Made by a program: the position numbers and the translations under genes. Below, in pieces: positions 1-64,000 of a DNA stretch of 64,000 bases (position 1 is its first letter; the number at the start of each line of letters is the position of its first letter). Source of the DNA: Hyphococcus sp. (GTDB lineage Bacteria; Pseudomonadota; Alphaproteobacteria; Caulobacterales; Parvularculaceae); contig JAJFGB010000010.1 in NCBI GenBank assembly GCA_021776335.1, positions 62,001-126,000 of the forward strand, read 5' to 3'. Under the pieces are notes generated by a model. That model was not told the DNA's origin and did no database searches. It was given only the letters and a program-made list of their open reading frames with translations.

Positions 1-615
1 ATGCGGTTTTACGAACCGGCAAGCGGTGAGATTCTACTGAACGCAAAATCGTCACGGGAAATGCCGCTGGAAGAGTTGCGGCAATCGATCGCGATCGTGC
101 CTCAGGATACAATCCTCTTTAACGAGACCATCGCCTATAATATCGGCTTCGGCAGACTAGGCGCCGGCACGGCGGAGATCGAGCACGCCGCAAAATTCGC
201 CCATATCCACGACCGGATCATGGCCATGCCCGACGGCTACCAAACCATTGTCGGCGAACGGGGCCTTAAACTCTCGGGCGGTGAAAAACAGCGGGTGTCG
301 ATCGCCCGCGCCGTTCTTAAAAACCCGCAGCTATTTATTTTCGATGAAGCAACCTCTTCACTGGACGCAAAGACCGAACAAACCATTCTCGGCAATCTGA
401 TCGAAATATCCAGGGGCATGACGACCCTGATTATTTCGCACCGTCTGTCCATGGTCGCCCATGCCGACGAGATCCTGGTTCTGGAACAGGGACGGATTGT
501 CGAAAGGGGCCGGCATGACGCCCTTCTAAAGAACAACAGAAACTATGCCGCTATGTGGCGTACGCAACACCATCAGGAGACGGATGACCCGATCGGGAGA
601 AAAGAGACCGCGTAA
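1..615 (+). CDS. ABC exporter, ATPase domain (C-terminal part, Atm1-like)
   Basis: This is the 3' end of an ABC transporter gene cut by the window edge; the ATG at base 1 is almost certainly internal, because the residues that follow (RFYEP) are the usual stretch just after Walker A. Visible motifs are the Q-loop (IVPQDT), the signature LSGGEKQR at about residues 91-98, Walker B with its glutamate (LFIFDEATS) and the switch histidine (IISHRL). The ending, with a Tyr-Ala-Ala-Met-Trp stretch after an HDALL-like segment, is what I know from Atm1/ABCB7-type exporters rather than from McjD-type lasso exporters. It lies upstream of, and on the same strand as, the lasso precursors, about 300 bases away, so export of the peptide is possible but not shown. 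GC content is higher than in the lasso genes that follow. The transmembrane half is outside the window. Confidence 0.85.
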   Translation: MRFYEPASGEILLNAKSSREMPLEELRQSIAIVPQDTILFNETIAYNIGFGRLGAGTAEIEHAAKFAHIHDRIMAMPDGYQTIVGERGLKLSGGEKQRVSIARAVLKNPQLFIFDEATSSLDAKTEQTILGNLIEISRGMTTLIISHRLSMVAHADEILVLEQGRIVERGRHDALLKNNRNYAAMWRTQHHQETDDPIGRKETA

Positions 616-914
616 GTAAGTTTCAGACCGCAGCATCTCGCACCGGAAAACCGACATGTGTTTACATGTGACGGCGGGATTTTTTTGCCCGCATTACCGA
701 ATAATATAATTCAAATATAAAGCTGCTGACACTTTTCAACTTATCCCAACACAAAGTTTCTGATTTCAACCATATCGAATCACTCGAGAGATTCAGGCAT
801 GTATTCATTACAAAATCTTCTTGTCGATATAGTTTGGAATCAATTTTTGCAGCAACTACTTTAAGAATTGCCACATGACGTGGCGTCAATGAGCAACCCA
901 AAAAGGAGATCACC
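616..914 (+). promoter_or_regulatory. AT-rich leader region of the lasso operon
   Basis: No convincing gene lies here. The stretch is clearly richer in A and T than the ABC gene before it and should hold the promoter for the first precursor. I cannot assign -35/-10 boxes with confidence. An inverted repeat (GCGGG at 674-678 with CCCGC at 688-692, enclosing a T run) follows the ABC gene and may form a weak stop. A second inverted repeat lies at 876-888, and the ribosome binding site AAGGAG sits at 903-908. Confidence 0.5.
876..888. promoter_or_regulatory. Inverted repeat TGACG-TGG-CGTCA upstream of lasso A1
   Basis: Two perfect 5-base arms, TGACG and CGTCA, are separated by three bases and end 26 bases before the A1 start codon. 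It may be an operator or a short hairpin in the messenger leader. No matching regulator can be named. Confidence 0.4.
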
Positions 915-1004
915 ATGATCGCACTTGGAAAAGTTTCAGTTGAAACAAAAGCAACTGGAGTACAGCTCCTCGTTGAAGAAGAAACTGGGCAATTCTACAT
1001 CTAG
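915..1004 (+). CDS. Lasso peptide precursor A1 (29 residues)
   Basis: The start ATG has an excellent ribosome binding site, AAGGAG at 903-908, with six bases between; the frame is closed upstream by a stop at 876. The product reads as a 12-residue leader MIALGKVSVETK followed by a 17-residue core ATGVQLLVEEETGQFYI. The leader end matches the known pattern of proteobacterial lasso precursors such as astexin-1, whose leader ends LGKASAETR: Leu-Gly-Lys, then Glu-Thr, with Thr at position -2 of the cut. The core starts with Ala1 and has Glu9, giving a predicted nine-residue macrolactam; caulonodin VI is a known lasso peptide that also starts with Ala. Phe and Tyr near the end could plug the ring. 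The B and C processing genes follow. The leader is very short for the family. Mature mass and the exact cut are inferred, not seen. Confidence 0.85.
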   Translation: MIALGKVSVETKATGVQLLVEEETGQFYI

Positions 1005-1054
1005 AGTAGTCTATGTGATCAGCATGCATCTACTTTTCGCCTGATCACAATTTT

Positions 1055-1085
1055 GAGGTGCCCGAGAAACTTTCCCGGGCATCTC
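1055..1085 (+). terminator. Stem-loop after lasso precursor A1
   Basis: Arms at 1055-1064 (GAGGTGCCCG) and 1076-1085 (CGGGCATCTC) pair over ten positions with one G-T wobble, closing an 11-base loop. There is no long T run after it, so it may be a partial terminator or a 3' stabiliser that lets A1 messenger exceed the downstream B and C messages. Confidence 0.65.
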
Positions 1086-1138
1086 ATTTCTCCTGTGTTG
1101 TTGCATCATTTCGCAGACGCACGGGCTGCAGATTCATT

Positions 1139-1154
1139 ACACAGTATACTGTGT
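1139..1154. promoter_or_regulatory. Perfect 16-base palindrome between A1 and A2
   Basis: ACACAGTATACTGTGT is its own reverse complement over all 16 bases. It lies between the A1 stem-loop and the second precursor, in otherwise non-coding sequence, which fits an operator for a dimeric regulator. The regulator is not identified. Confidence 0.5.
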
Positions 1155-1348
1155 GAGTGACAACGAATTACGAAACACTCCATGACACTCACTTGGGAAA
1201 CGTCGCCAGAAGCGCTGAAAAACATACGCTTTCACCGAACACTTTGCGTTTATTTCTGCAGAATTTTCGTATGTCGGAAACCAAGAAAACGATCAAGCTA
1301 AGGGCGTTAGGTTGATAGCTCACATAACAAGACATTCAAGGAGAATTA

Positions 1349-1477
1349 GTGGTGAAGAATTATGATCAGGTCCAGGCAACATCTTTGGTGATCCTCGGTA
1401 GTGTGACGAAGGAGACGGCTGCATGCTTTTGTATGATCGTACCGGAGGAAGATTTAGCGCTTTTTTATATGACATGA
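1349..1477 (+). CDS. Lasso peptide precursor A2 (42 residues, two Cys in the ring)
   Basis: Two GTG codons in a row (1349, 1352) follow AAGGAG at 1338-1343; spacing is five or eight bases, so either may be the start. From 1349 the leader is 24 residues and ends with VILGSVTKETA; the core is ACFCMIVPEEDLALFYMT. The leader again has Leu-Gly about eight residues before the cut and Glu-Thr with Thr at -2. The core again starts with Ala, has Glu at position 9 followed by a second acidic residue, and has Phe-Tyr near the end. It therefore aligns with A1 over its whole length although the sequences differ, which makes chance unlikely. Cys2 and Cys4 fall inside the predicted nine-residue ring, which is unusual. 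It lies 96-105 bases before the B gene. Confidence is high that it is a precursor, lower for the exact start. Confidence 0.85.
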   Translation: MVKNYDQVQATSLVILGSVTKETAACFCMIVPEEDLALFYMT

Positions 1478-1581
1478 ATCTGCAAGAAAACCGATTCACA
1501 CATTATATGACTGATGGTTGGTCTTCGTGATCTAGGCCTCTGCAATTTCAACACTCACAACACGGAGGTGTTTTGATTAAT

Positions 1582-2316
1582 ATGGAAAACAGCATCCAGG
1601 AGCCTGGTCATCAGTATCTATTAGCTAATCACATACACGCATGTAGCGCGAATGGCGATCTTGTATTCCTTGATTTGCATGCAGATGAGTATAGTTGTGT
1701 TTTACGTTCGCAAGCAGGCGCTTTTCACCAATTACTCTCCGCTGAACGTCGATTTCGAATCGCCAACGACTGTGGTGTCACATGTGCAGCTCAAGAAACG
1801 ATCCATAACATGGTGACGGCACGAATGTTAACTGAAGATCAATCGAAAGGTAGAATATTTAAGCCCGCCTCAATAGCGCATCCCATAAAAAGTTTTGTTG
1901 GGCAGAAAAAAACACAAAGAATTACCACCACATTATCCGAAAGATGGAACTTTTACATTGCATCATCGACCGCTTTAGCGCGCCTACGTTTTACGTCTCT
2001 CGAATCGGTTGTTAGCGCCGTAAGGCATAGAAAAAGAATTCTGAATTGCGATAATCAGGTTGAGAATCAGGATGTATGTCGAGCATTAACTGAAAAATTT
2101 ATGCGGTTGCGACCCTTTTTCCCATCTACTGGGCTTTGTTTATTTAATTCCTTTGCGCTGACAGAGTTTCTTGCGCGCTACAGGATTTATCCTTCTTGGG
2201 TTTTTGGCGTGCGAACCCACCCATGGAGTGCACATTGTTGGGTGCAGGATGATGATACGGTTTTCAACGATGCGCTAGAACATGTGCAGACGTTTACGCC
2301 GATTATGAAAATATAA
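1582..2316 (+). CDS. Lasso peptide B protein: leader recognition domain plus transglutaminase-like protease
   Basis: This is the enzyme that binds the leader and cuts it off. The C-terminal half is the McjB-type cysteine protease fold: Cys in GLCLFNS (about residue 186), His in SAHCWV (218) and Asp in FNDALEHV (230) form the expected triad. The N-terminal 90 or so residues fit the RRE recognition domain that proteobacterial B proteins carry fused. Length, about 244 residues, is usual. The ribosome binding site GGAGGTG (1564-1570) is 3 bases from a TTG at 1573 and 12 from the ATG at 1582, so the start is not certain. The site is flanked by AACAC and GTGTT and could be hidden in a small hairpin. 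It precedes C by 19 bases and its base composition is AT-rich like C. Confidence 0.9.
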   Translation: MENSIQEPGHQYLLANHIHACSANGDLVFLDLHADEYSCVLRSQAGAFHQLLSAERRFRIANDCGVTCAAQETIHNMVTARMLTEDQSKGRIFKPASIAHPIKSFVGQKKTQRITTTLSERWNFYIASSTALARLRFTSLESVVSAVRHRKRILNCDNQVENQDVCRALTEKFMRLRPFFPSTGLCLFNSFALTEFLARYRIYPSWVFGVRTHPWSAHCWVQDDDTVFNDALEHVQTFTPIMKI

Positions 2317-2335
2317 CAAACAAGGACAAGAGCGG

Positions 2336-4162
2336 ATGTATCGATACATTATCCTTCTTTGGGACCGAAGAGATCCTGAGAAGTCACAAATTGCTCAAAT
2401 GCTTGTCGAACGTTTAAAAAAGCAAACATCGGGCTGGCGGTCGGTACTGCAGGCTGACGGTGCGGCGGTCTTTGACAACGGAGGTCGCAACAATGCGTGG
2501 CAGGCATATGTGCTTCCAGATTCGAGAGGCGTAGTATTAGGCAAACTATTCACAGGCACGACGAACAAGAATACTTGGTCCCATGTTGCAGAGTTCGGAG
2601 TTTCGGAGGCGCGTGAGCTTCTTGAAACGCGGGGGAAGCATCTTATCGATGAGTATTGGGGACGCTATGTTGCTGTGTTCCTGACGCCGAAGACAAATAA
2701 TCAGTATATACTAAGAGACCCGACAGGTGGCATTGAGTGTCTGCACTTCACGTATAAATCAATTAACGTTTTTTGTTCCGATCTGGAAAACGTATTCGCG
2801 GATGATATCGAAGCTTCCTTCAATTGGCGCCACATTGCATCCATACTGATAAATGGGGAGTTGGTGGGCAAAGAAACCGGCCTGACTGCAGTCACCCAAG
2901 TTCAGGCGGGCGAATGCTTAGAAATTGATGGTTGCTGCAAGAAAAGCGAGTTTTATTGGTCACCACAAAAAATTTTCAACCACCGGAGGATTGACGACGC
3001 CGGAGTAGCCAGCGAACTGATCCGACAAACGACGTTATCATGTGTGCAAGCTTGGGCTTCTTGTTATAGCAGCATTATCCATGATTTATCCGGAGGGCTG
3101 GATTCCTCAATAGTTCTTGCATGTCTCAGTGAAGCCTCATCGTCGCCAGATGTATTGGTCGTTAATCGATACTCTGAAGCCCCTGGTGGAGACGAACGTG
3201 AGTTCGCGCGCAAAATGGTGGGGCGAACCAACTTCGAATATGTTGAAAAGGAAAAACTCATACCACACATGGGGTTATCGCAACTCCTGGAATCTCCAAG
3301 ATCGGCTAGACCCGGATTAAATGGCGTCAACATCGAGCGTGACCTCGAATCCATCGAAATGGCGAGAAAACGGGGAGCTGATGCTTTTTTTACGGGACAA
3401 GGTGGTGATTCTTTCTTCTTTCAGATGAAAGCGCCTTCAATTGCAGCGGACTACTTACAGACGCACGGGTTGGGGGCAGAACTTATCAATGTCGCTCGAG
3501 ATGTTGGCTATTTGACCAGCAAGCCAGCGTGGCTAGTGCTTTGGCGAGCAATCCAACTTGGATGGCTCAGTGACGGCAAAGACTATATGAATGGCTTTCA
3601 ATACATTCCAACATTTGTTGGGGAAGCATGCCATCAGTTGGTTCATGCCGGTGAATTTAATCACCCTTGGGTGCGGGATGCTAGTGGCGTACCGCCGGCA
3701 AAACGACTTCATTTTCGATCAATCGTCAATTCGCAACAATACTATGCGCCCAGCCTACGGGGTAGTATTGCGGACGTCATGCATCCGCTCCTCTCACAAC
3801 CACTAATCGAACTGTGTGTCAGCATACCCACGTATGTACTCACGCAAGGAGGAATGGATAGGGCATTGGCGCGCAACGCTTTTCGCGAGTATTTGCCAAA
3901 GGAAATCTGTAACCGGCGCACCAAAGGCGATATGATGTCATTATACAACAATACCGTTCTTGAAAATCTGCCAGCATTAAAGGAACTTCTTCTCGACGGT
4001 TTATTAGTTCAGGAGCGTATTTTGGATCGTCCTAAACTAGAAGAAGTCTTAACGGAGGAGAGCCTGTTAAGGACACCAGATTATACGCGCATAATGATGG
4101 TTGCCGACATTGAGGCTTGGTTAACAAGTTGGTCGAGTAACCGGCAAAAAAAAGCAGCATAA
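2336..4162 (+). CDS. Lasso peptide C protein: ATP-dependent macrolactam cyclase (asparagine synthetase family)
   Basis: Lasso C proteins use ATP to adenylate the ring-forming Asp or Glu side chain and close it onto the N-terminal amine of the core. The 608-residue product has the asparagine synthetase layout: an N-terminal glutaminase-like half (about 1-210), here without a catalytic N-terminal Cys, and a synthetase half with the PP-loop SGGLDSS at residues 252-258. Length is usual for McjC/AtxC proteins. It follows B by 19 bases with a weak AAGGAC site and is probably translated from the same message. Both predicted substrates have Glu at core position 9. It ends 90 bases from the convergent isopeptidase gene, with a hairpin between. 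Function is firm by family and context. Confidence 0.92.
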   Translation: MYRYIILLWDRRDPEKSQIAQMLVERLKKQTSGWRSVLQADGAAVFDNGGRNNAWQAYVLPDSRGVVLGKLFTGTTNKNTWSHVAEFGVSEARELLETRGKHLIDEYWGRYVAVFLTPKTNNQYILRDPTGGIECLHFTYKSINVFCSDLENVFADDIEASFNWRHIASILINGELVGKETGLTAVTQVQAGECLEIDGCCKKSEFYWSPQKIFNHRRIDDAGVASELIRQTTLSCVQAWASCYSSIIHDLSGGLDSSIVLACLSEASSSPDVLVVNRYSEAPGGDEREFARKMVGRTNFEYVEKEKLIPHMGLSQLLESPRSARPGLNGVNIERDLESIEMARKRGADAFFTGQGGDSFFFQMKAPSIAADYLQTHGLGAELINVARDVGYLTSKPAWLVLWRAIQLGWLSDGKDYMNGFQYIPTFVGEACHQLVHAGEFNHPWVRDASGVPPAKRLHFRSIVNSQQYYAPSLRGSIADVMHPLLSQPLIELCVSIPTYVLTQGGMDRALARNAFREYLPKEICNRRTKGDMMSLYNNTVLENLPALKELLLDGLLVQERILDRPKLEEVLTEESLLRTPDYTRIMMVADIEAWLTSWSSNRQKKAA

Positions 4163-4171
4163 CATTTTATC

Positions 4172-4190
4172 CCCGATAACAGTTATTGGG
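4172..4190. terminator. Hairpin between convergent lasso C and isopeptidase genes
   Basis: CCCGATAA (4172-4179) and TTATTGGG (4183-4190) pair with one G-T wobble across a three-base loop. It lies just after the C stop codon, between two genes that read toward each other. There is no clear T run, so it would be a weak terminator in either direction. Confidence 0.45.
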
Positions 4191-4252
4191 CATTATTGCG
4201 AAACACTCAACGAAAGAAAGAGTTGAAAAGGCGCGTCGCATATGTATACAGC

Positions 4253-6859
4253 TCATTTTTTTTGACTCCCTGATGTTCGAGTAAGGAAATTGTTCGTCGA
4301 GGATGTTTCGATAACGCCCTCCCCCAAATATCGCTGCAACCAATCGAACCTTCGCTCCCACATGTCGCGGATATTCGCGGGGCTTACAATCGTATGATAC
4401 TCACCCCAATACCGAACAAAAAGAACATCTTTATTCTGTCTCGCTAGTGCCGTGTACATCTCTTCCGCCTGGCCGATGTTGATAATATCCAAGTCACCGT
4501 GAACAAGCATGAGAGGGGTGTTAATTTTGTCCGCATGAAAAAGAGGGCTATTTCGGACATATCGTTCGGGATCAGTCCATGGCGCACTGCCCATCCGTCC
4601 TTGGCCTAGTTCTGACCAAGCAGCTGCAGCTGGCAGCGCGAATGGTGGGGCGATTCTCGTCCAGCCCGCTATTTGGCCATAATGGCTCGTTAGATTTGCG
4701 ATCCCAGCGCTGGTAATGGCGACTTTGAATCGATCTGTTTGCGCAATGAGCGCAAGTGTTGTGTATCCACCATAGCTTTGCCCAATCAGGCCAATGCGGT
4801 TGGGGTCAGAGTATCCTAGTTCAATCGCCTTATCGACCGCAGACAGCGCAGGTGAAAGAAGTTCTTGCATCGGATCACCAGGCGCCGACGTCAAAGGAAT
4901 GCTCGGCAGTAGAACTGCATAACCAGCCGCAGCTAATAATTGTGGGCTGGCGGTGAAGCTTACTTTGGAGACTGTATCGCTAAATGCGGCTAACTGCCAA
5001 CTATCTCCCATAACTGCGCCAGCATAAGGAATGACGATGGTTGGATAACGAACACCCTCACTAGCCCCAGGCGGCAACAAGATCCAACTATTTAACGTAC
5101 GCCCCCCCGTGTCATGAGCGAACTTAATCGGCTTGCCGCCGTAAACACCCTTAAGTTGAGCATTGAAATCAAATAGTGTGATCGGCACATTCGATCGCTG
5201 CTGGCCGACGAGCCCGATGATACTGCTATCACCGATCCGATCTTCCCTATAAACAACTGATTGCGTTCTAGTTGAGATGGCGAGTTTAGAGACACTTCCC
5301 TCAGGCAAAAAAATGGATTCGTCCACATCACCTTCATCGTTGAAGAAGATTATTTCTGTTTGGTCGGCAACTATTGATTCTAGAGGTGTCTGTGAAAGGC
5401 TGCGTACACCATTCAAAGTAGTGCGAAGCGAACGCAGGCCGGGATGCCCTGTTTTGGCGCGTCTGAGGGGCGGCTTGCGATCAGCGGATAGGTTTTCACT
5501 GTTACCGGAAAAATCCGTCCGCCATACATCACCTTCCACAATGAAAAAGATTGAACTGTCGGAAACCGCCAAAATCTCACGCGGAGGGCTAGAAAAAGTC
5601 TTTGTCAGTATCGTACGCGATCCACTCGGTGTAACTAAAATCCAATCTCGCCGTTCGGCGGTTGATATGTCGGATTGTTGAAATAAAATGGATTCCCCTA
5701 TCCATGCAGCATTCACAAATTTATCTCGTTCACGACCTGAGCCTTTGCGACCACCAATGAACCCTATGTGGCTCTTATCTATTTTATTAAGTGTGTTTCG
5801 TGCAGCATCATATCGATAGAACAATCCATCCGCCTTTGATTTCCCCTTCAGATGAGCAAAAAATAATAGCTCATCCGCAACTGGAGACCACGACAATAAC
5901 TCAGTTGCCGCCTCGCAGTCTCCACAATCGAACAACTCCCTATTATCTTTCAAATCGTACACGACGATGCGTTTTGTTTTTGCTAGTTCACCAGGGCTTA
6001 TCGGGTTTTCGGATTGTGAATTCACGTTTCCGGCGAGGGTCATTGTAGCCAAATATCGGCCGCTTGAAGACAACTCAAAATCCCAATAATCTTGCTGCCC
6101 AAGAATAACAGTTTCGCCTGTACTCAGGTTGACTCTGATAAGAGTCTCCTTGGGCGGTTGTGGGTTTTGAGAAAAATACCGCCCTGCGCCTAAGACACTC
6201 GCTGTGACGGTGTCGCCACGCCAAGCACTTTCCCGCGCTGCAGACTGCCGCTGTGGACCAATGGAAGGCTCATCAAGCCGATCATTCAAATCTGTGCTAT
6301 TGGATTTTGCTACAAAAATTGCTTCGTCTTCAGAAATCCAAATTGGCAGGTTTCGCAAAAAATGATAATTCACTTCGAAATTAAAATTCTTATTTCGCTT
6401 CTTCTCGAAGTCATAAACGCCTGCTGAGACGATACCTTCTCGTAGCCGAAAATAGGCAAGTTTATCCCCTTTCGGGGAAAACCCTCCCAGCCAATACCCT
6501 GTATCATCTCTCTGATCAAAAATCGGCTCAGCGCGTTTGTCATCCTCAGTATTCGCAACATAGATATTTGAAAGCGACAGCCGAGAAAAAAACCGGTAAC
6601 GATAGGAATCGGCAGGCGCCGTATCGTAAGCGCTAATTCTCTCAAAAACCACGCGCCGACTATTGGGATCGAACAAGACTGAGCCGATATCCTCCTGCTT
6701 TAATGCAACATCGACGCTCAACGTGCTAGTTTTTTTTGCTAAGACATCACTTGAACCCAAAGTGAAACTCAATATCGATAAAACGACCGCTTGAGTGCAA
6801 TTAAATACTATGCCCCTCATATAATGTTCGATCCCAACGCAAAAGTCATTCATCACCAT
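4253..6859 (-). CDS. Lasso peptide isopeptidase (S9 prolyl oligopeptidase family, AtxE-like)
   Basis: This is a serine hydrolase of the S9 family expected to cut the isopeptide bond of a lasso peptide and turn it linear. The 868 residues comprise an N-terminal signal or anchor segment (from Met14, an Arg followed by a hydrophobic run to about residue 41), a beta-propeller-like middle, and a C-terminal alpha/beta hydrolase with GQSYGG (Ser695), Asp791 in HGDLD and His822 in GEYH. AtxE1/AtxE2 of the astexin clusters are the known relatives and share this setting next to B, C and a TonB receptor. The start overlaps the receptor stop (ATGGTGA), so the two are coupled. Met1, Met3 or Met14 could each be the true start; none has a strong ribosome site. 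Substrate choice between A1 and A2 products is unknown. Confidence 0.88.
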   Translation of the reverse strand: MVMNDFCVGIEHYMRGIVFNCTQAVVLSILSFTLGSSDVLAKKTSTLSVDVALKQEDIGSVLFDPNSRRVVFERISAYDTAPADSYRYRFFSRLSLSNIYVANTEDDKRAEPIFDQRDDTGYWLGGFSPKGDKLAYFRLREGIVSAGVYDFEKKRNKNFNFEVNYHFLRNLPIWISEDEAIFVAKSNSTDLNDRLDEPSIGPQRQSAARESAWRGDTVTASVLGAGRYFSQNPQPPKETLIRVNLSTGETVILGQQDYWDFELSSSGRYLATMTLAGNVNSQSENPISPGELAKTKRIVVYDLKDNRELFDCGDCEAATELLSWSPVADELLFFAHLKGKSKADGLFYRYDAARNTLNKIDKSHIGFIGGRKGSGRERDKFVNAAWIGESILFQQSDISTAERRDWILVTPSGSRTILTKTFSSPPREILAVSDSSIFFIVEGDVWRTDFSGNSENLSADRKPPLRRAKTGHPGLRSLRTTLNGVRSLSQTPLESIVADQTEIIFFNDEGDVDESIFLPEGSVSKLAISTRTQSVVYREDRIGDSSIIGLVGQQRSNVPITLFDFNAQLKGVYGGKPIKFAHDTGGRTLNSWILLPPGASEGVRYPTIVIPYAGAVMGDSWQLAAFSDTVSKVSFTASPQLLAAAGYAVLLPSIPLTSAPGDPMQELLSPALSAVDKAIELGYSDPNRIGLIGQSYGGYTTLALIAQTDRFKVAITSAGIANLTSHYGQIAGWTRIAPPFALPAAAAWSELGQGRMGSAPWTDPERYVRNSPLFHADKINTPLMLVHGDLDIINIGQAEEMYTALARQNKDVLFVRYWGEYHTIVSPANIRDMWERRFDWLQRYLGEGVIETSSTNNFLTRTSGSQKK

Positions 6860-9546
6860 TCTTTGGTAATTTGGAAAGAGATAAAACGGCCAAGAGCATT
6901 AGCGTTGACACCGTCGAAATCAAAGGCTCCCGCGATCAGTCCGTTCTCAACGAAGGGTGGGTCTTCGTTGAAAAGGTTTACAATGTTTAGTGAAAAGCGC
7001 GTTTGATTGAGCCACTGACTGTCGAAATAATTTTCTGTGTCATAGCTTAGATTGACGTCAATGGTTGTCCATGAGGCAACTGGTGTAGTGACGCCGGTGG
7101 CGTCGCTGGTATAGTCATCGACATAACTAACAGAAGCAACCGCGTTGACACCCTCTCGGCTCCATCCAATGCTGCCGCGCATACGCAAATCAACCGGATT
7201 AAATAGTGTGTCAACGGTATCAAATGGCGTTGCGCTCGACGTTTGTCGGTTGATAAAATCAATCAGGTAACTACCATTCAAGTCAAACGCCAAGTTACCT
7301 AAGGCCGTCTCCGCGCTGTAACCGAGAGTAAAATCTACCCCGCGGACGTCGGCGCTCGACAAGTTGCGTCTCCTGCTATCGAGAATAGCGCCAATTTGAT
7401 TGGCAGGAACACCAAATGGATTAAAAAATGACGGATTTGCATACAGAGCATTTACTTCTGCGAGATCGGGTGACAAATCCAGTGCATCGCCCAATTCTGA
7501 AGTATTAAGAAAAATTGTGAAGAGGTCCGCCCCCCCCGCAACCGCACCAATTCGTTCGTCAAAATCAACGTCGAAGTAGGTAAATTTTGCCACTAACCCG
7601 GTTGCAAATTGCGGCTTATAGTCAAAGCCAACCGTCCAGGTCCTAGCCTGCTCAGGGCCGAGGTTGGGATTTGCCCCTCCCAACCTTAGCACATTGGGAG
7701 GCGGCGTTGGCGACGCAGGATTCGGCACAAAAAAGAAACTTGGAAAGGGCACGATCTCAACATTGCCGCCGAGCTCTCTCAGAAGAGGTGCCCGAAACGA
7801 TGTACCAAAAGTGCCGCGGAGGTTTAAATCTTCGATTGGGGCCCAGCGAATCCCTAACTTCGGATTCGTCGTCGACCCAAAGTCGCTATAATCCTCAAAT
7901 CGACCCGATACTGTCAGATCTAACGCTCGTACGCCAGGGCGCCCGTTGGTTACGCCAACGATTGGGATAAATAGTTCACCAAACAAGGCGTACACGTCTC
8001 GATCAAAAACCAAGTCGCTAAGACGCGTATCTTGAAAATTCAACTCTTCGCCTCGGTACTGACCGCCGATCGCAAGCTTGACATCACCGCCAGGGCTCTG
8101 AATCAGCGTCCCGTCGACTCTCGCATCGACAGTCCAAAGCCCAAAGCTGGAATCCGTTTCAGCGTCGAACGTGCCTCGCTGTTCTTGAAAGATTTCGCTG
8201 CGGTTGTATGCACCAACAACTTCAGCGTGCCAGCCCCCCAAGAAGCCAACGCCAGCACCAACAGAACCGCCAAACTGTTGTGTTTCAGTTCGGGCGCTGG
8301 CCAACTGCGAGCCAGCAAACAATGAATTGTTCAGCGCATCGTTTTTTGAGTAACTAGCGTCCCCGAATATTTCAAATATGTCAGTGAATTCTTGCCTTCC
8401 AGTCAAGTAGGCGCTATGCCGCTCCACGCGTGGTAGAAGATCAGACGGATCCAACGCGTCTTCTGTGAAAGATCTCGACTGCGAACTCAAATTGTTGCGG
8501 CGGTAGTATTCATAAGACGCTAGAATGTTTCCGCTTTTCCATGTGCGGCCCAACACTTGGCTCGCTTGATATTCTTGCGCGCTACCATGTGTTGCGCCTC
8601 CAAGCCTCAACCGTGTCTCGGCACCGTCGTAATCGTTCCGAAGAATAAAGTTGACAACACCCCCAACCGCGTCCGAGCCATACACAGCTGACGCACCGTC
8701 AGTCAGCACTTCCACCCGTTCTATTGCAGTCAACGGGATCAGCGAGATATCTACGAAAGAGCCAGCCCCCCCCCCCCCGGCCAACCGGCGACCGTTAACC
8801 AAGGTTAGCGTGGAATCAGCACCCAACCCGCGAATGTTTACACCGGCAGCGCCACCTCCGGTCAAACCAGCCGCAGGCCCTGCGCCAACCCCGGCGGTAT
8901 TAGCACTAAAATCGAGATTTTGCGGGAAAGTGCTTAGCAGTTGTTGAGTAGTTGCAAAGCCTGCACGGTCGATCGCCTCCCTATCGAACACGAATATCGG
9001 GGAGGATGCGTTTTCTACGCCCCGAATATGCGTCCCCGTTACGATAACCACATCGCGCTTTTCTTCCTCTCCATCGCCGTCGCTGACGGTTGCATCGGTT
9101 GCGACGCCGTTTTGCGAGATCTGCGCAACACGGTATTCCCGGGAGGAAAATTTTCCGATCGAGGCCTCCTCGGTCTCGACATAGGCTGCGCGAATAACAA
9201 CAACGCCGTCATCGTTTATTTCATAGACAAGGTCCGTACCCTCGATGATTTCATCCAGGGCGGCCTCTTTCGAATATGATCCGTCGACACCGTTTGTCAC
9301 CTTGTCGGCGACATCGCGCTCCGCATAGATGATTTCAACATCCGCCTGATCTGAATAGGTCTGCAGCGCGTCCGTCATTTCCGATGGCGGAATGTCAAAC
9401 TCTTCTTCGTCCCCGCTTTGCGCAAAGGCGTGCGTCTGTATCGACAGACCAAACATGATGGCTGTTGTCGCAAGCAAAACATGCCGCGAGCGCGAACCGG
9501 AGCCCCCTATAGAATTAGATTTTTTTTTCTTTACCAGATGAAACAT
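6853..9546 (-). CDS. TonB-dependent receptor with N-terminal signalling (STN) domain, lasso locus
   Basis: This is an outer-membrane transporter of the FecA type, 897 residues. I place the start at the ATG ending at 9546, which follows GGAGGGG closely and begins MFHLVKKKK before a signal peptide ending near AFAQ; the frame stays open upstream but those residues look non-coding. Next come the short STN signalling domain (about 48-120), which in FecA contacts FecR, a linker, the plug with VIVTGTHIRG, and the beta-barrel ending in a terminal aromatic (KEW). Its stop overlaps the isopeptidase start. With FecR and the sigma factor upstream, the layout suggests that a lasso peptide, self-made or foreign, is imported or sensed here and opened in the periplasm. 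A long Pro/Ala/Gly-rich stretch in the plug is low-complexity. Confidence 0.9.
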   Translation of the reverse strand: MFHLVKKKKSNSIGGSGSRSRHVLLATTAIMFGLSIQTHAFAQSGDEEEFDIPPSEMTDALQTYSDQADVEIIYAERDVADKVTNGVDGSYSKEAALDEIIEGTDLVYEINDDGVVVIRAAYVETEEASIGKFSSREYRVAQISQNGVATDATVSDGDGEEEKRDVVIVTGTHIRGVENASSPIFVFDREAIDRAGFATTQQLLSTFPQNLDFSANTAGVGAGPAAGLTGGGAAGVNIRGLGADSTLTLVNGRRLAGGGGAGSFVDISLIPLTAIERVEVLTDGASAVYGSDAVGGVVNFILRNDYDGAETRLRLGGATHGSAQEYQASQVLGRTWKSGNILASYEYYRRNNLSSQSRSFTEDALDPSDLLPRVERHSAYLTGRQEFTDIFEIFGDASYSKNDALNNSLFAGSQLASARTETQQFGGSVGAGVGFLGGWHAEVVGAYNRSEIFQEQRGTFDAETDSSFGLWTVDARVDGTLIQSPGGDVKLAIGGQYRGEELNFQDTRLSDLVFDRDVYALFGELFIPIVGVTNGRPGVRALDLTVSGRFEDYSDFGSTTNPKLGIRWAPIEDLNLRGTFGTSFRAPLLRELGGNVEIVPFPSFFFVPNPASPTPPPNVLRLGGANPNLGPEQARTWTVGFDYKPQFATGLVAKFTYFDVDFDERIGAVAGGADLFTIFLNTSELGDALDLSPDLAEVNALYANPSFFNPFGVPANQIGAILDSRRRNLSSADVRGVDFTLGYSAETALGNLAFDLNGSYLIDFINRQTSSATPFDTVDTLFNPVDLRMRGSIGWSREGVNAVASVSYVDDYTSDATGVTTPVASWTTIDVNLSYDTENYFDSQWLNQTRFSLNIVNLFNEDPPFVENGLIAGAFDFDGVNANALGRFISFQITKEW

Positions 9547-10248
9547 GCCGCCCCTCCGCAAATTCCGCGGGTAAAAACCCCGCGTGTAGTTTGTTGCACA
9601 TGAATTTGCGACGTTCGCAGCGACATGCGTCTCCCCATGACGCGATAACAATCCGGCAGCGAAAAACCCCGGCGGTGCGTGAATAAATTTGCATAGATGG
9701 CACAAAGCATTGTTTTTACTGTTATTTTTCTACGAATAGCATACCTAAGGGTAAGCCACAGAGAATCTACATTGATAGTGGCATGAATTACCCATCAGCC
9801 TACAGATCAACGAAGAAAGAATCAGCCACCAACTGGAGTCATTGTCTTCATGCCGACATTCCGCACACAATCGGGACACGAGTTAACGTACGCAGATTCG
9901 CAAAACCGGGGATAAATTTTTCTTTCGCATGCGGAACGATTCCAATTATGAAAGAAACAAGCCGCGAGCGAATCAGGCATGCCGCCATCCTTCGTCACTC
10001 GCAGCTTATGCTGCGCGCATCGCAGGATGAGGGGCGGTCTATCGTTCAAAGCCGTATCGCCATCCTTTGAGGCTCGAGATTTCCCCAGGCTGGGGAAGAT
10101 CGGCTTACGACCGATCAATCGCGCCGCCATCCTTCGAGGCTCCCCCGGATCAAGCCCGGGGTCGCACCTCAGGATGAGGGACGGTTCGTATATTCAAAAA
10201 ATTTCAATGAAACCCGAAAGACCTGATGGCCGGAAAGGCTGAATCGCG
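9547..10248. other. Gene-free gap between receptor and FecR, filled by repeats
   Basis: I see no gene in these 700 bases. The part next to the receptor is its leader. From about 9985 to 10180 the sequence is a mosaic of REP-like units and small perfect hairpins. The receptor and FecR read the same way, so the repeats may separate their expression. Confidence 0.6.
9985..10180. repeat. Cluster of REP-like palindromic elements
   Basis: Units beginning CCATCCTTCG and ending CAGGATGAGGG occur at 9985-10034 and 10127-10180, with a partial one at 10060-10078. Between them sit two perfect hairpins: TTCCCCAG and CTGGGGAA around one base (10081-10097), and GATCGG with CCGATC (10098-10116). The same unit recurs at 15337, 27265, 27339, 29002 and 29068 in this window, so it is a dispersed genomic repeat. 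Confidence 0.8.
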
Positions 10249-11346
10249 TCAGCCTTGTTGGTTTGCGTCCGCCCGAAGAACAATGCCGGCGTCGGCGCGC
10301 TGCTCCACGCGAATGTCAAACAGGCTCTCCAGCGCATTCGCAAAGTTCCGGCTGCTGCCGACGCGAAAAACGCCGCTGACCCGAAGCGTCTCCAGGTCCT
10401 TTTCCGCAAGCGTAATTTTCGTTGACGAATAGCGGTTCATTTCGGCAATCGCCTCAACCAGCGGCGTGTTGCGAAAATTGACCTTGCCCTCATGCCACGC
10501 AACGGCGCGATCGATATCAATTGTCGCAATCGGCGACATCACGCCCGCCGGTGCAATCGCCGCCTGCTCGCCGGGGGAAAGCTCTGTGCGGAACACGGCT
10601 TCAGGCGCTGCCGATCCGGTCAGTGATTTGACACTCCACGAGCGGGACGGCGCCGATGCAATTTCAACTTTGCCCTCGATCAGGGTCACGGTGACGGCGT
10701 CGCCCGACTTATAAACATCGAACTGGGTCCCCAGCGCGCGCACAACCTCATCGCCGGCGCTGACAATGAAGGGCCGGTCCGCATCGCTCGCCACATCGAA
10801 GTTCGCCTGACCGTCGAGCAATGAAATCCGGCGCTCGTCAGCGGCATAGCTGACCTTGATTGACGTTGCGGTGTTGAGCATGACGGTCGAACCATCATCG
10901 AGTTCTATGGTCCGCTGCTCGCCCAGCGCCGTGCGATAGACGCCTGCGCCCGGATCAGCAACATTAAAGACAGCAACCGCCGCAATAATCGCGAGGCCGG
11001 ATATCGCCACGGCCCCCTGCGGCGACAAGAGCCGCCGCCAGGCCGCCCCAACCGGTTTCAATATACCGTGCCGCGCACGCCCGGCGGTGCGGCGCCGCAC
11101 CGCCTTCAGGGTTTCGCGGACAATTTCGGATTCGCCAAGGGGCTCCATCCTGTCCCACAGCCCCGCCAGCCGGGCGTAGGCTTGCGCATTTTCAGGGCGC
11201 GCCCGCAACCAGGTTTCGAAAACATCGACATCCGCCGGCCCGGCCTCGCCGGAAAAAAGTTTGACCTGCCACGCAACGGCGGCATCCCTCGCCGATGCCT
11301 GTTCGCCTGGATTCATTGATAGTATCTCTGTACTGACGTTCATCAT
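10249..11346 (-). CDS. FecR-family anti-sigma / signal transducer
   Basis: Inner-membrane protein that holds or activates the partner sigma factor in response to the receptor. The first 80 residues are the cytoplasmic FecR N-terminal region (WQVKLFSG, then a W-L-R pattern), a single membrane helix lies at about 111-129, and the periplasmic FecR domain follows (for example the segment around GEQRTIELDDGS). The last 70 residues resemble a second STN-like fold, as in many Caulobacterales and Sphingomonadales FecR proteins. The start ATG-ATG is four bases after the sigma stop, with GGAG overlapping that stop, so the two are co-translated. It lies 700 bases upstream of its presumed receptor partner. 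The family assignment is firm; pairing with the lasso receptor is inferred from order. Confidence 0.9.
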   Translation of the reverse strand: MMNVSTEILSMNPGEQASARDAAVAWQVKLFSGEAGPADVDVFETWLRARPENAQAYARLAGLWDRMEPLGESEIVRETLKAVRRRTAGRARHGILKPVGAAWRRLLSPQGAVAISGLAIIAAVAVFNVADPGAGVYRTALGEQRTIELDDGSTVMLNTATSIKVSYAADERRISLLDGQANFDVASDADRPFIVSAGDEVVRALGTQFDVYKSGDAVTVTLIEGKVEIASAPSRSWSVKSLTGSAAPEAVFRTELSPGEQAAIAPAGVMSPIATIDIDRAVAWHEGKVNFRNTPLVEAIAEMNRYSSTKITLAEKDLETLRVSGVFRVGSSRNFANALESLFDIRVEQRADAGIVLRADANQQG

Positions 11347-11349
11347 TCT

Positions 11350-11952
11350 CTACTCCGCCGCCTGGCGTTGTTGAACATCGGCGTTTATCGCATCAACGCG
11401 GTCCCTTATATGGGTGATCGCCTGATGCATATAATATTCGATGGATTTAACGGTAAGGCCCATATAGCCCGCCGCCTCTTTATAGGAATGTCCTTCAAAG
11501 CGCACCAGCAGGAAAACCATCCGGCATTTCGGGCTCAGCTCCTCTATCGCCGCCTCGACAATGGCAAGTTCCTGGCGACCCTGCGTCACGCGCTCCGGCG
11601 ACGGCGACGAACACACAACTTCGACTTCGGCGACGTCATCGATAGAAAAATGCGCATCGGCGCCGATATAGCGGCGATGCTGGTTGCGATTGAAAATGAG
11701 ATTCCGCGCGGCCTGAAACAGATAGGCCCGGGGCTGCTTGATGGCGGCAACGTCCGGCTGGCGCGCAATCTGGCAGTATAAATCCTGCGCCACATCCGCC
11801 ACATCCTCGGTGTCACCCATGCGGCGGCGCAAATAGCGAATAAGCGACTGGTGATTGTCCTGGACCAGGGATCTCAGAAAAGAGGCTTTCTCGACCCGAA
11901 CCGCCGGGCGATCGGAATCACAGTCCAAATCATCAAGACTGCCATGAGCCAT
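11350..11952 (-). CDS. FecI-type ECF sigma factor
   Basis: A 200-residue extracytoplasmic-function sigma factor. Region 2 is seen around SLIRYLRRRMGD through the Q-D-L-Y segment and the RAYLFQAARNL stretch, which contacts the -10 element. Region 4 is the helix-turn-helix from LSPKCRMVFLL to SVKSIEYYMHQA-like residues. The start at 11952 has GGTGA five bases upstream; a GTG nine bases earlier is also open. It is the first gene of the sigma-FecR pair and would direct transcription of the receptor and isopeptidase once FecR is signalled. A perfect 22-base inverted repeat lies 86 bases upstream. Confidence 0.88.
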   Translation of the reverse strand: MAHGSLDDLDCDSDRPAVRVEKASFLRSLVQDNHQSLIRYLRRRMGDTEDVADVAQDLYCQIARQPDVAAIKQPRAYLFQAARNLIFNRNQHRRYIGADAHFSIDDVAEVEVVCSSPSPERVTQGRQELAIVEAAIEELSPKCRMVFLLVRFEGHSYKEAAGYMGLTVKSIEYYMHQAITHIRDRVDAINADVQQRQAAE

Positions 11953-11961
11953 TGTTTTCAC

Positions 11962-12619
11962 CGAACGGGATATCCCTGTTGTCCCGTTACTGCCCTGTTA
12001 CGCATGACCTGATTCAAGGTTCAGGCCAAAAGAATATATAGTTCAAGAGCTTGAACTATTGCACCGCTAACATACAAGAATCAACATTCCCGCGGATCAA
12101 GCGGCCCCAGGTTGTTTTTTGGCGCCTCAAACGCCGCTGGCTATGATTGGGCGCAACAATTGCTGAAATATATTGCGCCGGAAACTACGGCATGAATATC
12201 CATGGTCACCGCGCGAAACAAAGCAGCGCCAGCGCCGCGACAGATGCGATGCGCCGCCGGACTATACATTAGTCCAAATAAACCGGATCGAAGACCGAAT
12301 AAACCAAACCACGCAATCCGACATACAGGATTTCGCGCGACGCTGCCTGATTATCGCAAAACATTCCTTGTACATACAAAAACCACACGCCACCGGCATG
12401 CGGACGCCCGGCTAATTAAAACTATGTATCATCATGCCTGAATGCGCATGCATCTCGTCGGGTGACATAGAATTAAATTATTTAAAATGTAACCTTGTCT
12501 GTGCTCAAATTAATCACCAACAAAAATCGCAGGGCATCAGCGAATATATTTGTACAGCCCCGTAAAGATGTTTATCTTTAGCAATTCGAAGTCATCAATT
12601 AACAACAGGGATGCCTTGC
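11962..12619. other. Divergent gap between the sigma factor and the hydantoinase gene
   Basis: About 650 bases with no gene I can support; short open frames here show no recognisable product. It must hold promoters for both directions. The only clear structure is the inverted repeat at 12038-12059. The stretch near 12460-12560 is AT-rich and suits a promoter for the gene that follows. Confidence 0.55.
12038..12059. promoter_or_regulatory. Perfect 10-2-10 inverted repeat upstream of the sigma gene
   Basis: ATAGTTCAAG and CTTGAACTAT flank two bases. The arms are perfect complements. A further TTCAAGGTTCA stretch at about 12013 repeats the half-site. This is a strong candidate operator for a dimeric regulator acting on the sigma-FecR operon. 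Confidence 0.6.
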
Positions 12620-14161
12620 ATGCGAATTGGCGTGGATGTCGGCGGCACCAACACGGACGCTGTCGTCATGGACGGCGATCGCCTTCTTGGCGCTGCAAAA
12701 ACACAAACAACCCCGCGCACAAATATCGGCATTACACGGAGCATCAAGAAAGCGCTTGACGCCGCCGGCGTCGCCCCATCGAAAATTCGCGCCGCCATGA
12801 TCGGCACCACGCAAATCACCAATGCCCTCTCAGAGCGGCGCAACCTGGCACAGGCAGCCATTATCCGGTTATGCCTGCCAGCGAACCGGGCCGTCAGCCC
12901 GATGATGGACTGGCCGGCGGATATCGCCGCCGCGATCGGCGATAATATTTACTGGGCCCAGGGCGGCGCGCAATTTACCGGCGCCACGTTCTCTCCGCTT
13001 GACGACCACAAGATTTTACGAATCGGCCACGACGTGAACAAAAAAGGCATTCGTCATATTGCGATTACCGGCCTGTTCTCACCGGTTCAGCACAGGATGG
13101 AAAAGCGCGCAGCAAAAATAATCCGTAATGCCTTTCCGCATATGGGCGTCACCCTGTCACATAAGGTCGGCGGTCTCGGATTCGTCGAGCGGGAAAATAC
13201 GACAATCCTGAACGCAGCCCTCGGCGAAATCGGGCTGAATATCGCCGCTGAATTCGCGGCAGCGCTTAAAAAGGCCAAAATATCGGCGCCGATATTCGTC
13301 AGTCAAAATGACGGCACATTGATGAAAGCGAATTTCGCGCGGCAATATCCAATCTTCATGGCCAAGTCCGGCCCGACCAACAGCATGATCGGCGCGGCGC
13401 ATCTCAGCGGCGCAAAAAACGCCGTTGTCGTCGATATCGGCGGCACCACGACGGATGTCGGCGCACTTTTTGACGGAGCGCCGCGGGAAAAGAGCCTGAA
13501 CACGGATTTGTGCGACATCAGAACAAATTTCCACATGCCCGACACCATGTCGATTGCGCTCGGCGGCGGATCGACAATCGTGTTTGATCCTGAACTGCGC
13601 ATCGGCCCGAAATCCGTCGCGCGCGATCTGGAACGGCGCGGCGTGATTTTTGGCGGTGATGTCCTGACCGCGACAGATATTGCTGTCGGCGCCGGCCGCA
13701 TAAATCTCGGCGACCGCAGTCGTCTCGGCGGTATCTCGCGGGAAAAAATCACGGAAGCGGACCGCCGCATCCATGAAATCGTGGCGCTGGCCGCTGAACA
13801 GATGAATCTCAGCTCCACGCCCGCGGAAATCATCCTTGTGGGCGGCGGCACATGTCTTATTGGCGAAACGCTTGCACGCGCAAAATCCGTATCGCAGCTG
13901 GAACACGGCAATGTTGCAAACGCAGTCGGCGCCGCCGTGGCGAGGATCAGTGGAGAAGACAGCAGTGTCGCCTCCTATCGGAAAACAGACCGAAAAAAGG
14001 CGATCAAAAAAGCGGTCGCACGCGCCTGCCGGCGCGCCGCCAAACTGGGGGCCGACCCGGAAACCGTCGCGCCCATCGCCGTCGAGGAAACATCCCTGTC
14101 GCACCAGCACGGAGATCGCGTCCGCATACGTGTCAGGGCCGCCGGCAGGATCATGCTCTGA
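12620..14161 (+). CDS. Hydantoinase/oxoprolinase family ATPase, copy 1
   Basis: About 513 residues of the HyuA/oxoprolinase N-terminal type, an actin-like ATP-binding fold. The phosphate loops are clear: GVDVGGTNTDAV at the start and DIGGTTTDVG near residue 275, and a GGGS turn (ALGGGST). Family members hydrolyse 5-oxoproline, hydantoins or carboxylate ketones with ATP; this class lacks the HyuB half and usually pairs with DUF917 proteins, as here. I choose the ATG at 12620 because AGGG lies nine bases before it; an ATG at 12611 abuts that site. The DUF917 gene begins 13 bases after the stop. A paralogous pair lies at 21,593-24,260. The substrate cannot be read from the sequence. Confidence 0.85.
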   Translation: MRIGVDVGGTNTDAVVMDGDRLLGAAKTQTTPRTNIGITRSIKKALDAAGVAPSKIRAAMIGTTQITNALSERRNLAQAAIIRLCLPANRAVSPMMDWPADIAAAIGDNIYWAQGGAQFTGATFSPLDDHKILRIGHDVNKKGIRHIAITGLFSPVQHRMEKRAAKIIRNAFPHMGVTLSHKVGGLGFVERENTTILNAALGEIGLNIAAEFAAALKKAKISAPIFVSQNDGTLMKANFARQYPIFMAKSGPTNSMIGAAHLSGAKNAVVVDIGGTTTDVGALFDGAPREKSLNTDLCDIRTNFHMPDTMSIALGGGSTIVFDPELRIGPKSVARDLERRGVIFGGDVLTATDIAVGAGRINLGDRSRLGGISREKITEADRRIHEIVALAAEQMNLSSTPAEIILVGGGTCLIGETLARAKSVSQLEHGNVANAVGAAVARISGEDSSVASYRKTDRKKAIKKAVARACRRAAKLGADPETVAPIAVEETSLSHQHGDRVRIRVRAAGRIML

Positions 14162-14174
14162 AAGGATTACATTC

Positions 14175-15296
14175 ATGAACACCGAAACGGGCCAGTTCAT
14201 TCTTCGGCCAGGCGATATTGATGCGCTGGTGTACGGGGCTTCGTTTTTGGGGTCCGGCGGCGGCGGCGATCCTTATATCGGGCGCCTGATTTTAATGCGG
14301 GAAATGGAAGCGGCGCCGGCGCTTCCTGTCATTGACCCGGCGGCTGTTCCCGATGACGCAAACATTATCGGCATCGGCGCGGTGGGCGCGCCCTCCGTTC
14401 TCATTGAACGCCTGCCCAATGTTGATTCTTTTGTCTATGCGCTCAAACGCGTGGAACAGCACAGCGGCAAGAAAATCGATGCAATCATTCCGATTGAGGC
14501 AGGCGGCATCAACGCGACATTGCCGCTTGCGGTCGCCCTGCGCGCCGGCCTTCCGGTCATTGACGCCGACGGCATGGGCCGCGCTTTCCCGGAAACACAG
14601 ATGATGACGTTCAGCATTAACGGCTATCTCGCCTCGCCGCTTTATCTTGTTGATGATCATGGCGACTGCACCATCGTCGAGACAAAAGACAACGCCAAGA
14701 CCGATCGCTGGATCCGGTCGGTTATCGACGCCATGGGCGGCGCCGCCATGGCCGCAGCCTATCCGCTTACGGGCAAGATGCTTAAAGCCGCCGCCGTGCG
14801 CAATACGATTTCAACGCAACTCAATATCGGCCGGACGGTTTACGCCGCAAGGCATAAAAAACGCGATCCGGTTAAAGCGCTGGTGCGGCATTTCCGCGAT
14901 CACGGGACCGAGCCCCGTTTTGCGGCAAGCCTGTTTACCGGCAAAGTGTCCGATCGGAACATCAAGATCGACGGCGCCTTTAATATCGGGAGACTGCGCA
15001 TTTCAGATATGCGAAACCCTGACGATGTCTGCAGGATCGCCGTGAAGAACGAAAACCTTATTGTTCGGCAGGGCGGAAAAGTGCTGGCTGTCGTGCCGGA
15101 CATCATTACGGTGGTTGACGCGGACAGCGCCGATCCGATCACCACCGAAAATCTGAAATTCGGCCAGCGCGTTAAAGTTATCGCCCTCGCCGCACCCGAT
15201 GTCTTGCGCACGCCGAAGGCGCTTGCCGTCGTTGGCCCCCGGGCCTTCAAACTGAAATGTGACTACACGCAGCTGGAAGACCTGCACGACCGGTGA
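14175..15296 (+). CDS. DUF917 family protein, copy 1
   Basis: 373 residues matching the DUF917 family, which Pfam, as I recall, renamed after S-methyl thiohydantoin desulfurase. Typical stretches are the Gly-rich GSGGGGDPYIGR near the start, the EAGGIN motif, ADGMGRAFPE and, near the end, PDIITVVD followed by VGPRAF. The start ATG has AAAGGA nine bases upstream; the frame is open further back inside the preceding gene but that part is out-of-frame noise. It follows its HyuA-like partner by 13 bases in one operon. The two families co-occur widely, suggesting two halves of one reaction on a ring compound. No catalytic residue can be named from sequence alone. Confidence 0.85.
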   Translation: MNTETGQFILRPGDIDALVYGASFLGSGGGGDPYIGRLILMREMEAAPALPVIDPAAVPDDANIIGIGAVGAPSVLIERLPNVDSFVYALKRVEQHSGKKIDAIIPIEAGGINATLPLAVALRAGLPVIDADGMGRAFPETQMMTFSINGYLASPLYLVDDHGDCTIVETKDNAKTDRWIRSVIDAMGGAAMAAAYPLTGKMLKAAAVRNTISTQLNIGRTVYAARHKKRDPVKALVRHFRDHGTEPRFAASLFTGKVSDRNIKIDGAFNIGRLRISDMRNPDDVCRIAVKNENLIVRQGGKVLAVVPDIITVVDADSADPITTENLKFGQRVKVIALAAPDVLRTPKALAVVGPRAFKLKCDYTQLEDLHDR

Positions 15297-15336
15297 ATGC
15301 GCGGGAAAGACATGCCGCGCGCCCAGGCGCGTTGCG

Positions 15337-15373
15337 CCATCCTTCGAGACCGCGGCGCGGCGCCAGGGCATCC
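15337..15373. repeat. Partial REP-like element
   Basis: It begins CCATCCTTCGAGA and ends with a degenerate CATCCTG arm. It is a worn copy of the unit seen at 9985 and 27265. Confidence 0.55.
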
Positions 15374-15418
15374 TGTTTTAAGAATGATTTAGCTGGATGT
15401 CCTGGATTTTTTATTTGC

Positions 15419-15464
15419 GCGTTTTGAGACGGAAAACCGGTGAACCACTTTTCCTTCAAAACGC
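15419..15464. repeat. Alphaproteobacterial palindromic unit ending in CTCTAG
   Basis: Arms GCGTTTTGA (15419-15427) and TCAAAACGC (15456-15464) are perfect complements, with an inner GGAAAA/TTTTCC pair and ACCGGTGAACC in the middle, followed by TCTAG. Similar units are scattered between genes in many alphaproteobacteria. It abuts the stop codon of the convergent LuxR gene and may end transcripts from both sides. Confidence 0.65.
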
Positions 15465-15465
15465 T

Positions 15466-18246
15466 CTAGTGATGGCTGATCGAAACCCTTGGCTGAAAGC
15501 CGCCGTCAGCCACAGGCTCGATTTCACGTTCGACCAGTTTCAGCCGGGTGGCTTCCGCGACCAGGCGCATGCTGCTTGAAACGCCGAAAAGCTCGAACAT
15601 TCGTTTCAAATGATATTGCACATTATGGGTCGTGGTTTCCGCCCTGTCGGCAATTTCATTGCGATCGCAGCCTTCCACAAGAAGCTTCAGAATTTTCAGC
15701 TGTTGCGCCGTGAGGTCCGGCATTGCGAGGCGCTTGTCAGGCGGCAAATAGTCCGACGATTTGATAAGCCACAGAAGCATTGTCTCGTTAAACGCTTCCG
15801 CCCTTTTTGTCTTTGAGAAGCGCCGCGCCGCTTCATCCAGCAGGTCCTGCGCAAGCAGTCCCTCCTCCAGATAAAAGGATCGCATACCCAGCTTCTCGCC
15901 GGTCTCGATCAGTTCGCGAAGCAGAACGGCCGCCTCCTGCGTCTGGCCGCTTGCGAAAAGCGCCAGGGCCCGCAACGTTCCGGATTTCAACTCGATCCAT
16001 TTGAGGTTCGCAGGCTGAAAATTCTTGTCAAACTTGTCCAGCGCTGAAAGCGCAAGGGGGGCCCGGTCGTGCGCGATTTCCAGGCGAATGAGGGCGAACG
16101 CCTGCTCCGCGTCCGCGCGCCAGCCAAAACGCGGAAGCGGTCCATATTCAAGGGCGTTCAATTTATATTCCATCCATTTAGCGACCCTGTCCGCCGATTT
16201 CAGATCGTCGGCGGCCGTGGCGAGATGAATTTTCTGGGCCACAAAGATACGTTCAAGCCGTTCAAATTTATGCTTCTGCGCAACCGCGATGCCTTGCCCC
16301 AGTAATTCGAAAGCTGCCTCCAGACCCTTGTTGGCGTATTCAAGCCGCGCCTCAACGCGAAACGCAGCGCAGAGCAATTCAACCCAATAGTCGCCGTTCG
16401 AAACAATGGTCGCACGCGCGCCGCCGAAAATCTTCCTGGCTTCCTCCAGGCTGCCCGACTGATACAACCGCTCGGCGCCGCTAACGTCGATAACCGCCGA
16501 CAATGTACTGTCATCGGACAAATATCGCCTGTGCAGCTCCCTTGCGTCATCGTAGAAACCTTTTGCAGCCTTGATGTCGCCTTTGAGGATGGAAACCATC
16601 CCGCGATGCGCACAATTGTTGACAATGCTGAACTGAGATTGCGCTTCGGAAAAATGGTCTATGGATAAGCCAAACGCCTGATCGGCGTCGTCAACCCGAC
16701 CTTCGCGGAAATAAAGCATGCCAAGGGCGTTATTTAACACGCCCAGATACATCGCACTATTGATGTCGTCCCGCAACCGCGCTTCTTCAAGCGTTCGCAC
16801 GAGAGCTTCGCTTTGATTATTATCCGTATAGACTTGAAATATCGCCATGATCAAGAAACGATCAAGACGTGCATATTTGCCAACGACCTTGTCTTCCTTG
16901 TCGCGCGATTTTTTTCCGGCGTCCGATTTCTCCTCAGCCTGTCGAAGCACTGCATCGGCTTCATCAAATCGCCCAGCCTTGATGAGGTAGAAAGCGTAAG
17001 CAGGCAGCAGTCGGAAGGCTTTTTTGGGGAACTTCCGGTCAATATAGCGCATCACCCGCATGAAAGAAGTGAAATCCACGGCAAGCCAGAACAAACCAAA
17101 TTCGGGCTTATCAAGAATTTTCTCGATGAGGGTCTGATCGCCGGCGTCGATAGCGTGTACAAGAGACAGTTGCAGCTCGCCGCGGCGGTCAAAATAATCC
17201 GACGCGCGCACGTGAAGCGCCCTGATCTCCTCAGCGCTCCTAAAGCCGTAAAGGCGGTTGCGCAGGTAATCAGCAAACAGCCGATGATGGCGATATCGCC
17301 CGTTCGGCGGCGCATCCGGAATTATAAACGCGTCAATATCTTCAAGGCGGCGCAGCATCTGTTCGCTGTCGTCGCGGTCCAGCACTTCATCGGCGAGTTC
17401 CGCGTCGAACCAGGAAAAGACAGACGTATCGGCGAGAAAGGTCTGCGCACCTTCCGGCAGCGTTACAAAAATTTCCTGTGTAAAATAATTTGCAACGTCC
17501 GGCAGGTCGCCGGAAAAAGAGTTTACAAATTCCGGCGAACGCCTGCCGCCCTTTATCATAAGTTTCGCAATGCCCAGCGCGGCGGGCCAGCCTTCGACTT
17601 TCGCGATCAGGTTTTCGGCGTCGGTCATGGTCAAGCCGTCCGCTTCAAACAGCTGATGCGTTTCCGACACCCCGAAGACGAGATCGTTTTGCGTAAACTC
17701 AGCCAGCTCTCCGTCCAGGCGCATTTTGGCAACGCCGCAGGCAGGCTCACTGCGCGCCGCAAGAATAACCCGTATGTTGCTCGGCGCCTGCTGCAACAGG
17801 ATCTTCAGCAACTGATCGTTTTCGACGCTGGCCGCATTTTGATATTCATCAATAAAAAAAACGAGATCGCGGGGATGAGATCCAAGACGCTCGGCAAATT
17901 CCGCAATGAGCGTTTCCGGGAGCGCCGTGTCATTGCCGGCTTTGCAGCGCGCCGGAAAATCCCCCATATCGACACCCGCATCGCCGCAGGCGTCGGCAAG
18001 GCTCAGGATAAACCGTCGCGGATCATTATCGCCCGCTGACGGCGCCGCCCAGATGCGTGAAACCTCTCCCCCTTCAAGAGCGTCCCGATATTGCCGAAGA
18101 ATAGTGGTCTTGCCATAACCGGCGGGCGCCCGAACCAGGACGAATTTTTTATCCGACTGTTTTTTCAGATTGTTGATAAGGGTTGTTCTCAACAACCTGC
18201 CCGCTTTCGGAGAAACGGAATGCCTGTATTGGATCGATGTCACCAT
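15466..18246 (-). CDS. MalT-like LuxR regulator (large ATP-binding type)
   Basis: A 926-residue transcription activator of the LAL/MalT class. An N-terminal STAND ATPase carries Walker A APAGYGKTT at residues 40-48 and a Walker B-like LVFFIDEYQ. A long middle of tetratricopeptide-like helical repeats would bind the inducer, and the last 65 residues form a LuxR helix-turn-helix (LTAQQLKILKLL, then NVQYHLKRMF). Such proteins form oligomers on binding ATP and an inducer, as MalT does with maltotriose. It lies between the two HyuA-DUF917 pairs and next to a TonB receptor, so it is the best candidate for control of this locus. No strong ribosome site precedes the ATG. The residues of the sensor part do not reveal the ligand. 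Confidence 0.88.
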   Translation of the reverse strand: MVTSIQYRHSVSPKAGRLLRTTLINNLKKQSDKKFVLVRAPAGYGKTTILRQYRDALEGGEVSRIWAAPSAGDNDPRRFILSLADACGDAGVDMGDFPARCKAGNDTALPETLIAEFAERLGSHPRDLVFFIDEYQNAASVENDQLLKILLQQAPSNIRVILAARSEPACGVAKMRLDGELAEFTQNDLVFGVSETHQLFEADGLTMTDAENLIAKVEGWPAALGIAKLMIKGGRRSPEFVNSFSGDLPDVANYFTQEIFVTLPEGAQTFLADTSVFSWFDAELADEVLDRDDSEQMLRRLEDIDAFIIPDAPPNGRYRHHRLFADYLRNRLYGFRSAEEIRALHVRASDYFDRRGELQLSLVHAIDAGDQTLIEKILDKPEFGLFWLAVDFTSFMRVMRYIDRKFPKKAFRLLPAYAFYLIKAGRFDEADAVLRQAEEKSDAGKKSRDKEDKVVGKYARLDRFLIMAIFQVYTDNNQSEALVRTLEEARLRDDINSAMYLGVLNNALGMLYFREGRVDDADQAFGLSIDHFSEAQSQFSIVNNCAHRGMVSILKGDIKAAKGFYDDARELHRRYLSDDSTLSAVIDVSGAERLYQSGSLEEARKIFGGARATIVSNGDYWVELLCAAFRVEARLEYANKGLEAAFELLGQGIAVAQKHKFERLERIFVAQKIHLATAADDLKSADRVAKWMEYKLNALEYGPLPRFGWRADAEQAFALIRLEIAHDRAPLALSALDKFDKNFQPANLKWIELKSGTLRALALFASGQTQEAAVLLRELIETGEKLGMRSFYLEEGLLAQDLLDEAARRFSKTKRAEAFNETMLLWLIKSSDYLPPDKRLAMPDLTAQQLKILKLLVEGCDRNEIADRAETTTHNVQYHLKRMFELFGVSSSMRLVAEATRLKLVEREIEPVADGGFQPRVSISHH

Positions 18247-18434
18247 ATCTCAGTCGTACTCATCACGTTCGATTCATGATCAAGGCCGGCGATCCCCCTG
18301 GATAAGACTGACCCTACATCACCAGCTTTTATTGACAACATCGCCGTACAAATCCCGACCCATGCTTGCCGATTATACGCGGCCCTGCGCCCGCCTCGCG
18401 AAACCGGCCCGGAACGAGTGGAAGCATTATGCGC

Positions 18435-20564
18435 TCAAAACCGGATGCGCGCCTCAACGCCATAGGATGCAGGTTGACCGCGGAAACCAATATCGAACCC
18501 GAGCCCGGAAAATTCATTTGGATTGAAATCCGTATAATATTGTTGGCCGGTGATGTTGCGTCCCCAGACGTAAAGTCCCCAGTGATCGGCTTCAAAACCG
18601 GCCCGGAAGTTAAGCAGGTTGAACGGGTCCTGAACGTCAAGATTATCAACCTGCCAGAAACGCTCGCCGCGCCGCTCGAAATCCACGCGCATGATGCCAA
18701 AAACATCATTAAACACCGGGAAACGGTACTGTGATCCGAGATTGAACGATATATCGGTTGTCTTGGGCGAATGATTGCCAACCGATGTCGGGAACGGAAC
18801 ATTTTCCTTGATTTCCGTATCTGTCGTACCCAATCCGGCGTAAATCTGCCATCCGTCAGCAAGATTTGCCTGGGCCTCAAATTCAACGCCAAAAATTTCG
18901 ACGCGATCGATATTGGAAATGATTTGTCCGCCCGCCGCGAGGTCGAGAAAGAAGAATTGAAAGTCTTCGACAAAAGAATAAAAGACGGCGCCGTTCAGCG
19001 TCAGACGATTGTCCCACAATTGAGATTTAAACCCGCCTTCGACGCTGCGCGTGATCTCGCTGCGGAAAGGCGCAACGCCGGGCGCGTTAAAACCGCCTGA
19101 GCGAAATCCCTCGCCATAGGTCGCATAAAGCAGAGCGTCGTCGTGAACATCGTAGCTGAGCGTGAGTTTCGGCTGCACGGCGGAAAATGAAATCTCGCGC
19201 GTTGCGCCCGTAAGAAGGTCTTCCTGAAACCGGTTATCCTCGTCATAGCGCACGCCGGCGGCAATTTTAAACCGCTCGGTAATATCATATTCAAGCTCGC
19301 CATAGATCGACCAGGCGTCATTATCGTCATCTTCCGTCTGGCGCAGGAAGATCAGGCTTGGGTCGTTGACCTGATTGGGGTCGCCATTGAGATCGACAAA
19401 CAGCACCGCTTCCAGCTGACGATCCGTATGGATATAAAATGCGCCGGCAAGCCAGCGAAACCGCTGGTCGTTCGGCGACACCAGACGCAGCTCCTGACTG
19501 ATCATCGCCACATCGAGATCGGATCCCTGCCCCAGCGATCCAAAGCCAAAGCCGCCGGCGGGATTGTTGATCGGGTTGGAAAAATCGATGTCGCCGCGGA
19601 CTTCCTCGTCCAACTCGGTATATCCGGTGATTGCCGTCAGCATTGCAAAACCCATATCCACATCGGCCTTGAACGTCGCTTCAAACACATCACCGACAGC
19701 GTCGGCGGGAAGATTGTTGCTCGGGTCCTGAATATCATTGGCGTCGCCGCTCGGCACAAATGAATCATAAAGCGTGCCCGCTTCAAAATCATTGTACATG
19801 ACGCGCGCATCAAGCGTGATATTGTCGCTTGCAAGATATGTCAGCTTGCCGCGAATATTGTAGTCATGATCAATCGCATCCGCATTCACGCCCAGAAACG
19901 AATTTTCGATGCGCCCGCCATCTTCTTTGTAGGAACCGGCGATGCGAAACAACAACCGGTCTTCGACAAGCGGGCCGCTGACGCCCCCTGTAAATTCAAC
20001 GGCGTCGCCATTGCCGTAAAGGCCGCTTAAAAATCCCTCAAATTCGTTCGTCGGCTGCCGCGTGATAATCCTGATCGCGCCCCCCGATGCATTCCGGCCG
20101 TAAAAGGCGCCTTGCGGCCCTTTCAAAACCTCGATCCGTTCGACGTCAAAGAGGTTCATCTTAAACTGTCGCTGATTGTTTTGCGGCACGCCGTCGACGA
20201 TGATTGCGAGCGGAGAATCGGCATTGTTGATTTGCGCAACACCACGGACAACGGCGAATGTGTTGAGATATGTAAAAGAATCATCGAGTGAAACATTGGG
20301 CGTCAGATCAATAAAATCCTGTGTCGTTGCGATGCCTGCATTGATAATATCGACGGCCTCGAACACCTTGATCTGAATAGGCACCTCGTGAAGCGGTTCT
20401 TCGCGGATGCGCGCCGTCACCGTGATGACATCCCTGCCTTCGGCGGCGGCAGGATCATCCCCCTGCTGTGCCTGGGCTGGCGCTATGACGGCGCCGGCAA
20501 TATAGGCGGCGCTTGCAAGCCAGGCCGTATGTAGGTTTTTCGTGTTTTTGGTTGGCATTTTCAT
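18435..20564 (-). CDS. TonB-dependent receptor of the HyuA-DUF917 locus
   Basis: 709 residues with a signal peptide ending near APAQAQ, a TonB box-like DVITVTAR, a plug with YGRNASGGAIRI, and a barrel ending in the aromatic terminus VEARIRF. It is of the iron-complex/vitamin-like short type without an STN domain. Transcribed the same way as the MalT-like gene, 188 bases upstream of it, and divergent from the second HyuA-DUF917 pair. It probably brings the substrate of these enzymes across the outer membrane. The region upstream has an inverted repeat TGATTAA/TTAATCA at 20821-20844 that could be an operator. Confidence 0.88.
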   Translation of the reverse strand: MKMPTKNTKNLHTAWLASAAYIAGAVIAPAQAQQGDDPAAAEGRDVITVTARIREEPLHEVPIQIKVFEAVDIINAGIATTQDFIDLTPNVSLDDSFTYLNTFAVVRGVAQINNADSPLAIIVDGVPQNNQRQFKMNLFDVERIEVLKGPQGAFYGRNASGGAIRIITRQPTNEFEGFLSGLYGNGDAVEFTGGVSGPLVEDRLLFRIAGSYKEDGGRIENSFLGVNADAIDHDYNIRGKLTYLASDNITLDARVMYNDFEAGTLYDSFVPSGDANDIQDPSNNLPADAVGDVFEATFKADVDMGFAMLTAITGYTELDEEVRGDIDFSNPINNPAGGFGFGSLGQGSDLDVAMISQELRLVSPNDQRFRWLAGAFYIHTDRQLEAVLFVDLNGDPNQVNDPSLIFLRQTEDDDNDAWSIYGELEYDITERFKIAAGVRYDEDNRFQEDLLTGATREISFSAVQPKLTLSYDVHDDALLYATYGEGFRSGGFNAPGVAPFRSEITRSVEGGFKSQLWDNRLTLNGAVFYSFVEDFQFFFLDLAAGGQIISNIDRVEIFGVEFEAQANLADGWQIYAGLGTTDTEIKENVPFPTSVGNHSPKTTDISFNLGSQYRFPVFNDVFGIMRVDFERRGERFWQVDNLDVQDPFNLLNFRAGFEADHWGLYVWGRNITGQQYYTDFNPNEFSGLGFDIGFRGQPASYGVEARIRF

Positions 20565-21592
20565 CTCGTTGGCGCCCTTCCGGTTCGACGGCTCTTAAAG
20601 TGTTGAGTCCGGTTTCCCGTTTCTCCCTAAAAATTACCCGCCCTAAACCACAGTTTCCGGCAGCGGTGACGCCCTGACGCCCCGACACCGATGCGGATCA
20701 CGTCATTTCCTGCCTCGCCTGGCGGTGGGCCCGGCAGTAGAAATGGCGCTGTAACCGAGGAACGGCGCAGCGGTCCAAGGCCCGCCATGGGCCAATATAC
20801 ATGAAAAACTATGAAAGACATGATTAATTACTATGGTTTAATCAAGCCCAACACAAAAAACACTGCCCCATCGGACAAATTCGCGGCCTGTTCGCCCAGA
20901 AAGCAAGGCTGAAAGCAAGGCTGAAAGCAAGACCGGCAGCCCAACCCTGCCGGCTGTCAGGGGATTTCCGTGATTTTTCTCAAAAGCAGCTCTGGCAGCG
21001 CGGGGGCGATCCGGCCCCGATCACCGGGCGCCATATTGCCCGGCTCGCCCCTCAGCGCGTCCCCGCTGCAGTTGTCTGATACAAAACCCCTTCTCTGTCG
21101 CAGGTTTCTCAAAAATATACCTCAGTATGCGAGGAGCCGCCCCGCCTCCCCCAATCGTCCTTGCCAACGTCACTGCCGGCGCCAGCGAAAAACCGCCGCA
21201 ATCCTGCCCGCACCCACAAAATATCCTTATACTGATGATTGTGCGCCGGGCTTTTCCCCTTATTCCAGATGACCGGATTGTCATTGTTGATCAGGATCAA
21301 TTTGTCGACGCATGCGCCATGACACGTCGACCATCCCGCGAGAAAAGCCGCGCATAAATATAATAGACGTGAAAGGCGGCAGTCAGAAAATGTTTCCGGT
21401 CATCAATGTGTATAACTGATGGACAAGTGATGTCTGCATTTAGGGATGCGCTTGCTGCGACTGTCTTCTTTTTAACGGATATTAATTTTGCTTTTTTGCC
21501 GAAAGCATTTTCAACCGATCCACAATCGTTGATGATGCGACCGCGTTTTACAACTCGAAACAGGGCTAGTGGGGCGCCGAGGGAGACCAGGG
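20565..21592. other. 1-kb divergent gap with an inverted repeat, tandem 12-mers and a hairpin
   Basis: No gene is supported here. Structures seen are TGATTAA (20821-20827) with TTAATCA (20838-20844), three tandem 12-base units GAAAGCAAGGCT (20899-20934, the last imperfect), and directly after them a perfect hairpin CCGGCAG/CTGCCGG (20933-20953). The gap separates the receptor from the second HyuA gene and should hold promoters for both. Confidence 0.6.
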
Positions 21593-23143
21593 TTGCGTGT
21601 TGGCGTTGACATTGGCGGCACAAATACCGACGCCGCAATCATTCTCGGCAACGAAGTCCTTGGCGCGCACAAAACTCAAACCCGGGATGATTTCAGCGAC
21701 AGCGTGAAAAGCGCGATCAGCGAAGCCTTGAAAAATGCACAGGCGGCGCCTGCCGATGTCGCCACCGTGACGCTTGGCACTACGCAGTTTACCAATGCGT
21801 TTACCGAACGCAAAAGATTGCAGCGCGTTGCAATCCTGCGCATCTGCCTGCCCTTCAGTCGGGACATCGAGCCTATGCTCGACTGGCCGTCTGATCTGAA
21901 ATACATCCTCGGCAGCAATATTTACATGGTGCGCGGCGGCTTTGAATTTGACGGCAGCGAGGCCGCCTCGCTCGACGAGATCGGAATCCGGAACGCTGCC
22001 CGCGACATGCGCGGCCGGGGTCTGCGCCATATCGCGGTGTCGTGCATTTTTTCAACAATCAATGATGCAATGGAAATACGCGCCGGTGAGATCATCGCAC
22101 GGGAAATACCGGATGCTCACATCACCCTCTCAAGCCGGGTCGGGCGCCTGAACCTGATCGACCGAGAGAACGCCGCCCTGATTAATGCGTCCCTTGGCGA
22201 TCTCGGCGCCGCTGTTGTTGAGAGCTTTGCCGATGCGCTGACGACGCTCGGCATAACAGCGCCGTTCTTCGTTTCGCAAAACGACAGCTCTCAGATACCG
22301 CCCGAACACGCCGCGCGCAATCCAGTGCTTACCTATTCGTCGGGCGCGGCCAACAGCATTCGCGGCGCAGCGCATCTGACACAATGTGACAATGCAATCG
22401 CCGTCGACATTGGCGGCACGACGACCGATATCGGCGTTCTCAAAAAAGGTTTCCCGCGCGAACGCTCACGGCCGCAGCCTTTCGGCGGCGTCCGCACGAA
22501 TTTTCGTATGCCGGATTTGCTGTCCATCGGGCTCGGCGGCGGCAGCATTGTCGAGCTTGGCCGGAACCTCAGTATTGGCCCTGAATCGGTCGGCGGTGAA
22601 CTCAAAAGCAAGGCGCTGGTTTATGGCGGCGATGTGCTGACCGCGACGGATATCGCCGTCGCCGCGGGACGGGTGACGCTTGGCGATCCGGCGCATCTCG
22701 CCGGCATCCCCGCCAAAGAGCTGGCGCGCGCCGACCGGTTAATCCAGAAAATAATCGCAGACGCCATCAACAAAATGAAAACCACCGCAGAGGATATTCC
22801 TGTCATCATTGTCGGCGGCGGGCGCATTTTGGCCGCCCATGAGCTGCCTGGCGGGACGCGCCTGCGCACTCCCGATCACGCCGGCGTTGCAAACGCAATT
22901 GGCGCAGCTATTGCGCTGCTCAGCGGCAACGCCGAACAGATTTTTGACTACGGTCAGACCGACAGCACCGAGGCGATCGCCGAAATGACGCAAAGGGCGC
23001 GGCAACAGGCCGTCGCCATCGGCGCGGACCCGGCAACCTTGCGTGTCATCGACGTGGAAGAAATTCCGGTTCCTTATACCGACGGCAAAATGACGCTGGT
23101 GCGCGTGAAAGTCGTTGGCGATCCGCTGATGGAGCGCAGTTGA
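21593..23143 (+). CDS. Hydantoinase/oxoprolinase family ATPase, copy 2
   Basis: About 516 residues, clearly paralogous to the gene at 12,620: RVGVDIGGTNTDAA at the start, TLGTTQFTNA, DIGGTTTDIG and GLGGGS in the same order. I place the start at the TTG at 21593, seven bases after GGGAG; a GTG at 21569 is also open but adds eight residues that look unlike the family. The DUF917 partner starts one base after the stop. Having two diverged pairs flanking one regulator and one receptor suggests either two related substrates or two steps of one pathway. Confidence 0.85.
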   Translation: MRVGVDIGGTNTDAAIILGNEVLGAHKTQTRDDFSDSVKSAISEALKNAQAAPADVATVTLGTTQFTNAFTERKRLQRVAILRICLPFSRDIEPMLDWPSDLKYILGSNIYMVRGGFEFDGSEAASLDEIGIRNAARDMRGRGLRHIAVSCIFSTINDAMEIRAGEIIAREIPDAHITLSSRVGRLNLIDRENAALINASLGDLGAAVVESFADALTTLGITAPFFVSQNDSSQIPPEHAARNPVLTYSSGAANSIRGAAHLTQCDNAIAVDIGGTTTDIGVLKKGFPRERSRPQPFGGVRTNFRMPDLLSIGLGGGSIVELGRNLSIGPESVGGELKSKALVYGGDVLTATDIAVAAGRVTLGDPAHLAGIPAKELARADRLIQKIIADAINKMKTTAEDIPVIIVGGGRILAAHELPGGTRLRTPDHAGVANAIGAAIALLSGNAEQIFDYGQTDSTEAIAEMTQRARQQAVAIGADPATLRVIDVEEIPVPYTDGKMTLVRVKVVGDPLMERS

Positions 23144-23144
23144 T

Positions 23145-24260
23145 ATGTGGTTCCAACGCGAATTGCGCATCGGACCGGGTGATCTCAACGAGGTCATTTA
23201 TGGAACCGCCATTCTTGCATCCGGCGGCGGCGGCGATCCTTATCTTGGTCGCCTGATCCTGATGCAGGCGCTTCAAAAACACGGGGCCAAGACAATGCTC
23301 GACCCGGCAAAAGTCAAAGATCGCTGGCTGGTCGTCGCCCTTGGCGCCGTCGGCGCACCGCCGATCGCGCTTGAAAAATTTCCAAGCCTCACGGCGCTGG
23401 CCGCCGCTATCGCAACACTGGAACGGCATCTCGGGCGCAAGGTCGACGCCATCGTCGCAGCCGAAGCCGGCGGACTAAACGCTGTGGTGCCGATCGCGCT
23501 CGGCCTCAGGCTTGGTCTTCCGGTTATCAATGCCGACGGCATGGGCCGCGCCTTTCCCAAAAACGATATGATGACTTTTGGCATCTATGGCGGTCGTGCG
23601 GCGCCCACCGCGATCGCCGACGATCATATGAGTTCGGTTATCGTCGACGCCGATGACAACCGCACACTGGAAAGGCTCGCCCGCAGCGCCGTCATCGCCA
23701 TGGGCGGCATCGCGATGGCGGTGACCTATCCGATGTCCGGGAAATTTTTCAAAACCGCCGCCATTCGCGGCACGCTGACGCTGGCGCGTGACATTGGCCG
23801 GGTGGCGCTTGCCGCAAACCATCAAAAAAGCGATCCGATCGACGCGATCATCGGCTATTTTCGCAAGCAGGCTAGTCCCCGGCGATACGCCGCGAAGCTG
23901 TTCACCGGCGCGGTCTTGCGCCACGCACCGAAAACCGACGAGGCCTTTGTTCGGGGCGAGATCGCGGTGGAAAACAGAGACAGCGGCGAGATCTGCACTC
24001 TCGAATTCCATAATGAAAACCTGATCGCCCGTATTGACGGACGCGTCGTCGCGCTGGTGCCGGACATTATCACGGTTCTGGATGAGGACACCGGCGAAGC
24101 GCTCACCACGGAAAATGTGCGCTTTAACCAGCGCGTCACCATCTTTGGGCTGGCGGCGCCGGAAATTTTGCGGACGCCCGAAGCGCTCGCCCATGTCGGC
24201 CCCCGCGCCTTTGATATCGATCTCGACTACACGCCGATTGAAACCCTTGCAGACGCCTGA
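23145..24260 (+). CDS. DUF917 family protein, copy 2
   Basis: 371 residues, paralogous to the protein at 14,175, with the same landmarks: ASGGGGDPYLGR, EAGGLN, NADGMGRAFPK, PDIITVLD and VGPRAF. The ATG comes directly after the HyuA stop, so the two are translationally linked. As for copy 1, the family name points to thiohydantoin-type substrates, but the substrate here is unproven. Confidence 0.85.
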   Translation: MWFQRELRIGPGDLNEVIYGTAILASGGGGDPYLGRLILMQALQKHGAKTMLDPAKVKDRWLVVALGAVGAPPIALEKFPSLTALAAAIATLERHLGRKVDAIVAAEAGGLNAVVPIALGLRLGLPVINADGMGRAFPKNDMMTFGIYGGRAAPTAIADDHMSSVIVDADDNRTLERLARSAVIAMGGIAMAVTYPMSGKFFKTAAIRGTLTLARDIGRVALAANHQKSDPIDAIIGYFRKQASPRRYAAKLFTGAVLRHAPKTDEAFVRGEIAVENRDSGEICTLEFHNENLIARIDGRVVALVPDIITVLDEDTGEALTTENVRFNQRVTIFGLAAPEILRTPEALAHVGPRAFDIDLDYTPIETLADA

Positions 24261-24568
24261 TCGCGTCATCGCGGGCGGCCGCCGCCCCGCAAAACACGCG
24301 GCCTGCTAAAATTTCTGCTGCATCCAATCAGGGAATGCGTCGCCGCGCTTGTCTTCCTTAACAAGAAAGACCGCGCGCGCTGCAAAAATGTTGCGCGGAG
24401 CATATGCGCCGAATGTTGAGGGGATCAGACGCACATCATGCATTACGACCAGCCCATCCCTCGCGACCGTACGCACCTTGAGCCATTACCCCGTGCGGTC
24501 GCCAACGGTCCCGGCGCGGAGCTTACACACCTCCTGCGCCGGGATCAGTTGTTTCGAAAGCCTGTCCA

Positions 24569-24838
24569 ATGAAGGACCCGAACGGCGACATCATTGGAGG
24601 GACCGGCGCCAGGAGCGCCCACGCTGAATATCGCGCGCTTGATTACTGGATCCGCACCTATTGCACGCCGGGCAAACCCGGCCCGGGCGTCGCGGAATAT
24701 GAAAATGCCAGCGGCATGGCGGCGCTGAGTGATTTGAAGCGCCTGTTCCGCTTCGGCGCAGTGGTCGATTTTGCAGAGCTGTCGGCAACCTATTGGAAAG
24801 TCACCGGCTCCTATGAAAAAAAGCCGAAGCGACGCTGA
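24569..24838 (+). CDS. Possible small hypothetical protein
   Basis: An 89-residue frame starting ATG-AAG-GAC with a basic tail. I do not recognise it. It has no good ribosome site and no visible partner. It lies in a 700-base stretch (24261-24959) otherwise without a gene, and codon use resembles that of real genes nearby. It may be a remnant or chance. Confidence 0.3.
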   Translation: MKDPNGDIIGGTGARSAHAEYRALDYWIRTYCTPGKPGPGVAEYENASGMAALSDLKRLFRFGAVVDFAELSATYWKVTGSYEKKPKRR

Positions 24839-24959
24839 ACGGCGCTCGGCTGTTTGCGAGGCGCCAATCGCACGCGAAGCCTGCTGCAACATCAATGAGA
24901 ATATCTATTCGTATACTGATGTATAATCCAGTCACACTAACGCCGACCCGGGAAATATC

Positions 24960-26255
24960 ATGCAGAAAATGCTGAAAACATCGCCCGCACAGGATGCGCC
25001 GGATTTGCTCGCGGTCCTGATCGAGGCCTGCCAAAAAGCAGGCGTTCAAAATGCAGGCGCCCAGAATGCAGGCGCCGTGAAAACCACGGCCCGCGGCTTT
25101 GGCTCGCTGGATGCGTTGCGATCTCTGGAGCACGGCGTTTCCGCATCGGCGGCTTCTGCGGATCACGCCCTGGCGGAGGATCTGAGCAAGCTGGTTACAG
25201 AAGATGAGCGCTTTCCCGGCGCCAGCGTCAAAATGATGCGCAATGAAGGCCGCGGCGCGAAATTTTATCCTGACTTTGCCGGCGATCTCCTGATTCAGCG
25301 CACCCTCGAAACCGGCTCGCCGGAAGCTGCGATCGAATGGCTGCAAAAAGTGCTGGCGACAAGCGCCGCAACAGGAAAAACCATCCATCTTCTTCTGGGT
25401 GCGCCGGTGGACAGGGAAATTCAGCTCACGAAAGACATCAAAATCATTCCGTTCGCCGAAATTCCGGACAGCGTGGAAAAGCGATGCATTACCGATATCC
25501 ACAATTCAACGATCATGAATCCGCTTAATTTCAAGCCGCCGGAATCCGCCCTGATAGAGAGCAACCGCATTGAACCCTTTACCCATGATCCCGACAAACG
25601 TCTCGATCTTTCACATGAGGCGTATCGTCAAAGTCACGAGTTGCTGCATGAGGTCGCGCTGGCTTTGACCCTCGTCGGACCGCGCGCTGCTGTTTCAGCG
25701 TCAGGCTGGTTCAGCTTTGACGATCCGGATCTCAACGACGCCCGCGCCGCCGCCAGTGATCAAAGCGGGCATGTGCTTGGAAACCTGCCGGCGCCCAATG
25801 CCGATTGCCCCGTGCTTGATCCGGTAGAGGCGCAAAGCGTTGTGCAAGGCTATCTTGCCGTGAAAGGAAAAACACGGGTGAAGGCGCGCATGGCGCTGCG
25901 GCGCCTTAACCGGGCGCTGCATCGCTGCGGCGCCGGCGCGCGCGCGGCGGAACTCTCGCCGATCTTTGAAACGCTGCTCGGCGACCATGCCGAAATGCAA
26001 GGCGATGACGGGATAACAGCCAGTTCATTCGGGCTTATCGGCGGCGCCGACAGCGACGGAAAACGGAATTTCGATATCGTCAGGCAGGCATACCAGATCC
26101 GCCGCACTTTCGCCTGCAGCGAGCGTGTGGATGAAACGGAATTGAGGAGTGTTGGCGGCGAGAAGATGACGGTTCGCCAGATCGCCGATCACGCCATTAT
26201 CATTGGCGCCGATGCAATCAAGACAATCATTCAATGTCGCGCAGTCCCCGACTGA
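24960..26255 (+). CDS. Hypothetical protein, 431 residues
   Basis: Not recognised. The start ATG follows CGGGAAATATC. The N-terminal part has a short imperfect repeat (AGVQNAGAQNAGA, about residues 26-38). The middle has an IHLLLGAPVDRE strand and a conserved-looking SHEAYRQSHELLHEVALAL helix. The last 60 residues (YQIRRTFACSE, then RQIADHAIIIGADAIK) look like a helical bundle of the kind seen in HEPN-like proteins, but the usual Arg-x4-6-His motif is absent. It is soluble by composition, with no signal peptide. It converges with the pair of XRE regulators downstream. No function is proposed. Confidence 0.65.
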   Translation: MQKMLKTSPAQDAPDLLAVLIEACQKAGVQNAGAQNAGAVKTTARGFGSLDALRSLEHGVSASAASADHALAEDLSKLVTEDERFPGASVKMMRNEGRGAKFYPDFAGDLLIQRTLETGSPEAAIEWLQKVLATSAATGKTIHLLLGAPVDREIQLTKDIKIIPFAEIPDSVEKRCITDIHNSTIMNPLNFKPPESALIESNRIEPFTHDPDKRLDLSHEAYRQSHELLHEVALALTLVGPRAAVSASGWFSFDDPDLNDARAAASDQSGHVLGNLPAPNADCPVLDPVEAQSVVQGYLAVKGKTRVKARMALRRLNRALHRCGAGARAAELSPIFETLLGDHAEMQGDDGITASSFGLIGGADSDGKRNFDIVRQAYQIRRTFACSERVDETELRSVGGEKMTVRQIADHAIIIGADAIKTIIQCRAVPD

Positions 26256-26298
26256 CAGAGTTTTGATGTCGCCGGGCAAGCCTGAAGGGCCCGCCCAC

Positions 26299-26568
26299 TT
26301 ATCTTCGCCGTTTTGAGTCGCTGCTCATCTGGATCTCACGCAATGCCTGCGCCGGATCGAATTCCAGCGCCTCCGCCAGTTTTAGAAATTCCACTAGAAT
26401 AATGCGTCGCTGTCCGCTCTCAATCCGGGCGACGAGTGACTGGTGCTCGCCAAGTCTTTTTGCAAGTGCTGCTTGGGTGAGACTGGCCGCTTCGCGTTTT
26501 TCGATCAGCAACGCGATAAGCGCTTTGTGTTGTTCAGTTCCGAGACTATTGACCACCTGATCACCCAA
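26299..26568 (-). CDS. XRE-family regulator 1
   Basis: A single helix-turn-helix protein of about 85-89 residues: LTQAALAKRLGEHQSLVARIE is the recognition unit, followed by LKLAEALEFDP, a typical XRE end. The frame opens with a TTG at 26568; a GTG 12 bases on is an equal candidate. It is paralogous to the next XRE gene (both end ...EFL-x-AEA-x-FDP) and reads the same way, 82 bases downstream of it. A TTATCT/AGATAA inverted repeat (26609-26627) lies just upstream and may be its own operator. Confidence 0.8.
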   Translation of the reverse strand: MGDQVVNSLGTEQHKALIALLIEKREAASLTQAALAKRLGEHQSLVARIESGQRRIILVEFLKLAEALEFDPAQALREIQMSSDSKRRR

Positions 26569-26608
26569 ACCAAATTCAGATGGGCTTTCATTTATACTAT
26601 GTCTTCGC

Positions 26609-26627
26609 TTATCTAAAAATCAGATAA
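26609..26627. promoter_or_regulatory. Inverted repeat TTATCT-N7-AGATAA upstream of XRE 1
   Basis: Perfect six-base arms separated by seven bases, in the gap between the two XRE genes. A plausible operator for one of them. Confidence 0.4.
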
Positions 26628-26650
26628 TCAAATACTGCAGCGGCAAAGAT

Positions 26651-26884
26651 TCACTCTTCCAATTCCTCAAATATTTCCTTTGGATCAAAACCAATCGCCT
26701 CAGCGACAGCCAGAAATTCAACTACGTCCAGTCGCCGTTCTCCATTTTCATATTTCGAAACATAGGAAGCATAAACGCCTAGCCGCCTCGCGACTTCCCT
26801 CTGGGTTAAGCCGGCCTCCCTCCGTTCATCAACCAAAAGCCCGCACAACCTGTCCTGTAATTTCGTAAATGTAGTTCTGCGCAT
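26651..26884 (-). CDS. XRE-family regulator 2
   Basis: A 77-residue protein made of little more than one helix-turn-helix: LTQREVARRLGVYASYVSKYENG is characteristic. It starts at ATG 26884 and has an acidic end (EIFEELEE). It is divergent from the small protein gene at 27,017, and the gap between them holds the tandem 16-base operator-like array, so it probably represses itself and its divergent neighbour. Such short XRE proteins are known as repressors in toxin-antitoxin, restriction and phage-like modules, but no toxin is visible here. Confidence 0.82.
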   Translation of the reverse strand: MRRTTFTKLQDRLCGLLVDERREAGLTQREVARRLGVYASYVSKYENGERRLDVVEFLAVAEAIGFDPKEIFEELEE

Positions 26885-26903
26885 ATCAGACCGTCCAATC
26901 GCT

Positions 26904-26967
26904 CATCTAATTATAGAATATTCCTAAAATAGGTATTTCCCAAGATAGGTAATCCCTATAATAGAGA
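26904..26967. promoter_or_regulatory. Array of four 16-base operator-like repeats
   Basis: Head-to-tail units at 26920-26935 (ATTCCTAAAATAGGTA), 26936-26951 (TTTCCCAAGATAGGTA) and 26952-26967 (ATCCCTATAATAGAGA), with a weaker one at 26904-26919. Each contains a small dyad of the form CTA...TAG. The array sits between the divergent XRE regulator 2 and the small protein gene. Regular 16-base spacing suggests cooperative binding on one or alternating faces of the helix. Confidence 0.7.
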
Positions 26968-27016
26968 TTTATTGTGCTGATTGGTGAGTTGAGCTTGCCA
27001 AAAAGGAGACCCGCCA

Positions 27017-27214
27017 ATGATGGGCAGTCACGAAGACCAGAATGTCTGTATGTATGTCCAGATGGACTGCACCGAGCGCGACGGCCCTATCGCTGCGGAA
27101 TTCTTTACGGTTTTCCAAAAGCTCCTGGGCGCGCGTTTCCCCCGCGCCATGATCACCGGCCGCCAATATGACAAGAACAAACATCCGGTGGAGCCCCTCG
27201 ATAGCAGCGGCTGA
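27017..27214 (+). CDS. Small conserved protein of unknown function, copy 1
   Basis: 65 residues, not recognised. The ribosome site AAGGAG lies nine bases before ATG-ATG, the best sign that it is real. The sequence HEDQNVCMYVQMDC, then AAEFFTVFQKLLGARFP and ARQYDKNKHP-like end, is repeated closely in the gene at 28,779 and in a broken copy at 28,443; keeping the frame between copies argues for coding. No signal peptide or membrane helix. Expression is probably controlled by the operator array just upstream and the XRE protein. A pair of facing REP-like elements follows the stop. Confidence 0.7.
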   Translation: MMGSHEDQNVCMYVQMDCTERDGPIAAEFFTVFQKLLGARFPRAMITGRQYDKNKHPVEPLDSSG

Positions 27215-27264
27215 GACGGGTTGGCGGATCATTCTTTCAATGATCATTGGCGCGGCGCTTTAGG

Positions 27265-27384
27265 CCATCCTTCGAGGCTCCCCGGATCGAGTCCGGGCGA
27301 GCACCTCAGGATGAGGGCTGTAATTTGTTTCGGCGCAACCCTCATCCTGAGGCGCTTTCACGTAGTGAAAGCCTCGAAGGATGG
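27265..27384. repeat. Facing pair of REP-like elements
   Basis: Unit 27265-27317 runs CCATCCTTCGAGGCTC to CCTCAGGATGAGGG; unit 27339-27384 is the same in reverse. Each is a hairpin with a variable inner loop (CCGGAT...GTCCGG in one, GCTTTCAC...GTGAAAGC in the other). The pair directly follows a copy of the small unknown gene. The rest of 27215-27671 has no gene. Confidence 0.8.
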
Positions 27385-27671
27385 TTTTGAGTGTTTGTCG
27401 CGCACCATCGCGGCGGCGCCTGAGAAAACGAAAACCTCGCCCGGCTTGCCTTGGACCGACGGGCATAATCAAAACCTGATCACCGGCAGGTTTTGGCCCG
27501 CAACGGACAGTGGCAAAGACAGCATCAAGCACCTCCGCGATGCCCACTTGACGGCGAAAAGCAGGAAAATTGCGAGCGGGACGCATCCCTGGTTCGGGGC
27601 TTTCGCAGAACTACGCGCTTCGATAGAATTGTGCGAGACTTTCGGAAGCACTACGCGGCAGGAATGATGCG

Positions 27672-28433
27672 ATGAGGACAATCACTGAATGCTGCCGGTC
27701 AGTCGGACGATTGTTGGCCGGGTTGGCGGTTTTATTTATTTTACCTATTGAAGCGACTCGTGCGGAAAACCCGGCGCGACTGCGTGTCCTGATGACGGTG
27801 GGCGGTGTTGACTATCACACGGGTATCGTTCGTGCGTTGCGCGCTAATCCCGGGATCGATCTTGTAGTGCGCGACTTTGATGAGACGTCGGCATTGTTCA
27901 CAGATGCGCCTCTCGACGCGTTTGACGCCATTTTGATGTATCATCGCGACAATGCCGCCGAACCGGCCGAGCAAAAAGCCCTGACGAAATTCCTGGAGGG
28001 CGGCGGGGGTGTCGTCGTGCTGCATCATTCGATCGCCAATTACCCGGACTGGCCGGATTGGTGGCGTAACAATGTGGGCGGCCTCTACGTGCTTTACGGA
28101 AATGACCGTCATCCGCCCTCCCGGTATTTTGCCGGCTTTGAAGGTGTTGCAGTCCGCGTTGGATCGCACCCAGTTACGGAACGGTTCAACATACCATGGC
28201 GTTACCAGGACGAAAGCTATGCGGATTTGTGGGTATCGGACGACGTCACGCCACTGTTGCGGACAACGGCATTTGGATCCGACGAAGTGCTGGCCTGGGT
28301 CGGGCCGTCAAAATACGGCCGCGTTGCCTATATTCAGCCAGGTCACGGTGATCGGATCATGCGCGATCCGATTTATCTCAACCTCATCGAAGACTCGCTA
28401 AATTGGGCGGCGACAGGCGCCGCGGTGCAATAA
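27672..28433 (+). CDS. Secreted ThuA-like protein
   Basis: 253 residues with a signal peptide (hydrophobic run to about residue 31, ending TRAEN). The body is the ThuA fold, a glutamine-amidotransferase-like domain linked to sugar utilisation: RVLMTVGGVDYH near the start, DAILMYHRDN, GGGVVVLHHSIANYPDWPDW and a closing GRVAYIQPGHG. The Cys nucleophile of class I amidotransferases is absent, as usual in ThuA proteins. It sits between two copies of the small unknown gene and has no obvious operon partner. The biochemical role of the family is largely open; a sugar-related role is inference only. Confidence 0.8.
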   Translation: MRTITECCRSVGRLLAGLAVLFILPIEATRAENPARLRVLMTVGGVDYHTGIVRALRANPGIDLVVRDFDETSALFTDAPLDAFDAILMYHRDNAAEPAEQKALTKFLEGGGGVVVLHHSIANYPDWPDWWRNNVGGLYVLYGNDRHPPSRYFAGFEGVAVRVGSHPVTERFNIPWRYQDESYADLWVSDDVTPLLRTTAFGSDEVLAWVGPSKYGRVAYIQPGHGDRIMRDPIYLNLIEDSLNWAATGAAVQ

Positions 28434-28442
28434 TCTGATCCA

Positions 28443-28530
28443 GCAGCGGAATTCTTTACGGTTTTCCAAAAGCTCCGGCGCGCGTTTCCCCGCGCCCTGA
28501 TCACCGGTCGCCAATATGACAAAACAGGCC
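28443..28530 (+). pseudogene. Broken third copy of the small unknown gene
   Basis: Beginning ten bases after the ThuA stop, the DNA matches the middle and end of the gene at 27,017 almost base for base (GCGGAATTCTTTACGG to CAATATGACAA), but the 5' part is missing and a few bases are lost at the CTCCTGGGCGCG stretch, shifting the frame. The remainder of 28531-28778 is AT-rich and without a gene I can support. Confidence 0.75.
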
Positions 28531-28778
28531 CATTGGAATCAGGGTGAAGGCGTCAATTATTTCGACAATACGCTGTTCATTTTCTATCACTATACATTCT
28601 ATTATTATTGTACTATATTTTGACCGATAAGACTACAGCCAAGATCGATTGAATCGCATCAAATAACGCCAGTCTCCTAAACCGGGCGTTTACAGGCGTT
28701 ATCGCCGGACTGATTTCAATTCTCTCTGCGATCATTCGTGTCGTGATTTATGGCGCAGCAAACAACCAAGACCAGTCA

Positions 28779-28976
28779 ATGATGGACAGTCACGAAGACC
28801 AGAATATCTGCATGTATGTTCAGATGGAGTGCGCTGAGCGCGACAGCCTCATCGCGGCGGAATTCTTCACGGTTTTCCAAAAGCTCCTGGGCGCGCGTTT
28901 CCCCGGCGCCATGATCACCGCCCGCCAATATGACAAGAACAAACATCCAAAGGAGCCACTCGGCAGCGGCGACTGA
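28779..28976 (+). CDS. Small conserved protein of unknown function, copy 2
   Basis: 65 residues that align along their whole length with the protein at 27,017, with mostly conservative changes (HEDQNICMYVQMEC; AAEFFTVFQKLLGARFP). I place the start at the ATG-ATG matching copy 1; the frame is open 12 codons further up. It has no clear ribosome site, unlike copy 1. As with copy 1, a facing pair of REP-like elements follows within 30 bases, so gene and repeats seem to have moved together. Confidence 0.6.
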   Translation: MMDSHEDQNICMYVQMECAERDSLIAAEFFTVFQKLLGARFPGAMITARQYDKNKHPKEPLGSGD

Positions 28977-29001
28977 GGGGGGATTGGCGCTGCACGTTGA
29001 C

Positions 29002-29116
29002 CCATCCTTCGAGGCTTTCGCAAAGCGAAAGCGCCTCAGGATGAGGGTTTTTCCTTTTTGCTCACGCCCCTCATCCTGAGGTGCGAGCAGCTTCTGCTGC
29101 GAGCCTCGAAGGATGG
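29002..29116. repeat. Second facing pair of REP-like elements
   Basis: Units 29002-29047 and 29068-29116, opposite in direction, have inner loops GCTTTCGC...GCGAAAGC and GCGAGCAGC...GCTGCGAGC. They follow the second copy of the small unknown gene, in the same arrangement as at 27265. Confidence 0.8.
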
Positions 29117-29173
29117 TTTAGAGCACAAGCGAAAAACACGAGCGCCCCATGGAAAGCGCAGCGAATAATCCGC

Positions 29174-30457
29174 TCACCCCTTCTCCGCCACCCGTCGCCC
29201 GAAAGCGAGCGTGATCGCGGCATAGACGAACCCTGAAACCGCAAAGGCGTCAATCGCCGGCGCCGTCGACAGGGAAAGCGCCGTAAACGTTGTTGTGAAC
29301 GCTGCGCCGCTGCCAAGCGCCCAGGCGATCGCCGCGGTCGGGCGCAGTTTTGCCGTGGTGGCGGTTTCACCCGCTTCGCGCGTCAGGAAATAATGGGCGA
29401 TATAAACCCCGGCGATCGGCGGCACCATGGCGCTGATGATAAAAAGAATGCCGATAAAATATTGCGTCACGCCGGTGAGTGCGAACGCTGTGCCGGCGGC
29501 GCCCGCAGCGACGGTCAGCACCCAGTCGGGCCGGCCGCCGATCAATCGCCCAAGGCTGAGCGACGCGGCATAAAGATTGATGATGTTGGTCGTCCAGGTG
29601 GCGAGAATCAGCGTCGCCAGCGCCGGCGCCCCGAGCCCGATGGCGATGAGGTTCGACGTAAAGTCGGCGCTGCCGGTAACAAGGCCGGGGGCGCCGGCCA
29701 GAATGGTGAGTGCAATCGAGAGGCTCCCGAAGCTCACGAAACACGCGACCAGCACATCTTTGCCGGTGCGGGCAAAGCGCGCCAGATCGGGCATGCTGCC
29801 CGCCACCGCAGCGGCAATGCCGAGCATTGCGGAAACACCGAGCCCAAATGTCTTGATCGACGCGTCGGGATGGCCTTTTATATTCCACAATTCATCGAGG
29901 GATGATTGACCCACAAGCGTGAAGGCGGACCAGACAAGAACAAGCGCGAGCAGCGGCACGGCGATGCGGTTTAAAAAATCAATGCCGCGAAAACCGAACA
30001 GCACCGTCCCCGTCATCAGGGCGCCGCCGCCAAGCCCGTAAACCCATACCGGATATTCCACCCCGGCGATTTCGCGCAGCGTTACATCAACCGCTTCGCC
30101 AAAAAACCCGACAGTAACCCCAAACCAGCCGACGGCGACGATGCTCAGCAATGCGGTCAGGGCTTTGGCGCCGACCGTGCCAAACGGGGCAATGATGATT
30201 GAATAGGTCGAAAGGCGCGTGCGCGCGCCGATAACCCCCGTGACCGAGGCCAGCGTCGCCAGCAACAGGCCGGCGACAAGAAACGCCGCGATCCCCTGCT
30301 GTGCGCCGAGCCCTGTGAGCATTTCGCCGCCGAGCACAAACATCGGCAAGGTCAGCATCAGCCCGATCAGCACCACAGCGAGGGCCACGCCGGACACCTG
30401 CTCCGCCTCCGGCACAACGCCGCGGGCGTGGTTATCGGCGAACATGTTGTTGGACAT
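29174..30457 (-). CDS. NCS1-type permease (cytosine permease-like)
   Basis: A 427-residue inner-membrane transporter with about 12 hydrophobic helices. It resembles CodB: VSGVALAVVLIGLMLTLPMF at the start, GARTRLSTYSIIIAPFG, VGWFGVTVGFFGE and, further on, NIINLYAASLSLGR. The family brings in cytosine, purines, allantoin or hydantoins with a proton or sodium. I place the start at the ATG ending at 30457, behind AAGGG. Permeases of this kind are often found beside HyuA-DUF917 pairs, and one such locus lies 5 kb away; here the link is by distance only. The neighbours on both sides are unrelated. Confidence 0.82.
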   Translation of the reverse strand: MSNNMFADNHARGVVPEAEQVSGVALAVVLIGLMLTLPMFVLGGEMLTGLGAQQGIAAFLVAGLLLATLASVTGVIGARTRLSTYSIIIAPFGTVGAKALTALLSIVAVGWFGVTVGFFGEAVDVTLREIAGVEYPVWVYGLGGGALMTGTVLFGFRGIDFLNRIAVPLLALVLVWSAFTLVGQSSLDELWNIKGHPDASIKTFGLGVSAMLGIAAAVAGSMPDLARFARTGKDVLVACFVSFGSLSIALTILAGAPGLVTGSADFTSNLIAIGLGAPALATLILATWTTNIINLYAASLSLGRLIGGRPDWVLTVAAGAAGTAFALTGVTQYFIGILFIISAMVPPIAGVYIAHYFLTREAGETATTAKLRPTAAIAWALGSGAAFTTTFTALSLSTAPAIDAFAVSGFVYAAITLAFGRRVAEKG

Positions 30458-30720
30458 TGGCTGACCCTTGTTTTTTTGTTCTTTTGTGTTCCGGCTTTTC
30501 AAGCTTACTCTGGTTCGATTCTTACGCCGGTGCGGATATCAACCATATCATATCTTTTCCGGCGGATTGCGATTTGGTTGTGGCGCCGTCATGCGAAGGG
30601 AACAAGGCGCTGCGGGTTCACTGGAAAATCGCGCCGCACATGCATCATTCTTTAGTTTCGACAGCTGGTTTGATCGTCTATGGTTGGCGGTGCGGGCCAG
30701 TTCGATTGAAAGGCGGCGCG

Positions 30721-31320
30721 ATGCGGCTGACGGCTTTTTTTGTTACAGTGTCTCTCCTGGCGGGATGTGCGTCTTCCCCGCCAAGCAACACCGGTAATGC
30801 CTGTTCAATTTTTAAGGAAAAGCGCAGCTGGTACCGTGCAGCGCGTAAATCACAGGAGCGCTGGGGCGCGCCAAAATCACTGCAGCTCGCCATCATCGGG
30901 CAGGAATCCTCTTTCGACAAATCCGCCAAACCGCCGCGCGGACGGTTTCTTCTGATTTTTCCCGGCAAACGAAAATCTTCCGCCCGCGGTTTCCCTCAGG
31001 CCATCGATCAAACCTGGGACCAATATCGACGCGCCAGCGGCAATAGCAACGCGAGCCGGAAGAACTTCCGCGACGCGACGGATTTTGTCGGCTGGTACGC
31101 GGCTCAGAGCACGCGGCGGCTCGGCATCCCTTATTCAGATGCTTACGGACACTACCTAGCCTATCACGAGGGCTGGGGCGGATATGCGAATGGAACCCAT
31201 CGCAGTAAAAGCGGCCTGCAATCGGTCGCGATACAAGTCGCCAACACCACGGCCGCCTATGAGCGGCAGCTGCAAGGCTGCGAAAAAAGAAAACGCAACG
31301 GAAAAACAAGGCTGAAATGA
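30721..31320 (+). CDS. Lipoprotein lytic transglycosylase (SLT domain)
   Basis: 199 residues. The N-terminus MRLTAFFVTVSLLAGC is a lipoprotein signal with the lipidated Cys16. The SLT lysozyme-like domain follows: the catalytic Glu lies in IIGQESSFDK, and the GFPQAIDQTWDQY and YHEGWGGY stretches are typical. It would cleave peptidoglycan from the membrane. A basic tail (KRKRNGKTRLK) is unusual. The frame is open some 260 bases further up, but that stretch lacks family features and a ribosome site. It is divergent from the NCS1 permease. Confidence 0.85.
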   Translation: MRLTAFFVTVSLLAGCASSPPSNTGNACSIFKEKRSWYRAARKSQERWGAPKSLQLAIIGQESSFDKSAKPPRGRFLLIFPGKRKSSARGFPQAIDQTWDQYRRASGNSNASRKNFRDATDFVGWYAAQSTRRLGIPYSDAYGHYLAYHEGWGGYANGTHRSKSGLQSVAIQVANTTAAYERQLQGCEKRKRNGKTRLK

Positions 31321-31563
31321 CTGTGCGCGTCAGCGAACGGGACATCGATAGCGCTCGCGGATAAGGCGTTAGTTGACGCAGTTCCCCTCTTCCAGATGCA
31401 CAAAATTTCGTCGTCCCACCAGCAGTTTTGAATGACTGAATAATGCAAGCGTCAAATCTGTCACTGAAACGCTGCTGACAACGCAGACTTCACCAATATG
31501 GATGGACGCGGCGCGCGCGCCATGGCATTGAGCGCCAGCGGTTTCACTCTGCGAAATGTGAAT

Positions 31564-32496
31564 ATGGAAACAATTATCAACATTGAGGGTCTGACCAAGA
31601 CCTATGCGGGCGGCGTTGTCGCCCTTAAGCGCGTCGACCTTGCCGTGCGCAAGGGTGAAATCCTGGCGCTGCTCGGCCCGAACGGCGCCGGCAAGACAAC
31701 ACTGATCAATATTGTTTGCGGCCTCGTCACGCCGAGTTCCGGCGCCATCACCGTCGCCGGCAGTGACATTGCCCGCGATTATCGCGCCGCCCGGTCGCTC
31801 ATTGGACTGGTGCCTCAGGAGCTGCATACCGACGCCTTCGAAGCGGTGATTGCTTCAGTGCGCTTTAGCCGGGGACTGTTCGGCAAGCCGCGCAATGATG
31901 CGTTCCTGGAACAGCTGCTCAAGGATCTGTCGCTTTGGGACAAGCGCAACGCCAAGATCATGGAACTATCCGGCGGCATGAAGCGGCGGGTGATGATCGC
32001 CAAGGCGCTGAGCCATGAACCCGATATCCTTTTTCTTGATGAGCCGACCGCTGGCGTCGATGTGGAACTGCGCCGCGATATGTGGGCGATGGTGCGCGCC
32101 ATGCGCGCACGCGGCGTCACCATTGTGCTGACCACGCATTATATCGAAGAGGCCGAGGAGATGGCCGATCGGGTCGGCGTCATCTCCAATGGAGAAATTC
32201 TGGTTGTTGATGAAACCGCTGCGCTAATGAAAAAGCTCGGCCGCCGCACGCTGATCCTTACGCTTACCGAACCACATGAGCAGGCGCCGGCAGAACTTGC
32301 CGAATGGAATTTGAGCTTGCGCGGCGACGGCCATGAACTTGTCTATGAATTCGACGCCAATGCGGAATCTTCCGGCGTGCCGTCACTGTTGAGGCGTATG
32401 AGCGATATCGGCATGGGCTTTAAAGACCTCAACACCAGCCAGAGCTCGCTCGAGGATATCTTCGTCGGGCTCGTTAATGAGGCAAAAGCGGAATGA
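31564..32496 (+). CDS. ABC exporter ATPase (YadG/Ccm-drug type)
   Basis: About 310 residues: Walker [10 protein letters not shown] near residue 37, the Q-loop VPQELH, signature LSGGMKRR, Walker [11 protein letters not shown] and H-loop LTTHY. It forms the ATPase of an ABC-2 exporter with the next gene, whose ATG overlaps its stop (GGAATGATC). The start METIINIEG is chosen by similarity; the frame is open 22 codons upstream and the ribosome site is poor. The export substrate is unknown. Confidence 0.87.
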
Positions 32497-33260
32497 TCAA
32501 AAACATCCACGGCATCGCCGCGATTTACCGGTTTGAAATGGCGCGTTTCAGGCGCACCTTCTGGACCAGCCTGATCATGCCAGTGATCACAACGTCGCTT
32601 TATTTCATCGTGTTTGGTTCCGCCATCGGCAGCCGGATGACTGAAATTGGCGGCGTGCCCTATGGCGCCTTCATTGTGCCGGGCCTGATCATGTTGTCGA
32701 TGCTGACGGAGAGCATTTCCAATGCCTCCTTCGGCATTTACATGCCGAAATGGGCGGGCACGATTTATGAAATTCTGTCAGCGCCCATATCGCCCCTTGA
32801 AACCGTCATCGCCTATGTCGGCGCGGCCGCGACAAAGTCGGTCATTATCGGTGTGATTATTCTGTTGACGGCGAATTTGTTCGTCGACGTGACCATTGCC
32901 CATCCCTTTTTGATGGCGCTCTTCCTGGTCACGATTGCGGTAACGTTTTGCCTCTTTGGTTTCGCGATCGGTATTTGGGCAAAAAGCTTTGAGCAACTTC
33001 AAGCGATACCGATGCTGGTGGTTTTCCCCCTGACTTTTCTCGGCGGCGCTTTTTACGCTCTGGAGATGCTGCCGCCATTCTGGCGCAGCGTGACGCTGTT
33101 TAATCCACTGGTTTATCTCATCAGCGGCTTTCGCTGGACGTTCTTTGGTGAAGGCGATGTGTCGATTGGCGTCAGCATCGGCGCAACATTGCTGTTCTTG
33201 ACCATATGCCTGACAACCATCTTCTGGATGTTCAGAACCGGCTACAGGCTAAAGACATAA
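32493..33260 (+). CDS. ABC-2 exporter permease (YadH-like)
   Basis: 255 residues with six membrane helices. [25 protein letters not shown] and [13 protein letters not shown] match YadH closely. Coupled to the ATPase gene by overlap. A damaged copy of its 3' third lies at 38,541-38,795, so this gene was once duplicated. The 70-bp repeat from the dihydrolipoyl dehydrogenase gene begins 75 bases after its stop. Confidence 0.88.
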
Positions 33261-33334
33261 TGAAAAAGGCTTGGATTGTTTCCGAGCCTTGTCGTTTGGC
33301 GATAAATTCCTCTGTAGGGACAGCCGATCAGCTG

Positions 33335-33404
33335 CCCGGTCCACAATCGAGGCAGCGCGGCAACGGCTTTCCGCCCATCTCCAGCGCAAAGTTCAGATTG
33401 CGCA
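33335..33404. repeat. Left 70-bp direct repeat (copy of the lpd 3' end)
   Basis: Identical over 70 bases to 36950-37019, which is the 3' end of the dihydrolipoyl dehydrogenase gene on the minus strand. Even beyond the identity the left copy still reads ...Gly-Ser-stop (GGCAGCTGA) where the intact gene has GGGAGTTGA, so it is a true gene end. It marks the left border of a 3.5-kb island. Confidence 0.85.
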
Positions 33405-33406
33405 GT

Positions 33407-34063
33407 TCATATTGACCACCTATCAGCATCCCAAAAATCAATTTTCGTCCCTTCGTATTCGGTCGATAGATCAATGCCGTGGATTACTTGACGGTGGCGC
33501 ATTTGTGCGGCGGCGAGCGTAACGCTGACCAAAGCGACAGCATGTGTGTTGATCAATGAGTTTGCATACTGATTGGCGACCTGCTGAAACGTTCCGACCA
33601 TTGGAGTCCAGTTAAGCGGGTGTAGCGGGCCGGATTGTTCTTTGCGCTGCATCGGGTCCAAGTAGTTTCCGCAATAGTAGCGGTAGCCGCCACATAGAAC
33701 TTGATCTAGATCTTGTTCGCTCTCAATCGTTTCGTGTTTCATGAGATTGTAGTAGCGCGTTGAGGATTCGCATATTGACGGCCAAGCGTCACGAATAGGC
33801 CCGTAAAGATCAACAACGAGGCCACATGCCTCACTCAACGGCGTACCGTGTAAAAAATGAAAATGGTCTGAGATGATGGTTATCAACGCATCAATTGCGC
33901 GATAGCTGCGATAGCGGGAGTTTTTGCCCGGCAGCTTTCCGTCGACGGGCCGCACCATTTCTGGAAGCATGAAAGGAAATTGGTGTCGGCGCGCTTTGGC
34001 ATCGAAACGCTCCGGCGTGTATGCTGTGAGTTGGATAAATTCTTTTCGGCTAATGTCTGTCAT
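33407..34063 (-). CDS. Hypothetical protein with MerR-like N-terminus (island)
   Basis: About 218 residues. The start at 34063 has GGAG six bases upstream. The first 50 residues (ISRKEFIQLTAYTPERFDAKARRHQFPFM) could form a winged helix of the MerR type; the rest (VVDLYGPIRDAW, LLGGYRYY-like, then LINTHAVALVSVTLAAAQMR) is not recognised. It is the first gene inside the left repeat; its 3' end is two bases from it. A 14-base inverted repeat spans its 5' end and may be its own operator. Codon use is more AT-rich than outside the island. Confidence 0.6.
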   Translation of the reverse strand: MTDISRKEFIQLTAYTPERFDAKARRHQFPFMLPEMVRPVDGKLPGKNSRYRSYRAIDALITIISDHFHFLHGTPLSEACGLVVDLYGPIRDAWPSICESSTRYYNLMKHETIESEQDLDQVLCGGYRYYCGNYLDPMQRKEQSGPLHPLNWTPMVGTFQQVANQYANSLINTHAVALVSVTLAAAQMRHRQVIHGIDLSTEYEGTKIDFWDADRWSI

Positions 34064-34071
34064 TAGATACT

Positions 34072-34133
34072 CCATACAGCTTGACTGTATGTTCCCTTTA
34101 AGTTGAGCCGGTATTTACCGTCAAGCTGTATGG
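34072..34133. promoter_or_regulatory. 14-base inverted repeat upstream of the MerR-like gene
   Basis: CCATACAGCTTGAC (34072-34085) and GTCAAGCTGTATGG (34120-34133) are perfect complements 34 bases apart. The left arm also forms a local dyad CATACAG-N5-CTGTATG (34073-34091). This is good evidence for two operator sites flanking a promoter. The rest of the gap up to 34410 has no gene. Confidence 0.6.
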
Positions 34134-34410
34134 TCGTTTTCATTTCAGCTTATATAAGCTAGAAACTTCAATGGCTTATGGCCAAACAACCCATAAGGAA
34201 ACTGAGGCATGATTCCTGAACCCGGTTTCCGGTGGCGCGTCTGGCGAATGCCCTCCATCGCAAGAACCGAGATCCGCAGTTTAAATGCTACGCCTGCCAA
34301 AAATCGAATGAGTACCTATCAGTAAAATGCGCCATACTTCCTGCTGATAACGAATCCCGATTTAAGGGTCTTGGTAAAATAGTGTAATTCAGCTGCACGA
34401 ATTCAGTATT

Positions 34411-35238
34411 ATGACAAAACCGTTTTATGATCGCCTACGAGATTACTACATCAATGTGGCAAAAGTATTACGTGGTGAATCAAACGCTAGTTCCGTTTTT
34501 CCAAACCCCACGGATGTAGGAGTCACCCGAGAAGGTATTTATGCGGAGTTTCTTAGGCAACACTTGCCTTCCAAGTGCAACGTATTCTTTGGCGGTTTTG
34601 TTTTTAATAGAAGTGGGAAAGAATCGTCTCAGTTAGATATTATTGTAACGTCTGACTCTTCACCGAGATTTCAATTCGGCAGCTATGGTTCAACGAACAA
34701 ATCGTTCGCTGCAGTCGACGGCGTCATCGCAATAGCTTCCTCGAAGTCCATGCTGAATAGGGACGGCTTATACGATGCTCTAGGCGGAATAGCCACAATC
34801 CCTCCAGTAACGCCGCTCACAAATTACATGCGAATAGTTGAAATCAATGGTCATGAAGATTGGCCGTACAAAATTATTTTTGCCTTGGATGGCGTCAACG
34901 ACGATACCTTATTGGCGCACTTAGCGAGCTTCTATGAAAACAACTCAGATATTCCAATCTCCCGCCGACCCAATATAATACACGTTGCAGGAAAGTACGT
35001 TGTTTTACGAGTCGACGAAAATCACGTTCTTCGAGAAATTGGCGACGAAAGAATCAAAGAGCTTCCGCCAAACGAATACATTGTAATTCGAAACAACCCA
35101 GATTTAAGTGGAATTGCTTACGTCTTGAGTGAACTGCACGATATATCAATTCTCGAAGGACACATTAACAATCGCTATGTCTATTTACTGCAAGGCGTTC
35201 TTGGCGCTTTCGCGGGACGCGAAAATGAGAATCTTTAG
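34411..35238 (+). CDS. DUF6602-like protein, nuclease fold with altered active site (island)
   Basis: 275 residues. The layout TREGIYAEFLRQHLP, SSQLDIIVTSD, VDGVIAIASSKSML matches the DUF6602 family, a PD-(D/E)xK nuclease-like fold found in accessory islands. Glu46 and Asp76 are present, but the expected E-x-K third motif reads Ser110-Ser-Lys112, so the catalytic Glu seems replaced by Ser and the enzyme may be inactive or binding-only. No strong ribosome site precedes the ATG. Composition is AT-rich. A role in defence is possible from the family's usual company but unproven here. Confidence 0.65.
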   Translation: MTKPFYDRLRDYYINVAKVLRGESNASSVFPNPTDVGVTREGIYAEFLRQHLPSKCNVFFGGFVFNRSGKESSQLDIIVTSDSSPRFQFGSYGSTNKSFAAVDGVIAIASSKSMLNRDGLYDALGGIATIPPVTPLTNYMRIVEINGHEDWPYKIIFALDGVNDDTLLAHLASFYENNSDIPISRRPNIIHVAGKYVVLRVDENHVLREIGDERIKELPPNEYIVIRNNPDLSGIAYVLSELHDISILEGHINNRYVYLLQGVLGAFAGRENENL

Positions 35239-35393
35239 AGTTAAGTTTGAATTGGAGCATCGACTTCAACATTGCCGGTTGGCGCCAAGCCAAAAGGATT
35301 GGTTCAAAGCTTCGGCTCTTCGGTGATTGCTGGAGTCGTGGAGGCCCTAATCGTGGGCTGGCTTCAATGTGCATTCGGAAAAGCGAGTGACTC

Positions 35394-35873
35394 ATGACGG
35401 AAGGGCTTGGAGCAGGCGAGGTGACAGTAATAGGTGCGGCGTTTGTCGGCGCGGTTCTCGGTGTAATTAATTTATTTCTGGCCCTCGATCAAAGGCGTCT
35501 AAAAATTCAACTCGGTACAGGCCACGCAATTCCAACACCAAACATGCCGGCGGCATACCAATCTGTTAATTGCTATTTATCAGTAACAAACAAGAGTGCA
35601 TTTCCAATTTTCGTCAGCGGAATCGGTCTAGTCCGTGCTCACTGGTACGATTTTTTTTGGCGCAAAAAAACCAACCAAATTATGAATCCATTGATCGGCG
35701 ACGGCGTACTGTTGCCGATTGAACTAAAACCCCGAGAATCAGTTTCGATTTTTTTGCAGCTATATGAGACGAAAAGAGACTATCACGCCATTTTTGCCGA
35801 AACCGCTTGCGGGCACAAGACCCGTGTAACGAGTCCGGGCTTCAGGAAAATCGTGAAAAAAAACCTCGCCTAA
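35394..35873 (+). CDS. Hypothetical membrane-anchored protein (island)
   Basis: 159 residues. One N-terminal helix (VTVIGAAFVGAVLGVINLFLAL) would anchor it with the rest as a beta-rich soluble domain (YLSVTNKSAFPIFVSGIGLV, LPIELKPRESVSIFLQLY). The pattern recalls small accessory membrane proteins of genomic islands. Not recognised further. It follows the DUF6602 gene by 155 bases on the same strand. Confidence 0.55.
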   Translation: MTEGLGAGEVTVIGAAFVGAVLGVINLFLALDQRRLKIQLGTGHAIPTPNMPAAYQSVNCYLSVTNKSAFPIFVSGIGLVRAHWYDFFWRKKTNQIMNPLIGDGVLLPIELKPRESVSIFLQLYETKRDYHAIFAETACGHKTRVTSPGFRKIVKKNLA

Positions 35874-36013
35874 GCAACGTCGAACAATTAGACCGTTCCG
35901 TTTCGGAATTAGGGCGGCGATCAACCACACCAATCGCGTTGGAGGGTCAGCACCTAAACCTATCCTCCACTCTTAAGCCGCGGCAATAAACCGTAAACCG
36001 TTTTTGCAGCAAT

Positions 36014-36649
36014 CTATTTTTTCTTTTTGCCCGCTGATTCAGCTGTGAGTTTGACCGGAATATCGGCGTGTGGGTTTACAGCGCGAATCTCATCTGCGTA
36101 TGCGACCACTCTCTTGAAGGAATATGGGTCGCCAACCTTAGGGTTCGCATCTGGGAGAAACTGTAAAGCGTTGTCGGGTGCATACTGGATAACTTTCATC
36201 AGATAGTGGCTTGGCTCAACCAATTGCACCATAGCATTCTTGTTCCCTCCTTCACTCCCCCAGTACACGCCCTCCAAACGGATCTTTCCCGATTGGCCAA
36301 GGTGTTGCAGCAAAACTGAGGCCCGAAGGAGATTCGCGCGATCGGCGTGGTCATTATCTGCAAAAACTTCTCGTAGATAAGATACACAAGATGAATTCAA
36401 TAGCACATTGTTGCCCATCAAATACATCGTTGCTTGAGCCAGTGACCATCTCTCCCCACTCGGCCCTAAGCTTTTCCGGAGAAACCTAAGACCAACAAAA
36501 AACATGAAAACGGCAGATACTAGCAAGACGCCGGCGGCTATATTTTCGTCCAAACGATTGGCGATAATCGCTCCGGTCAACGCGGAACCGGTCATTGTGA
36601 ACAATGCAGTGGCAACTTGCTGCCAATATCGCATTGCCCTCTCATCCAT
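36014..36649 (-). CDS. Hypothetical membrane protein (island)
   Basis: About 211 residues with two membrane helices (about 9-27 and 38-57), a cytoplasmic helical domain and a Lys-rich tail (GKKKK). The ATG at 36649 has GGAGA seven bases upstream; a TTG 12 bases earlier is poorer. Not recognised. It converges with the previous gene and ends the protein-coding part of the island before the tRNA-like gene. Confidence 0.55.
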   Translation of the reverse strand: MDERAMRYWQQVATALFTMTGSALTGAIIANRLDENIAAGVLLVSAVFMFFVGLRFLRKSLGPSGERWSLAQATMYLMGNNVLLNSSCVSYLREVFADNDHADRANLLRASVLLQHLGQSGKIRLEGVYWGSEGGNKNAMVQLVEPSHYLMKVIQYAPDNALQFLPDANPKVGDPYSFKRVVAYADEIRAVNPHADIPVKLTAESAGKKKK

Positions 36650-36797
36650 AACATTCTCCAACTACATGGGCTGCGAAGCGCAATAATGACTAGTGAATCT
36701 GGTTACCGAGAGAAATCTCGTTCGATATTCACTGATTGGCAGTATCTTGTCACTATGCGCTCAAACCAGCCACTTTGCACGCTGCTCCCAACAGCAT

Positions 36798-36873
36798 TCC
36801 CTGATAGCTCAGTTGGTAGAGCAGCCGACTGTTAATCAACGGGTCACTGGTTCGAGTCCAGCTCGGGGAGCCA
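36798..36873 (+). tRNA. tRNA-Asn (anticodon GTT), with weak stems
   Basis: The cloverleaf is clear: acceptor TCCCTGA/TCGGGGA, D arm GCTC/GAGC, anticodon loop CTGTTAA, T loop TTCGAGT, and an encoded CCA. Two C-A mismatches sit in the anticodon stem (GCCGA against TCAAC) and one A-C in the T stem (ACTGG against CCAGC). All three fit G-to-A changes from a normal tRNA-Asn. It may be a decaying extra copy carried by the island or a weak working tRNA. Confidence 0.75.
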
Positions 36874-36942
36874 TTGTCAGCTCATTTTACCGGCCGCGCC
36901 TATCTGCAATTTTGCGTTTGCGACGCCGGTGGTCTGCTCCCA

Positions 36943-38379
36943 TCAACTCCCCGGTCCACAATCGAGGCAGCGCGGCAACGGCTTTCCGCCCATCTCCAGC
37001 GCAAAGTTCAGATTGCGCAACGCTGTGCGCACGCCCTCTTCGACCACAGGGTGATAAAATGGCCGCTCGAGCATTTCGGCGACTGTGAGGTTTGACTGGT
37101 AAGACCAGGCCAGCAGATGCGCCAGATGCTCAGCGCGTGGCCCAATCATCTCGGCTCCAAGAAATTTTCCGGTGTTTCGCTCGCCGTAAACGCGCAACAG
37201 ACCCTTATTGACCAGCATAACACGCGCCCTGCCCTGATCGCTCCAGTCGAGCTCGCCAGCTTCAAAATCAACGCCCCCATCAACAAGCTCGCGGTGACTT
37301 TTGCCAACCATCATAATCTGTGGATCACTGAAAACGACGCCGATAGGCGCACTTTTTTTGAAGCGCCGGATTTCAGGATAATGCGCCGCATTGTAGCCAG
37401 CGATAAGGCCCTCATCCGCAGCCTCATGCAAAAGCGGGAACCGGTTATTAGCGTCCCCTGCAATGAAAATATGAGATGCGCCGCAACGGCTATTAAAAAG
37501 ATCGTGAACGGGAACGCCGCGCGCATCGAGTTCCAGTGATGTATTTTCCAGGCCCAAATTATCGACATTCGGCCGGCGGCCGGTCGCCGCTAATGCGAAA
37601 TCGTATTTCGCCGTCCTGGAAGCGCCCCCATCAACATAGTCGACCTCGACGCCATCACTGGAATTGGCGCGCCGTGTGACTTCAGCGTGCGGATGAAATT
37701 CAAACTCGCCCGAAAAAGCACTGCATGCGGCGGCAATTACTTTTGGGTCAGTCAACGGCCCTACAAGGTGATCGCGCCCAAAAAGTGTCACGCGCACGCC
37801 AAGACGATGCAGCGCCTGCCCCAGCTCCAGACCAATCACGCCGGCGCCAAAAACCGCGACGGATTCCGGTAACTCATCCCAGGAGAAGATATCGTCATTG
37901 ATAATCAGCCGATCGCCAAACTCTTTCAGCGGCGGGATGATATTCGGACGCGAGCCCGTCGCGATGATAATACGATCAGCGGTCACTTCCAGATTATCGC
38001 CGATGGACAGAACATGATCTGATTGAAAGGTCGCTTTGCCCTTGACCCGGTGCGCTTGCGGCCAATTTTCCACATCCTCGACGACAAAACCGACAAATCG
38101 GTCGCGCTCTGCGCGCACCCGTCGCATCACTGCGGCGCCGTCAATTTCCGGCGGCGCATAGTGAACGCCGAACTGCCCCGCATTGGCGCCGTGATGGGCG
38201 GCCTCAGCGGCGGCAATCAGCAATTTTGACGGCATACAGCCAACGCGCGCGCAAGTCGTGCCATAGTCCCCGCTTTCTACAAGCAACACCGAATCTGTTA
38301 CGCGCGCAGCCTCGCGATAGGCGCGCATGCCAGCACTGCCCGCGCCGATCACAACGATATCGACATTCCGTTTTTTCAT
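36943..38379 (-). CDS. lpd: Dihydrolipoyl dehydrogenase (FAD disulfide oxidoreductase)
   Basis: 478 residues. FAD-binding GAGSAGMRAY at the start, the redox-active disulfide Cys43-Cys48 in TTCARVGCMPSK, an NAD-binding GAGVIGLELG, and near the end the His-Glu active base in HPVVEEGVR. It reoxidises lipoamide of 2-oxoacid dehydrogenases or serves as a related reductase; no dehydrogenase partner is next to it. The start is the ATG behind GGAGAGG, five codons into the longest frame. Its last 60-odd bases are repeated at 33335, implying that an element inserted at the gene end and restored it. The C-terminus CLDCGPGS, with two extra cysteines, is not typical. Confidence 0.87.
   Translation of the reverse strand: MKKRNVDIVVIGAGSAGMRAYREAARVTDSVLLVESGDYGTTCARVGCMPSKLLIAAAEAAHHGANAGQFGVHYAPPEIDGAAVMRRVRAERDRFVGFVVEDVENWPQAHRVKGKATFQSDHVLSIGDNLEVTADRIIIATGSRPNIIPPLKEFGDRLIINDDIFSWDELPESVAVFGAGVIGLELGQALHRLGVRVTLFGRDHLVGPLTDPKVIAAACSAFSGEFEFHPHAEVTRRANSSDGVEVDYVDGGASRTAKYDFALAATGRRPNVDNLGLENTSLELDARGVPVHDLFNSRCGASHIFIAGDANNRFPLLHEAADEGLIAGYNAAHYPEIRRFKKSAPIGVVFSDPQIMMVGKSHRELVDGGVDFEAGELDWSDQGRARVMLVNKGLLRVYGERNTGKFLGAEMIGPRAEHLAHLLAWSYQSNLTVAEMLERPFYHPVVEEGVRTALRNLNFALEMGGKPLPRCLDCGPGS
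36950..37019. repeat. Right 70-bp direct repeat, inside the lpd 3' end
   Basis: The matching copy of 33335-33404. It covers the codons for the C-terminal 23 or so residues of the reductase. Both copies point the same way, so excision between them would leave an intact gene and a 3.6-kb circle. Confidence 0.85.
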
Positions 38380-38540
38380 GACTTGCCTCTCCAAACGCTG
38401 CAGATGCGTTCCTTATCCAATTTGCCCTTAGTTGTAACGCAAGCACCATTTTATCTTGCCGGAAGGGCTTTTGCGCACCGGCGCACTATTACCAAAATTT
38501 ACCGCAATGCTGCAAGCACCGCCACCGCGGGCCGCGCCGC

Positions 38541-38795
38541 CGTTATCCGTGTGATTATCTTGCTGACGACGAGTTTGTTCGTCGACGTGACCATCGGCCA
38601 CCCCTTTTTGATAGTACTCTTCCTCGTCACGATTGCGGTGACGTTTTGCTTCTTTGGTTCCGCAATCGGCATTTGGGCAAATTTCGCTGGACGTTCTTTG
38701 GTGAAGGCGACGTTTCGATTGGCGTCAGCATCGGCGCGACATTACTGTTCTTGACCATTTGCCTGACGATCTTTTGGATGTTCCGAACCGGCTAA
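38541..38795 (+). pseudogene. Decayed copy of the ABC permease 3' end
   Basis: The DNA matches the permease at 32,493 from its [10 protein letters not shown] region to the end, but about 145 bases between IWA and RWTFF are missing, which shifts the frame, and there is no 5' part. A threefold GGCTAAA repeat follows (near 38790-38812), where the intact gene has one. The remaining bases up to 39029 hold no gene. Confidence 0.8.
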
Positions 38796-39029
38796 AGGCT
38801 AAAGGCTAAAGACTTAAGACGATGGGGGCGGTTGTTCCCGTCTTCTCACATACCTGGTCCGCCACCAGAACAGGTCGAGCCCATAAACGCGGAGAATCAT
38901 GGGGCAACGTCACTAAACATGCATCCGCGTAACCAATATGGTTTCTTTTTCTTAGTCTTAATTGTTTTGCTTTAGGCCTTCTTTCGCATTGAGGGATGAA
39001 AAGTTAACGAGTGACAAAGGGATACACAG

Positions 39030-39341
39030 ATGCTTAAAAATCGTAACGTTTTTCTACTCTCCGCTATTGCAGGGACTGCTATGCTTGCCACGCCGGTTTT
39101 AGCGGGATCAGCCAGTCATGACAGCTGCGATGCACATGCCAAACATATCGATCATGTGATCGGTGCGGCAAAGGCGCTCGAGGCTTTCCATGTACTGCAT
39201 GGCGACAAGAGCGATGACACGCATATCATTGATGCTCTAAAACATGATCATCCGGATGTCGAACATGAGCTTGAAGAGTACGTCAAAAGCGGTTGCACGG
39301 AAGCCGATCTGGAAGCGCACGCTCACGATGATGACCACTAA
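39030..39341 (+). CDS. Small secreted His- and Asp-rich protein
   Basis: 103 residues with a clear signal peptide (to about ATPVLAG). The mature part has many His and acidic residues (HDSCDAHAKHIDHVI and the tail EAHAHDDDH) and two Cys. This composition suggests metal binding in the periplasm. It has an AAAGGG ribosome site and its own strong terminator. I know no named family. Helical stretches between the His clusters look regular. Confidence 0.7.
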   Translation: MLKNRNVFLLSAIAGTAMLATPVLAGSASHDSCDAHAKHIDHVIGAAKALEAFHVLHGDKSDDTHIIDALKHDHPDVEHELEEYVKSGCTEADLEAHAHDDDH

Positions 39342-39364
39342 TTAGGCCTAATAATTAAAGTAAG

Positions 39365-39396
39365 AGAGGGGCGCCATATGGCGCCCCTCTTTTTTT
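39365..39396 (+). terminator. Strong rho-independent terminator
   Basis: An 11-base perfect stem (AGAGGGGCGCC with GGCGCCCCTCT) around ATAT, followed by a T run. It ends the small His-rich gene. Confidence 0.93.
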
Positions 39397-39644
39397 CTGG
39401 ATCATTATCAGGACAACGCATCGATTTCGTCTCGTAACTTCCCTAAGTTCCTTTCAAACACGCCGGTTTCCATTGTGGGTACGGCATTGCCCCCTCAGAT
39501 TGAACAACGCGGATGGCGCCGGCGGCTGAAACTTGCAGGCGCTACGGGCGCTCCCATAGATTTCCCGAATTTGACCACAAAACCGGAACCTGCAAAGCCT
39601 TGCCTCCAAGGCATACACATCAAATGAGATTGAGGAAGGGCCGC

Positions 39645-40817
39645 ATGACCCGTCGGTTGAAAGATTGCAGCAATGTCAGCGATTTGCGCGCGCTCGCCAA
39701 AAGGCGGCTGCCGGGACCTATCTTTCACTATATTGACGGCGCCGCCGATGACGAAGTCACCTATCGGCGCAACACTGCCGCTTTTGACGATTGCGATCTC
39801 GTGCCGAATATTCTGGCGGGCGTTGATAATATCGATATGTCAGTAACTGTGATGGGACAAAAGCTTGATTTGCCGATTTTTTGCTCTCCAACGGCGTTAC
39901 AAAGATTGTTTCATCATGACGGTGAGCGCGCTGTCGCAAGTGCTGCAGAAAAATATGGCACAATGTTTGGCGTTTCTTCGCTAAGCACCGTGTCCCTGGC
40001 CGAAATTGCCGCACTAACGGCGTCGCCGAAAATGTTTCAGTTCTACTTTTACAAAGACCGCGGCCTTAATGCTTCAATGGTTGAACGCGCCAAGGCCGCT
40101 AATTTTGATGTTCTTGCTTTAACCGTAGACACCATCACTGGCGGCAACCGCGAGCGTGATCTTAAAACCGGATTTACATCACCGCCACGTCTGACGCTGG
40201 ATAGCCTCTTTAGTTTCGCGATGCATCCGGAATGGGCGTTTAATTATTTGTTCGGTCCAAAATTTGAGCTGGCTGAACTCAAAGATTATTTACCCGAAGG
40301 ATCCAAAGACGCCATTTCTATCGGCGAATATTTCTCGACATTGCTCGATCAGACGATGGATTGGCGCGATGCAGAAGCCTTGCGCTCAGATTGGGGCGGT
40401 CAATTTTGCCTTAAGGGCGTGATGAGCGTTGCCGATGCGAAAAAAGCGGTTGATATCGGCGCAACAGCAATCATGGTTTCAAATCATGGCGGAAGGCAAC
40501 TTGACGGATCACGTACGCCCTTCGATCAGATTGCAGAAATTGCTGACGCTGTTGGCGATAAAATTGATGTTATTCTGGACGGCGGCATTCGCCGGGGCAC
40601 ACATGTTCTAAAAGCGCTCGCCGCCGGCGCAAAAGCCTGTTCCGGCGGGCGGCTTTATCTTTATGCACTTGCCGCAGCCGGACAGCCAGGCGTCGAAAAG
40701 GCGCTTGGTAATTTGCGCGATGAAATAGAGCGCGACATGAGGCTGATGGGCGTTACGAAAATTTCGCAGCTGAACCGCGAGATGCTGCGCTATCGAATGC
40801 ACGCTGGATATAAATAG
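39645..40817 (+). CDS. lldD: FMN-dependent alpha-hydroxy-acid dehydrogenase (L-lactate dehydrogenase type)
   Basis: 390 residues. FMN family marks include IFHYIDGAADDE near the start, FCSPTALQRLFHHDGE, the active-site SNHGGRQLDG with its His and Arg, and DGGIRRGTHVLKAL. The ATG has GAGGAAGGG close upstream; an ATG 21 bases before lacks one. The enzyme oxidises L-lactate or a related 2-hydroxy acid and passes electrons to quinone; substrate is not certain. It stands alone and converges with the next gene. Confidence 0.85.
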   Translation: MTRRLKDCSNVSDLRALAKRRLPGPIFHYIDGAADDEVTYRRNTAAFDDCDLVPNILAGVDNIDMSVTVMGQKLDLPIFCSPTALQRLFHHDGERAVASAAEKYGTMFGVSSLSTVSLAEIAALTASPKMFQFYFYKDRGLNASMVERAKAANFDVLALTVDTITGGNRERDLKTGFTSPPRLTLDSLFSFAMHPEWAFNYLFGPKFELAELKDYLPEGSKDAISIGEYFSTLLDQTMDWRDAEALRSDWGGQFCLKGVMSVADAKKAVDIGATAIMVSNHGGRQLDGSRTPFDQIAEIADAVGDKIDVILDGGIRRGTHVLKALAAGAKACSGGRLYLYALAAAGQPGVEKALGNLRDEIERDMRLMGVTKISQLNREMLRYRMHAGYK

Positions 40818-40843
40818 ATCACGGTTCCGGCTGCCGTGCAGCC

Positions 40844-42805
40844 TCAGCCAAAGCCGCATTTTTCCGCCAAACCGGGCAATGTGTAGATCGCGTTGTCCTC
40901 GGCCGTCGCGTTTTGCGCGCGCGGCGGTGATATATCGACAACGTCACTGAGGCCCGATTGATCCAGGCCCAGTTTGGTATGAATATAAACGCAACGACCA
41001 TCATTGATATAAGCAGCAATCGCTTGCGCCGTGATATCTTCTTCGCCGGTTTCCGCTCTGCTGACATGAACACCGTTGAGGCTCGCGCCGACAAGCGCAT
41101 GTTCCCTTGACGACAAGACCAGCGATCCCGGTTTGAAAAGTCCCGGATGGGCCTGTTCAAACTCTACCGTGCGCACTCTTATATTCGTATTCCCGGCGGC
41201 GTCATTCAAGCTCAATATGCTTGCATAACCAAAGGCGATTCCTGAAAGAATGAGTGCTGTTTTGTTCACACCCGGCGTGTCAGCAAAGAATTCGTAAATA
41301 ACAACCGCACCGAGCGCCAGGAATACCGCTAATTGCGGATAGAGTGACAGCGGAATTGCCCATGGCGCATGGAGCGTTGACAGAGTCGAATAGAATAAAA
41401 CTCCGGCGAAGGCGCCCGCAAACAAGCTATAGCGAAATGTTTTTGGCGACAGGTTCGCTTTGCGTTGGATTTCGCCAAGTGCGACTGCGCTCAAAATAGC
41501 GACGAAGGGAATCATTGGCAGAAAATAACGCATGTTAAACGTCATGCCGCCTTGGAAGCTTCGGATTGAATAAAACGCTAATGGCGCACCAATGATCAAA
41601 AGACAGAACCCTGTTGTTTTCACATTGACGCCGCGAAAGAACATCATGATCGGCGCGAGCGCGAGCGCAGCGAAAGGCAGATTTTGGAAAAAGGCTTTCT
41701 TAGGCAGGCCCCAATAATCGATCTGCCCATAATGATTGCGATAAAGGCCCTCTACGAAATTTTCTTTAGCCAGCGCCTGGATATCAAACGTCAAAACATA
41801 GACGCCGCGCAGCAGGGAAAAGAGCGGATCGACAAACAATGCAATGGCGCCAATCGCGATTGCGCAAAGGCCAAGCACTTTCGGCTGGCGCACCGCATCG
41901 ACTGCACGCCGCACCCAGGCTTGCGATGTGTCAATGACAAAGCTGAAGATGAGACCGCCAATGCCGACGGCGCCGAACAACACGTAATTATAGAAATTGT
42001 CGTTGCTGTCTTCCTTCGGGCCATAGGTGAAAGGCTGGAAGATGTCGTATTTGATTTCATTGATCCATGCCGACAGCCATAAGGCCGGGATCAGCGACAC
42101 CAAAAAGACAATGGCGATGAGACGGTCCTTTGGCAGCGCAAACAACCTTAGCCAGAAGAACACCGCCGCCGCCAGCAAGACCGCGTCCATACGAAAAAAC
42201 ATACCAAGACCAAAGAAGAGTCCCGCGGCTGAAGCGCGCCAATATCGATCTCTGCCCTGTTTTTCTGCAGCGTCCAGCACCAACAACACGCCGGCCAGCA
42301 CAACACCAAGCGCCAGCGCATGTGGCCAGATCGCGAACATATAGCTCGAAATGTAACTTGCGAAAGCAGCGATCAACAGGGCCGTTGCCGCAATCGTCTC
42401 GTCCGCCGTCATTCGAAGAGCGATTTTCCATGTGAGCCACAGCGCCAGAAAACCGGCAATCGCGTTCATCAGCACAAGGCCCTTCAAACCGAAGAGCTTA
42501 TAAAAAGGCGCTGCAACAAGCGCATAACCACTTGGATATTGTGGCACGACCCGATCGCCATGGGCTGTCGCCACCCAATAAGTACGGGTCAACGCCGGCG
42601 CGTCAGCCGGCGCGGCTTGATGATCAACAAAGAGAGACCCGCGCTCGGCCATGGCGCGCGCCATTTCGATATAGGCCACTTCGTCAGTGTTGAACGCGGT
42701 CACCGGTGTCAGAAAGGAACCCATGATCGCAATGACGCCAGCGATGGCGGCGATGAGCGGCATGCGCGAATATACGATAGATGGAGAATGCAACTCGGCG
42801 CTCAT
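40844..42805 (-). CDS. GT39-like membrane glycosyltransferase
   Basis: 653 residues with about a dozen membrane helices. The first loop has the acidic pair FNTDEVAYIEMA typical of ArnT/PMT-like transferases that take sugars from polyprenyl phosphate. The soluble C-terminus (TLPGLAEKCGFG) is periplasmic. It is divergent from the GT2 and GtrA genes, which would make and flip polyprenyl-linked sugars, so the group may decorate an envelope glycan. Confidence 0.75.
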   Translation of the reverse strand: MSAELHSPSIVYSRMPLIAAIAGVIAIMGSFLTPVTAFNTDEVAYIEMARAMAERGSLFVDHQAAPADAPALTRTYWVATAHGDRVVPQYPSGYALVAAPFYKLFGLKGLVLMNAIAGFLALWLTWKIALRMTADETIAATALLIAAFASYISSYMFAIWPHALALGVVLAGVLLVLDAAEKQGRDRYWRASAAGLFFGLGMFFRMDAVLLAAAVFFWLRLFALPKDRLIAIVFLVSLIPALWLSAWINEIKYDIFQPFTYGPKEDSNDNFYNYVLFGAVGIGGLIFSFVIDTSQAWVRRAVDAVRQPKVLGLCAIAIGAIALFVDPLFSLLRGVYVLTFDIQALAKENFVEGLYRNHYGQIDYWGLPKKAFFQNLPFAALALAPIMMFFRGVNVKTTGFCLLIIGAPLAFYSIRSFQGGMTFNMRYFLPMIPFVAILSAVALGEIQRKANLSPKTFRYSLFAGAFAGVLFYSTLSTLHAPWAIPLSLYPQLAVFLALGAVVIYEFFADTPGVNKTALILSGIAFGYASILSLNDAAGNTNIRVRTVEFEQAHPGLFKPGSLVLSSREHALVGASLNGVHVSRAETGEEDITAQAIAAYINDGRCVYIHTKLGLDQSGLSDVVDISPPRAQNATAEDNAIYTLPGLAEKCGFG

Positions 42806-42950
42806 CTATTAATGCCCCTGCCTCGCTGTTAACCAGGTTTTCGCCAGAATATGGCGATGTAAACGTCAACTTTCCTTAAACATCGAGGCCCATCGCCAGC
42901 ACTCGGCGACCTTTTGTTAACCCGTTTCATCAATAAGATAGGGGCGCAGA

Positions 42951-44045
42951 ATGGGCGGCGTCAGCAAGGGGCCGGTAATGGATTTCCAGGACTTTTCGAC
43001 GCTTCGCATGCTCGGTGTCATCGCCGGAATATTAATGGCATTGCTTGGCATGATGGGCCTGCGGCGGGTCACGCCGCGCGGTCCTGCAGCGCTCCTGATC
43101 GGCATTGGCGGCGTTCTGATGGGCGCCGTTTCGGTTTTTCCCGGCGTCGCAAGCATATTAACGGACCTCCTGTCGATCGGCGCCTATCCCGGCAGCCGAT
43201 TAATTGCACTGTTGATTGTCGCGATGTTGATCCTTTGGGTGGCGGCAGCGGCGTTCGGCGCACAAACACAGAAAACCAAAGAACAGCTCGATCGATTGAT
43301 CCGCCATGTCGCAATCAATGATTTTAAAGCGGCGACGCCGCAAGCATCGATTCCAGATGGCGCCATCATCGCGATTCTTCCTGCGCTCAACGAAGAAAAT
43401 AATATTGGCGCCGTCTTGCGTAAAATGCCTGTGGAGATTGATGGCGTGCCCGTACGCGCGCTGGTCGTCGATGACGGCAGTACAGATAACACTGCAAAGA
43501 TCGCGCGCGATGCCGGCGCATTTGTAATTCGCAGCCCGTTTCAACGCGGCGGCGGCGCGGCCATTCGCCTTGGCTTTGAAGCGGCGGAGCGATTTAACGC
43601 CCGCGTTGCAGTGAATATCGATTCAGACGGTCAAAACGATCCCCAGGAGATGCCTGGCCTGGTCCGTCCAATCCTCAACGATGATGCTGATGTCGTTATC
43701 GGGTCGCGCATTCTCGGCAGCCACGAAATCACGCATTGGTGGCGCCATGCCGGCGTGAAACTGTTCAGCACGCTCTACAATGTTCTCATGGGCAAACATA
43801 TCACAGATATTTCCAGCGGCTATCGCGCCGTTCGGGCAGATCGCCTGTTGGACCTGCGTTTATATCAGGACCAATATCACACATCGGAATTTTTGGTGAT
43901 GTGCGCCAAGTTAGGATATCGGATCGGCGAAGCGCCAATCCGGTTTTCGCGGCGCATCAGTGGGACGAGTAAAAAAGGCAACGAATTTCTCTATGGGTTG
44001 CGCTTTGCGCGTGCCCTGCTGACTGCCTGGGCGCGAAACAATTGA
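42951..44045 (+). CDS. GT2 glycosyltransferase with N-terminal membrane helices (dolichol-phosphate-mannose-synthase type)
   Basis: 364 residues. Three membrane helices lie in the first 100 residues (DUF2304-like), followed by a GT2 domain: IIAILPALNEENNIG, VVDDGSTDNT, NIDSDGQNDP and SGYRAVR. It would charge polyprenyl phosphate with a sugar. The stop overlaps the GtrA start (TGATG), showing one operon. Confidence 0.83.
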   Translation: MGGVSKGPVMDFQDFSTLRMLGVIAGILMALLGMMGLRRVTPRGPAALLIGIGGVLMGAVSVFPGVASILTDLLSIGAYPGSRLIALLIVAMLILWVAAAAFGAQTQKTKEQLDRLIRHVAINDFKAATPQASIPDGAIIAILPALNEENNIGAVLRKMPVEIDGVPVRALVVDDGSTDNTAKIARDAGAFVIRSPFQRGGGAAIRLGFEAAERFNARVAVNIDSDGQNDPQEMPGLVRPILNDDADVVIGSRILGSHEITHWWRHAGVKLFSTLYNVLMGKHITDISSGYRAVRADRLLDLRLYQDQYHTSEFLVMCAKLGYRIGEAPIRFSRRISGTSKKGNEFLYGLRFARALLTAWARNN

Positions 44046-44485
44046 TGTCAGTGCCGTATATGTTCGCCAAGGCGCGGAACGCTGCACCGCTCGAGCTTAG
44101 GCGATTTACATCCTTTGGCATTGTTGGCCTGACCGGTTTTGCGGCTGACGCAATCGTCTTGTATGTTCTGATGAATGGTTTTGGCGCCGGCGCATTCAGC
44201 GGGCGCGTGGTTTCGATATCAGCGGCGATGCTGACGACCTGGCTGCTCAATCGCATTTTCACTTTCGCCGTCAAGACAAGGGTCACCCGTACCGAGATCT
44301 TTCGATATATCGCCGTTAAGTGTTTCGGCCTTGCGGCAAATCTCGCGATTTACACAGCGATCGTATTTTTAACGCCGCGCGGACAATATCCGCTCATGGC
44401 CCTTATCGTTGCGTCCATTGCGTCAATGGTGATCAATTATAGTATGGTGAAACGGTTCGTTTTTGCACCGGATCGCAATTCATGA
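44045..44485 (+). CDS. GtrA-like flippase
   Basis: 146 residues with four membrane helices and the FTSFGIVGLTGFAADAIVL start of GtrA proteins, which move lipid-linked sugars across the inner membrane. Its start overlaps the GT2 stop by two bases. Confidence 0.83.
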   Translation: MSVPYMFAKARNAAPLELRRFTSFGIVGLTGFAADAIVLYVLMNGFGAGAFSGRVVSISAAMLTTWLLNRIFTFAVKTRVTRTEIFRYIAVKCFGLAANLAIYTAIVFLTPRGQYPLMALIVASIASMVINYSMVKRFVFAPDRNS

Positions 44486-44513
44486 AGCGACAAATGACAA
44501 CAGGCGGATTGTA

Positions 44514-45266
44514 ATGGTGACCTTGTCTTCTCTGGCCCAGCCAGGTGATCGAAAGCTCCTCGGGCTAAAAGTTCAATATGCAAAATGCATGTGGGCGGCG
44601 CGATCAATACTGTCACGGAGCAGTCTTTATCATCGGCCCTCGAACACAATCGGTATACTCCCCGGAGATCCGCGCAAACGCTATCTGCAATCGCTTTTGG
44701 CGATTTACGATGTGAAAGAGATGTCGCGCCTCGATCTGGCCTGGTGGACATTCGACGCCATCGAGTGGGCTGATAACTTTCTGCAATCGCGCGAAGCGCC
44801 ATCGGTATTCGAATTCGGTTCAGGCGCCAGCACAATTTGGCTAGCGCGTCGCGCCGCCAAGGTTACATCAGTTGAAGATGATCATGATTTCTTCAAGACC
44901 GTATCGGAGATCAAGCCTTCGAATGTGAACTATCACCTGCATCAGGCCGATACGGCGTTCGACGCAAAATATGAGGCGTCAAGGCATGATCTGAGAGGGC
45001 AGTCATACAAGAATTATGTCACCGCGCTGACAAGCAATCGCGAGTTGCACGATCTAATCATCATTGACGGGCGATGCCGGCAGCGTTGCATGGAAATCGC
45101 ACCGCTTCATCTGAAACCGGGCGGCGCAATATTGCTGGATAATTCGGACATGGCCCGGTTTCGCGGCATCACCCCCGGTATCGAGATGAAAACGATTGTC
45201 ACCCAGGGACTGACGCCCTGTCTGCCCTACCCGACAGAAACGACAATTTTTTCATCACTTGGGTGA
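44514..45266 (+). CDS. SAM-dependent methyltransferase-like protein
   Basis: 250 residues with the class I core FEFGSGASTIWLARRA, then VTSVEDDHDFF (the acidic end of strand 2) and a later HDLIIIDGRCRQRC and GGAILLDNSD. It probably methylates a sugar or lipid product of the neighbours. The ATG has AGGCGGA upstream; the frame opens earlier inside GtrA, which I take as chance. Confidence 0.7.
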   Translation: MVTLSSLAQPGDRKLLGLKVQYAKCMWAARSILSRSSLYHRPSNTIGILPGDPRKRYLQSLLAIYDVKEMSRLDLAWWTFDAIEWADNFLQSREAPSVFEFGSGASTIWLARRAAKVTSVEDDHDFFKTVSEIKPSNVNYHLHQADTAFDAKYEASRHDLRGQSYKNYVTALTSNRELHDLIIIDGRCRQRCMEIAPLHLKPGGAILLDNSDMARFRGITPGIEMKTIVTQGLTPCLPYPTETTIFSSLG

Positions 45267-45340
45267 ATGCCTGTAACCGGCCTTCAGACCTCTCCGCCGA
45301 ACCATCAGCAAAAAAATCAGCCGAGCGGATGCGCGCTGGT

Positions 45341-46051
45341 TTAGCCAATCTCGAGAAATGTGTTTGCGGTGAGACGGCCTTCACGCGGGTTTTCGGTAAA
45401 GTTCTGATCGGACCCGATGCTGCCGGAATGCAATAAAAAACTTTTATAGATGATGAGCCGGTTCGTTTTCGCCTCAATGTCAGCGATGCGCTCAAACAAA
45501 TCGGTATCGCCATTAACGTAGCCCGTCGGCTGCGCCGCATCCGCGCCCGTGGATTTCTTAATAGAGTCAACATATTGCCCGGTTCGGTCGCTGGTTATCG
45601 CTTCATATCCTGTATCGCGATGACGATAGAATGACGTGCCCCCAAGATCACCGCTGAACAAATAGTGCAGCGCCGCGAATTGATTTGAATTGCTGGTGTC
45701 GAAATGCGGCAGGCATTGAATTGCGTTGAGCTCATGGGGTTTCATGGTCGCGAGCGAAAACGCGCACAAGCTTACCTTCGCCCTTACGCCATTGGATATT
45801 CCAAACACATCGCCGATAAGCGTAGAAGTACTGCGATAAACACATGCCGCATACTCTTGCGGTGCGCGCGCCCGGATACCCGGGTAAAAATTTCCGGCCT
45901 CTTCGACCGGTGTGAAATCACAATCGGCAGCGATATCAATCAGCATCGCCGGGTTTTTTAAAAATCCGTCGATAATGATAACCGGGTGACGTTCATGTCC
46001 AATCGCCTCAACCGTGACGGAACAATCTTCGTTCAATTCAAAATTCGTCAT
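45341..46051 (-). CDS. DUF6445 family protein (2-oxoglutarate/Fe oxygenase-like)
   Basis: About 236 residues. The pattern LPHFDTSNSNQFAALHYLF with a later RLIIYKSFLLHSGSIG matches DUF6445, a family with a jelly-roll oxygenase-like fold (His-x-Asp ... His) often found beside TonB receptors and tryptophan-type halogenases. It follows the halogenase within ten bases on the same strand. The start is uncertain (ATG 46051 or GTG 46060). Its reaction is unknown; an oxidation acting with the halogenase is inferred. Confidence 0.72.
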   Translation of the reverse strand: MTNFELNEDCSVTVEAIGHERHPVIIIDGFLKNPAMLIDIAADCDFTPVEEAGNFYPGIRARAPQEYAACVYRSTSTLIGDVFGISNGVRAKVSLCAFSLATMKPHELNAIQCLPHFDTSNSNQFAALHYLFSGDLGGTSFYRHRDTGYEAITSDRTGQYVDSIKKSTGADAAQPTGYVNGDTDLFERIADIEAKTNRLIIYKSFLLHSGSIGSDQNFTENPREGRLTANTFLEIG

Positions 46052-46060
46052 TTGATGCAC

Positions 46061-47614
46061 TCAACGGGCTGAAAATCCCTGCTCATAGACATCGCGCAAC
46101 AGGCTGCGATGATCCGGCAATGCCGCCAATGCCCTCTTGGAGGCTTCCTGCACGCTCTTAAATTCTTGAGCTGCCGCCGCCCGATGAGAAAACACCGCCT
46201 CATTGCCCATTTCCGGGAAGCTTTTCATTCCGTACAAAATATATTGGTAATTAAAATACTGAAACGACTCGTGGATGCTATCGAGGTCATATTTCGTTGG
46301 CGTATGGTGCTTCCATCGCTCCAGTTTTTCCAGCAAGCCGTCCGGCGCTGATTTAGGATTTGTGTTGTCGCGCCAGAAATCCGTGTCCCGGCGTTTGCTC
46401 AGATAGAAATGAAGCTTGATGAACTCAACGGCGCACTCATACCGCTCGCGCAAAGCCCGGTTGAACAATCGTGACGTTGATTCAAAATCACCGTGGCGCG
46501 GAAAATAATCGGCGATCAGATGCGCGGCGGCCTCGATCATGACGATGCCCGTTGACTCGAGCGGTTCGAGAAAGCCTCCGGACAACCCGACCGCGACACA
46601 ATTATTCACCCACGGTGTCTCGCGATACCCAATGCGCATTTTCAAATGATTGGCTGATCGCCCCTCCGCGGCCGGTCCGATATAATTACGCAAGACCTCT
46701 TCGGCGCGACTGTCGTCTGTGTGATCACTGGAATAAACATAGCCGATGCCGCGCCGGTCACACAGGCCAATATCCCAGCTCCAGCCTGCTTCATGCGCTG
46801 TAGAAATGGTGGCGCACGCAATTGACGCGTCGTCACGGTCATGTGGGATCGGCATTGTAACCGCCCGGTCGACAAAGAGCTGATGATCGATGCCGCGAAA
46901 AGAGGCGCCCAGCGTCTTGCCGATCAGCAATCCCGCAAATCCCGTACAGTCGATATATAACCCGGCTTTTTGAGCGCCGCTTTTTCGGGTCTCAAGCGAG
47001 GTGATATGCCCACGTTCGTCAACATTCACTTTGTCTACATGGTCAGTGATATGTTTTACGCCGAGCCTTTTTGATACTTTCGCAAGATATTTGGCGAGCT
47101 TTCCCGCATCAAGGTGATAGCCGTAATTCATCGGGCCGGAATACATTTCGTCAGTCAGGCGTTTCGGCCCGCGACCGGCGTCAAAGACTTTCTCCTGCAG
47201 CGTTACACTGTCAGCAAACGAAGGGCGCCCATTTGGCTGATCCAAAAGCCAGTAAGGAGATAAATCAATGCCGCGCCCAAGCTCCCGCGGCGAGTTGAAG
47301 GGATGAAAATAGCGCTCGCGCCGCCCTTCTTCCGGCGTCTCCACCCAGTTCACAAAGCTAATGCCCTGTTTGAACGCGGCGGTTGATTCGCGCATGAACT
47401 CAGCTTCATCAACGCCGATCGTCGCAAGCGTCAGACGTAAGGACGGAAACGTCCCCTCCCCAACGCCAATCGTCGGCACCTCTTCCGATTCAATTAGTGT
47501 GATTTCGACGCCACCCGGCTCAGCAGCGCCTAATTTACGCGCGAGATAGGCCGCCGTCAGCCACCCGGCCGTTCCGCCGCCGACAATCAATATATTATTG
47601 ATAGGCTTCGACAT
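46061..47614 (-). CDS. Flavin-dependent tryptophan-type halogenase
   Basis: 517 residues with FAD-binding VGGGTAGW near the start, catalytic Lys82 in AAFKQGI, and PLESTG (Glu353) late. The WxWxIP motif reads WSWDIG, with Gly for Pro, which I associate with the TonB-receptor-linked subgroup. It would use reduced flavin to form hypochlorous acid and chlorinate an unknown substrate. The ATG at 47614 has GAGAG upstream. It is downstream of the TonB receptor beyond a strong terminator and upstream of the DUF6445 gene. Such trios recur in Caulobacterales and relatives; the substrate is unknown. Confidence 0.85.
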   Translation of the reverse strand: MSKPINNILIVGGGTAGWLTAAYLARKLGAAEPGGVEITLIESEEVPTIGVGEGTFPSLRLTLATIGVDEAEFMRESTAAFKQGISFVNWVETPEEGRRERYFHPFNSPRELGRGIDLSPYWLLDQPNGRPSFADSVTLQEKVFDAGRGPKRLTDEMYSGPMNYGYHLDAGKLAKYLAKVSKRLGVKHITDHVDKVNVDERGHITSLETRKSGAQKAGLYIDCTGFAGLLIGKTLGASFRGIDHQLFVDRAVTMPIPHDRDDASIACATISTAHEAGWSWDIGLCDRRGIGYVYSSDHTDDSRAEEVLRNYIGPAAEGRSANHLKMRIGYRETPWVNNCVAVGLSGGFLEPLESTGIVMIEAAAHLIADYFPRHGDFESTSRLFNRALRERYECAVEFIKLHFYLSKRRDTDFWRDNTNPKSAPDGLLEKLERWKHHTPTKYDLDSIHESFQYFNYQYILYGMKSFPEMGNEAVFSHRAAAAQEFKSVQEASKRALAALPDHRSLLRDVYEQGFSAR

Positions 47615-47704
47615 GCCGCACTCTCTTTTATTCAAAGCACTTCCGATACCAACCTGTCATAGCGCTCGCTCCAACACCAGATCGAAACCAGATTTCCTGA
47701 AGCT

Positions 47705-47741
47705 ACAAAAACAAAAACCCGGGCAAATAAATGCCCGGGTT
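47705..47741 (-). terminator. Rho-independent terminator after the chitin-locus receptor
   Basis: Read on the minus strand: a perfect ten-base stem (AACCCGGGCA/TGCCCGGGTT) with a six-base loop and a T-rich tail. It lies between the receptor and the halogenase, so the halogenase message is either a read-through minority or has its own promoter. Confidence 0.93.
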
Positions 47742-47765
47742 AAAGTTACAGGGAGGGATTTTCCG

Positions 47766-50513
47766 CTAGTAAGAGAAACGCGCTCCGAAAAAGACCCAGC
47801 GACCATTTTCATAGAGGCGCGCTGGCTTATCCGGATTATCGTAATACTGATAGAGCTTCTCATTGAGAAGATTGGTCGCATCCACTGTCAGCGCCAAATT
47901 ATCCAGGACGTTGACGGTCACCGATGCATCAAGAGAGTCTGTCGCTGCTGAAAACAGGTCCCGACCACGATCCACATTGATGAAATAGCTCGACCGGTAG
48001 GTATAGCTCAATCTCGCGCTCACGAGATCGTTTTCGTAGTAAACGCTGGCATTACCGGAGTACTTTGAGTTTTCCGGAACCGGCTTACCGCCTGCATCGT
48101 CAGCGTCAGAGAATGTGAAGTTTCCAACGAAACCAAATCCGCCTGGAAAGGCTTTTTGCACATTAGCTTCGATGCCGCGAACCGCATAACCAGCGCTATT
48201 GGTTGGCACCGAAAGAGCAAAGTCGCAATTGAAGATCAGCGTGCCGCCAGCTGGCGTACAATTATTCGCCGGATTGGTGACGCGTGGATCCGTTGCAACG
48301 CCAACCTGCAGGATCTGCTGGCTGACGACCGTGTCATTGACCACAGCCGAACTGAAATCCTTATAGAAGACGCCCAGCGCAAAGATGCTGTCGTCATCCG
48401 GATACCATTCCAGAGCTGCGTCATAGTTATTGGCGCGGATGGGCTCGAGATCGAAATTACCGCCGCTACCGGTCAGCAACAACGCAGTCGTGCTCACCGA
48501 ACCGCCAATCAAATTATAGTCTGGCCGCGCCAGCGACCGGCCGGCCGCGCCGCGAAACAACAACGTGTCGTTTACATCAAACACGAAATTGACGCTCGGC
48601 AAGATATCCGTATGGCGTGTGCTCCGGGTGGTCGGGGCAAAGTTGCCAAACGGGCTGAGAAGAACGCCAGGAACGCCAGCGCCAACACCGCCTGTAAAGT
48701 TATCAACAGTTTGCTCAGTGCTGACCACGCGAACACCGAAATTGCCGCGAAGGCGATCAGCGTCGAACTCACCCATAACAAAACCAGCAATGGTGTCTTC
48801 CTCAATCGTAAAGACGCTCGCCGGGTTAAAGGTTTCGGAGTTTCCCGTACCGGTAAATTGCGTATCCAGCATGTTCCCGACATTAACAGTCGGATCAATG
48901 ACCAATCGGTCATGGAGCGCCTGCAACAGATCCGGATCAACTTGAATGAAGCTTGTCAGCGACCCAGGAACAGAGACCCCGCTCAAGAAATTGTCGGGCG
49001 TCACCGAGCCAGCGACATCAGCGAGACTACATACTGCTGTCGCATTACACGCCGGGTCGATCCGATTGATGATCGAACGACGCTGGCCGTTGATTGTGTC
49101 CAATGAACGCTCATGCGCAGAATATTTAAGACCTATGCTGAACCGATTAATAGCGCCCAAATCAACGTCTTTTTCAGCGTCAGCATAAACGAAGAATTCT
49201 TCGTCGTCGTTGCGGGTCTTGTTGTTGGCAGACCAACCCACAACCATGCTCGAAAGATCAGCGGTGCTTGTCGGGTCAATGTCGTTGTAAGAAACTTGCG
49301 GCGCCCGCTGGCTCAAATCAAAGCTGAACCCGGTAGGTGCGTTGGTTTCAAAAAATGGCTCGTTCGTCGTTGCCCCTAACGCATCAGTGTATCCAACTTT
49401 AGTATGGAAACGGAGCGTGTCGGAAACATCATAATTGACGTCAATGTCGATCGAACGCGTGCGCGTGTCGGCTTCGCGTAGGATTGCGTCATAAACAACG
49501 CCGTTGCTGCCAGCATTAAATGCGAAATCACCAGCGAGAAGCGTGCCATCGGCGCCAACAACTGTATTGGTCGGTTGTACGCCAGCGCCAAGGGTCTGAG
49601 AAACCCAGGTCAGGTAATTCTGATTGTAATTGTCAGCTTCCATCTCCGACCACAAACCATTGACCGTTACATCCAACGAATCATTAGGTCTGAAAGCGAG
49701 TGTGAAGTTTCCGCCTTTGCGAACGCGTTCCTGTTCGAACAGGGCCGATCCGATCAAGGACGGCGCATCGAAAAGAGCCCCACCCTGGTCGGCGATAGCG
49801 GCTTGCGCGTAACCAAGAATTTCGAAGCCGTCACGACGCAATGACCGTTTTTGATAGTTGCCCGCCACGAGAAGACCAAGTGTGCCTGAGTCATTTTTCC
49901 AGCTCAGCATTCCTGATGCGTATGGATCTACATCACTCGCAAGATCATTATAGGCTCCCTGCAGGGACACTTGAGCGACAAAATTATCGAGATCAAGCGG
50001 GTTGCGCGTGTGTACATTGATTGTACCGCCGATGCCGCCAGCATCTAGATTGGCCTGCGTACTTTTGAAAACTTCCAGACTTCCGACAAGTTCAGACGGC
50101 AGCAGCAGATAATTGAAACTGCGCGATGCCGCGAGCTGATCCAGAACGAACCAGTCAGCCGTCGCAACAGCATGACCATTGAGCTGCGTCAGATTTTGGT
50201 TTGCGGAGGCGCCGCGGATAGATACCCGTTCACCCTCGCCAAAATCACGACGAATAGAGACGCCGGTAATGCGTTGCAGGGATTCTGCAATGTTCTTATC
50301 TGGAAATTTGCCAATATCTTCCGCCGTAATCACTTCGATCACAGCATCCGCATCTCGCTTGGCGGCAATTGATTGCTGAAGCGAACCGCGGATTCCCTTG
50401 ACGACAATAACGTCGTCGGCTGAGCCCGCAGCATCTTGCGCAAATGCACCGGCCCCCGCCATGAGCGCAAGCGCACTGGCCGAGCCCGCCCAAAAAGCTG
50501 TTCTTGTTTTCAT
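47766..50513 (-). CDS. TonB-dependent receptor for chitooligosaccharides (probable)
   Basis: 915 residues with a signal peptide ending GAFAQ, then DVIVVKGIRGSLQQSIAAKR, the start of the large Caulobacter/Xanthomonas-type receptors; plug with FPDKNIAESLQRITG and NLDAGGIGGTINV, and a barrel ending GARFSY. Located next to GntR and PTS GlcNAc genes, it probably carries GlcNAc oligomers through the outer membrane, like Caulobacter NagA-type receptor. Its upstream gap contains operator-like repeats shared with the nag operon. Confidence 0.86.
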   Translation of the reverse strand: MKTRTAFWAGSASALALMAGAGAFAQDAAGSADDVIVVKGIRGSLQQSIAAKRDADAVIEVITAEDIGKFPDKNIAESLQRITGVSIRRDFGEGERVSIRGASANQNLTQLNGHAVATADWFVLDQLAASRSFNYLLLPSELVGSLEVFKSTQANLDAGGIGGTINVHTRNPLDLDNFVAQVSLQGAYNDLASDVDPYASGMLSWKNDSGTLGLLVAGNYQKRSLRRDGFEILGYAQAAIADQGGALFDAPSLIGSALFEQERVRKGGNFTLAFRPNDSLDVTVNGLWSEMEADNYNQNYLTWVSQTLGAGVQPTNTVVGADGTLLAGDFAFNAGSNGVVYDAILREADTRTRSIDIDVNYDVSDTLRFHTKVGYTDALGATTNEPFFETNAPTGFSFDLSQRAPQVSYNDIDPTSTADLSSMVVGWSANNKTRNDDEEFFVYADAEKDVDLGAINRFSIGLKYSAHERSLDTINGQRRSIINRIDPACNATAVCSLADVAGSVTPDNFLSGVSVPGSLTSFIQVDPDLLQALHDRLVIDPTVNVGNMLDTQFTGTGNSETFNPASVFTIEEDTIAGFVMGEFDADRLRGNFGVRVVSTEQTVDNFTGGVGAGVPGVLLSPFGNFAPTTRSTRHTDILPSVNFVFDVNDTLLFRGAAGRSLARPDYNLIGGSVSTTALLLTGSGGNFDLEPIRANNYDAALEWYPDDDSIFALGVFYKDFSSAVVNDTVVSQQILQVGVATDPRVTNPANNCTPAGGTLIFNCDFALSVPTNSAGYAVRGIEANVQKAFPGGFGFVGNFTFSDADDAGGKPVPENSKYSGNASVYYENDLVSARLSYTYRSSYFINVDRGRDLFSAATDSLDASVTVNVLDNLALTVDATNLLNEKLYQYYDNPDKPARLYENGRWVFFGARFSY

Positions 50514-50853
50514 CAGTATACCCTCCCGGTTGGAATGCCTGGTTCAGACAATCGACTGGGCTTGCAACAATTGCCTGCCCTTACGCCAACAGCAGCCACC
50601 AGGTTTGGCGCCTTCGCACCAGTCCAATTACATACCATTTATGTAATTACAGATACCTTTTAGCATACCTTTGAAAGAGGTCAATATTAATAATTTTGCC
50701 TGTATGTCAGCTGAGCTGATCTTAACGACCTTGCAGATTAGCAGAAAATCGCGTTTGAATTTGACTTCATTTGTGTCATAAGCTGGAGTTGGACGGCGCT
50801 ATCTGATTGTAGCCGCACATAAATATCAGCTGGAATTCAATCAAAGAGCTTAA
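50514..50853. promoter_or_regulatory. Divergent promoter region with operator-like sites (receptor / GntR)
   Basis: The gap holds AATTACAT (50626-50633) with ATGTAATT (50641-50648), a palindrome TGTAATTACA (50643-50652), and three TACC boxes (CATACC at 50631, GATACC at 50652, CATACC at 50664). ACATACCA at 50630 recurs in the nag operon promoter gap at 56225. These are good candidates for binding by the GntR regulator encoded next to it. Confidence 0.6.
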
Positions 50854-51591
50854 ATGGCGCCTTTTATCGAACTCATAGGACCATTGGACGACGCCGACAG
50901 GGAGCCGCTCTATAAGCAGCTTCAACGCAAGCTGCGCGAGGCGATCAACGAGAACGCCCTGCTCCCCGACCAGCTGCTGCCCGCAGAGCGCGATATGGCG
51001 GACGAATTCAAGGTTTCCCGAATCACCGTGCGCAAGGCTTTGGGGGGACTGGTTAGCGAAGGACTGCTGACCAGGCGGCAGGGCGCAGGCACCTTCGTTT
51101 CGACCCGGGTTGAAAAGAATTTCTCACAGCTGACGTCTTTTTCCGAAGACATGGCTGCACGCGGGTTTCGCGTCCACAGCAAATGGTTGGAGCGTTCTGT
51201 CAGTGAGGTTACCTCGGAAGAGGTCATGAATTACGGCCTCAGCCCTGGTATAAAAGTATATCGTTTTCATCGCCTCAGATTTGCCGACGACGCGCCGATG
51301 TCTCTGGAATATACACTTATTCCAGCATTTTGCCTGCCATCGGCGGAGGCCGTAAAAACGTCGCTCTATGACGCGCTGGGAGAAACCGGGTATCGGCCTG
51401 CACGCGCGCTTCAACGTCTGCGCGCGATATTGCTTAACGCCGAACAGGCAAGACTACTGCAAGCCAAGGAAAACGATGCGGGACTATTGGTTGAACGGCG
51501 CGGGTTTTTAAAAGACGGACGCATTGTTGAAATCGCGAGATCGTATTACCGAGGCGATACCTACGACTTCGTTGCGGAACTCAATAGTTAA
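50854..51591 (+). CDS. GntR/HutC-family regulator of GlcNAc genes (NagR/NagQ-like)
   Basis: 245 residues. The winged helix lies at about 15-80 (VSRITVRKALGGLVSEGLL and GAGTFV), and the C-terminal UTRA effector domain at about 95-240. Regulators of this shape in GlcNAc loci bind GlcNAc-6-P or GlcN-6-P and repress until induced. It is divergent from the receptor and flanked by the PTS genes, so local control is likely. Confidence 0.85.
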   Translation: MAPFIELIGPLDDADREPLYKQLQRKLREAINENALLPDQLLPAERDMADEFKVSRITVRKALGGLVSEGLLTRRQGAGTFVSTRVEKNFSQLTSFSEDMAARGFRVHSKWLERSVSEVTSEEVMNYGLSPGIKVYRFHRLRFADDAPMSLEYTLIPAFCLPSAEAVKTSLYDALGETGYRPARALQRLRAILLNAEQARLLQAKENDAGLLVERRGFLKDGRIVEIARSYYRGDTYDFVAELNS

Positions 51592-51642
51592 GCACAACAA
51601 TGAGTTCCCGCGATTGTCCCGTCCTGCGGGGCTGCGTTACTT

Positions 51643-53415
51643 CTAAACCAGTAATTCCCTGAGGGAATCGCCAGCGCCCGGCGCAGCAGGCCCCAGCAAA
51701 AGATGAAGTCCGTCAGGGTTTAATCGCGACAGTCCACGCGCACCCATAGCCAAGATTTTTTTCTCATCCACACGCGAATAATCTTTCAGTTTCAGCACCA
51801 GTCGGCTCGACACCGTTTGCACATCAGCAATATTTGCAGCGCCGCCAAGCCCATCAAGCATCTCCCTGATTTTTTCAGCGCTTAGTGTTGGGTAGTGAGG
51901 AGCAGCATTTGCAAGTTTCGCAGCATCCGCCGTGTCAGAAACAATATTTGAGCCGGCATCAGACCCTAATGACGCGAGCGCCTGCTTGATCTCGTCAGCG
52001 GTTTGGTCAGCAATGGCGCCGACGACAACCTGTATCGTGGTCGCCGATGGCCTGATAACCCCGCGCGCGCCGAGAACTTTTAAAGCAGCCTCATCAACCG
52101 CATCGTTGCTGCCCACAACGAGACGAAGCCGCGTGGTGCACGCCGACACAGATGTTAGATTTTCCGGACCGCCTAGCGCCTTGATAAATGCATACGCTTT
52201 TTCATTGTCGTGCGCAGGTCCGACATTTTGGGCAGGCGATGCCTCCGGCGCATCGCGGCCGGGCGTCTTCAGATTGAATTTAACAATGACCAACCTGAAC
52301 ATCGCATAATAAATCGCGGCATATACGATGCCGATCGGTATGAGCAATAACGGCCGGGTCGATTTGTTGAAATTCAACAAATAATCAATCAGACCGGCCG
52401 AAAAACCGAAGCCCATTTTGACATCGAGGAAATCCATCAACGCCATGGATACGCCTGTTAACAATGCGTGGACGACATAGAGCGCGGGCGCCAGGAACAT
52501 AAATGTGAACTCAATCGGTTCAGTTACGCCGGTGAGAAACGACGTTAAGCCGAGCGACAAATACATGCCGCCGACTTCGCGGCGCCGACCGATTGGTGCT
52601 GAGCGATACATGGCAAAACACGCAGCCGGAAGGCCGAACATCATGACCGGGAAAAATCCCGACATAAAAGCGCCGGCGGTTTCATCGCCGGCGAAAAACC
52701 GATTTAAATCTCCTGTCACGCCGTTGTAATCGCCAATAATGAACCATGCGACATTATTGAGAATGTGATGCAACCCGGTGACGATCAGCACGCGATTCAA
52801 CACGCCATAGACGAATAACCCGCCTTCGCCGGCGCCAACGACCGCACGGCTGAAAAGGTCCATTCCACCTTCGATATGCGGCCAGCCAAAACCGAAAACC
52901 GCGGCTACAATTACGCCCGCACAGCCCGCTGCAATGGGTACAAAACGTCGCCCACCAAAGAACGCGAGAAATTCCGGCAACTTAATATTGCTGTATCTGT
53001 TGTACAAAGACCCCGCGATGATGCCCGAAATAATGCCGATCGGCACGCTAAGCTTGCCGATTTCCCTTTCTTTGAAGGCGGCTTCCGCAAGGCCGCGCGC
53101 ATCCTCGCTTAAAGCTGCAAGCATTTCGGGCGGCACGCCAATCAACGTTTGAGCGCCATGTGTTGCAACCAGATATCCCACCAGGCCGGCAAGCCCTGCG
53201 GCCCCGTGGTTTTCTTTTGCAAAACCCACCGCGACGCCAATCGCAAACAAAAGGCCAAGATTGGAAAAGATTGCTGCGCCCGCAGCCGCGACAAAAGGAA
53301 TATCGAATAAATCCGGCTGCCCAAAACGCAATAACAAACCGGCTACTGGTAGCACCGCGATGGGCAGCATCAGTGTGCGTCCCAGATGCTGGACGCTATT
53401 CATCATTGTCGCCAC
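51643..53415 (-). CDS. nagE: PTS GlcNAc permease EIIC-EIIB with a second, degenerate EIIB
   Basis: 590 residues. The EIIC part spans about 1-380 with some ten helices and the GlcNAc/glucose signature region GVTEPIEFTFMF. An EIIB follows with the phosphorylated Cys in VSACTTRLRL. A further EIIB-like repeat at the C-terminus (QTVSSRLVLKL) lacks the Cys. I place the start at GTG 53415 with GAGGAG nine bases before; ATG-ATG codons lie three and four codons on. It starts 13 bases after the EIIA-HPr-EI gene. No EIIA domain is fused here because the partner protein supplies it. Confidence 0.88.
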   Translation of the reverse strand: MATMMNSVQHLGRTLMLPIAVLPVAGLLLRFGQPDLFDIPFVAAAGAAIFSNLGLLFAIGVAVGFAKENHGAAGLAGLVGYLVATHGAQTLIGVPPEMLAALSEDARGLAEAAFKEREIGKLSVPIGIISGIIAGSLYNRYSNIKLPEFLAFFGGRRFVPIAAGCAGVIVAAVFGFGWPHIEGGMDLFSRAVVGAGEGGLFVYGVLNRVLIVTGLHHILNNVAWFIIGDYNGVTGDLNRFFAGDETAGAFMSGFFPVMMFGLPAACFAMYRSAPIGRRREVGGMYLSLGLTSFLTGVTEPIEFTFMFLAPALYVVHALLTGVSMALMDFLDVKMGFGFSAGLIDYLLNFNKSTRPLLLIPIGIVYAAIYYAMFRLVIVKFNLKTPGRDAPEASPAQNVGPAHDNEKAYAFIKALGGPENLTSVSACTTRLRLVVGSNDAVDEAALKVLGARGVIRPSATTIQVVVGAIADQTADEIKQALASLGSDAGSNIVSDTADAAKLANAAPHYPTLSAEKIREMLDGLGGAANIADVQTVSSRLVLKLKDYSRVDEKKILAMGARGLSRLNPDGLHLLLGPAAPGAGDSLRELLV

Positions 53416-53428
53416 GATTATATTCTCC

Positions 53429-56014
53429 TCAAGTCCATTCCGCCAAATGAGCCCAAGCCGATCGCACAAGCTCGCGCACTTCGGTGGGTGCGTGCAGATT
53501 GACGCTGGTTTGAGCGACCGACTGGCAATCGCTGTAATTTATGGTGCGAATAAACGCCTTTAATTCAGGAAGCCTTGCAGCTGTTGACGAAAGCTCGGTC
53601 ACACCAAGACCGATGAGCACCGGCGCTGCGGAAAGGTCGGCGGCAAGGGCGCCGCACACGCCCACCCATTTGCCGCTGGCGTTTGCCGCCTCCACAGAAC
53701 CCTTAATCATGCGCAGGACCGCAGGGTGCAGGCCATCCACTTTTCCCGCCACCGCCGGGTTCCCGCGATCAACGGCCAACACATATTGCGTCAAATCATT
53801 GGTGCCGATGGAGAAAAAATCGGCTTCCCGAGAAAGGCTGTCAGCGAGCACCGCTGAAGCCGGCGTCTCAATCATAATGCCCAAGGATGTGGGTTTTATC
53901 ACACCGAGTTCATCGCGCGCGTCATCAAGAATGCATCTCGACTCTCGCAGCTCGTCAAGCGCGACAACCATTGGCAACATTATGTGGATCGGCGCCGATG
54001 ATTTCACGCGCAGGATCGCACGAAACTGCGTCTTCAAAAGATCTGGCTGCCGCAAAGACACCCTAATGCCGCGAAGGCCAAGCGCCGGGTTTTCTTCCTC
54101 AGGAATATCGATATAGGGCGCGGGTTTGTCGCCGCCGATATCGAGCGTGCGAATGACAAGCGGTCGTCCGTCAAGGCCATCTGCAATCTTTTGATATTCA
54201 GTATATTGCTCGTCTTCGCTTGGAGGGGTCGCACGACCAAGAAACAGAAACTCGCTACGCAAGAGCCCGCAACCTTCCGCACCATTGTTTACCGCCGCAG
54301 TCGCTTCATTACTTGCGCCGAGATTGGCAAAGACTTTTATCCTGACGCCATCCGCCGTGAAACACTCTTCATGCGCACGCGATTGCGCCGCCGCCTGATT
54401 GCTGCGTCTCGTTGTAATCGCTTGTTGCGCTAAGGACGATTGTTCCATTGATGGTGCAATTTGCATCCGCCCCTGGTCGGCCTCGAGGATTGCGGATGTT
54501 CTATCGGGAATTGTCAGCAAACGCGGCCCCACCGCCGTCAATAAGGGGATGCCCTTGCTCGCGGCCAGAATTGACACATGCGACGTTGGTCCGCCCCCAG
54601 CAGTCGCAATGCCACCGATATTTTTGTCAGCCAGACGGATAAATTGTGACGGAAGCAAATCCTCAGCGATAATGATCATGCCCGACTGAATATGCGCATC
54701 ATCTCCTTCGTCGTTTCCTGAAAGAGCGCCCAGAAACTGCATCTCAAGGTCGAGAAGGTCGCTGGCGCGCTCTGCCATGAGAGGATCGCCGGTCGCCGAC
54801 AACACAGCCGCCTGCTCACGAGACGCAGTGCGCCAGGCAAAACCCGCGCCTTTTCCGACATTAATAAGCGCATCGGCGCGTTCAAACAGCACTGGGTCAT
54901 CAAGCAATGCCAAATGCGCCGTCAATATTTCCTGCTGCTCGCCAACAGCGCCTTTTGCCGCCTGGGTGAGGTTTTTGCGAACCCCCTCCATAGCGAGTGT
55001 GAACGCACGGCGTTCTTCTTTAGCGCCAGCGCCCTGCTCAGGAACATCAAACTCTTGCGAGCGATATTGAACGATAGCGCCAATGCAAAGCCCCGGGGCG
55101 CCTGTCGTTCCATTAACAATGCCAGAGCCGTCAAGCGCAACGGGTTCGATATTTGCCTTTGGACCAGACGCCGGTTGCGTTTTTGACCCTATGCCCTTCG
55201 CCGCCAAGGCATTTGACGCTGATGAGCCCAGCGCTTCCCCCAGTCCAGCCGATATTTGCGCAATGATCTCTTGAACGGCAGCTTCAGCATCCGCTCCTGT
55301 CGCACTGACCATCACTTCATCGCCAAAGCGCGTGCCAAGCCCCATCAGCGCGACCGGGCTGCGCGCATTAACACCGCGCTCGCGCGATGAAAGAATGATC
55401 TGCGACTGGAATTTCTTGGTTACCTCTACAAGCCTTGCCGCGGGGCGCGCGTGAATGCCGTGCTCCAGAGGAATAACTACTTTGCCGCTGACCGAAGCGC
55501 CTTTTTCCAAAACTTCCGACGCTGTGAGCTCAGAATCGACGCCCACTTTCAAGGATATGCGGCGCAGGGCCATCAGGAAGTCCCCTGACGCAATGGAACA
55601 ATCGCCAACCCGCCGCGTTATCTCATAATCGTCGCTATTGGCGATAACGATCGGCGTTACGAGGCTTTTGGCTTGTGCCGCAAGAATATTGAGATCAAAG
55701 GACAATAGAGGTTCGCCCGCATCGACGGACTGCCCCTCATGCACATGAACGGTGAACCCTTCGCCATCCAGTGCAACCGTTTCAATGCCCACATGCAAGA
55801 GGATCTCTGCACCATTATGGGCCCGCATCGTCACCGAATGCCGGGTGCGCGCAACACCGATGACCTCACCGGCGCACGGCGCGCGCAACTCGCCTTCGGT
55901 TGGATCCAGCAACAGGCCGTCGCCCATAATCAAATCTGCGAAAACCGGGTCGGGCGCTTCGGTGAGTGGTCCGACCCATCCGGTCGCGGGGGCGACGATA
56001 GTGCATTCGGTCAA
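53429..56014 (-). CDS. nagF: Fused PTS EIIA-HPr-EI (GlcNAc phosphotransfer)
   Basis: 861 residues carrying the three soluble PTS units in one chain. EIIA-Glc type at about 1-150, with phospho-His74 in ILLHVGIE; HPr at about 172-262, with phospho-His188 in HGIHARPAA and Ser219 at the usual regulatory site; and enzyme I from about 295, with phospho-His479 in GGGPTSHVSI, the LGLRGIR and NDLTQY motifs, and a Cys in VGVCG near the end. It takes phosphate from PEP to the EIIB of the next gene. Such FPr/MTP-like fusions are known from alphaproteobacterial and xanthomonad GlcNAc loci. Confidence 0.9.
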   Translation of the reverse strand: MTECTIVAPATGWVGPLTEAPDPVFADLIMGDGLLLDPTEGELRAPCAGEVIGVARTRHSVTMRAHNGAEILLHVGIETVALDGEGFTVHVHEGQSVDAGEPLLSFDLNILAAQAKSLVTPIVIANSDDYEITRRVGDCSIASGDFLMALRRISLKVGVDSELTASEVLEKGASVSGKVVIPLEHGIHARPAARLVEVTKKFQSQIILSSRERGVNARSPVALMGLGTRFGDEVMVSATGADAEAAVQEIIAQISAGLGEALGSSASNALAAKGIGSKTQPASGPKANIEPVALDGSGIVNGTTGAPGLCIGAIVQYRSQEFDVPEQGAGAKEERRAFTLAMEGVRKNLTQAAKGAVGEQQEILTAHLALLDDPVLFERADALINVGKGAGFAWRTASREQAAVLSATGDPLMAERASDLLDLEMQFLGALSGNDEGDDAHIQSGMIIIAEDLLPSQFIRLADKNIGGIATAGGGPTSHVSILAASKGIPLLTAVGPRLLTIPDRTSAILEADQGRMQIAPSMEQSSLAQQAITTRRSNQAAAQSRAHEECFTADGVRIKVFANLGASNEATAAVNNGAEGCGLLRSEFLFLGRATPPSEDEQYTEYQKIADGLDGRPLVIRTLDIGGDKPAPYIDIPEEENPALGLRGIRVSLRQPDLLKTQFRAILRVKSSAPIHIMLPMVVALDELRESRCILDDARDELGVIKPTSLGIMIETPASAVLADSLSREADFFSIGTNDLTQYVLAVDRGNPAVAGKVDGLHPAVLRMIKGSVEAANASGKWVGVCGALAADLSAAPVLIGLGVTELSSTAARLPELKAFIRTINYSDCQSVAQTSVNLHAPTEVRELVRSAWAHLAEWT

Positions 56015-56394
56015 GACTTGGCTCCAATTTGTGGCCTCGGCAGCTTATCTCGCCGATTGAGAAAGATCGCTGGCAGCGGAATTCGACCCTGTTGGAATAG
56101 GCTGGGGTTGATGGACTCCCAACCGCAGCACCGAACACACTACCAATTAAATACCTCTCGGATGAAGCTGCACCCAAGTATTTTCCTGATTATAGACGCT
56201 TTCCGCCACACATCAATCTAAAGAACATACCAATGTAGGACATTTAGGCTTTATTTCTGTGAATTGGTTCTATATATTAGAAGCTACCGGAGCAGCGAAA
56301 AATCGTTTCGATGATACGCGCTGCCAATTCGAGAATTCGTTGAATCTGGCTTTTTTTCTGGAAAATTGCCAGTCCAAGCAAGGGCGCGAAATCT
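56015..56394. promoter_or_regulatory. Divergent promoter region of the nag genes
   Basis: No gene is seen in these 380 bases between the PTS fusion and NagB-II. ACATACCAATGT lies at 56225-56236, matching the octamer in the receptor promoter gap, and ATTGGT at 56263-56268 mirrors its ACCAAT. TATA-like AT-rich DNA follows. A GntR operator here would control both directions. Confidence 0.55.
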
Positions 56395-57447
56395 ATGGCG
56401 AATCCTCAAATCAGCGTCGCGCAAAGCGACAATACGCTGATGTTTGCGGAAGCGGCAGAAGCTGGCGCTGCCATTCGTCGCCAAATCACACGCAATAATG
56501 ACAAATTTGCGCGGATTGCCGACCGGCTGCGCACCAGTAAGCCAGTATTGGCGACCACAATCGGACGCGGCAGCTCTGACCATGCTTGTGTTTATGCAAA
56601 ATATCTCCTCGAGATTGAGCTGGGCGTTATCACCAGCCCAGCAGGGTTATCGGTTAACTCAATTTACAACACCTCGCTCAGTGCAGAAAACAGCCTGTGC
56701 ATCGCCATTTCCCAATCGGGTCAAAGCCCGGATCTTGTTTCCGCAGTAGCAGCCATCCGCAAAGCCGGCGCCTTTGTTGTCGCCTTGGTCAATGTCGAGG
56801 ATTCCCCCCTTGCTGCCGCAGCGGACGAAATCATTCCGCTGCAGGCCGGCCCCGAAAAAAGCGTCGCCGCAACAAAATCTTTTATCACGGCCCTTGCCGC
56901 AATCGCGCAGCTGGTTGCTCACTGGAAAGATGATCGTGAGTTATTAGACGCCATAACGAAACTACCGGACCAACTTGAATCTGCCTGGGATCTTGATTGG
57001 CGAAACGCCGCTGAAGCATTCATTGATGTACAGAGCATGTTTGTTCTCGGACGCGGGGTCGGGTACGGTGTCGCCCGTGAAGCAGCACTTAAATTCAAGG
57101 AAACATGTTCTATTCATGCCGAGGCTTATAGCGCGGCAGAAGTCCTTCACGGCCCGGCCGCATTGATTGCCGATGGTTTTCCAGTCCTGGCATTCTCCCA
57201 GAACGACGAGACGCAGTCCAGCATGCGTGACACGCTTGGAACACTCGCAGCGCGCGGCGCCAATGTATTCGCTTGTGGCGTCAATCACCCCTCGATTAAT
57301 AATCTGCCGGCGATCAGCGCCCACCCCATACTGGAACCTATTTTGATGACGCAAAGCTTCTATAAGCTGGTCAATGCGGTTTCTATCGCCCGCGGACTTG
57401 ATCCTGACCGTCCGCCCCATCTCTCAAAAGTCACGGAAACTGTGTAA
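56395..57447 (+). CDS. nagB-II: Glucosamine-6-phosphate deaminase, SIS-type (NagB-II)
   Basis: 350 residues with two SIS domains. GRGSSDHACVYAKYLLE and ISQSGQSPDLVSA are the sugar-phosphate loops, and the C-terminal ETCSIHAEAY with LHGPAALI is typical. It turns GlcN-6-P into fructose-6-P and ammonia. It lacks the N-terminal glutaminase of GlmS. Its stop overlaps the NagA start (TAATG). Confidence 0.9.
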   Translation: MANPQISVAQSDNTLMFAEAAEAGAAIRRQITRNNDKFARIADRLRTSKPVLATTIGRGSSDHACVYAKYLLEIELGVITSPAGLSVNSIYNTSLSAENSLCIAISQSGQSPDLVSAVAAIRKAGAFVVALVNVEDSPLAAAADEIIPLQAGPEKSVAATKSFITALAAIAQLVAHWKDDRELLDAITKLPDQLESAWDLDWRNAAEAFIDVQSMFVLGRGVGYGVAREAALKFKETCSIHAEAYSAAEVLHGPAALIADGFPVLAFSQNDETQSSMRDTLGTLAARGANVFACGVNHPSINNLPAISAHPILEPILMTQSFYKLVNAVSIARGLDPDRPPHLSKVTETV

Positions 57448-58646
57448 TGGCGACAGCATTGATCAACGGGCGGATTTTTACCGGCGACGATATCGTCGAT
57501 GGCTGCCATGTGATTATCGATGACGCAGAGATTATCTCCGTGTCCACACCAGACAAAACACCAAGCGGTGTCGATACATATGATCTGCACGGCGCCCTTC
57601 TTGCGCCTGGGTTTGTAGACACCCAGGTCAATGGCGGCGGCGGATACCTGTTCAATGATGCACCGACAGTGGAGACAGTTCGCAAAATTGGCCAAACTCA
57701 CCGGCAATTTGGAACAACCGGGTTTTTGCCGACATTGATCAGTGACGACCTTCATATCATTGAGGCTGCGATTGCCGCAGTCGACCTTGCAATCTCAGAA
57801 GGCGTTCCGGGCGTCCTCGGTATTCACATCGAAGGCCCTTTTTTAAACACCGACAGAAAGGGCGTCCACAATCCCGGCAAATTCCGGCGCCTTGAGGCGA
57901 GCCACATTGAACTTCTGTCTTCTCTTCAGCATGGCAAAACACTCGTCACACTGGCGCCCGAAAACGCGGCGCCGGAACTGATCACTCAACTATCCAACAA
58001 TGGCGTTATTGTCTCTGCAGGTCACACAAACGCCACTTACACAATGGCGCGGGAAGCGATCAACGCTGGTATTACTGGCTTTACCCATCTGTTTAACGCT
58101 ATGTCGCCTGTTACAAGCCGCGAACCGGGCGTTGTCGGCGCTGCGCTTGAAGATCAAGAAAGCTGGTGCGGAATTATCGTCGATGGCCGCCATGTGGCGC
58201 CAACCTCGCTAAGAATAGCCCTGCGCTGCAAGCCTATAGATAAATTCATGCTGGTCACTGACGCCATGCCAACCGTTGGCTGGTCAGATGATTGCTTCAC
58301 ATTGCAGGGCCGAAAAATTACTGTTGAGGACGGCGCTTGCGTCTCCGAGAACGGTACCCTTGCCGGATCAAATCTCGACATGTCTCAGGCAGTGCGCAAC
58401 GCTGTGTCTATGCTCGACGTCGATTACGGACAGGCAATCAACATGGCCTCATTGAACCCCGCCGCTTTTCTGGGGCTGGACAGTGAAATAGGGTGTATCG
58501 CGCCGGGATATCGCGCAAACCTTGTCGCACTCAATAACAAAATGGAGGTCGTCGAAAGCTGGATTGACGGCGTGCAATTCAATGCCGCAGCGCTAGACGA
58601 CGCCTCAGCCGAGCCGATTGCACGGTCGCTCACAAATCGGCGATAG
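57447..58646 (+). CDS. nagA: N-acetylglucosamine-6-phosphate deacetylase
   Basis: 399 residues of the amidohydrolase fold: PGFVDTQVNGGGG, metal-linked HIEGPFLN, SAGHTNATY, THLFNAM and the catalytic Asp in VTDAM. Removes acetate from GlcNAc-6-P ahead of NagB-II. Overlap with that gene and an eight-base gap to zwf show one operon. Confidence 0.93.
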   Translation: MATALINGRIFTGDDIVDGCHVIIDDAEIISVSTPDKTPSGVDTYDLHGALLAPGFVDTQVNGGGGYLFNDAPTVETVRKIGQTHRQFGTTGFLPTLISDDLHIIEAAIAAVDLAISEGVPGVLGIHIEGPFLNTDRKGVHNPGKFRRLEASHIELLSSLQHGKTLVTLAPENAAPELITQLSNNGVIVSAGHTNATYTMAREAINAGITGFTHLFNAMSPVTSREPGVVGAALEDQESWCGIIVDGRHVAPTSLRIALRCKPIDKFMLVTDAMPTVGWSDDCFTLQGRKITVEDGACVSENGTLAGSNLDMSQAVRNAVSMLDVDYGQAINMASLNPAAFLGLDSEIGCIAPGYRANLVALNNKMEVVESWIDGVQFNAAALDDASAEPIARSLTNRR

Positions 58647-58653
58647 TGGCGCC

Positions 58654-60105
58654 ATGACCAACAAAGCCATTGTCTTGTTCGGCGCCACTGGCGACCTGGC
58701 CCAGCGCATGCTGTATCCTTCATTATTTCATCTTGAATCGGACGGGCTCCTACCTGAGGCGCTGACTATTGTCGGGACCGCGCGGGCGCCGCTCACCCCA
58801 AGCGAGTTCACAGCGAAGACAAGGAACCACCTTATAGAAAGAACCGGCGACCATTTTTGCGAAGCGGTGTGGGTGCGACTGGAAAAAAAACTCCGCTATG
58901 TCAGCGGCAGCGCCGACGCGCCGAACACCTATAAAAAGATTTCCACCCAGGTAGACGGCGCTGGCGAATTCGTTTTCTACCTTTCCACATCACCCAGCCT
59001 TTATGGTGTCATTGCAAAAAATCTTGCCACGGCGGGCCTCGCTCATTCCGCCTCAAGAGTGATTGTCGAGAAACCACTCGGTCGCGATTATGAATCCTGC
59101 AAAGAGATCAACGATTCTCTTGCGGCGATATTTTCCGAAGACAGAATTTTCCGTATTGACCACTATCTCGGCAAGGAAACCGTTCAAAACCTTCTCGCGT
59201 TACGTTTCGCCAACACTTTGTTCGAACCCTTGTGGAGCAAGATCTCTGTCGAACATGTTCAGATTACCATCGCTGAAACAGTGGGGGTTGAAGAGCGATG
59301 GTCATATTATAATGATTATGGCGCCTTGCGCGACATGGTTCAAAATCACCTTCTGCAGCTGCTTTGCCTGGTGGCGATGGAACCGCCGGCAAGCGACGCA
59401 CCCGATGCCGTACGCGACGAAAAGGTCAAAGTGCTGCGATCGCTGCGATCCATCCCGGCCTCTGATGTTTCACAGCACACCGTGCGCGGACAATATATCA
59501 AAGGCGTGGCCGATGGTGAAACTGTACCGGGATACGGCGAAGAGCCTGGCGGCGGCGATAGCGATACGGAAACATTTGTCGCCATAAGCGCCTATATCGA
59601 CAATTGGCGCTGGGCGGGCGTGCCTTTTTATCTACGCACCGGAAAGCGCATGCCATCGCGCGAAACGCAAATTGCCGTACAATTTAGAAATGTGCCGCAT
59701 TCAATCTTTCAAGACAAAGAACTCCAAGCCAATCGGCTCATTATCAAACTGCAACCGGATGAGAAGATTTCACTCACCTTAATGAACAAGGCGCCCAGCC
59801 TTTTGGATGCGGGCGGCATGCAATTGTCTCCGGTGGCGTTGAATTTGAGCGTCGATGAGGCAGATCAGGAACAGTTCCCGCGGCGGCGCATCGCTTATGA
59901 GCGCCTGCTGCTGGAAGCCATCAATAACAACCCGACGCTTTTTGTTCGCCGTGACGAAGCAGAGACCGCATGGACATGGATAGACGGGATCGTCGATGGA
60001 TGGCAGCGACAATCGCAAGCGCCGTCAAAATACCCCGCCGGTGTTTGGGGGCCTTCCGGCGCCCATGCGCTCACGGAACGAAATGGTCACAGCTGGATTG
60101 AATAA
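58654..60105 (+). CDS. zwf: Glucose-6-phosphate dehydrogenase
   Basis: 483 residues. NADP-binding FGATGDLAQRM at the start and the catalytic RIDHYLGKE motif (about residues 170-178). First step of the Entner-Doudoroff route. The ATG at 58654 is eight bases after the NagA stop; the frame is open 12 codons further up within nagA. Confidence 0.95.
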   Translation: MTNKAIVLFGATGDLAQRMLYPSLFHLESDGLLPEALTIVGTARAPLTPSEFTAKTRNHLIERTGDHFCEAVWVRLEKKLRYVSGSADAPNTYKKISTQVDGAGEFVFYLSTSPSLYGVIAKNLATAGLAHSASRVIVEKPLGRDYESCKEINDSLAAIFSEDRIFRIDHYLGKETVQNLLALRFANTLFEPLWSKISVEHVQITIAETVGVEERWSYYNDYGALRDMVQNHLLQLLCLVAMEPPASDAPDAVRDEKVKVLRSLRSIPASDVSQHTVRGQYIKGVADGETVPGYGEEPGGGDSDTETFVAISAYIDNWRWAGVPFYLRTGKRMPSRETQIAVQFRNVPHSIFQDKELQANRLIIKLQPDEKISLTLMNKAPSLLDAGGMQLSPVALNLSVDEADQEQFPRRRIAYERLLLEAINNNPTLFVRRDEAETAWTWIDGIVDGWQRQSQAPSKYPAGVWGPSGAHALTERNGHSWIE

Positions 60106-60113
60106 GGACGACA

Positions 60114-60821
60114 ATGGCGCCGAAATTTCGAGAATTTCAAGATACGGATCTTTTGACTGATGCCCTTTCAAAAGATATCGCACAAGATCTGAAAGACGCA
60201 GTCGCGCAACGCGACGCGGCAAGTTTCGTTGCTACCGGCGGCACAACAGCGCCGCTGTTGTATCGCAAGCTTTCTTTAATGGATGCGCCCTGGAATCGCA
60301 CCACAATCGTGCTCTCCGACGAACGATGGGTCGATACACACAATGCAGCCAGCAATGAAAAAATGGTGCGCGACACACTATTACATTCAAACGCCGTAAC
60401 CGCCTGCCTTAAATCAATGCGCGGCGACACTGATACGCCGGAGGCAGCGGTCGCTGCGGCGCACGCAGCAATTGCACAAACAGTTCGGCCATTTGACGTC
60501 ACACTGCTTGGCATGGGCGCGGACATGCACGCCGCATCACTTTTCCCCGGCGCGCCTGGTGTCAATGCCGGCCTCGATGTGGGTAGTCCCGATCTTGTTT
60601 GTAAGATCGGACCGATAGATGGTGCGGCGGGCGCAGAGACAAGGCTTTCCTTAACGCTTGGCGCCATTCTCGCTTCGCGTATGATCAACATCATGATCAT
60701 CGGCGCCGAAAAACGCAGCGCCTATGAAAAAGCGCTCGTTCATGACAATCCTGTCGAAGCGCCCGTAAGCGCTATCCTTCGCCAGCGTAAGGCGCCAGTC
60801 ACCGTTTATTGGGCGCCGTGA
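60114..60821 (+). CDS. pgl: 6-phosphogluconolactonase
   Basis: 235 residues of the DevB/NagB-like lactonase family; LSDERWV and [15 protein letters not shown] are the active-site stretches. It opens the lactone made by Zwf. Eight bases separate it from zwf. Confidence 0.92.
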
Positions 60822-60834
60822 AAAGAAACATCTA

Positions 60835-62643
60835 ATGGTTCAGTGCCACGCAACAATCGCAGAGGTCACGTCGCGCATCAAAGCGCGCAGCGCCGAAACG
60901 CGAAAAGATTATCTCGGCAGGATGACTGCTGCCAAAGAACAGGGCCGCGGGCGTGGGTCCGTTTCCTGCGGAAATTTCGCCCATGCCATCGCCGCAGCGC
61001 CGATCGCTGACAAGCTGTTGTTGCGTCAGGAAAGCGCCGTCAATATCGGCATTGTGACAGCCTATAATGATATGTTGTCAGCACATCAGCCCCTTGGCGA
61101 TTATCCGCAACTGATCAAGACAGCAGCGCGCGATGTTGGCGCGACGGCACAGATTGCCGGCGGCGTACCGGCGATGTGCGACGGCGTCACCCAGGGCCAG
61201 CCGGGTATGGAGTTATCACTATTTTCACGGGACGTTATCGCGATGGCGACGACGGTTTCCCTCTCTCACAATATATTCGACGCAGCAATTTGCCTTGGCG
61301 TTTGCGATAAAATCGTTCCGGGTCTGATGATTGGCGCACTTTCATTTGGGCAACTGCCTGTCATTTTTGCGCCCGCTGGCCCCATGGCGTCAGGCTTACC
61401 GAACCAGGAAAAAGCGCGCGTGCGGATGCTATTCGCTGAAGGTAAGGTCGATCGACACGCGCTTTTGGAAGCTGAGGAAAAATCCTATCATTCCGCAGGA
61501 ACTTGCACATTTTACGGAACCGCAAACTCCAACCAGATGCTGATGGAAGTGATGGGCCTCCATCTACCCGGCGCCGCTTTTATCAATCCCGGCACAGAAT
61601 TACGCAGCCTCATCACTGGCGAAGCCGGGCGACGCGCGGCAGCGCTCGGCCGATCCGGCGAAGCGCCGCTCATGAATGTTATCAATGAAAAGGCCATTGT
61701 TAACGGCCTTGTTGGCTTGATGGCGACGGGCGGATCGACCAATCACGCATTGCATATGGTGGCGATCGCACGCGCCGCTGGCATCCTGATTAATTGGGAT
61801 GACTTTGACGATATCTCCAAAGTGACGCCGCTCTTAACGCGCATCTATCCAAATGGTTTGGCCGATATCAATGTGTTTCACGCCGCTGGCGGCATGGCGT
61901 TCCTCATGCGTGAATTGTTGAACGCAGGCTTGCTGCAGAATGATGTCGTGACGGCGGCGGGGCCCGGCCTCACCGCATACACGCACGAACCTTTTATCAA
62001 CGACGGCAAACTTATCTGGCGAGAGGGCGCCGCCGACAGTCTCAACGAAGAAGTATTACGGCCGGCCGATAATCCGTTTGACTCGGAAGGCGGCCTGAAA
62101 GTGCTTGACGGCAATCTCGGGCGCGCGGTCATAAAAATCTCCGCAGTTGCGCCAGACCATCGCGTGGTTGAAGCCCCCGCTAAAATCTTCCACGATCAGA
62201 ATGACTTTCTCGCCGCTTTCAAGAACAACGAACTCGATATGGACTTTATCGCCGTGGTGCGGTTTCAGGGGCCAAGGGCGAATGGCATGCCCGAACTCCA
62301 CAAACTCTCACCCGCTCTCGCATCGCTTCAGGCGCGCGGGCGAAAAGTCGCGCTCGTCACAGATGGGCGCATGTCTGGCGCCTCGGGAAAGACCCCGGCA
62401 GCGATACATTTAACCCCGGAAGCAGCCGCTGGCGGACCGATCGCGCGCCTTCAGGATGGCGACATCATTTGTCTCGACAGCTTAACCGGCGCCTTGACGG
62501 TCAAAATCGATGCCGGCGCCTTTGCCGTGCGCAAAGCGGCGACATACGCAAATACCGACACTGGCCTTGGGCGAGAACTCTTTGCGCCCATGCGCCGTGC
62601 CGTTGGAACCGCCGAACGGGGCGCCAGCATTTTCTGGATGTAA
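60835..62643 (+). CDS. edd: Phosphogluconate dehydratase
   Basis: 602 residues of the IlvD/Edd family. Iron-sulfur ligands lie in [11 protein letters not shown] and [11 protein letters not shown], and TGGSTNH and GRMSGASGK are the usual signatures. It makes 2-keto-3-deoxy-6-phosphogluconate. Confidence 0.95.
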
Positions 62644-62656
62644 AAGCGTTAGTCTT

Positions 62657-63289
62657 ATGCAAATCATTGATATCTTAAAAGCCGGCCCGGTTATGCCAGT
62701 GCTTCGCATTGAAAAGCTTGAAGATGCCGTGCCGCTTGCCAGTGCGCTTGTTGAGGGCGGCATCAACGTTCTTGAAATCACCCTGCGCACGCCCATCGCT
62801 TTAGAGGCTATTCAACTGATCGCAGAGGAAGTCGAAGACGCCGTGGTCGGCGTCGGCACCGTTTTAAATTCGGACGACCTTAAGCGCGCAGCCGACGCCG
62901 GCGCTGTTTTCGCGGTCAGCCCGGGCTTGACGGATGCACTCGCGCAGACAGCAGCAGGAGAGCATGCGTTCCTGCCCCTCCTGCCCGGCGTTTCGACTTC
63001 TTCCGAACTGATGCGCGCATGCGACGCCGGTTTCAGCCATTTTAAATTTTTCCCGGCGGATGCTGCCGGCGGCAGAGCCATGCTGAAATCCCTCTACGGT
63101 CCGTTTGCAGACTGTGTTTTCTGCCCGACCGGCGGAGTCACGGTTGAAACGGCGCCGGACTATCTCGCGCTGCCGAATGTGGCATGCGTTGGCGGCACCT
63201 GGCTCGCCCCGGCGGATGCAATCGCTGACAAAGACTGGGCTCATATTCGAAGCCTCGCCCAAGTCGCGGCAGGACTGACGCCACGATAG
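62657..63289 (+). CDS. eda: 2-dehydro-3-deoxy-phosphogluconate aldolase
   Basis: 210 residues. The Schiff-base Lys lies in HFKFFPADAAGG and the catalytic Glu in VLEITLRT. It splits KDPG to pyruvate and glyceraldehyde-3-P. It follows edd by 13 bases. The start is the ATG before QIIDILKAG. Confidence 0.94.
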   Translation: MQIIDILKAGPVMPVLRIEKLEDAVPLASALVEGGINVLEITLRTPIALEAIQLIAEEVEDAVVGVGTVLNSDDLKRAADAGAVFAVSPGLTDALAQTAAGEHAFLPLLPGVSTSSELMRACDAGFSHFKFFPADAAGGRAMLKSLYGPFADCVFCPTGGVTVETAPDYLALPNVACVGGTWLAPADAIADKDWAHIRSLAQVAAGLTPR

Positions 63290-63330
63290 ATAAAAATGAC
63301 GATAAAACACTCTGTGAACGAGGTATGGAC

Positions 63331-64000
63331 ATGAAACTGCAAAAATTGACCGGATTATTGATGGCGCTGTCCGTTGCTGCCTGCGGCGGCGATAAAACAC
63401 AGTCCACAAGTGATGCGGCGCCCGACCATCATCGGCAAAACACAATCGACAGATTGGCCTCAACGCTCGGTGTTCATTACGAAGTCTTGCACAATAAAAG
63501 CGACGCGCCCTGCACGCTGCCCGACGGCCGGGAATATACTGACGGCCCGTGTTACGAAGGCAAAATCACACTGCAAGCGGACCAAGATATTCCGAGCGAC
63601 GGCTGGGCAATCTATTACAGCCAGGTCGAACCGCTTTTCAGTTTCGCATCAGACGCATTTGAGATTGAGCGTCTCAATGGCGACTTGCATCAGATAACGC
63701 CGATAGCAGGTTTTAGTGGTTTCAATGCCGGTGAAGAGCAGGTCATTTTTTTTATCGCACAGGGCCAAGTGCTCACCGAAGCAAAATTATTGCCAAACTA
63801 CTATGCAGCCGCTGACGGCGCCGAGCCCAAAATAATCGACAGCACCAAGTTTTCCATCAACCCCGAGACGGGCTTAACAGCGCGGCCCTATATTGCATCC
63901 CTTCATGATGTAGAAAAACATTTCCGCTTCGGCCCCGGTGACGCAACACCGCTCGCCACTGCCGCATTCCTTTTCGCGGCCAATCAGGGCGCCCAGAAAG
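63331..64000 (+). CDS. Lipoprotein beta-N-acetylhexosaminidase, N-terminal part
   Basis: The gene starts at ATG 63331 and runs past the window. A lipoprotein signal (MKLQKLTGLLMALSVAAC, Cys18) is followed by the CHB_HEX carbohydrate-binding domain: YYSQVEPLF, LNGDLHQITPIAGF. The catalytic GH20 domain would follow beyond the edge. As the next gene after eda, it probably trims chitooligosaccharides at the outer membrane or in the periplasm to feed the PTS. The 223 codons seen have no stop. Confidence 0.85.
   Translation, partial: MKLQKLTGLLMALSVAACGGDKTQSTSDAAPDHHRQNTIDRLASTLGVHYEVLHNKSDAPCTLPDGREYTDGPCYEGKITLQADQDIPSDGWAIYYSQVEPLFSFASDAFEIERLNGDLHQITPIAGFSGFNAGEEQVIFFIAQGQVLTEAKLLPNYYAAADGAEPKIIDSTKFSINPETGLTARPYIASLHDVEKHFRFGPGDATPLATAAFLFAANQGAQK

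Follow-up and report, generated by a model that had tools for sequence, protein, structure and literature searches.

The closest described relatives of the locus reported here are the HyuA-HyuB enzymes: caprolactamase CapAB, ATP-dependent hydantoinase and 5-oxoprolinase. They have in common with it a HyuA-type ATPase that carries both phosphate motifs and has the same fold, the organization as a two-gene unit and the link to cyclic-amide metabolism. Caprolactamase needs both of these motifs, represented by D11 and D295 of CapA (PMC8453981). In our locus, however, the HyuA subunits are short (516-524 aa) and have no match to PF19278, and the place of HyuB seems to be taken by a DUF917 protein, which has another fold, without the Asp-His-Asp-His metal tetrad.

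HyuA-DUF917 pairs are widespread in bacteria, where their annotation reads hydantoinase/oxoprolinase or, by way of DUF917, desulfurase; the literature that we searched assigns the pair no tested function. In Lactobacillus rhamnosus, a trio of HyuA, DUF917 and 'cytosine permease' (WP_005715297-299) was annotated without a function (PMC7513527). This cassette, found in many genomes, has its three-gene core in common with our locus, in which, however, the pair is doubled and accompanied by a TonB-dependent outer-membrane receptor and a LAL regulator. The DUF917 genes that lie beside cyclodipeptide oxidases (PMC11055893) also tie the family to cyclic amide or dipeptide chemistry, but we saw no cyclodipeptide oxidase or synthase at our locus, where a HyuA partner and an outer-membrane receptor are present instead. 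The desulfurases NF058532 and NF058529 share PF06032, PF20906 and a similar length with the DUF917 proteins described here, which nevertheless reach only about a quarter of the curated cut-offs, are almost constantly paired with HyuA and have other neighbours. Finally, the maltose regulon of E. coli resembles the locus in that a LAL-type regulator (MalT) adjoins an outer-membrane gate and the catabolic genes that it presumably controls, whereas our LAL protein is not MalT, there are no sugar genes, and a TonB receptor stands in place of the porin.

Literature searches on hydantoinase with TonB and LuxR, on thiohydantoin desulfurase and on ergothioneine with hydantoinase returned nothing relevant. 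The first-pass annotation had called the island undescribed, which holds, within the literature searched, for the version with the receptor and the LAL regulator, but not for the HyuA-DUF917-permease core. The HyuA-DUF917-NCS1 core is widespread in annotation, and the version with LAL and an outer-membrane receptor is new.

Gene content of the locus

The window, to which all coordinates refer, is a stretch of 64,000 nt from the marine-type alphaproteobacterium Hyphococcus sp. (GCA_021776335.1, contig JAJFGB010000010.1, positions 62,001-126,000). All six genes of the first-pass annotation were found in place, with their domains confirmed by Pfam, but the set is larger, since an NCS1-family permease had been left out (Table 1). 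The description of two diverged copies of one two-gene unit was borne out by the identity between the copies, 43% for HyuA and 49% for DUF917. The HyuA and DUF917 trees pair the copies alike, and the twin pairs arose by duplication of the entire unit. The dN/dS values calculated between two species were 0.20-0.29 for both pairs, and all genes of the locus look to be under purifying selection.

The start previously assigned to HyuA1 corresponds to a second ATG, at 12620, inside the open reading frame. For DUF917_1, the TTG at 13836 given by the first ORF call was rejected in favour of the ATG that lies 13 nt past the HyuA1 stop codon, which is a sensible start. The region 4253-11961, directly adjoining pair 1, encodes a second TonB receptor (of the STN type), FecI/FecR and an S9 peptidase. 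The FecI, FecR and STN receptor genes are kept beside pair 1 in the relative G017 (89%, 75% and 47%, respectively), and it is possible that they are tied to the function of this pair.

Table 1. Features of the locus (coordinates in the window)
Feature	Position	Strand	Domains or remarks
HyuA1, short HyuA-type ATPase subunit, pair 1, 516 aa	12611..14161	+	PF05378 + PF01968
DUF917_1, S-Me-THD-like, HyuA1 partner, 373 aa	14175..15296	+	PF06032 175.9 bits, PF20906 190.7 bits
LAL regulator: MalT-like STAND ATPase, TPR, LuxR HTH	15466..18246	-	AAA, TPR_MalT, GerE
TonB-dependent outer-membrane receptor, without STN domain	18435..20564	-	Plug + beta-barrel
Divergent intergenic region, 1 kb, receptor/HyuA2, presumed control region	20565..21568	.	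Conserved 43-bp block
HyuA2, HyuA-type ATPase subunit, pair 2, 524 aa	21569..23143	+	PF05378 + PF01968
DUF917_2, S-Me-THD-like, HyuA2 partner, 371 aa	23145..24260	+	PF06032 152.7 bits, PF20906 195.5 bits
NCS1-family inner-membrane permease, recurrent set member	29174..30502	-	PF02133
Possible accessory genes adjoining pair 1 (FecI sigma factor, FecR and a TonB receptor of the STN type)	6853..11961	-	Receptor domains

HyuA subunits and their partner

Both HyuA proteins contain the Hydant_A_N and Hydantoinase_A domains. HyuA carries both phosphate motifs required in caprolactamase, and the sequences DxGGTxTD (residues 9-16 of HyuA1) and DxGGTTTD (residues 275-282) are invariant across 16 homologues. 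The AlphaFold model of HyuA1 (pLDDT 89) aligns over ~490-505 residues with CapA, Apc, acetone carboxylase and N-methylhydantoinase, with Z scores of 18-29; the match to CapA covers 501 residues with an rmsd of 4.4. The C-terminal domain PF19278, which is present in the HyuB-linked HyuA, had no Pfam match in HyuA1 or HyuA2, and the zinc subunit HyuB (PF02538) had no match in the whole genome of the organism. Since the genome is without HyuB and the short HyuA proteins are without PF19278, DUF917 is the only visible partner of HyuA, and it seems to replace the usual ring-opening subunit.

Both DUF917 proteins exceed the Pfam cut-offs for S-Me-THD_N and S-Me-THD_C (formerly DUF917). Characterised members of the S-Me-THD family bear the name desulfurase, not amidase. 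The alignments and the structural model of DUF917_1 (pLDDT 91) were made with a fragment that starts 7 residues after the ATG. The sole close solved relative of the model is 2O3I, a structure without assigned function, and the fold search past this entry gave only weak matches (Z of 5.4 and below). No invariant histidine was found in DUF917; therefore, it has no HyuB-like metal site (Asp-His-Asp-His), and its chemistry is guessed.

Recurrence in related genomes

A contig search with one DUF917 sequence gave a single locus, from a Marinicaulis MAG relative, and a search of a genome set was used instead. A HyuA-DUF917 locus is present in 14 out of 119 related genomes. In all 14 of these loci, and in 26 out of 28 loci across the class, a short HyuA directly adjoins DUF917; in two class-level loci there is a HyuA without a nearby DUF917. 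The LAL gene adjoins the locus in 10 of the 14 genomes (expected: 0.1). Of the 15 loci compared, 8 have NCS1 next to the pair, and the same was seen again in loci of the wider class. LAL is missing from 4 of the 14 and the TonB receptor from more, indicating that neither is obligatory. Whether the neighbours are random in related genomes was examined, and they are not: the pair is repeatedly accompanied by LAL, the TonB receptor and NCS1, in agreement with the earlier proposal of a dedicated receptor and LAL regulator in a catabolic-type island. Other genes linked to HyuA-DUF917 elsewhere encode an amidase, an M17 aminopeptidase and Dpp/Opp-type ABC importers.

DUF917 and HyuB swap within the same setting of LAL and TonB receptor. 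In the genome G785, LAL, HyuA, DUF917, TonB receptor, NCS1, HyuA and HyuB (the last confirmed) form a single run, and in G009 and G002, LAL and the TonB receptor occur with twin HyuA-HyuB, an amidohydrolase and MFS. Apparent HyuA-DUF917 fusions (ORFs of 841-880 aa in loci L126, L127 and L128) were rejected, as their extra N-termini are out-of-frame or antisense-like readings, with a GC content of about 70% in L126 and L128, and contain no DUF917.

Regulator, control region and permease

The LAL protein scores above the Pfam cut-offs for AAA_22 and GerE and slightly under the cut-off for TPR_MalT (41.5 vs 45 bits), and over residues 19-386 it matches the MalT structure 8bob. Its identification as MalT proper was rejected, as the cut-off is 537 bits and the protein reaches 216.9. 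In the control region, a block of 43 bp (20797-20839) is almost identical in the relative G017, whereas the DNA around it has diverged. The candidate LAL site ACTATG-N16-ACTATG has one perfect copy between the receptor and HyuA2 and none ahead of HyuA1; since its genome counts are similar to those of a backward-read control, we do not propose it as an operator. A regulator site common to both promoters was looked for, and none was found.

The permease belongs to the NCS1 family by its PF02133 score (54.0 bits, cut-off 23.5). In CodB, cytosine is contacted by Gln105, Trp108 and Phe204 (PMC9379551), which correspond to Ala123, Trp126 and Ala230 here. With two of these contacts changed and 156.7 bits against the CodB equivalog cut-off of 326, the assignment as the cytosine permease CodB was rejected.

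Model of the pathway and alternative explanations

We consider that the locus probably encodes an inducible pathway that takes up a cyclic amide and opens the ring with the use of ATP. The TonB receptor would carry the ring compound through the outer membrane, and the NCS1 permease, with its CodB-equivalent specificity residues changed to alanine, would move it over the inner membrane. HyuA would use ATP to activate the ring amide, like CapA in caprolactamase, and DUF917 would open the ring, standing in for HyuB. Breakdown could be completed by the amidases, peptidases or amidohydrolases that accompany the unit elsewhere. LAL, as an activator of the MalT type that depends on a ligand and ATP, would turn on the divergent receptor and enzyme genes in response to the compound or its product. 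The two pairs may represent sister enzymes that act on two related rings, on two enantiomers or at two successive steps. Because the genes linked to the pair include amidases, an aminopeptidase and ABC importers of the peptide type, the substrates would most likely be peptide-derived cyclic amides of the diketopiperazine or hydantoin type.

Alternatively, HyuA could activate a ketone or enol and bicarbonate for coupling by DUF917, as in acetophenone and acetone carboxylases, with the two pairs forming one hetero-complex like Apc alpha, alpha', beta, gamma. The Apc core subunit is indeed the top fold match of the HyuA1 model (Z 28.7), although caprolactamase follows within about 2 (Z 27.0), and twins occur as HyuA-HyuB too. 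However, the linked genes (amidases, aminopeptidase, NCS1 permease and peptide importers) are not those of ketone catabolism, the Apc subunit models of NCBIfam give scores far under the cut-off, and single pairs are the usual state, which makes a carboxylase unlikely.

A similarly low probability is given to the possibility that the receptor and LAL are unrelated neighbours of a true unit of pair and NCS1, the receptor importing a siderophore. TonB receptors are common in these genomes (32 first-look candidates in the genome of the organism itself), and the best NCBIfam match of the receptor is the siderophore-receptor subfamily TIGR01783, under the cut-off (158.6 of 223.5). Nevertheless, each of its five best non-self matches in the 119 genomes, with 50-89% identity, lies at a HyuA-DUF917 locus, the association with LAL is far above chance, and the constellation of LAL, TonB receptor and HyuA-DUF917 repeats in other families of the class.

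The first-pass annotation had pointed to thiohydantoins, in which case DUF917 would desulfurise the thiohydantoin in ergothioneine/thiohydantoin catabolism and HyuA would open the resulting hydantoin. The Pfam family is now named for S-methyl-thiohydantoin desulfurase, and the NCBIfam models for thiohydantoin/S-methyl-thiohydantoin desulfurase are the best named matches of both DUF917 proteins, but at 80-109 bits against cut-offs of 440-450. Moreover, the genome has only one urocanase and therefore no apparent spare thiourocanate hydratase, an ergothionase-like gene was not seen among the identified neighbours, and the many transporter types that adjoin homologues of the pair include none pointing to thiols. 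An ergothioneine route is not evident in the genome; the thiohydantoin appears to be a name carried over to DUF917, and we regard this substrate as very improbable. It is just as improbable that the pairs serve to synthesize or alter a secondary metabolite of the cyclic dipeptide type rather than to degrade one, for although the neighbourhood of cyclodipeptide oxidases is enriched in DUF917 genes (PMC11055893), the family matches at the locus include no cyclodipeptide synthase or NRPS, and the receptor, permease and LAL regulator suit uptake.

Implications

Beyond the cyclic-amide pathway favoured above, we see about an even chance that HyuA ATPases have in DUF917 a second partner for ring opening, unrelated to HyuB and used in its place, and that some alphaproteobacteria have built the resulting enzyme into a complete LAL-controlled, TonB-receptor-fed cyclic-amide route. 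It would be the first such route with its own outer-membrane receptor, and the doubling of ring-openers, whether as DUF917 pairs, as HyuB pairs or as one of each, would be a recurring feature. The natural exchange of HyuB for DUF917 inside one constellation of LAL and TonB receptor gives a concrete, testable assignment for DUF917. If the proposal is true, an outer-membrane receptor and a MalT-style regulator can be dedicated to cyclic amides, which are regarded as small enough to pass through porins, and the locus would define a way in which some marine-type bacteria use ring compounds as a scavenged source of nitrogen.

Gene content and origin of the twin pairs

The six genes of the first-pass annotation, which had described twin HyuA–DUF917 pairs around one LAL regulator and one TonB-dependent receptor, were all found at the locus. 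HyuA1 and HyuA2 share 43% identity and DUF917_1 and DUF917_2 49%, each over the full length, and the two DUF917 copies are the only PF06032 genes in the whole 4.18-Mb genome, of which the window covers G000:C11:62001–126000. Immediately past pair 2 lies an ORF of 431 aa, with no Pfam or NCBIfam match and no relative among the fetched loci.

Coordinates of the locus genes, neighbouring elements and related loci (L, fetched loci; other positions are those of the window)
Feature	Position	Strand	Remark
S9-family peptidase, STN-type TonB receptor, FecR, FecI	4253-11961	-	beside pair 1
HyuA1	12611–14161	+	pair 1
DUF917_1	14175–15296	+	pair 1
LAL regulator	15466–18246	-	between the two pairs
TonB-dependent receptor	18435–20564	-	between the two pairs
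Conserved 43-bp block	20797–20839		receptor–HyuA2 gap
12-bp direct repeat	20899-20940		receptor–HyuA2 gap
HyuA2	21569–23143	+	pair 2
DUF917_2	23145–24260	+	pair 2
431-aa ORF	24960-26255		past pair 2
Doubled HyuA–HyuB loci of LAL + TonB receptor type	L068 6552-19829; L079 756-17046		parallel loci
Mixed DUF917/HyuB locus of G785	L160 43-13400		phylum sample
Second LAL paralogue with truncated LAL remnant	L062 8850-13415		contig C8 of the window's genome
UvrA-like ABC ATPase with HyuA–DUF917	L122 7946-13580		upstream of HyuA–DUF917
AroM-type domain fused to LuxR HTH	L129 6950-7978		adjoins DUF917–HyuA

In trees built from 44 HyuA and 44 DUF917 proteins, one clade (support 97/96 and 100/100) unites both copies with their counterparts in the related genome G017 and with the only pair that G002 has; pairs 1 and 2 thus arose by en bloc duplication of the two-gene unit inside this lineage. 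G017 has both pairs (identity 77–83% and 74–78%): pair 2, together with the LAL regulator, receptor and NCS1 permease, occupies the end of contig C75, and pair 1 is found where C68 starts, an arrangement that would fit the identical six-gene layout split by a contig break. Between the two species, each of the four pair genes has a dN/dS of ~0.20–0.29, and the LAL regulator, receptor and NCS1 permease have values of 0.12–0.20; all seem to be kept as working proteins.

Recurrence of the gene set

The island had been proposed with the proviso that random neighbours of the pair in relatives would speak against it; we observed the opposite, as the LAL regulator, TonB receptor and NCS1 permease recur with the pair in relatives, at class level and in a phylum sample. 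PF06032 was present in 18 of 119 related genomes. Four of the 18 carry a longer DUF917 variant (441–468 aa; loci L035-L038) that does not neighbour HyuA and probably has a different function. HyuA and DUF917 were adjacent in all 14 HyuA-linked loci of relatives. LAL regulators are rare (15/119 genomes at E ≤ 1e-10), and one was located at the HyuA–DUF917 locus in 10 of the 14 genomes having such a locus, against an expectation of 0.1 computed with ±10 kb windows; eight of these ten loci also had a TonB receptor alongside. Searched across all the genomes, the five relatives closest to the window receptor (50–89% identity) were without exception at HyuA–DUF917 loci, and an NCS1 permease was adjacent or near in 8 of 15 compared loci, the window locus counted. 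At class level (385 genomes), short HyuA adjoined DUF917 in 26/28 loci; LAL regulator, receptor, NCS1 permease and pair were found again at two loci of G264 and in G132; G292 combined LAL regulator, pair, NCS1 permease and an amidase.

Tandem DUF917 genes, two per single HyuA, occur in L135, L136, L137 and L161. In L122, the gene upstream of HyuA–DUF917 encodes a UvrA-like ABC ATPase (984 aa), which is unexpected next to a catabolic pair, and it extends 4 nt into HyuA; L121 and L123 contain a similar large ORF, the arrangement occurring in one family.

Control of the locus

The LAL regulator combines a MalT-type ATPase with TPR and LuxR parts. In the 1-kb receptor–HyuA2 gap, a 43-bp non-coding block is almost unchanged in G017, with diverged flanks; it includes ACTATG-N16-ACTATG, which recurs perfectly just once elsewhere in the genome, at G000:C3:154587. 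The region before HyuA1 yielded no matching site, and pair 1 is therefore only a candidate for LAL control. The same gap holds a short direct repeat of 12 bp (about three copies of GAAAGCAAGGCT), absent from G017. Pair 1 faces the FecI–FecR–STN-receptor genes, also kept beside it in G017 (89, 75 and 47% identity, respectively), and the island may include this second signalling receptor. A second LAL paralogue of the genome (42-43% identity) lies beside a truncated LAL remnant, at a locus from which the HyuA–DUF917 pair is absent.

Exchange of DUF917 and HyuB

At two loci, G009:C1 and G002:C8, a LAL regulator and a TonB receptor of the same kind (receptors 35–36% identical to the window receptor) precede HyuA–HyuB pairs in twin form, an amidohydrolase (PF01979) and an MFS permease; they are parallel, likewise doubled, cyclic-amide loci. 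In G785, LAL–HyuA–DUF917–receptor–NCS1–HyuA–HyuB form a single run, with one pair of each kind side by side. No HyuB was found anywhere in the window's genome.

The two ATP phosphate motifs are intact in short HyuA (D9xGGTxTD16 and D275xGGTTTD282); the equivalent Asp residues of caprolactamase are required for activity, and its partner subunit carries the ring-opening zinc site (PMC8453981). The predicted short HyuA structure (pLDDT 89) matched the ATPase subunits of acetophenone carboxylase (Z 28.7), acetone carboxylase (Z 27.1), caprolactamase (Z 27.0) and N-methylhydantoinase (Z 18.4), the matches covering about 490–505 residues; a PF19278 (C-terminal domain) match was lacking in short HyuA. 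For the DUF917 model (pLDDT 91) the sole close match was the structural-genomics entry 2O3I (Z 40.9, rmsd 2.2, 340 residues), a protein whose function is unknown, and the modelled fold differs from that of HyuB. No histidine is invariant in the alignment; the polar positions that are invariant or nearly so are E108, D132, R136, R181, K204, N292, E293 and D309 (full-length numbering, i.e. alignment numbering plus 7). The proposal that DUF917 does the job of HyuB thus draws on genomic exchange and exclusivity rather than on homology.

Substrate and transport

The suggestion that the substrate is a thiohydantoin derived from the Pfam name and was not supported: against the NCBIfam equivalog models of two desulfurases the window DUF917 proteins scored 80–109 bits (cut-offs 440–450), and the genome has only one urocanase gene. 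The NCS1 permease is CodB-like; of the three cytosine-contact side chains (CodB contacts from PMC9379551), Trp108 is kept as Trp126, and two are changed (Gln105→Ala123, Phe204→Ala230). Gln at CodB position 105 is kept in none of the locus-linked permeases. From these replacements the protein is inferred not to be a cytosine permease, and it may accommodate a bulkier ring. In other genomes the pair is linked to Dpp/Opp-type peptide importers (L129, L162), amidases and an M17 aminopeptidase; in L129, a fusion regulator made of an AroM-type (racemase-like) domain and a LuxR HTH adjoins DUF917–HyuA and the Dpp-type ABC importer. Cyclodipeptide oxidases, too, have DUF917 genes enriched in their vicinity (PMC11055893). 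Taken together, the linked importers, amidases and aminopeptidase, the cyclodipeptide oxidase link and the NCS1 changes favour a peptide-derived cyclic amide, e.g. a diketopiperazine or substituted hydantoin, as the candidate substrate class.

Existing annotation, e.g. of L. rhamnosus (PMC7513527), already shows the HyuA–DUF917–permease core; the literature searched gave no description of a version that includes an outer-membrane receptor, a LAL regulator and doubled ring-openers. The locus is real, recurrent, uncharacterised and of catabolic type, and belongs to the ATP-dependent cyclic-amidase kind as a new version with these additions. It makes the question of DUF917 replacing HyuB testable.
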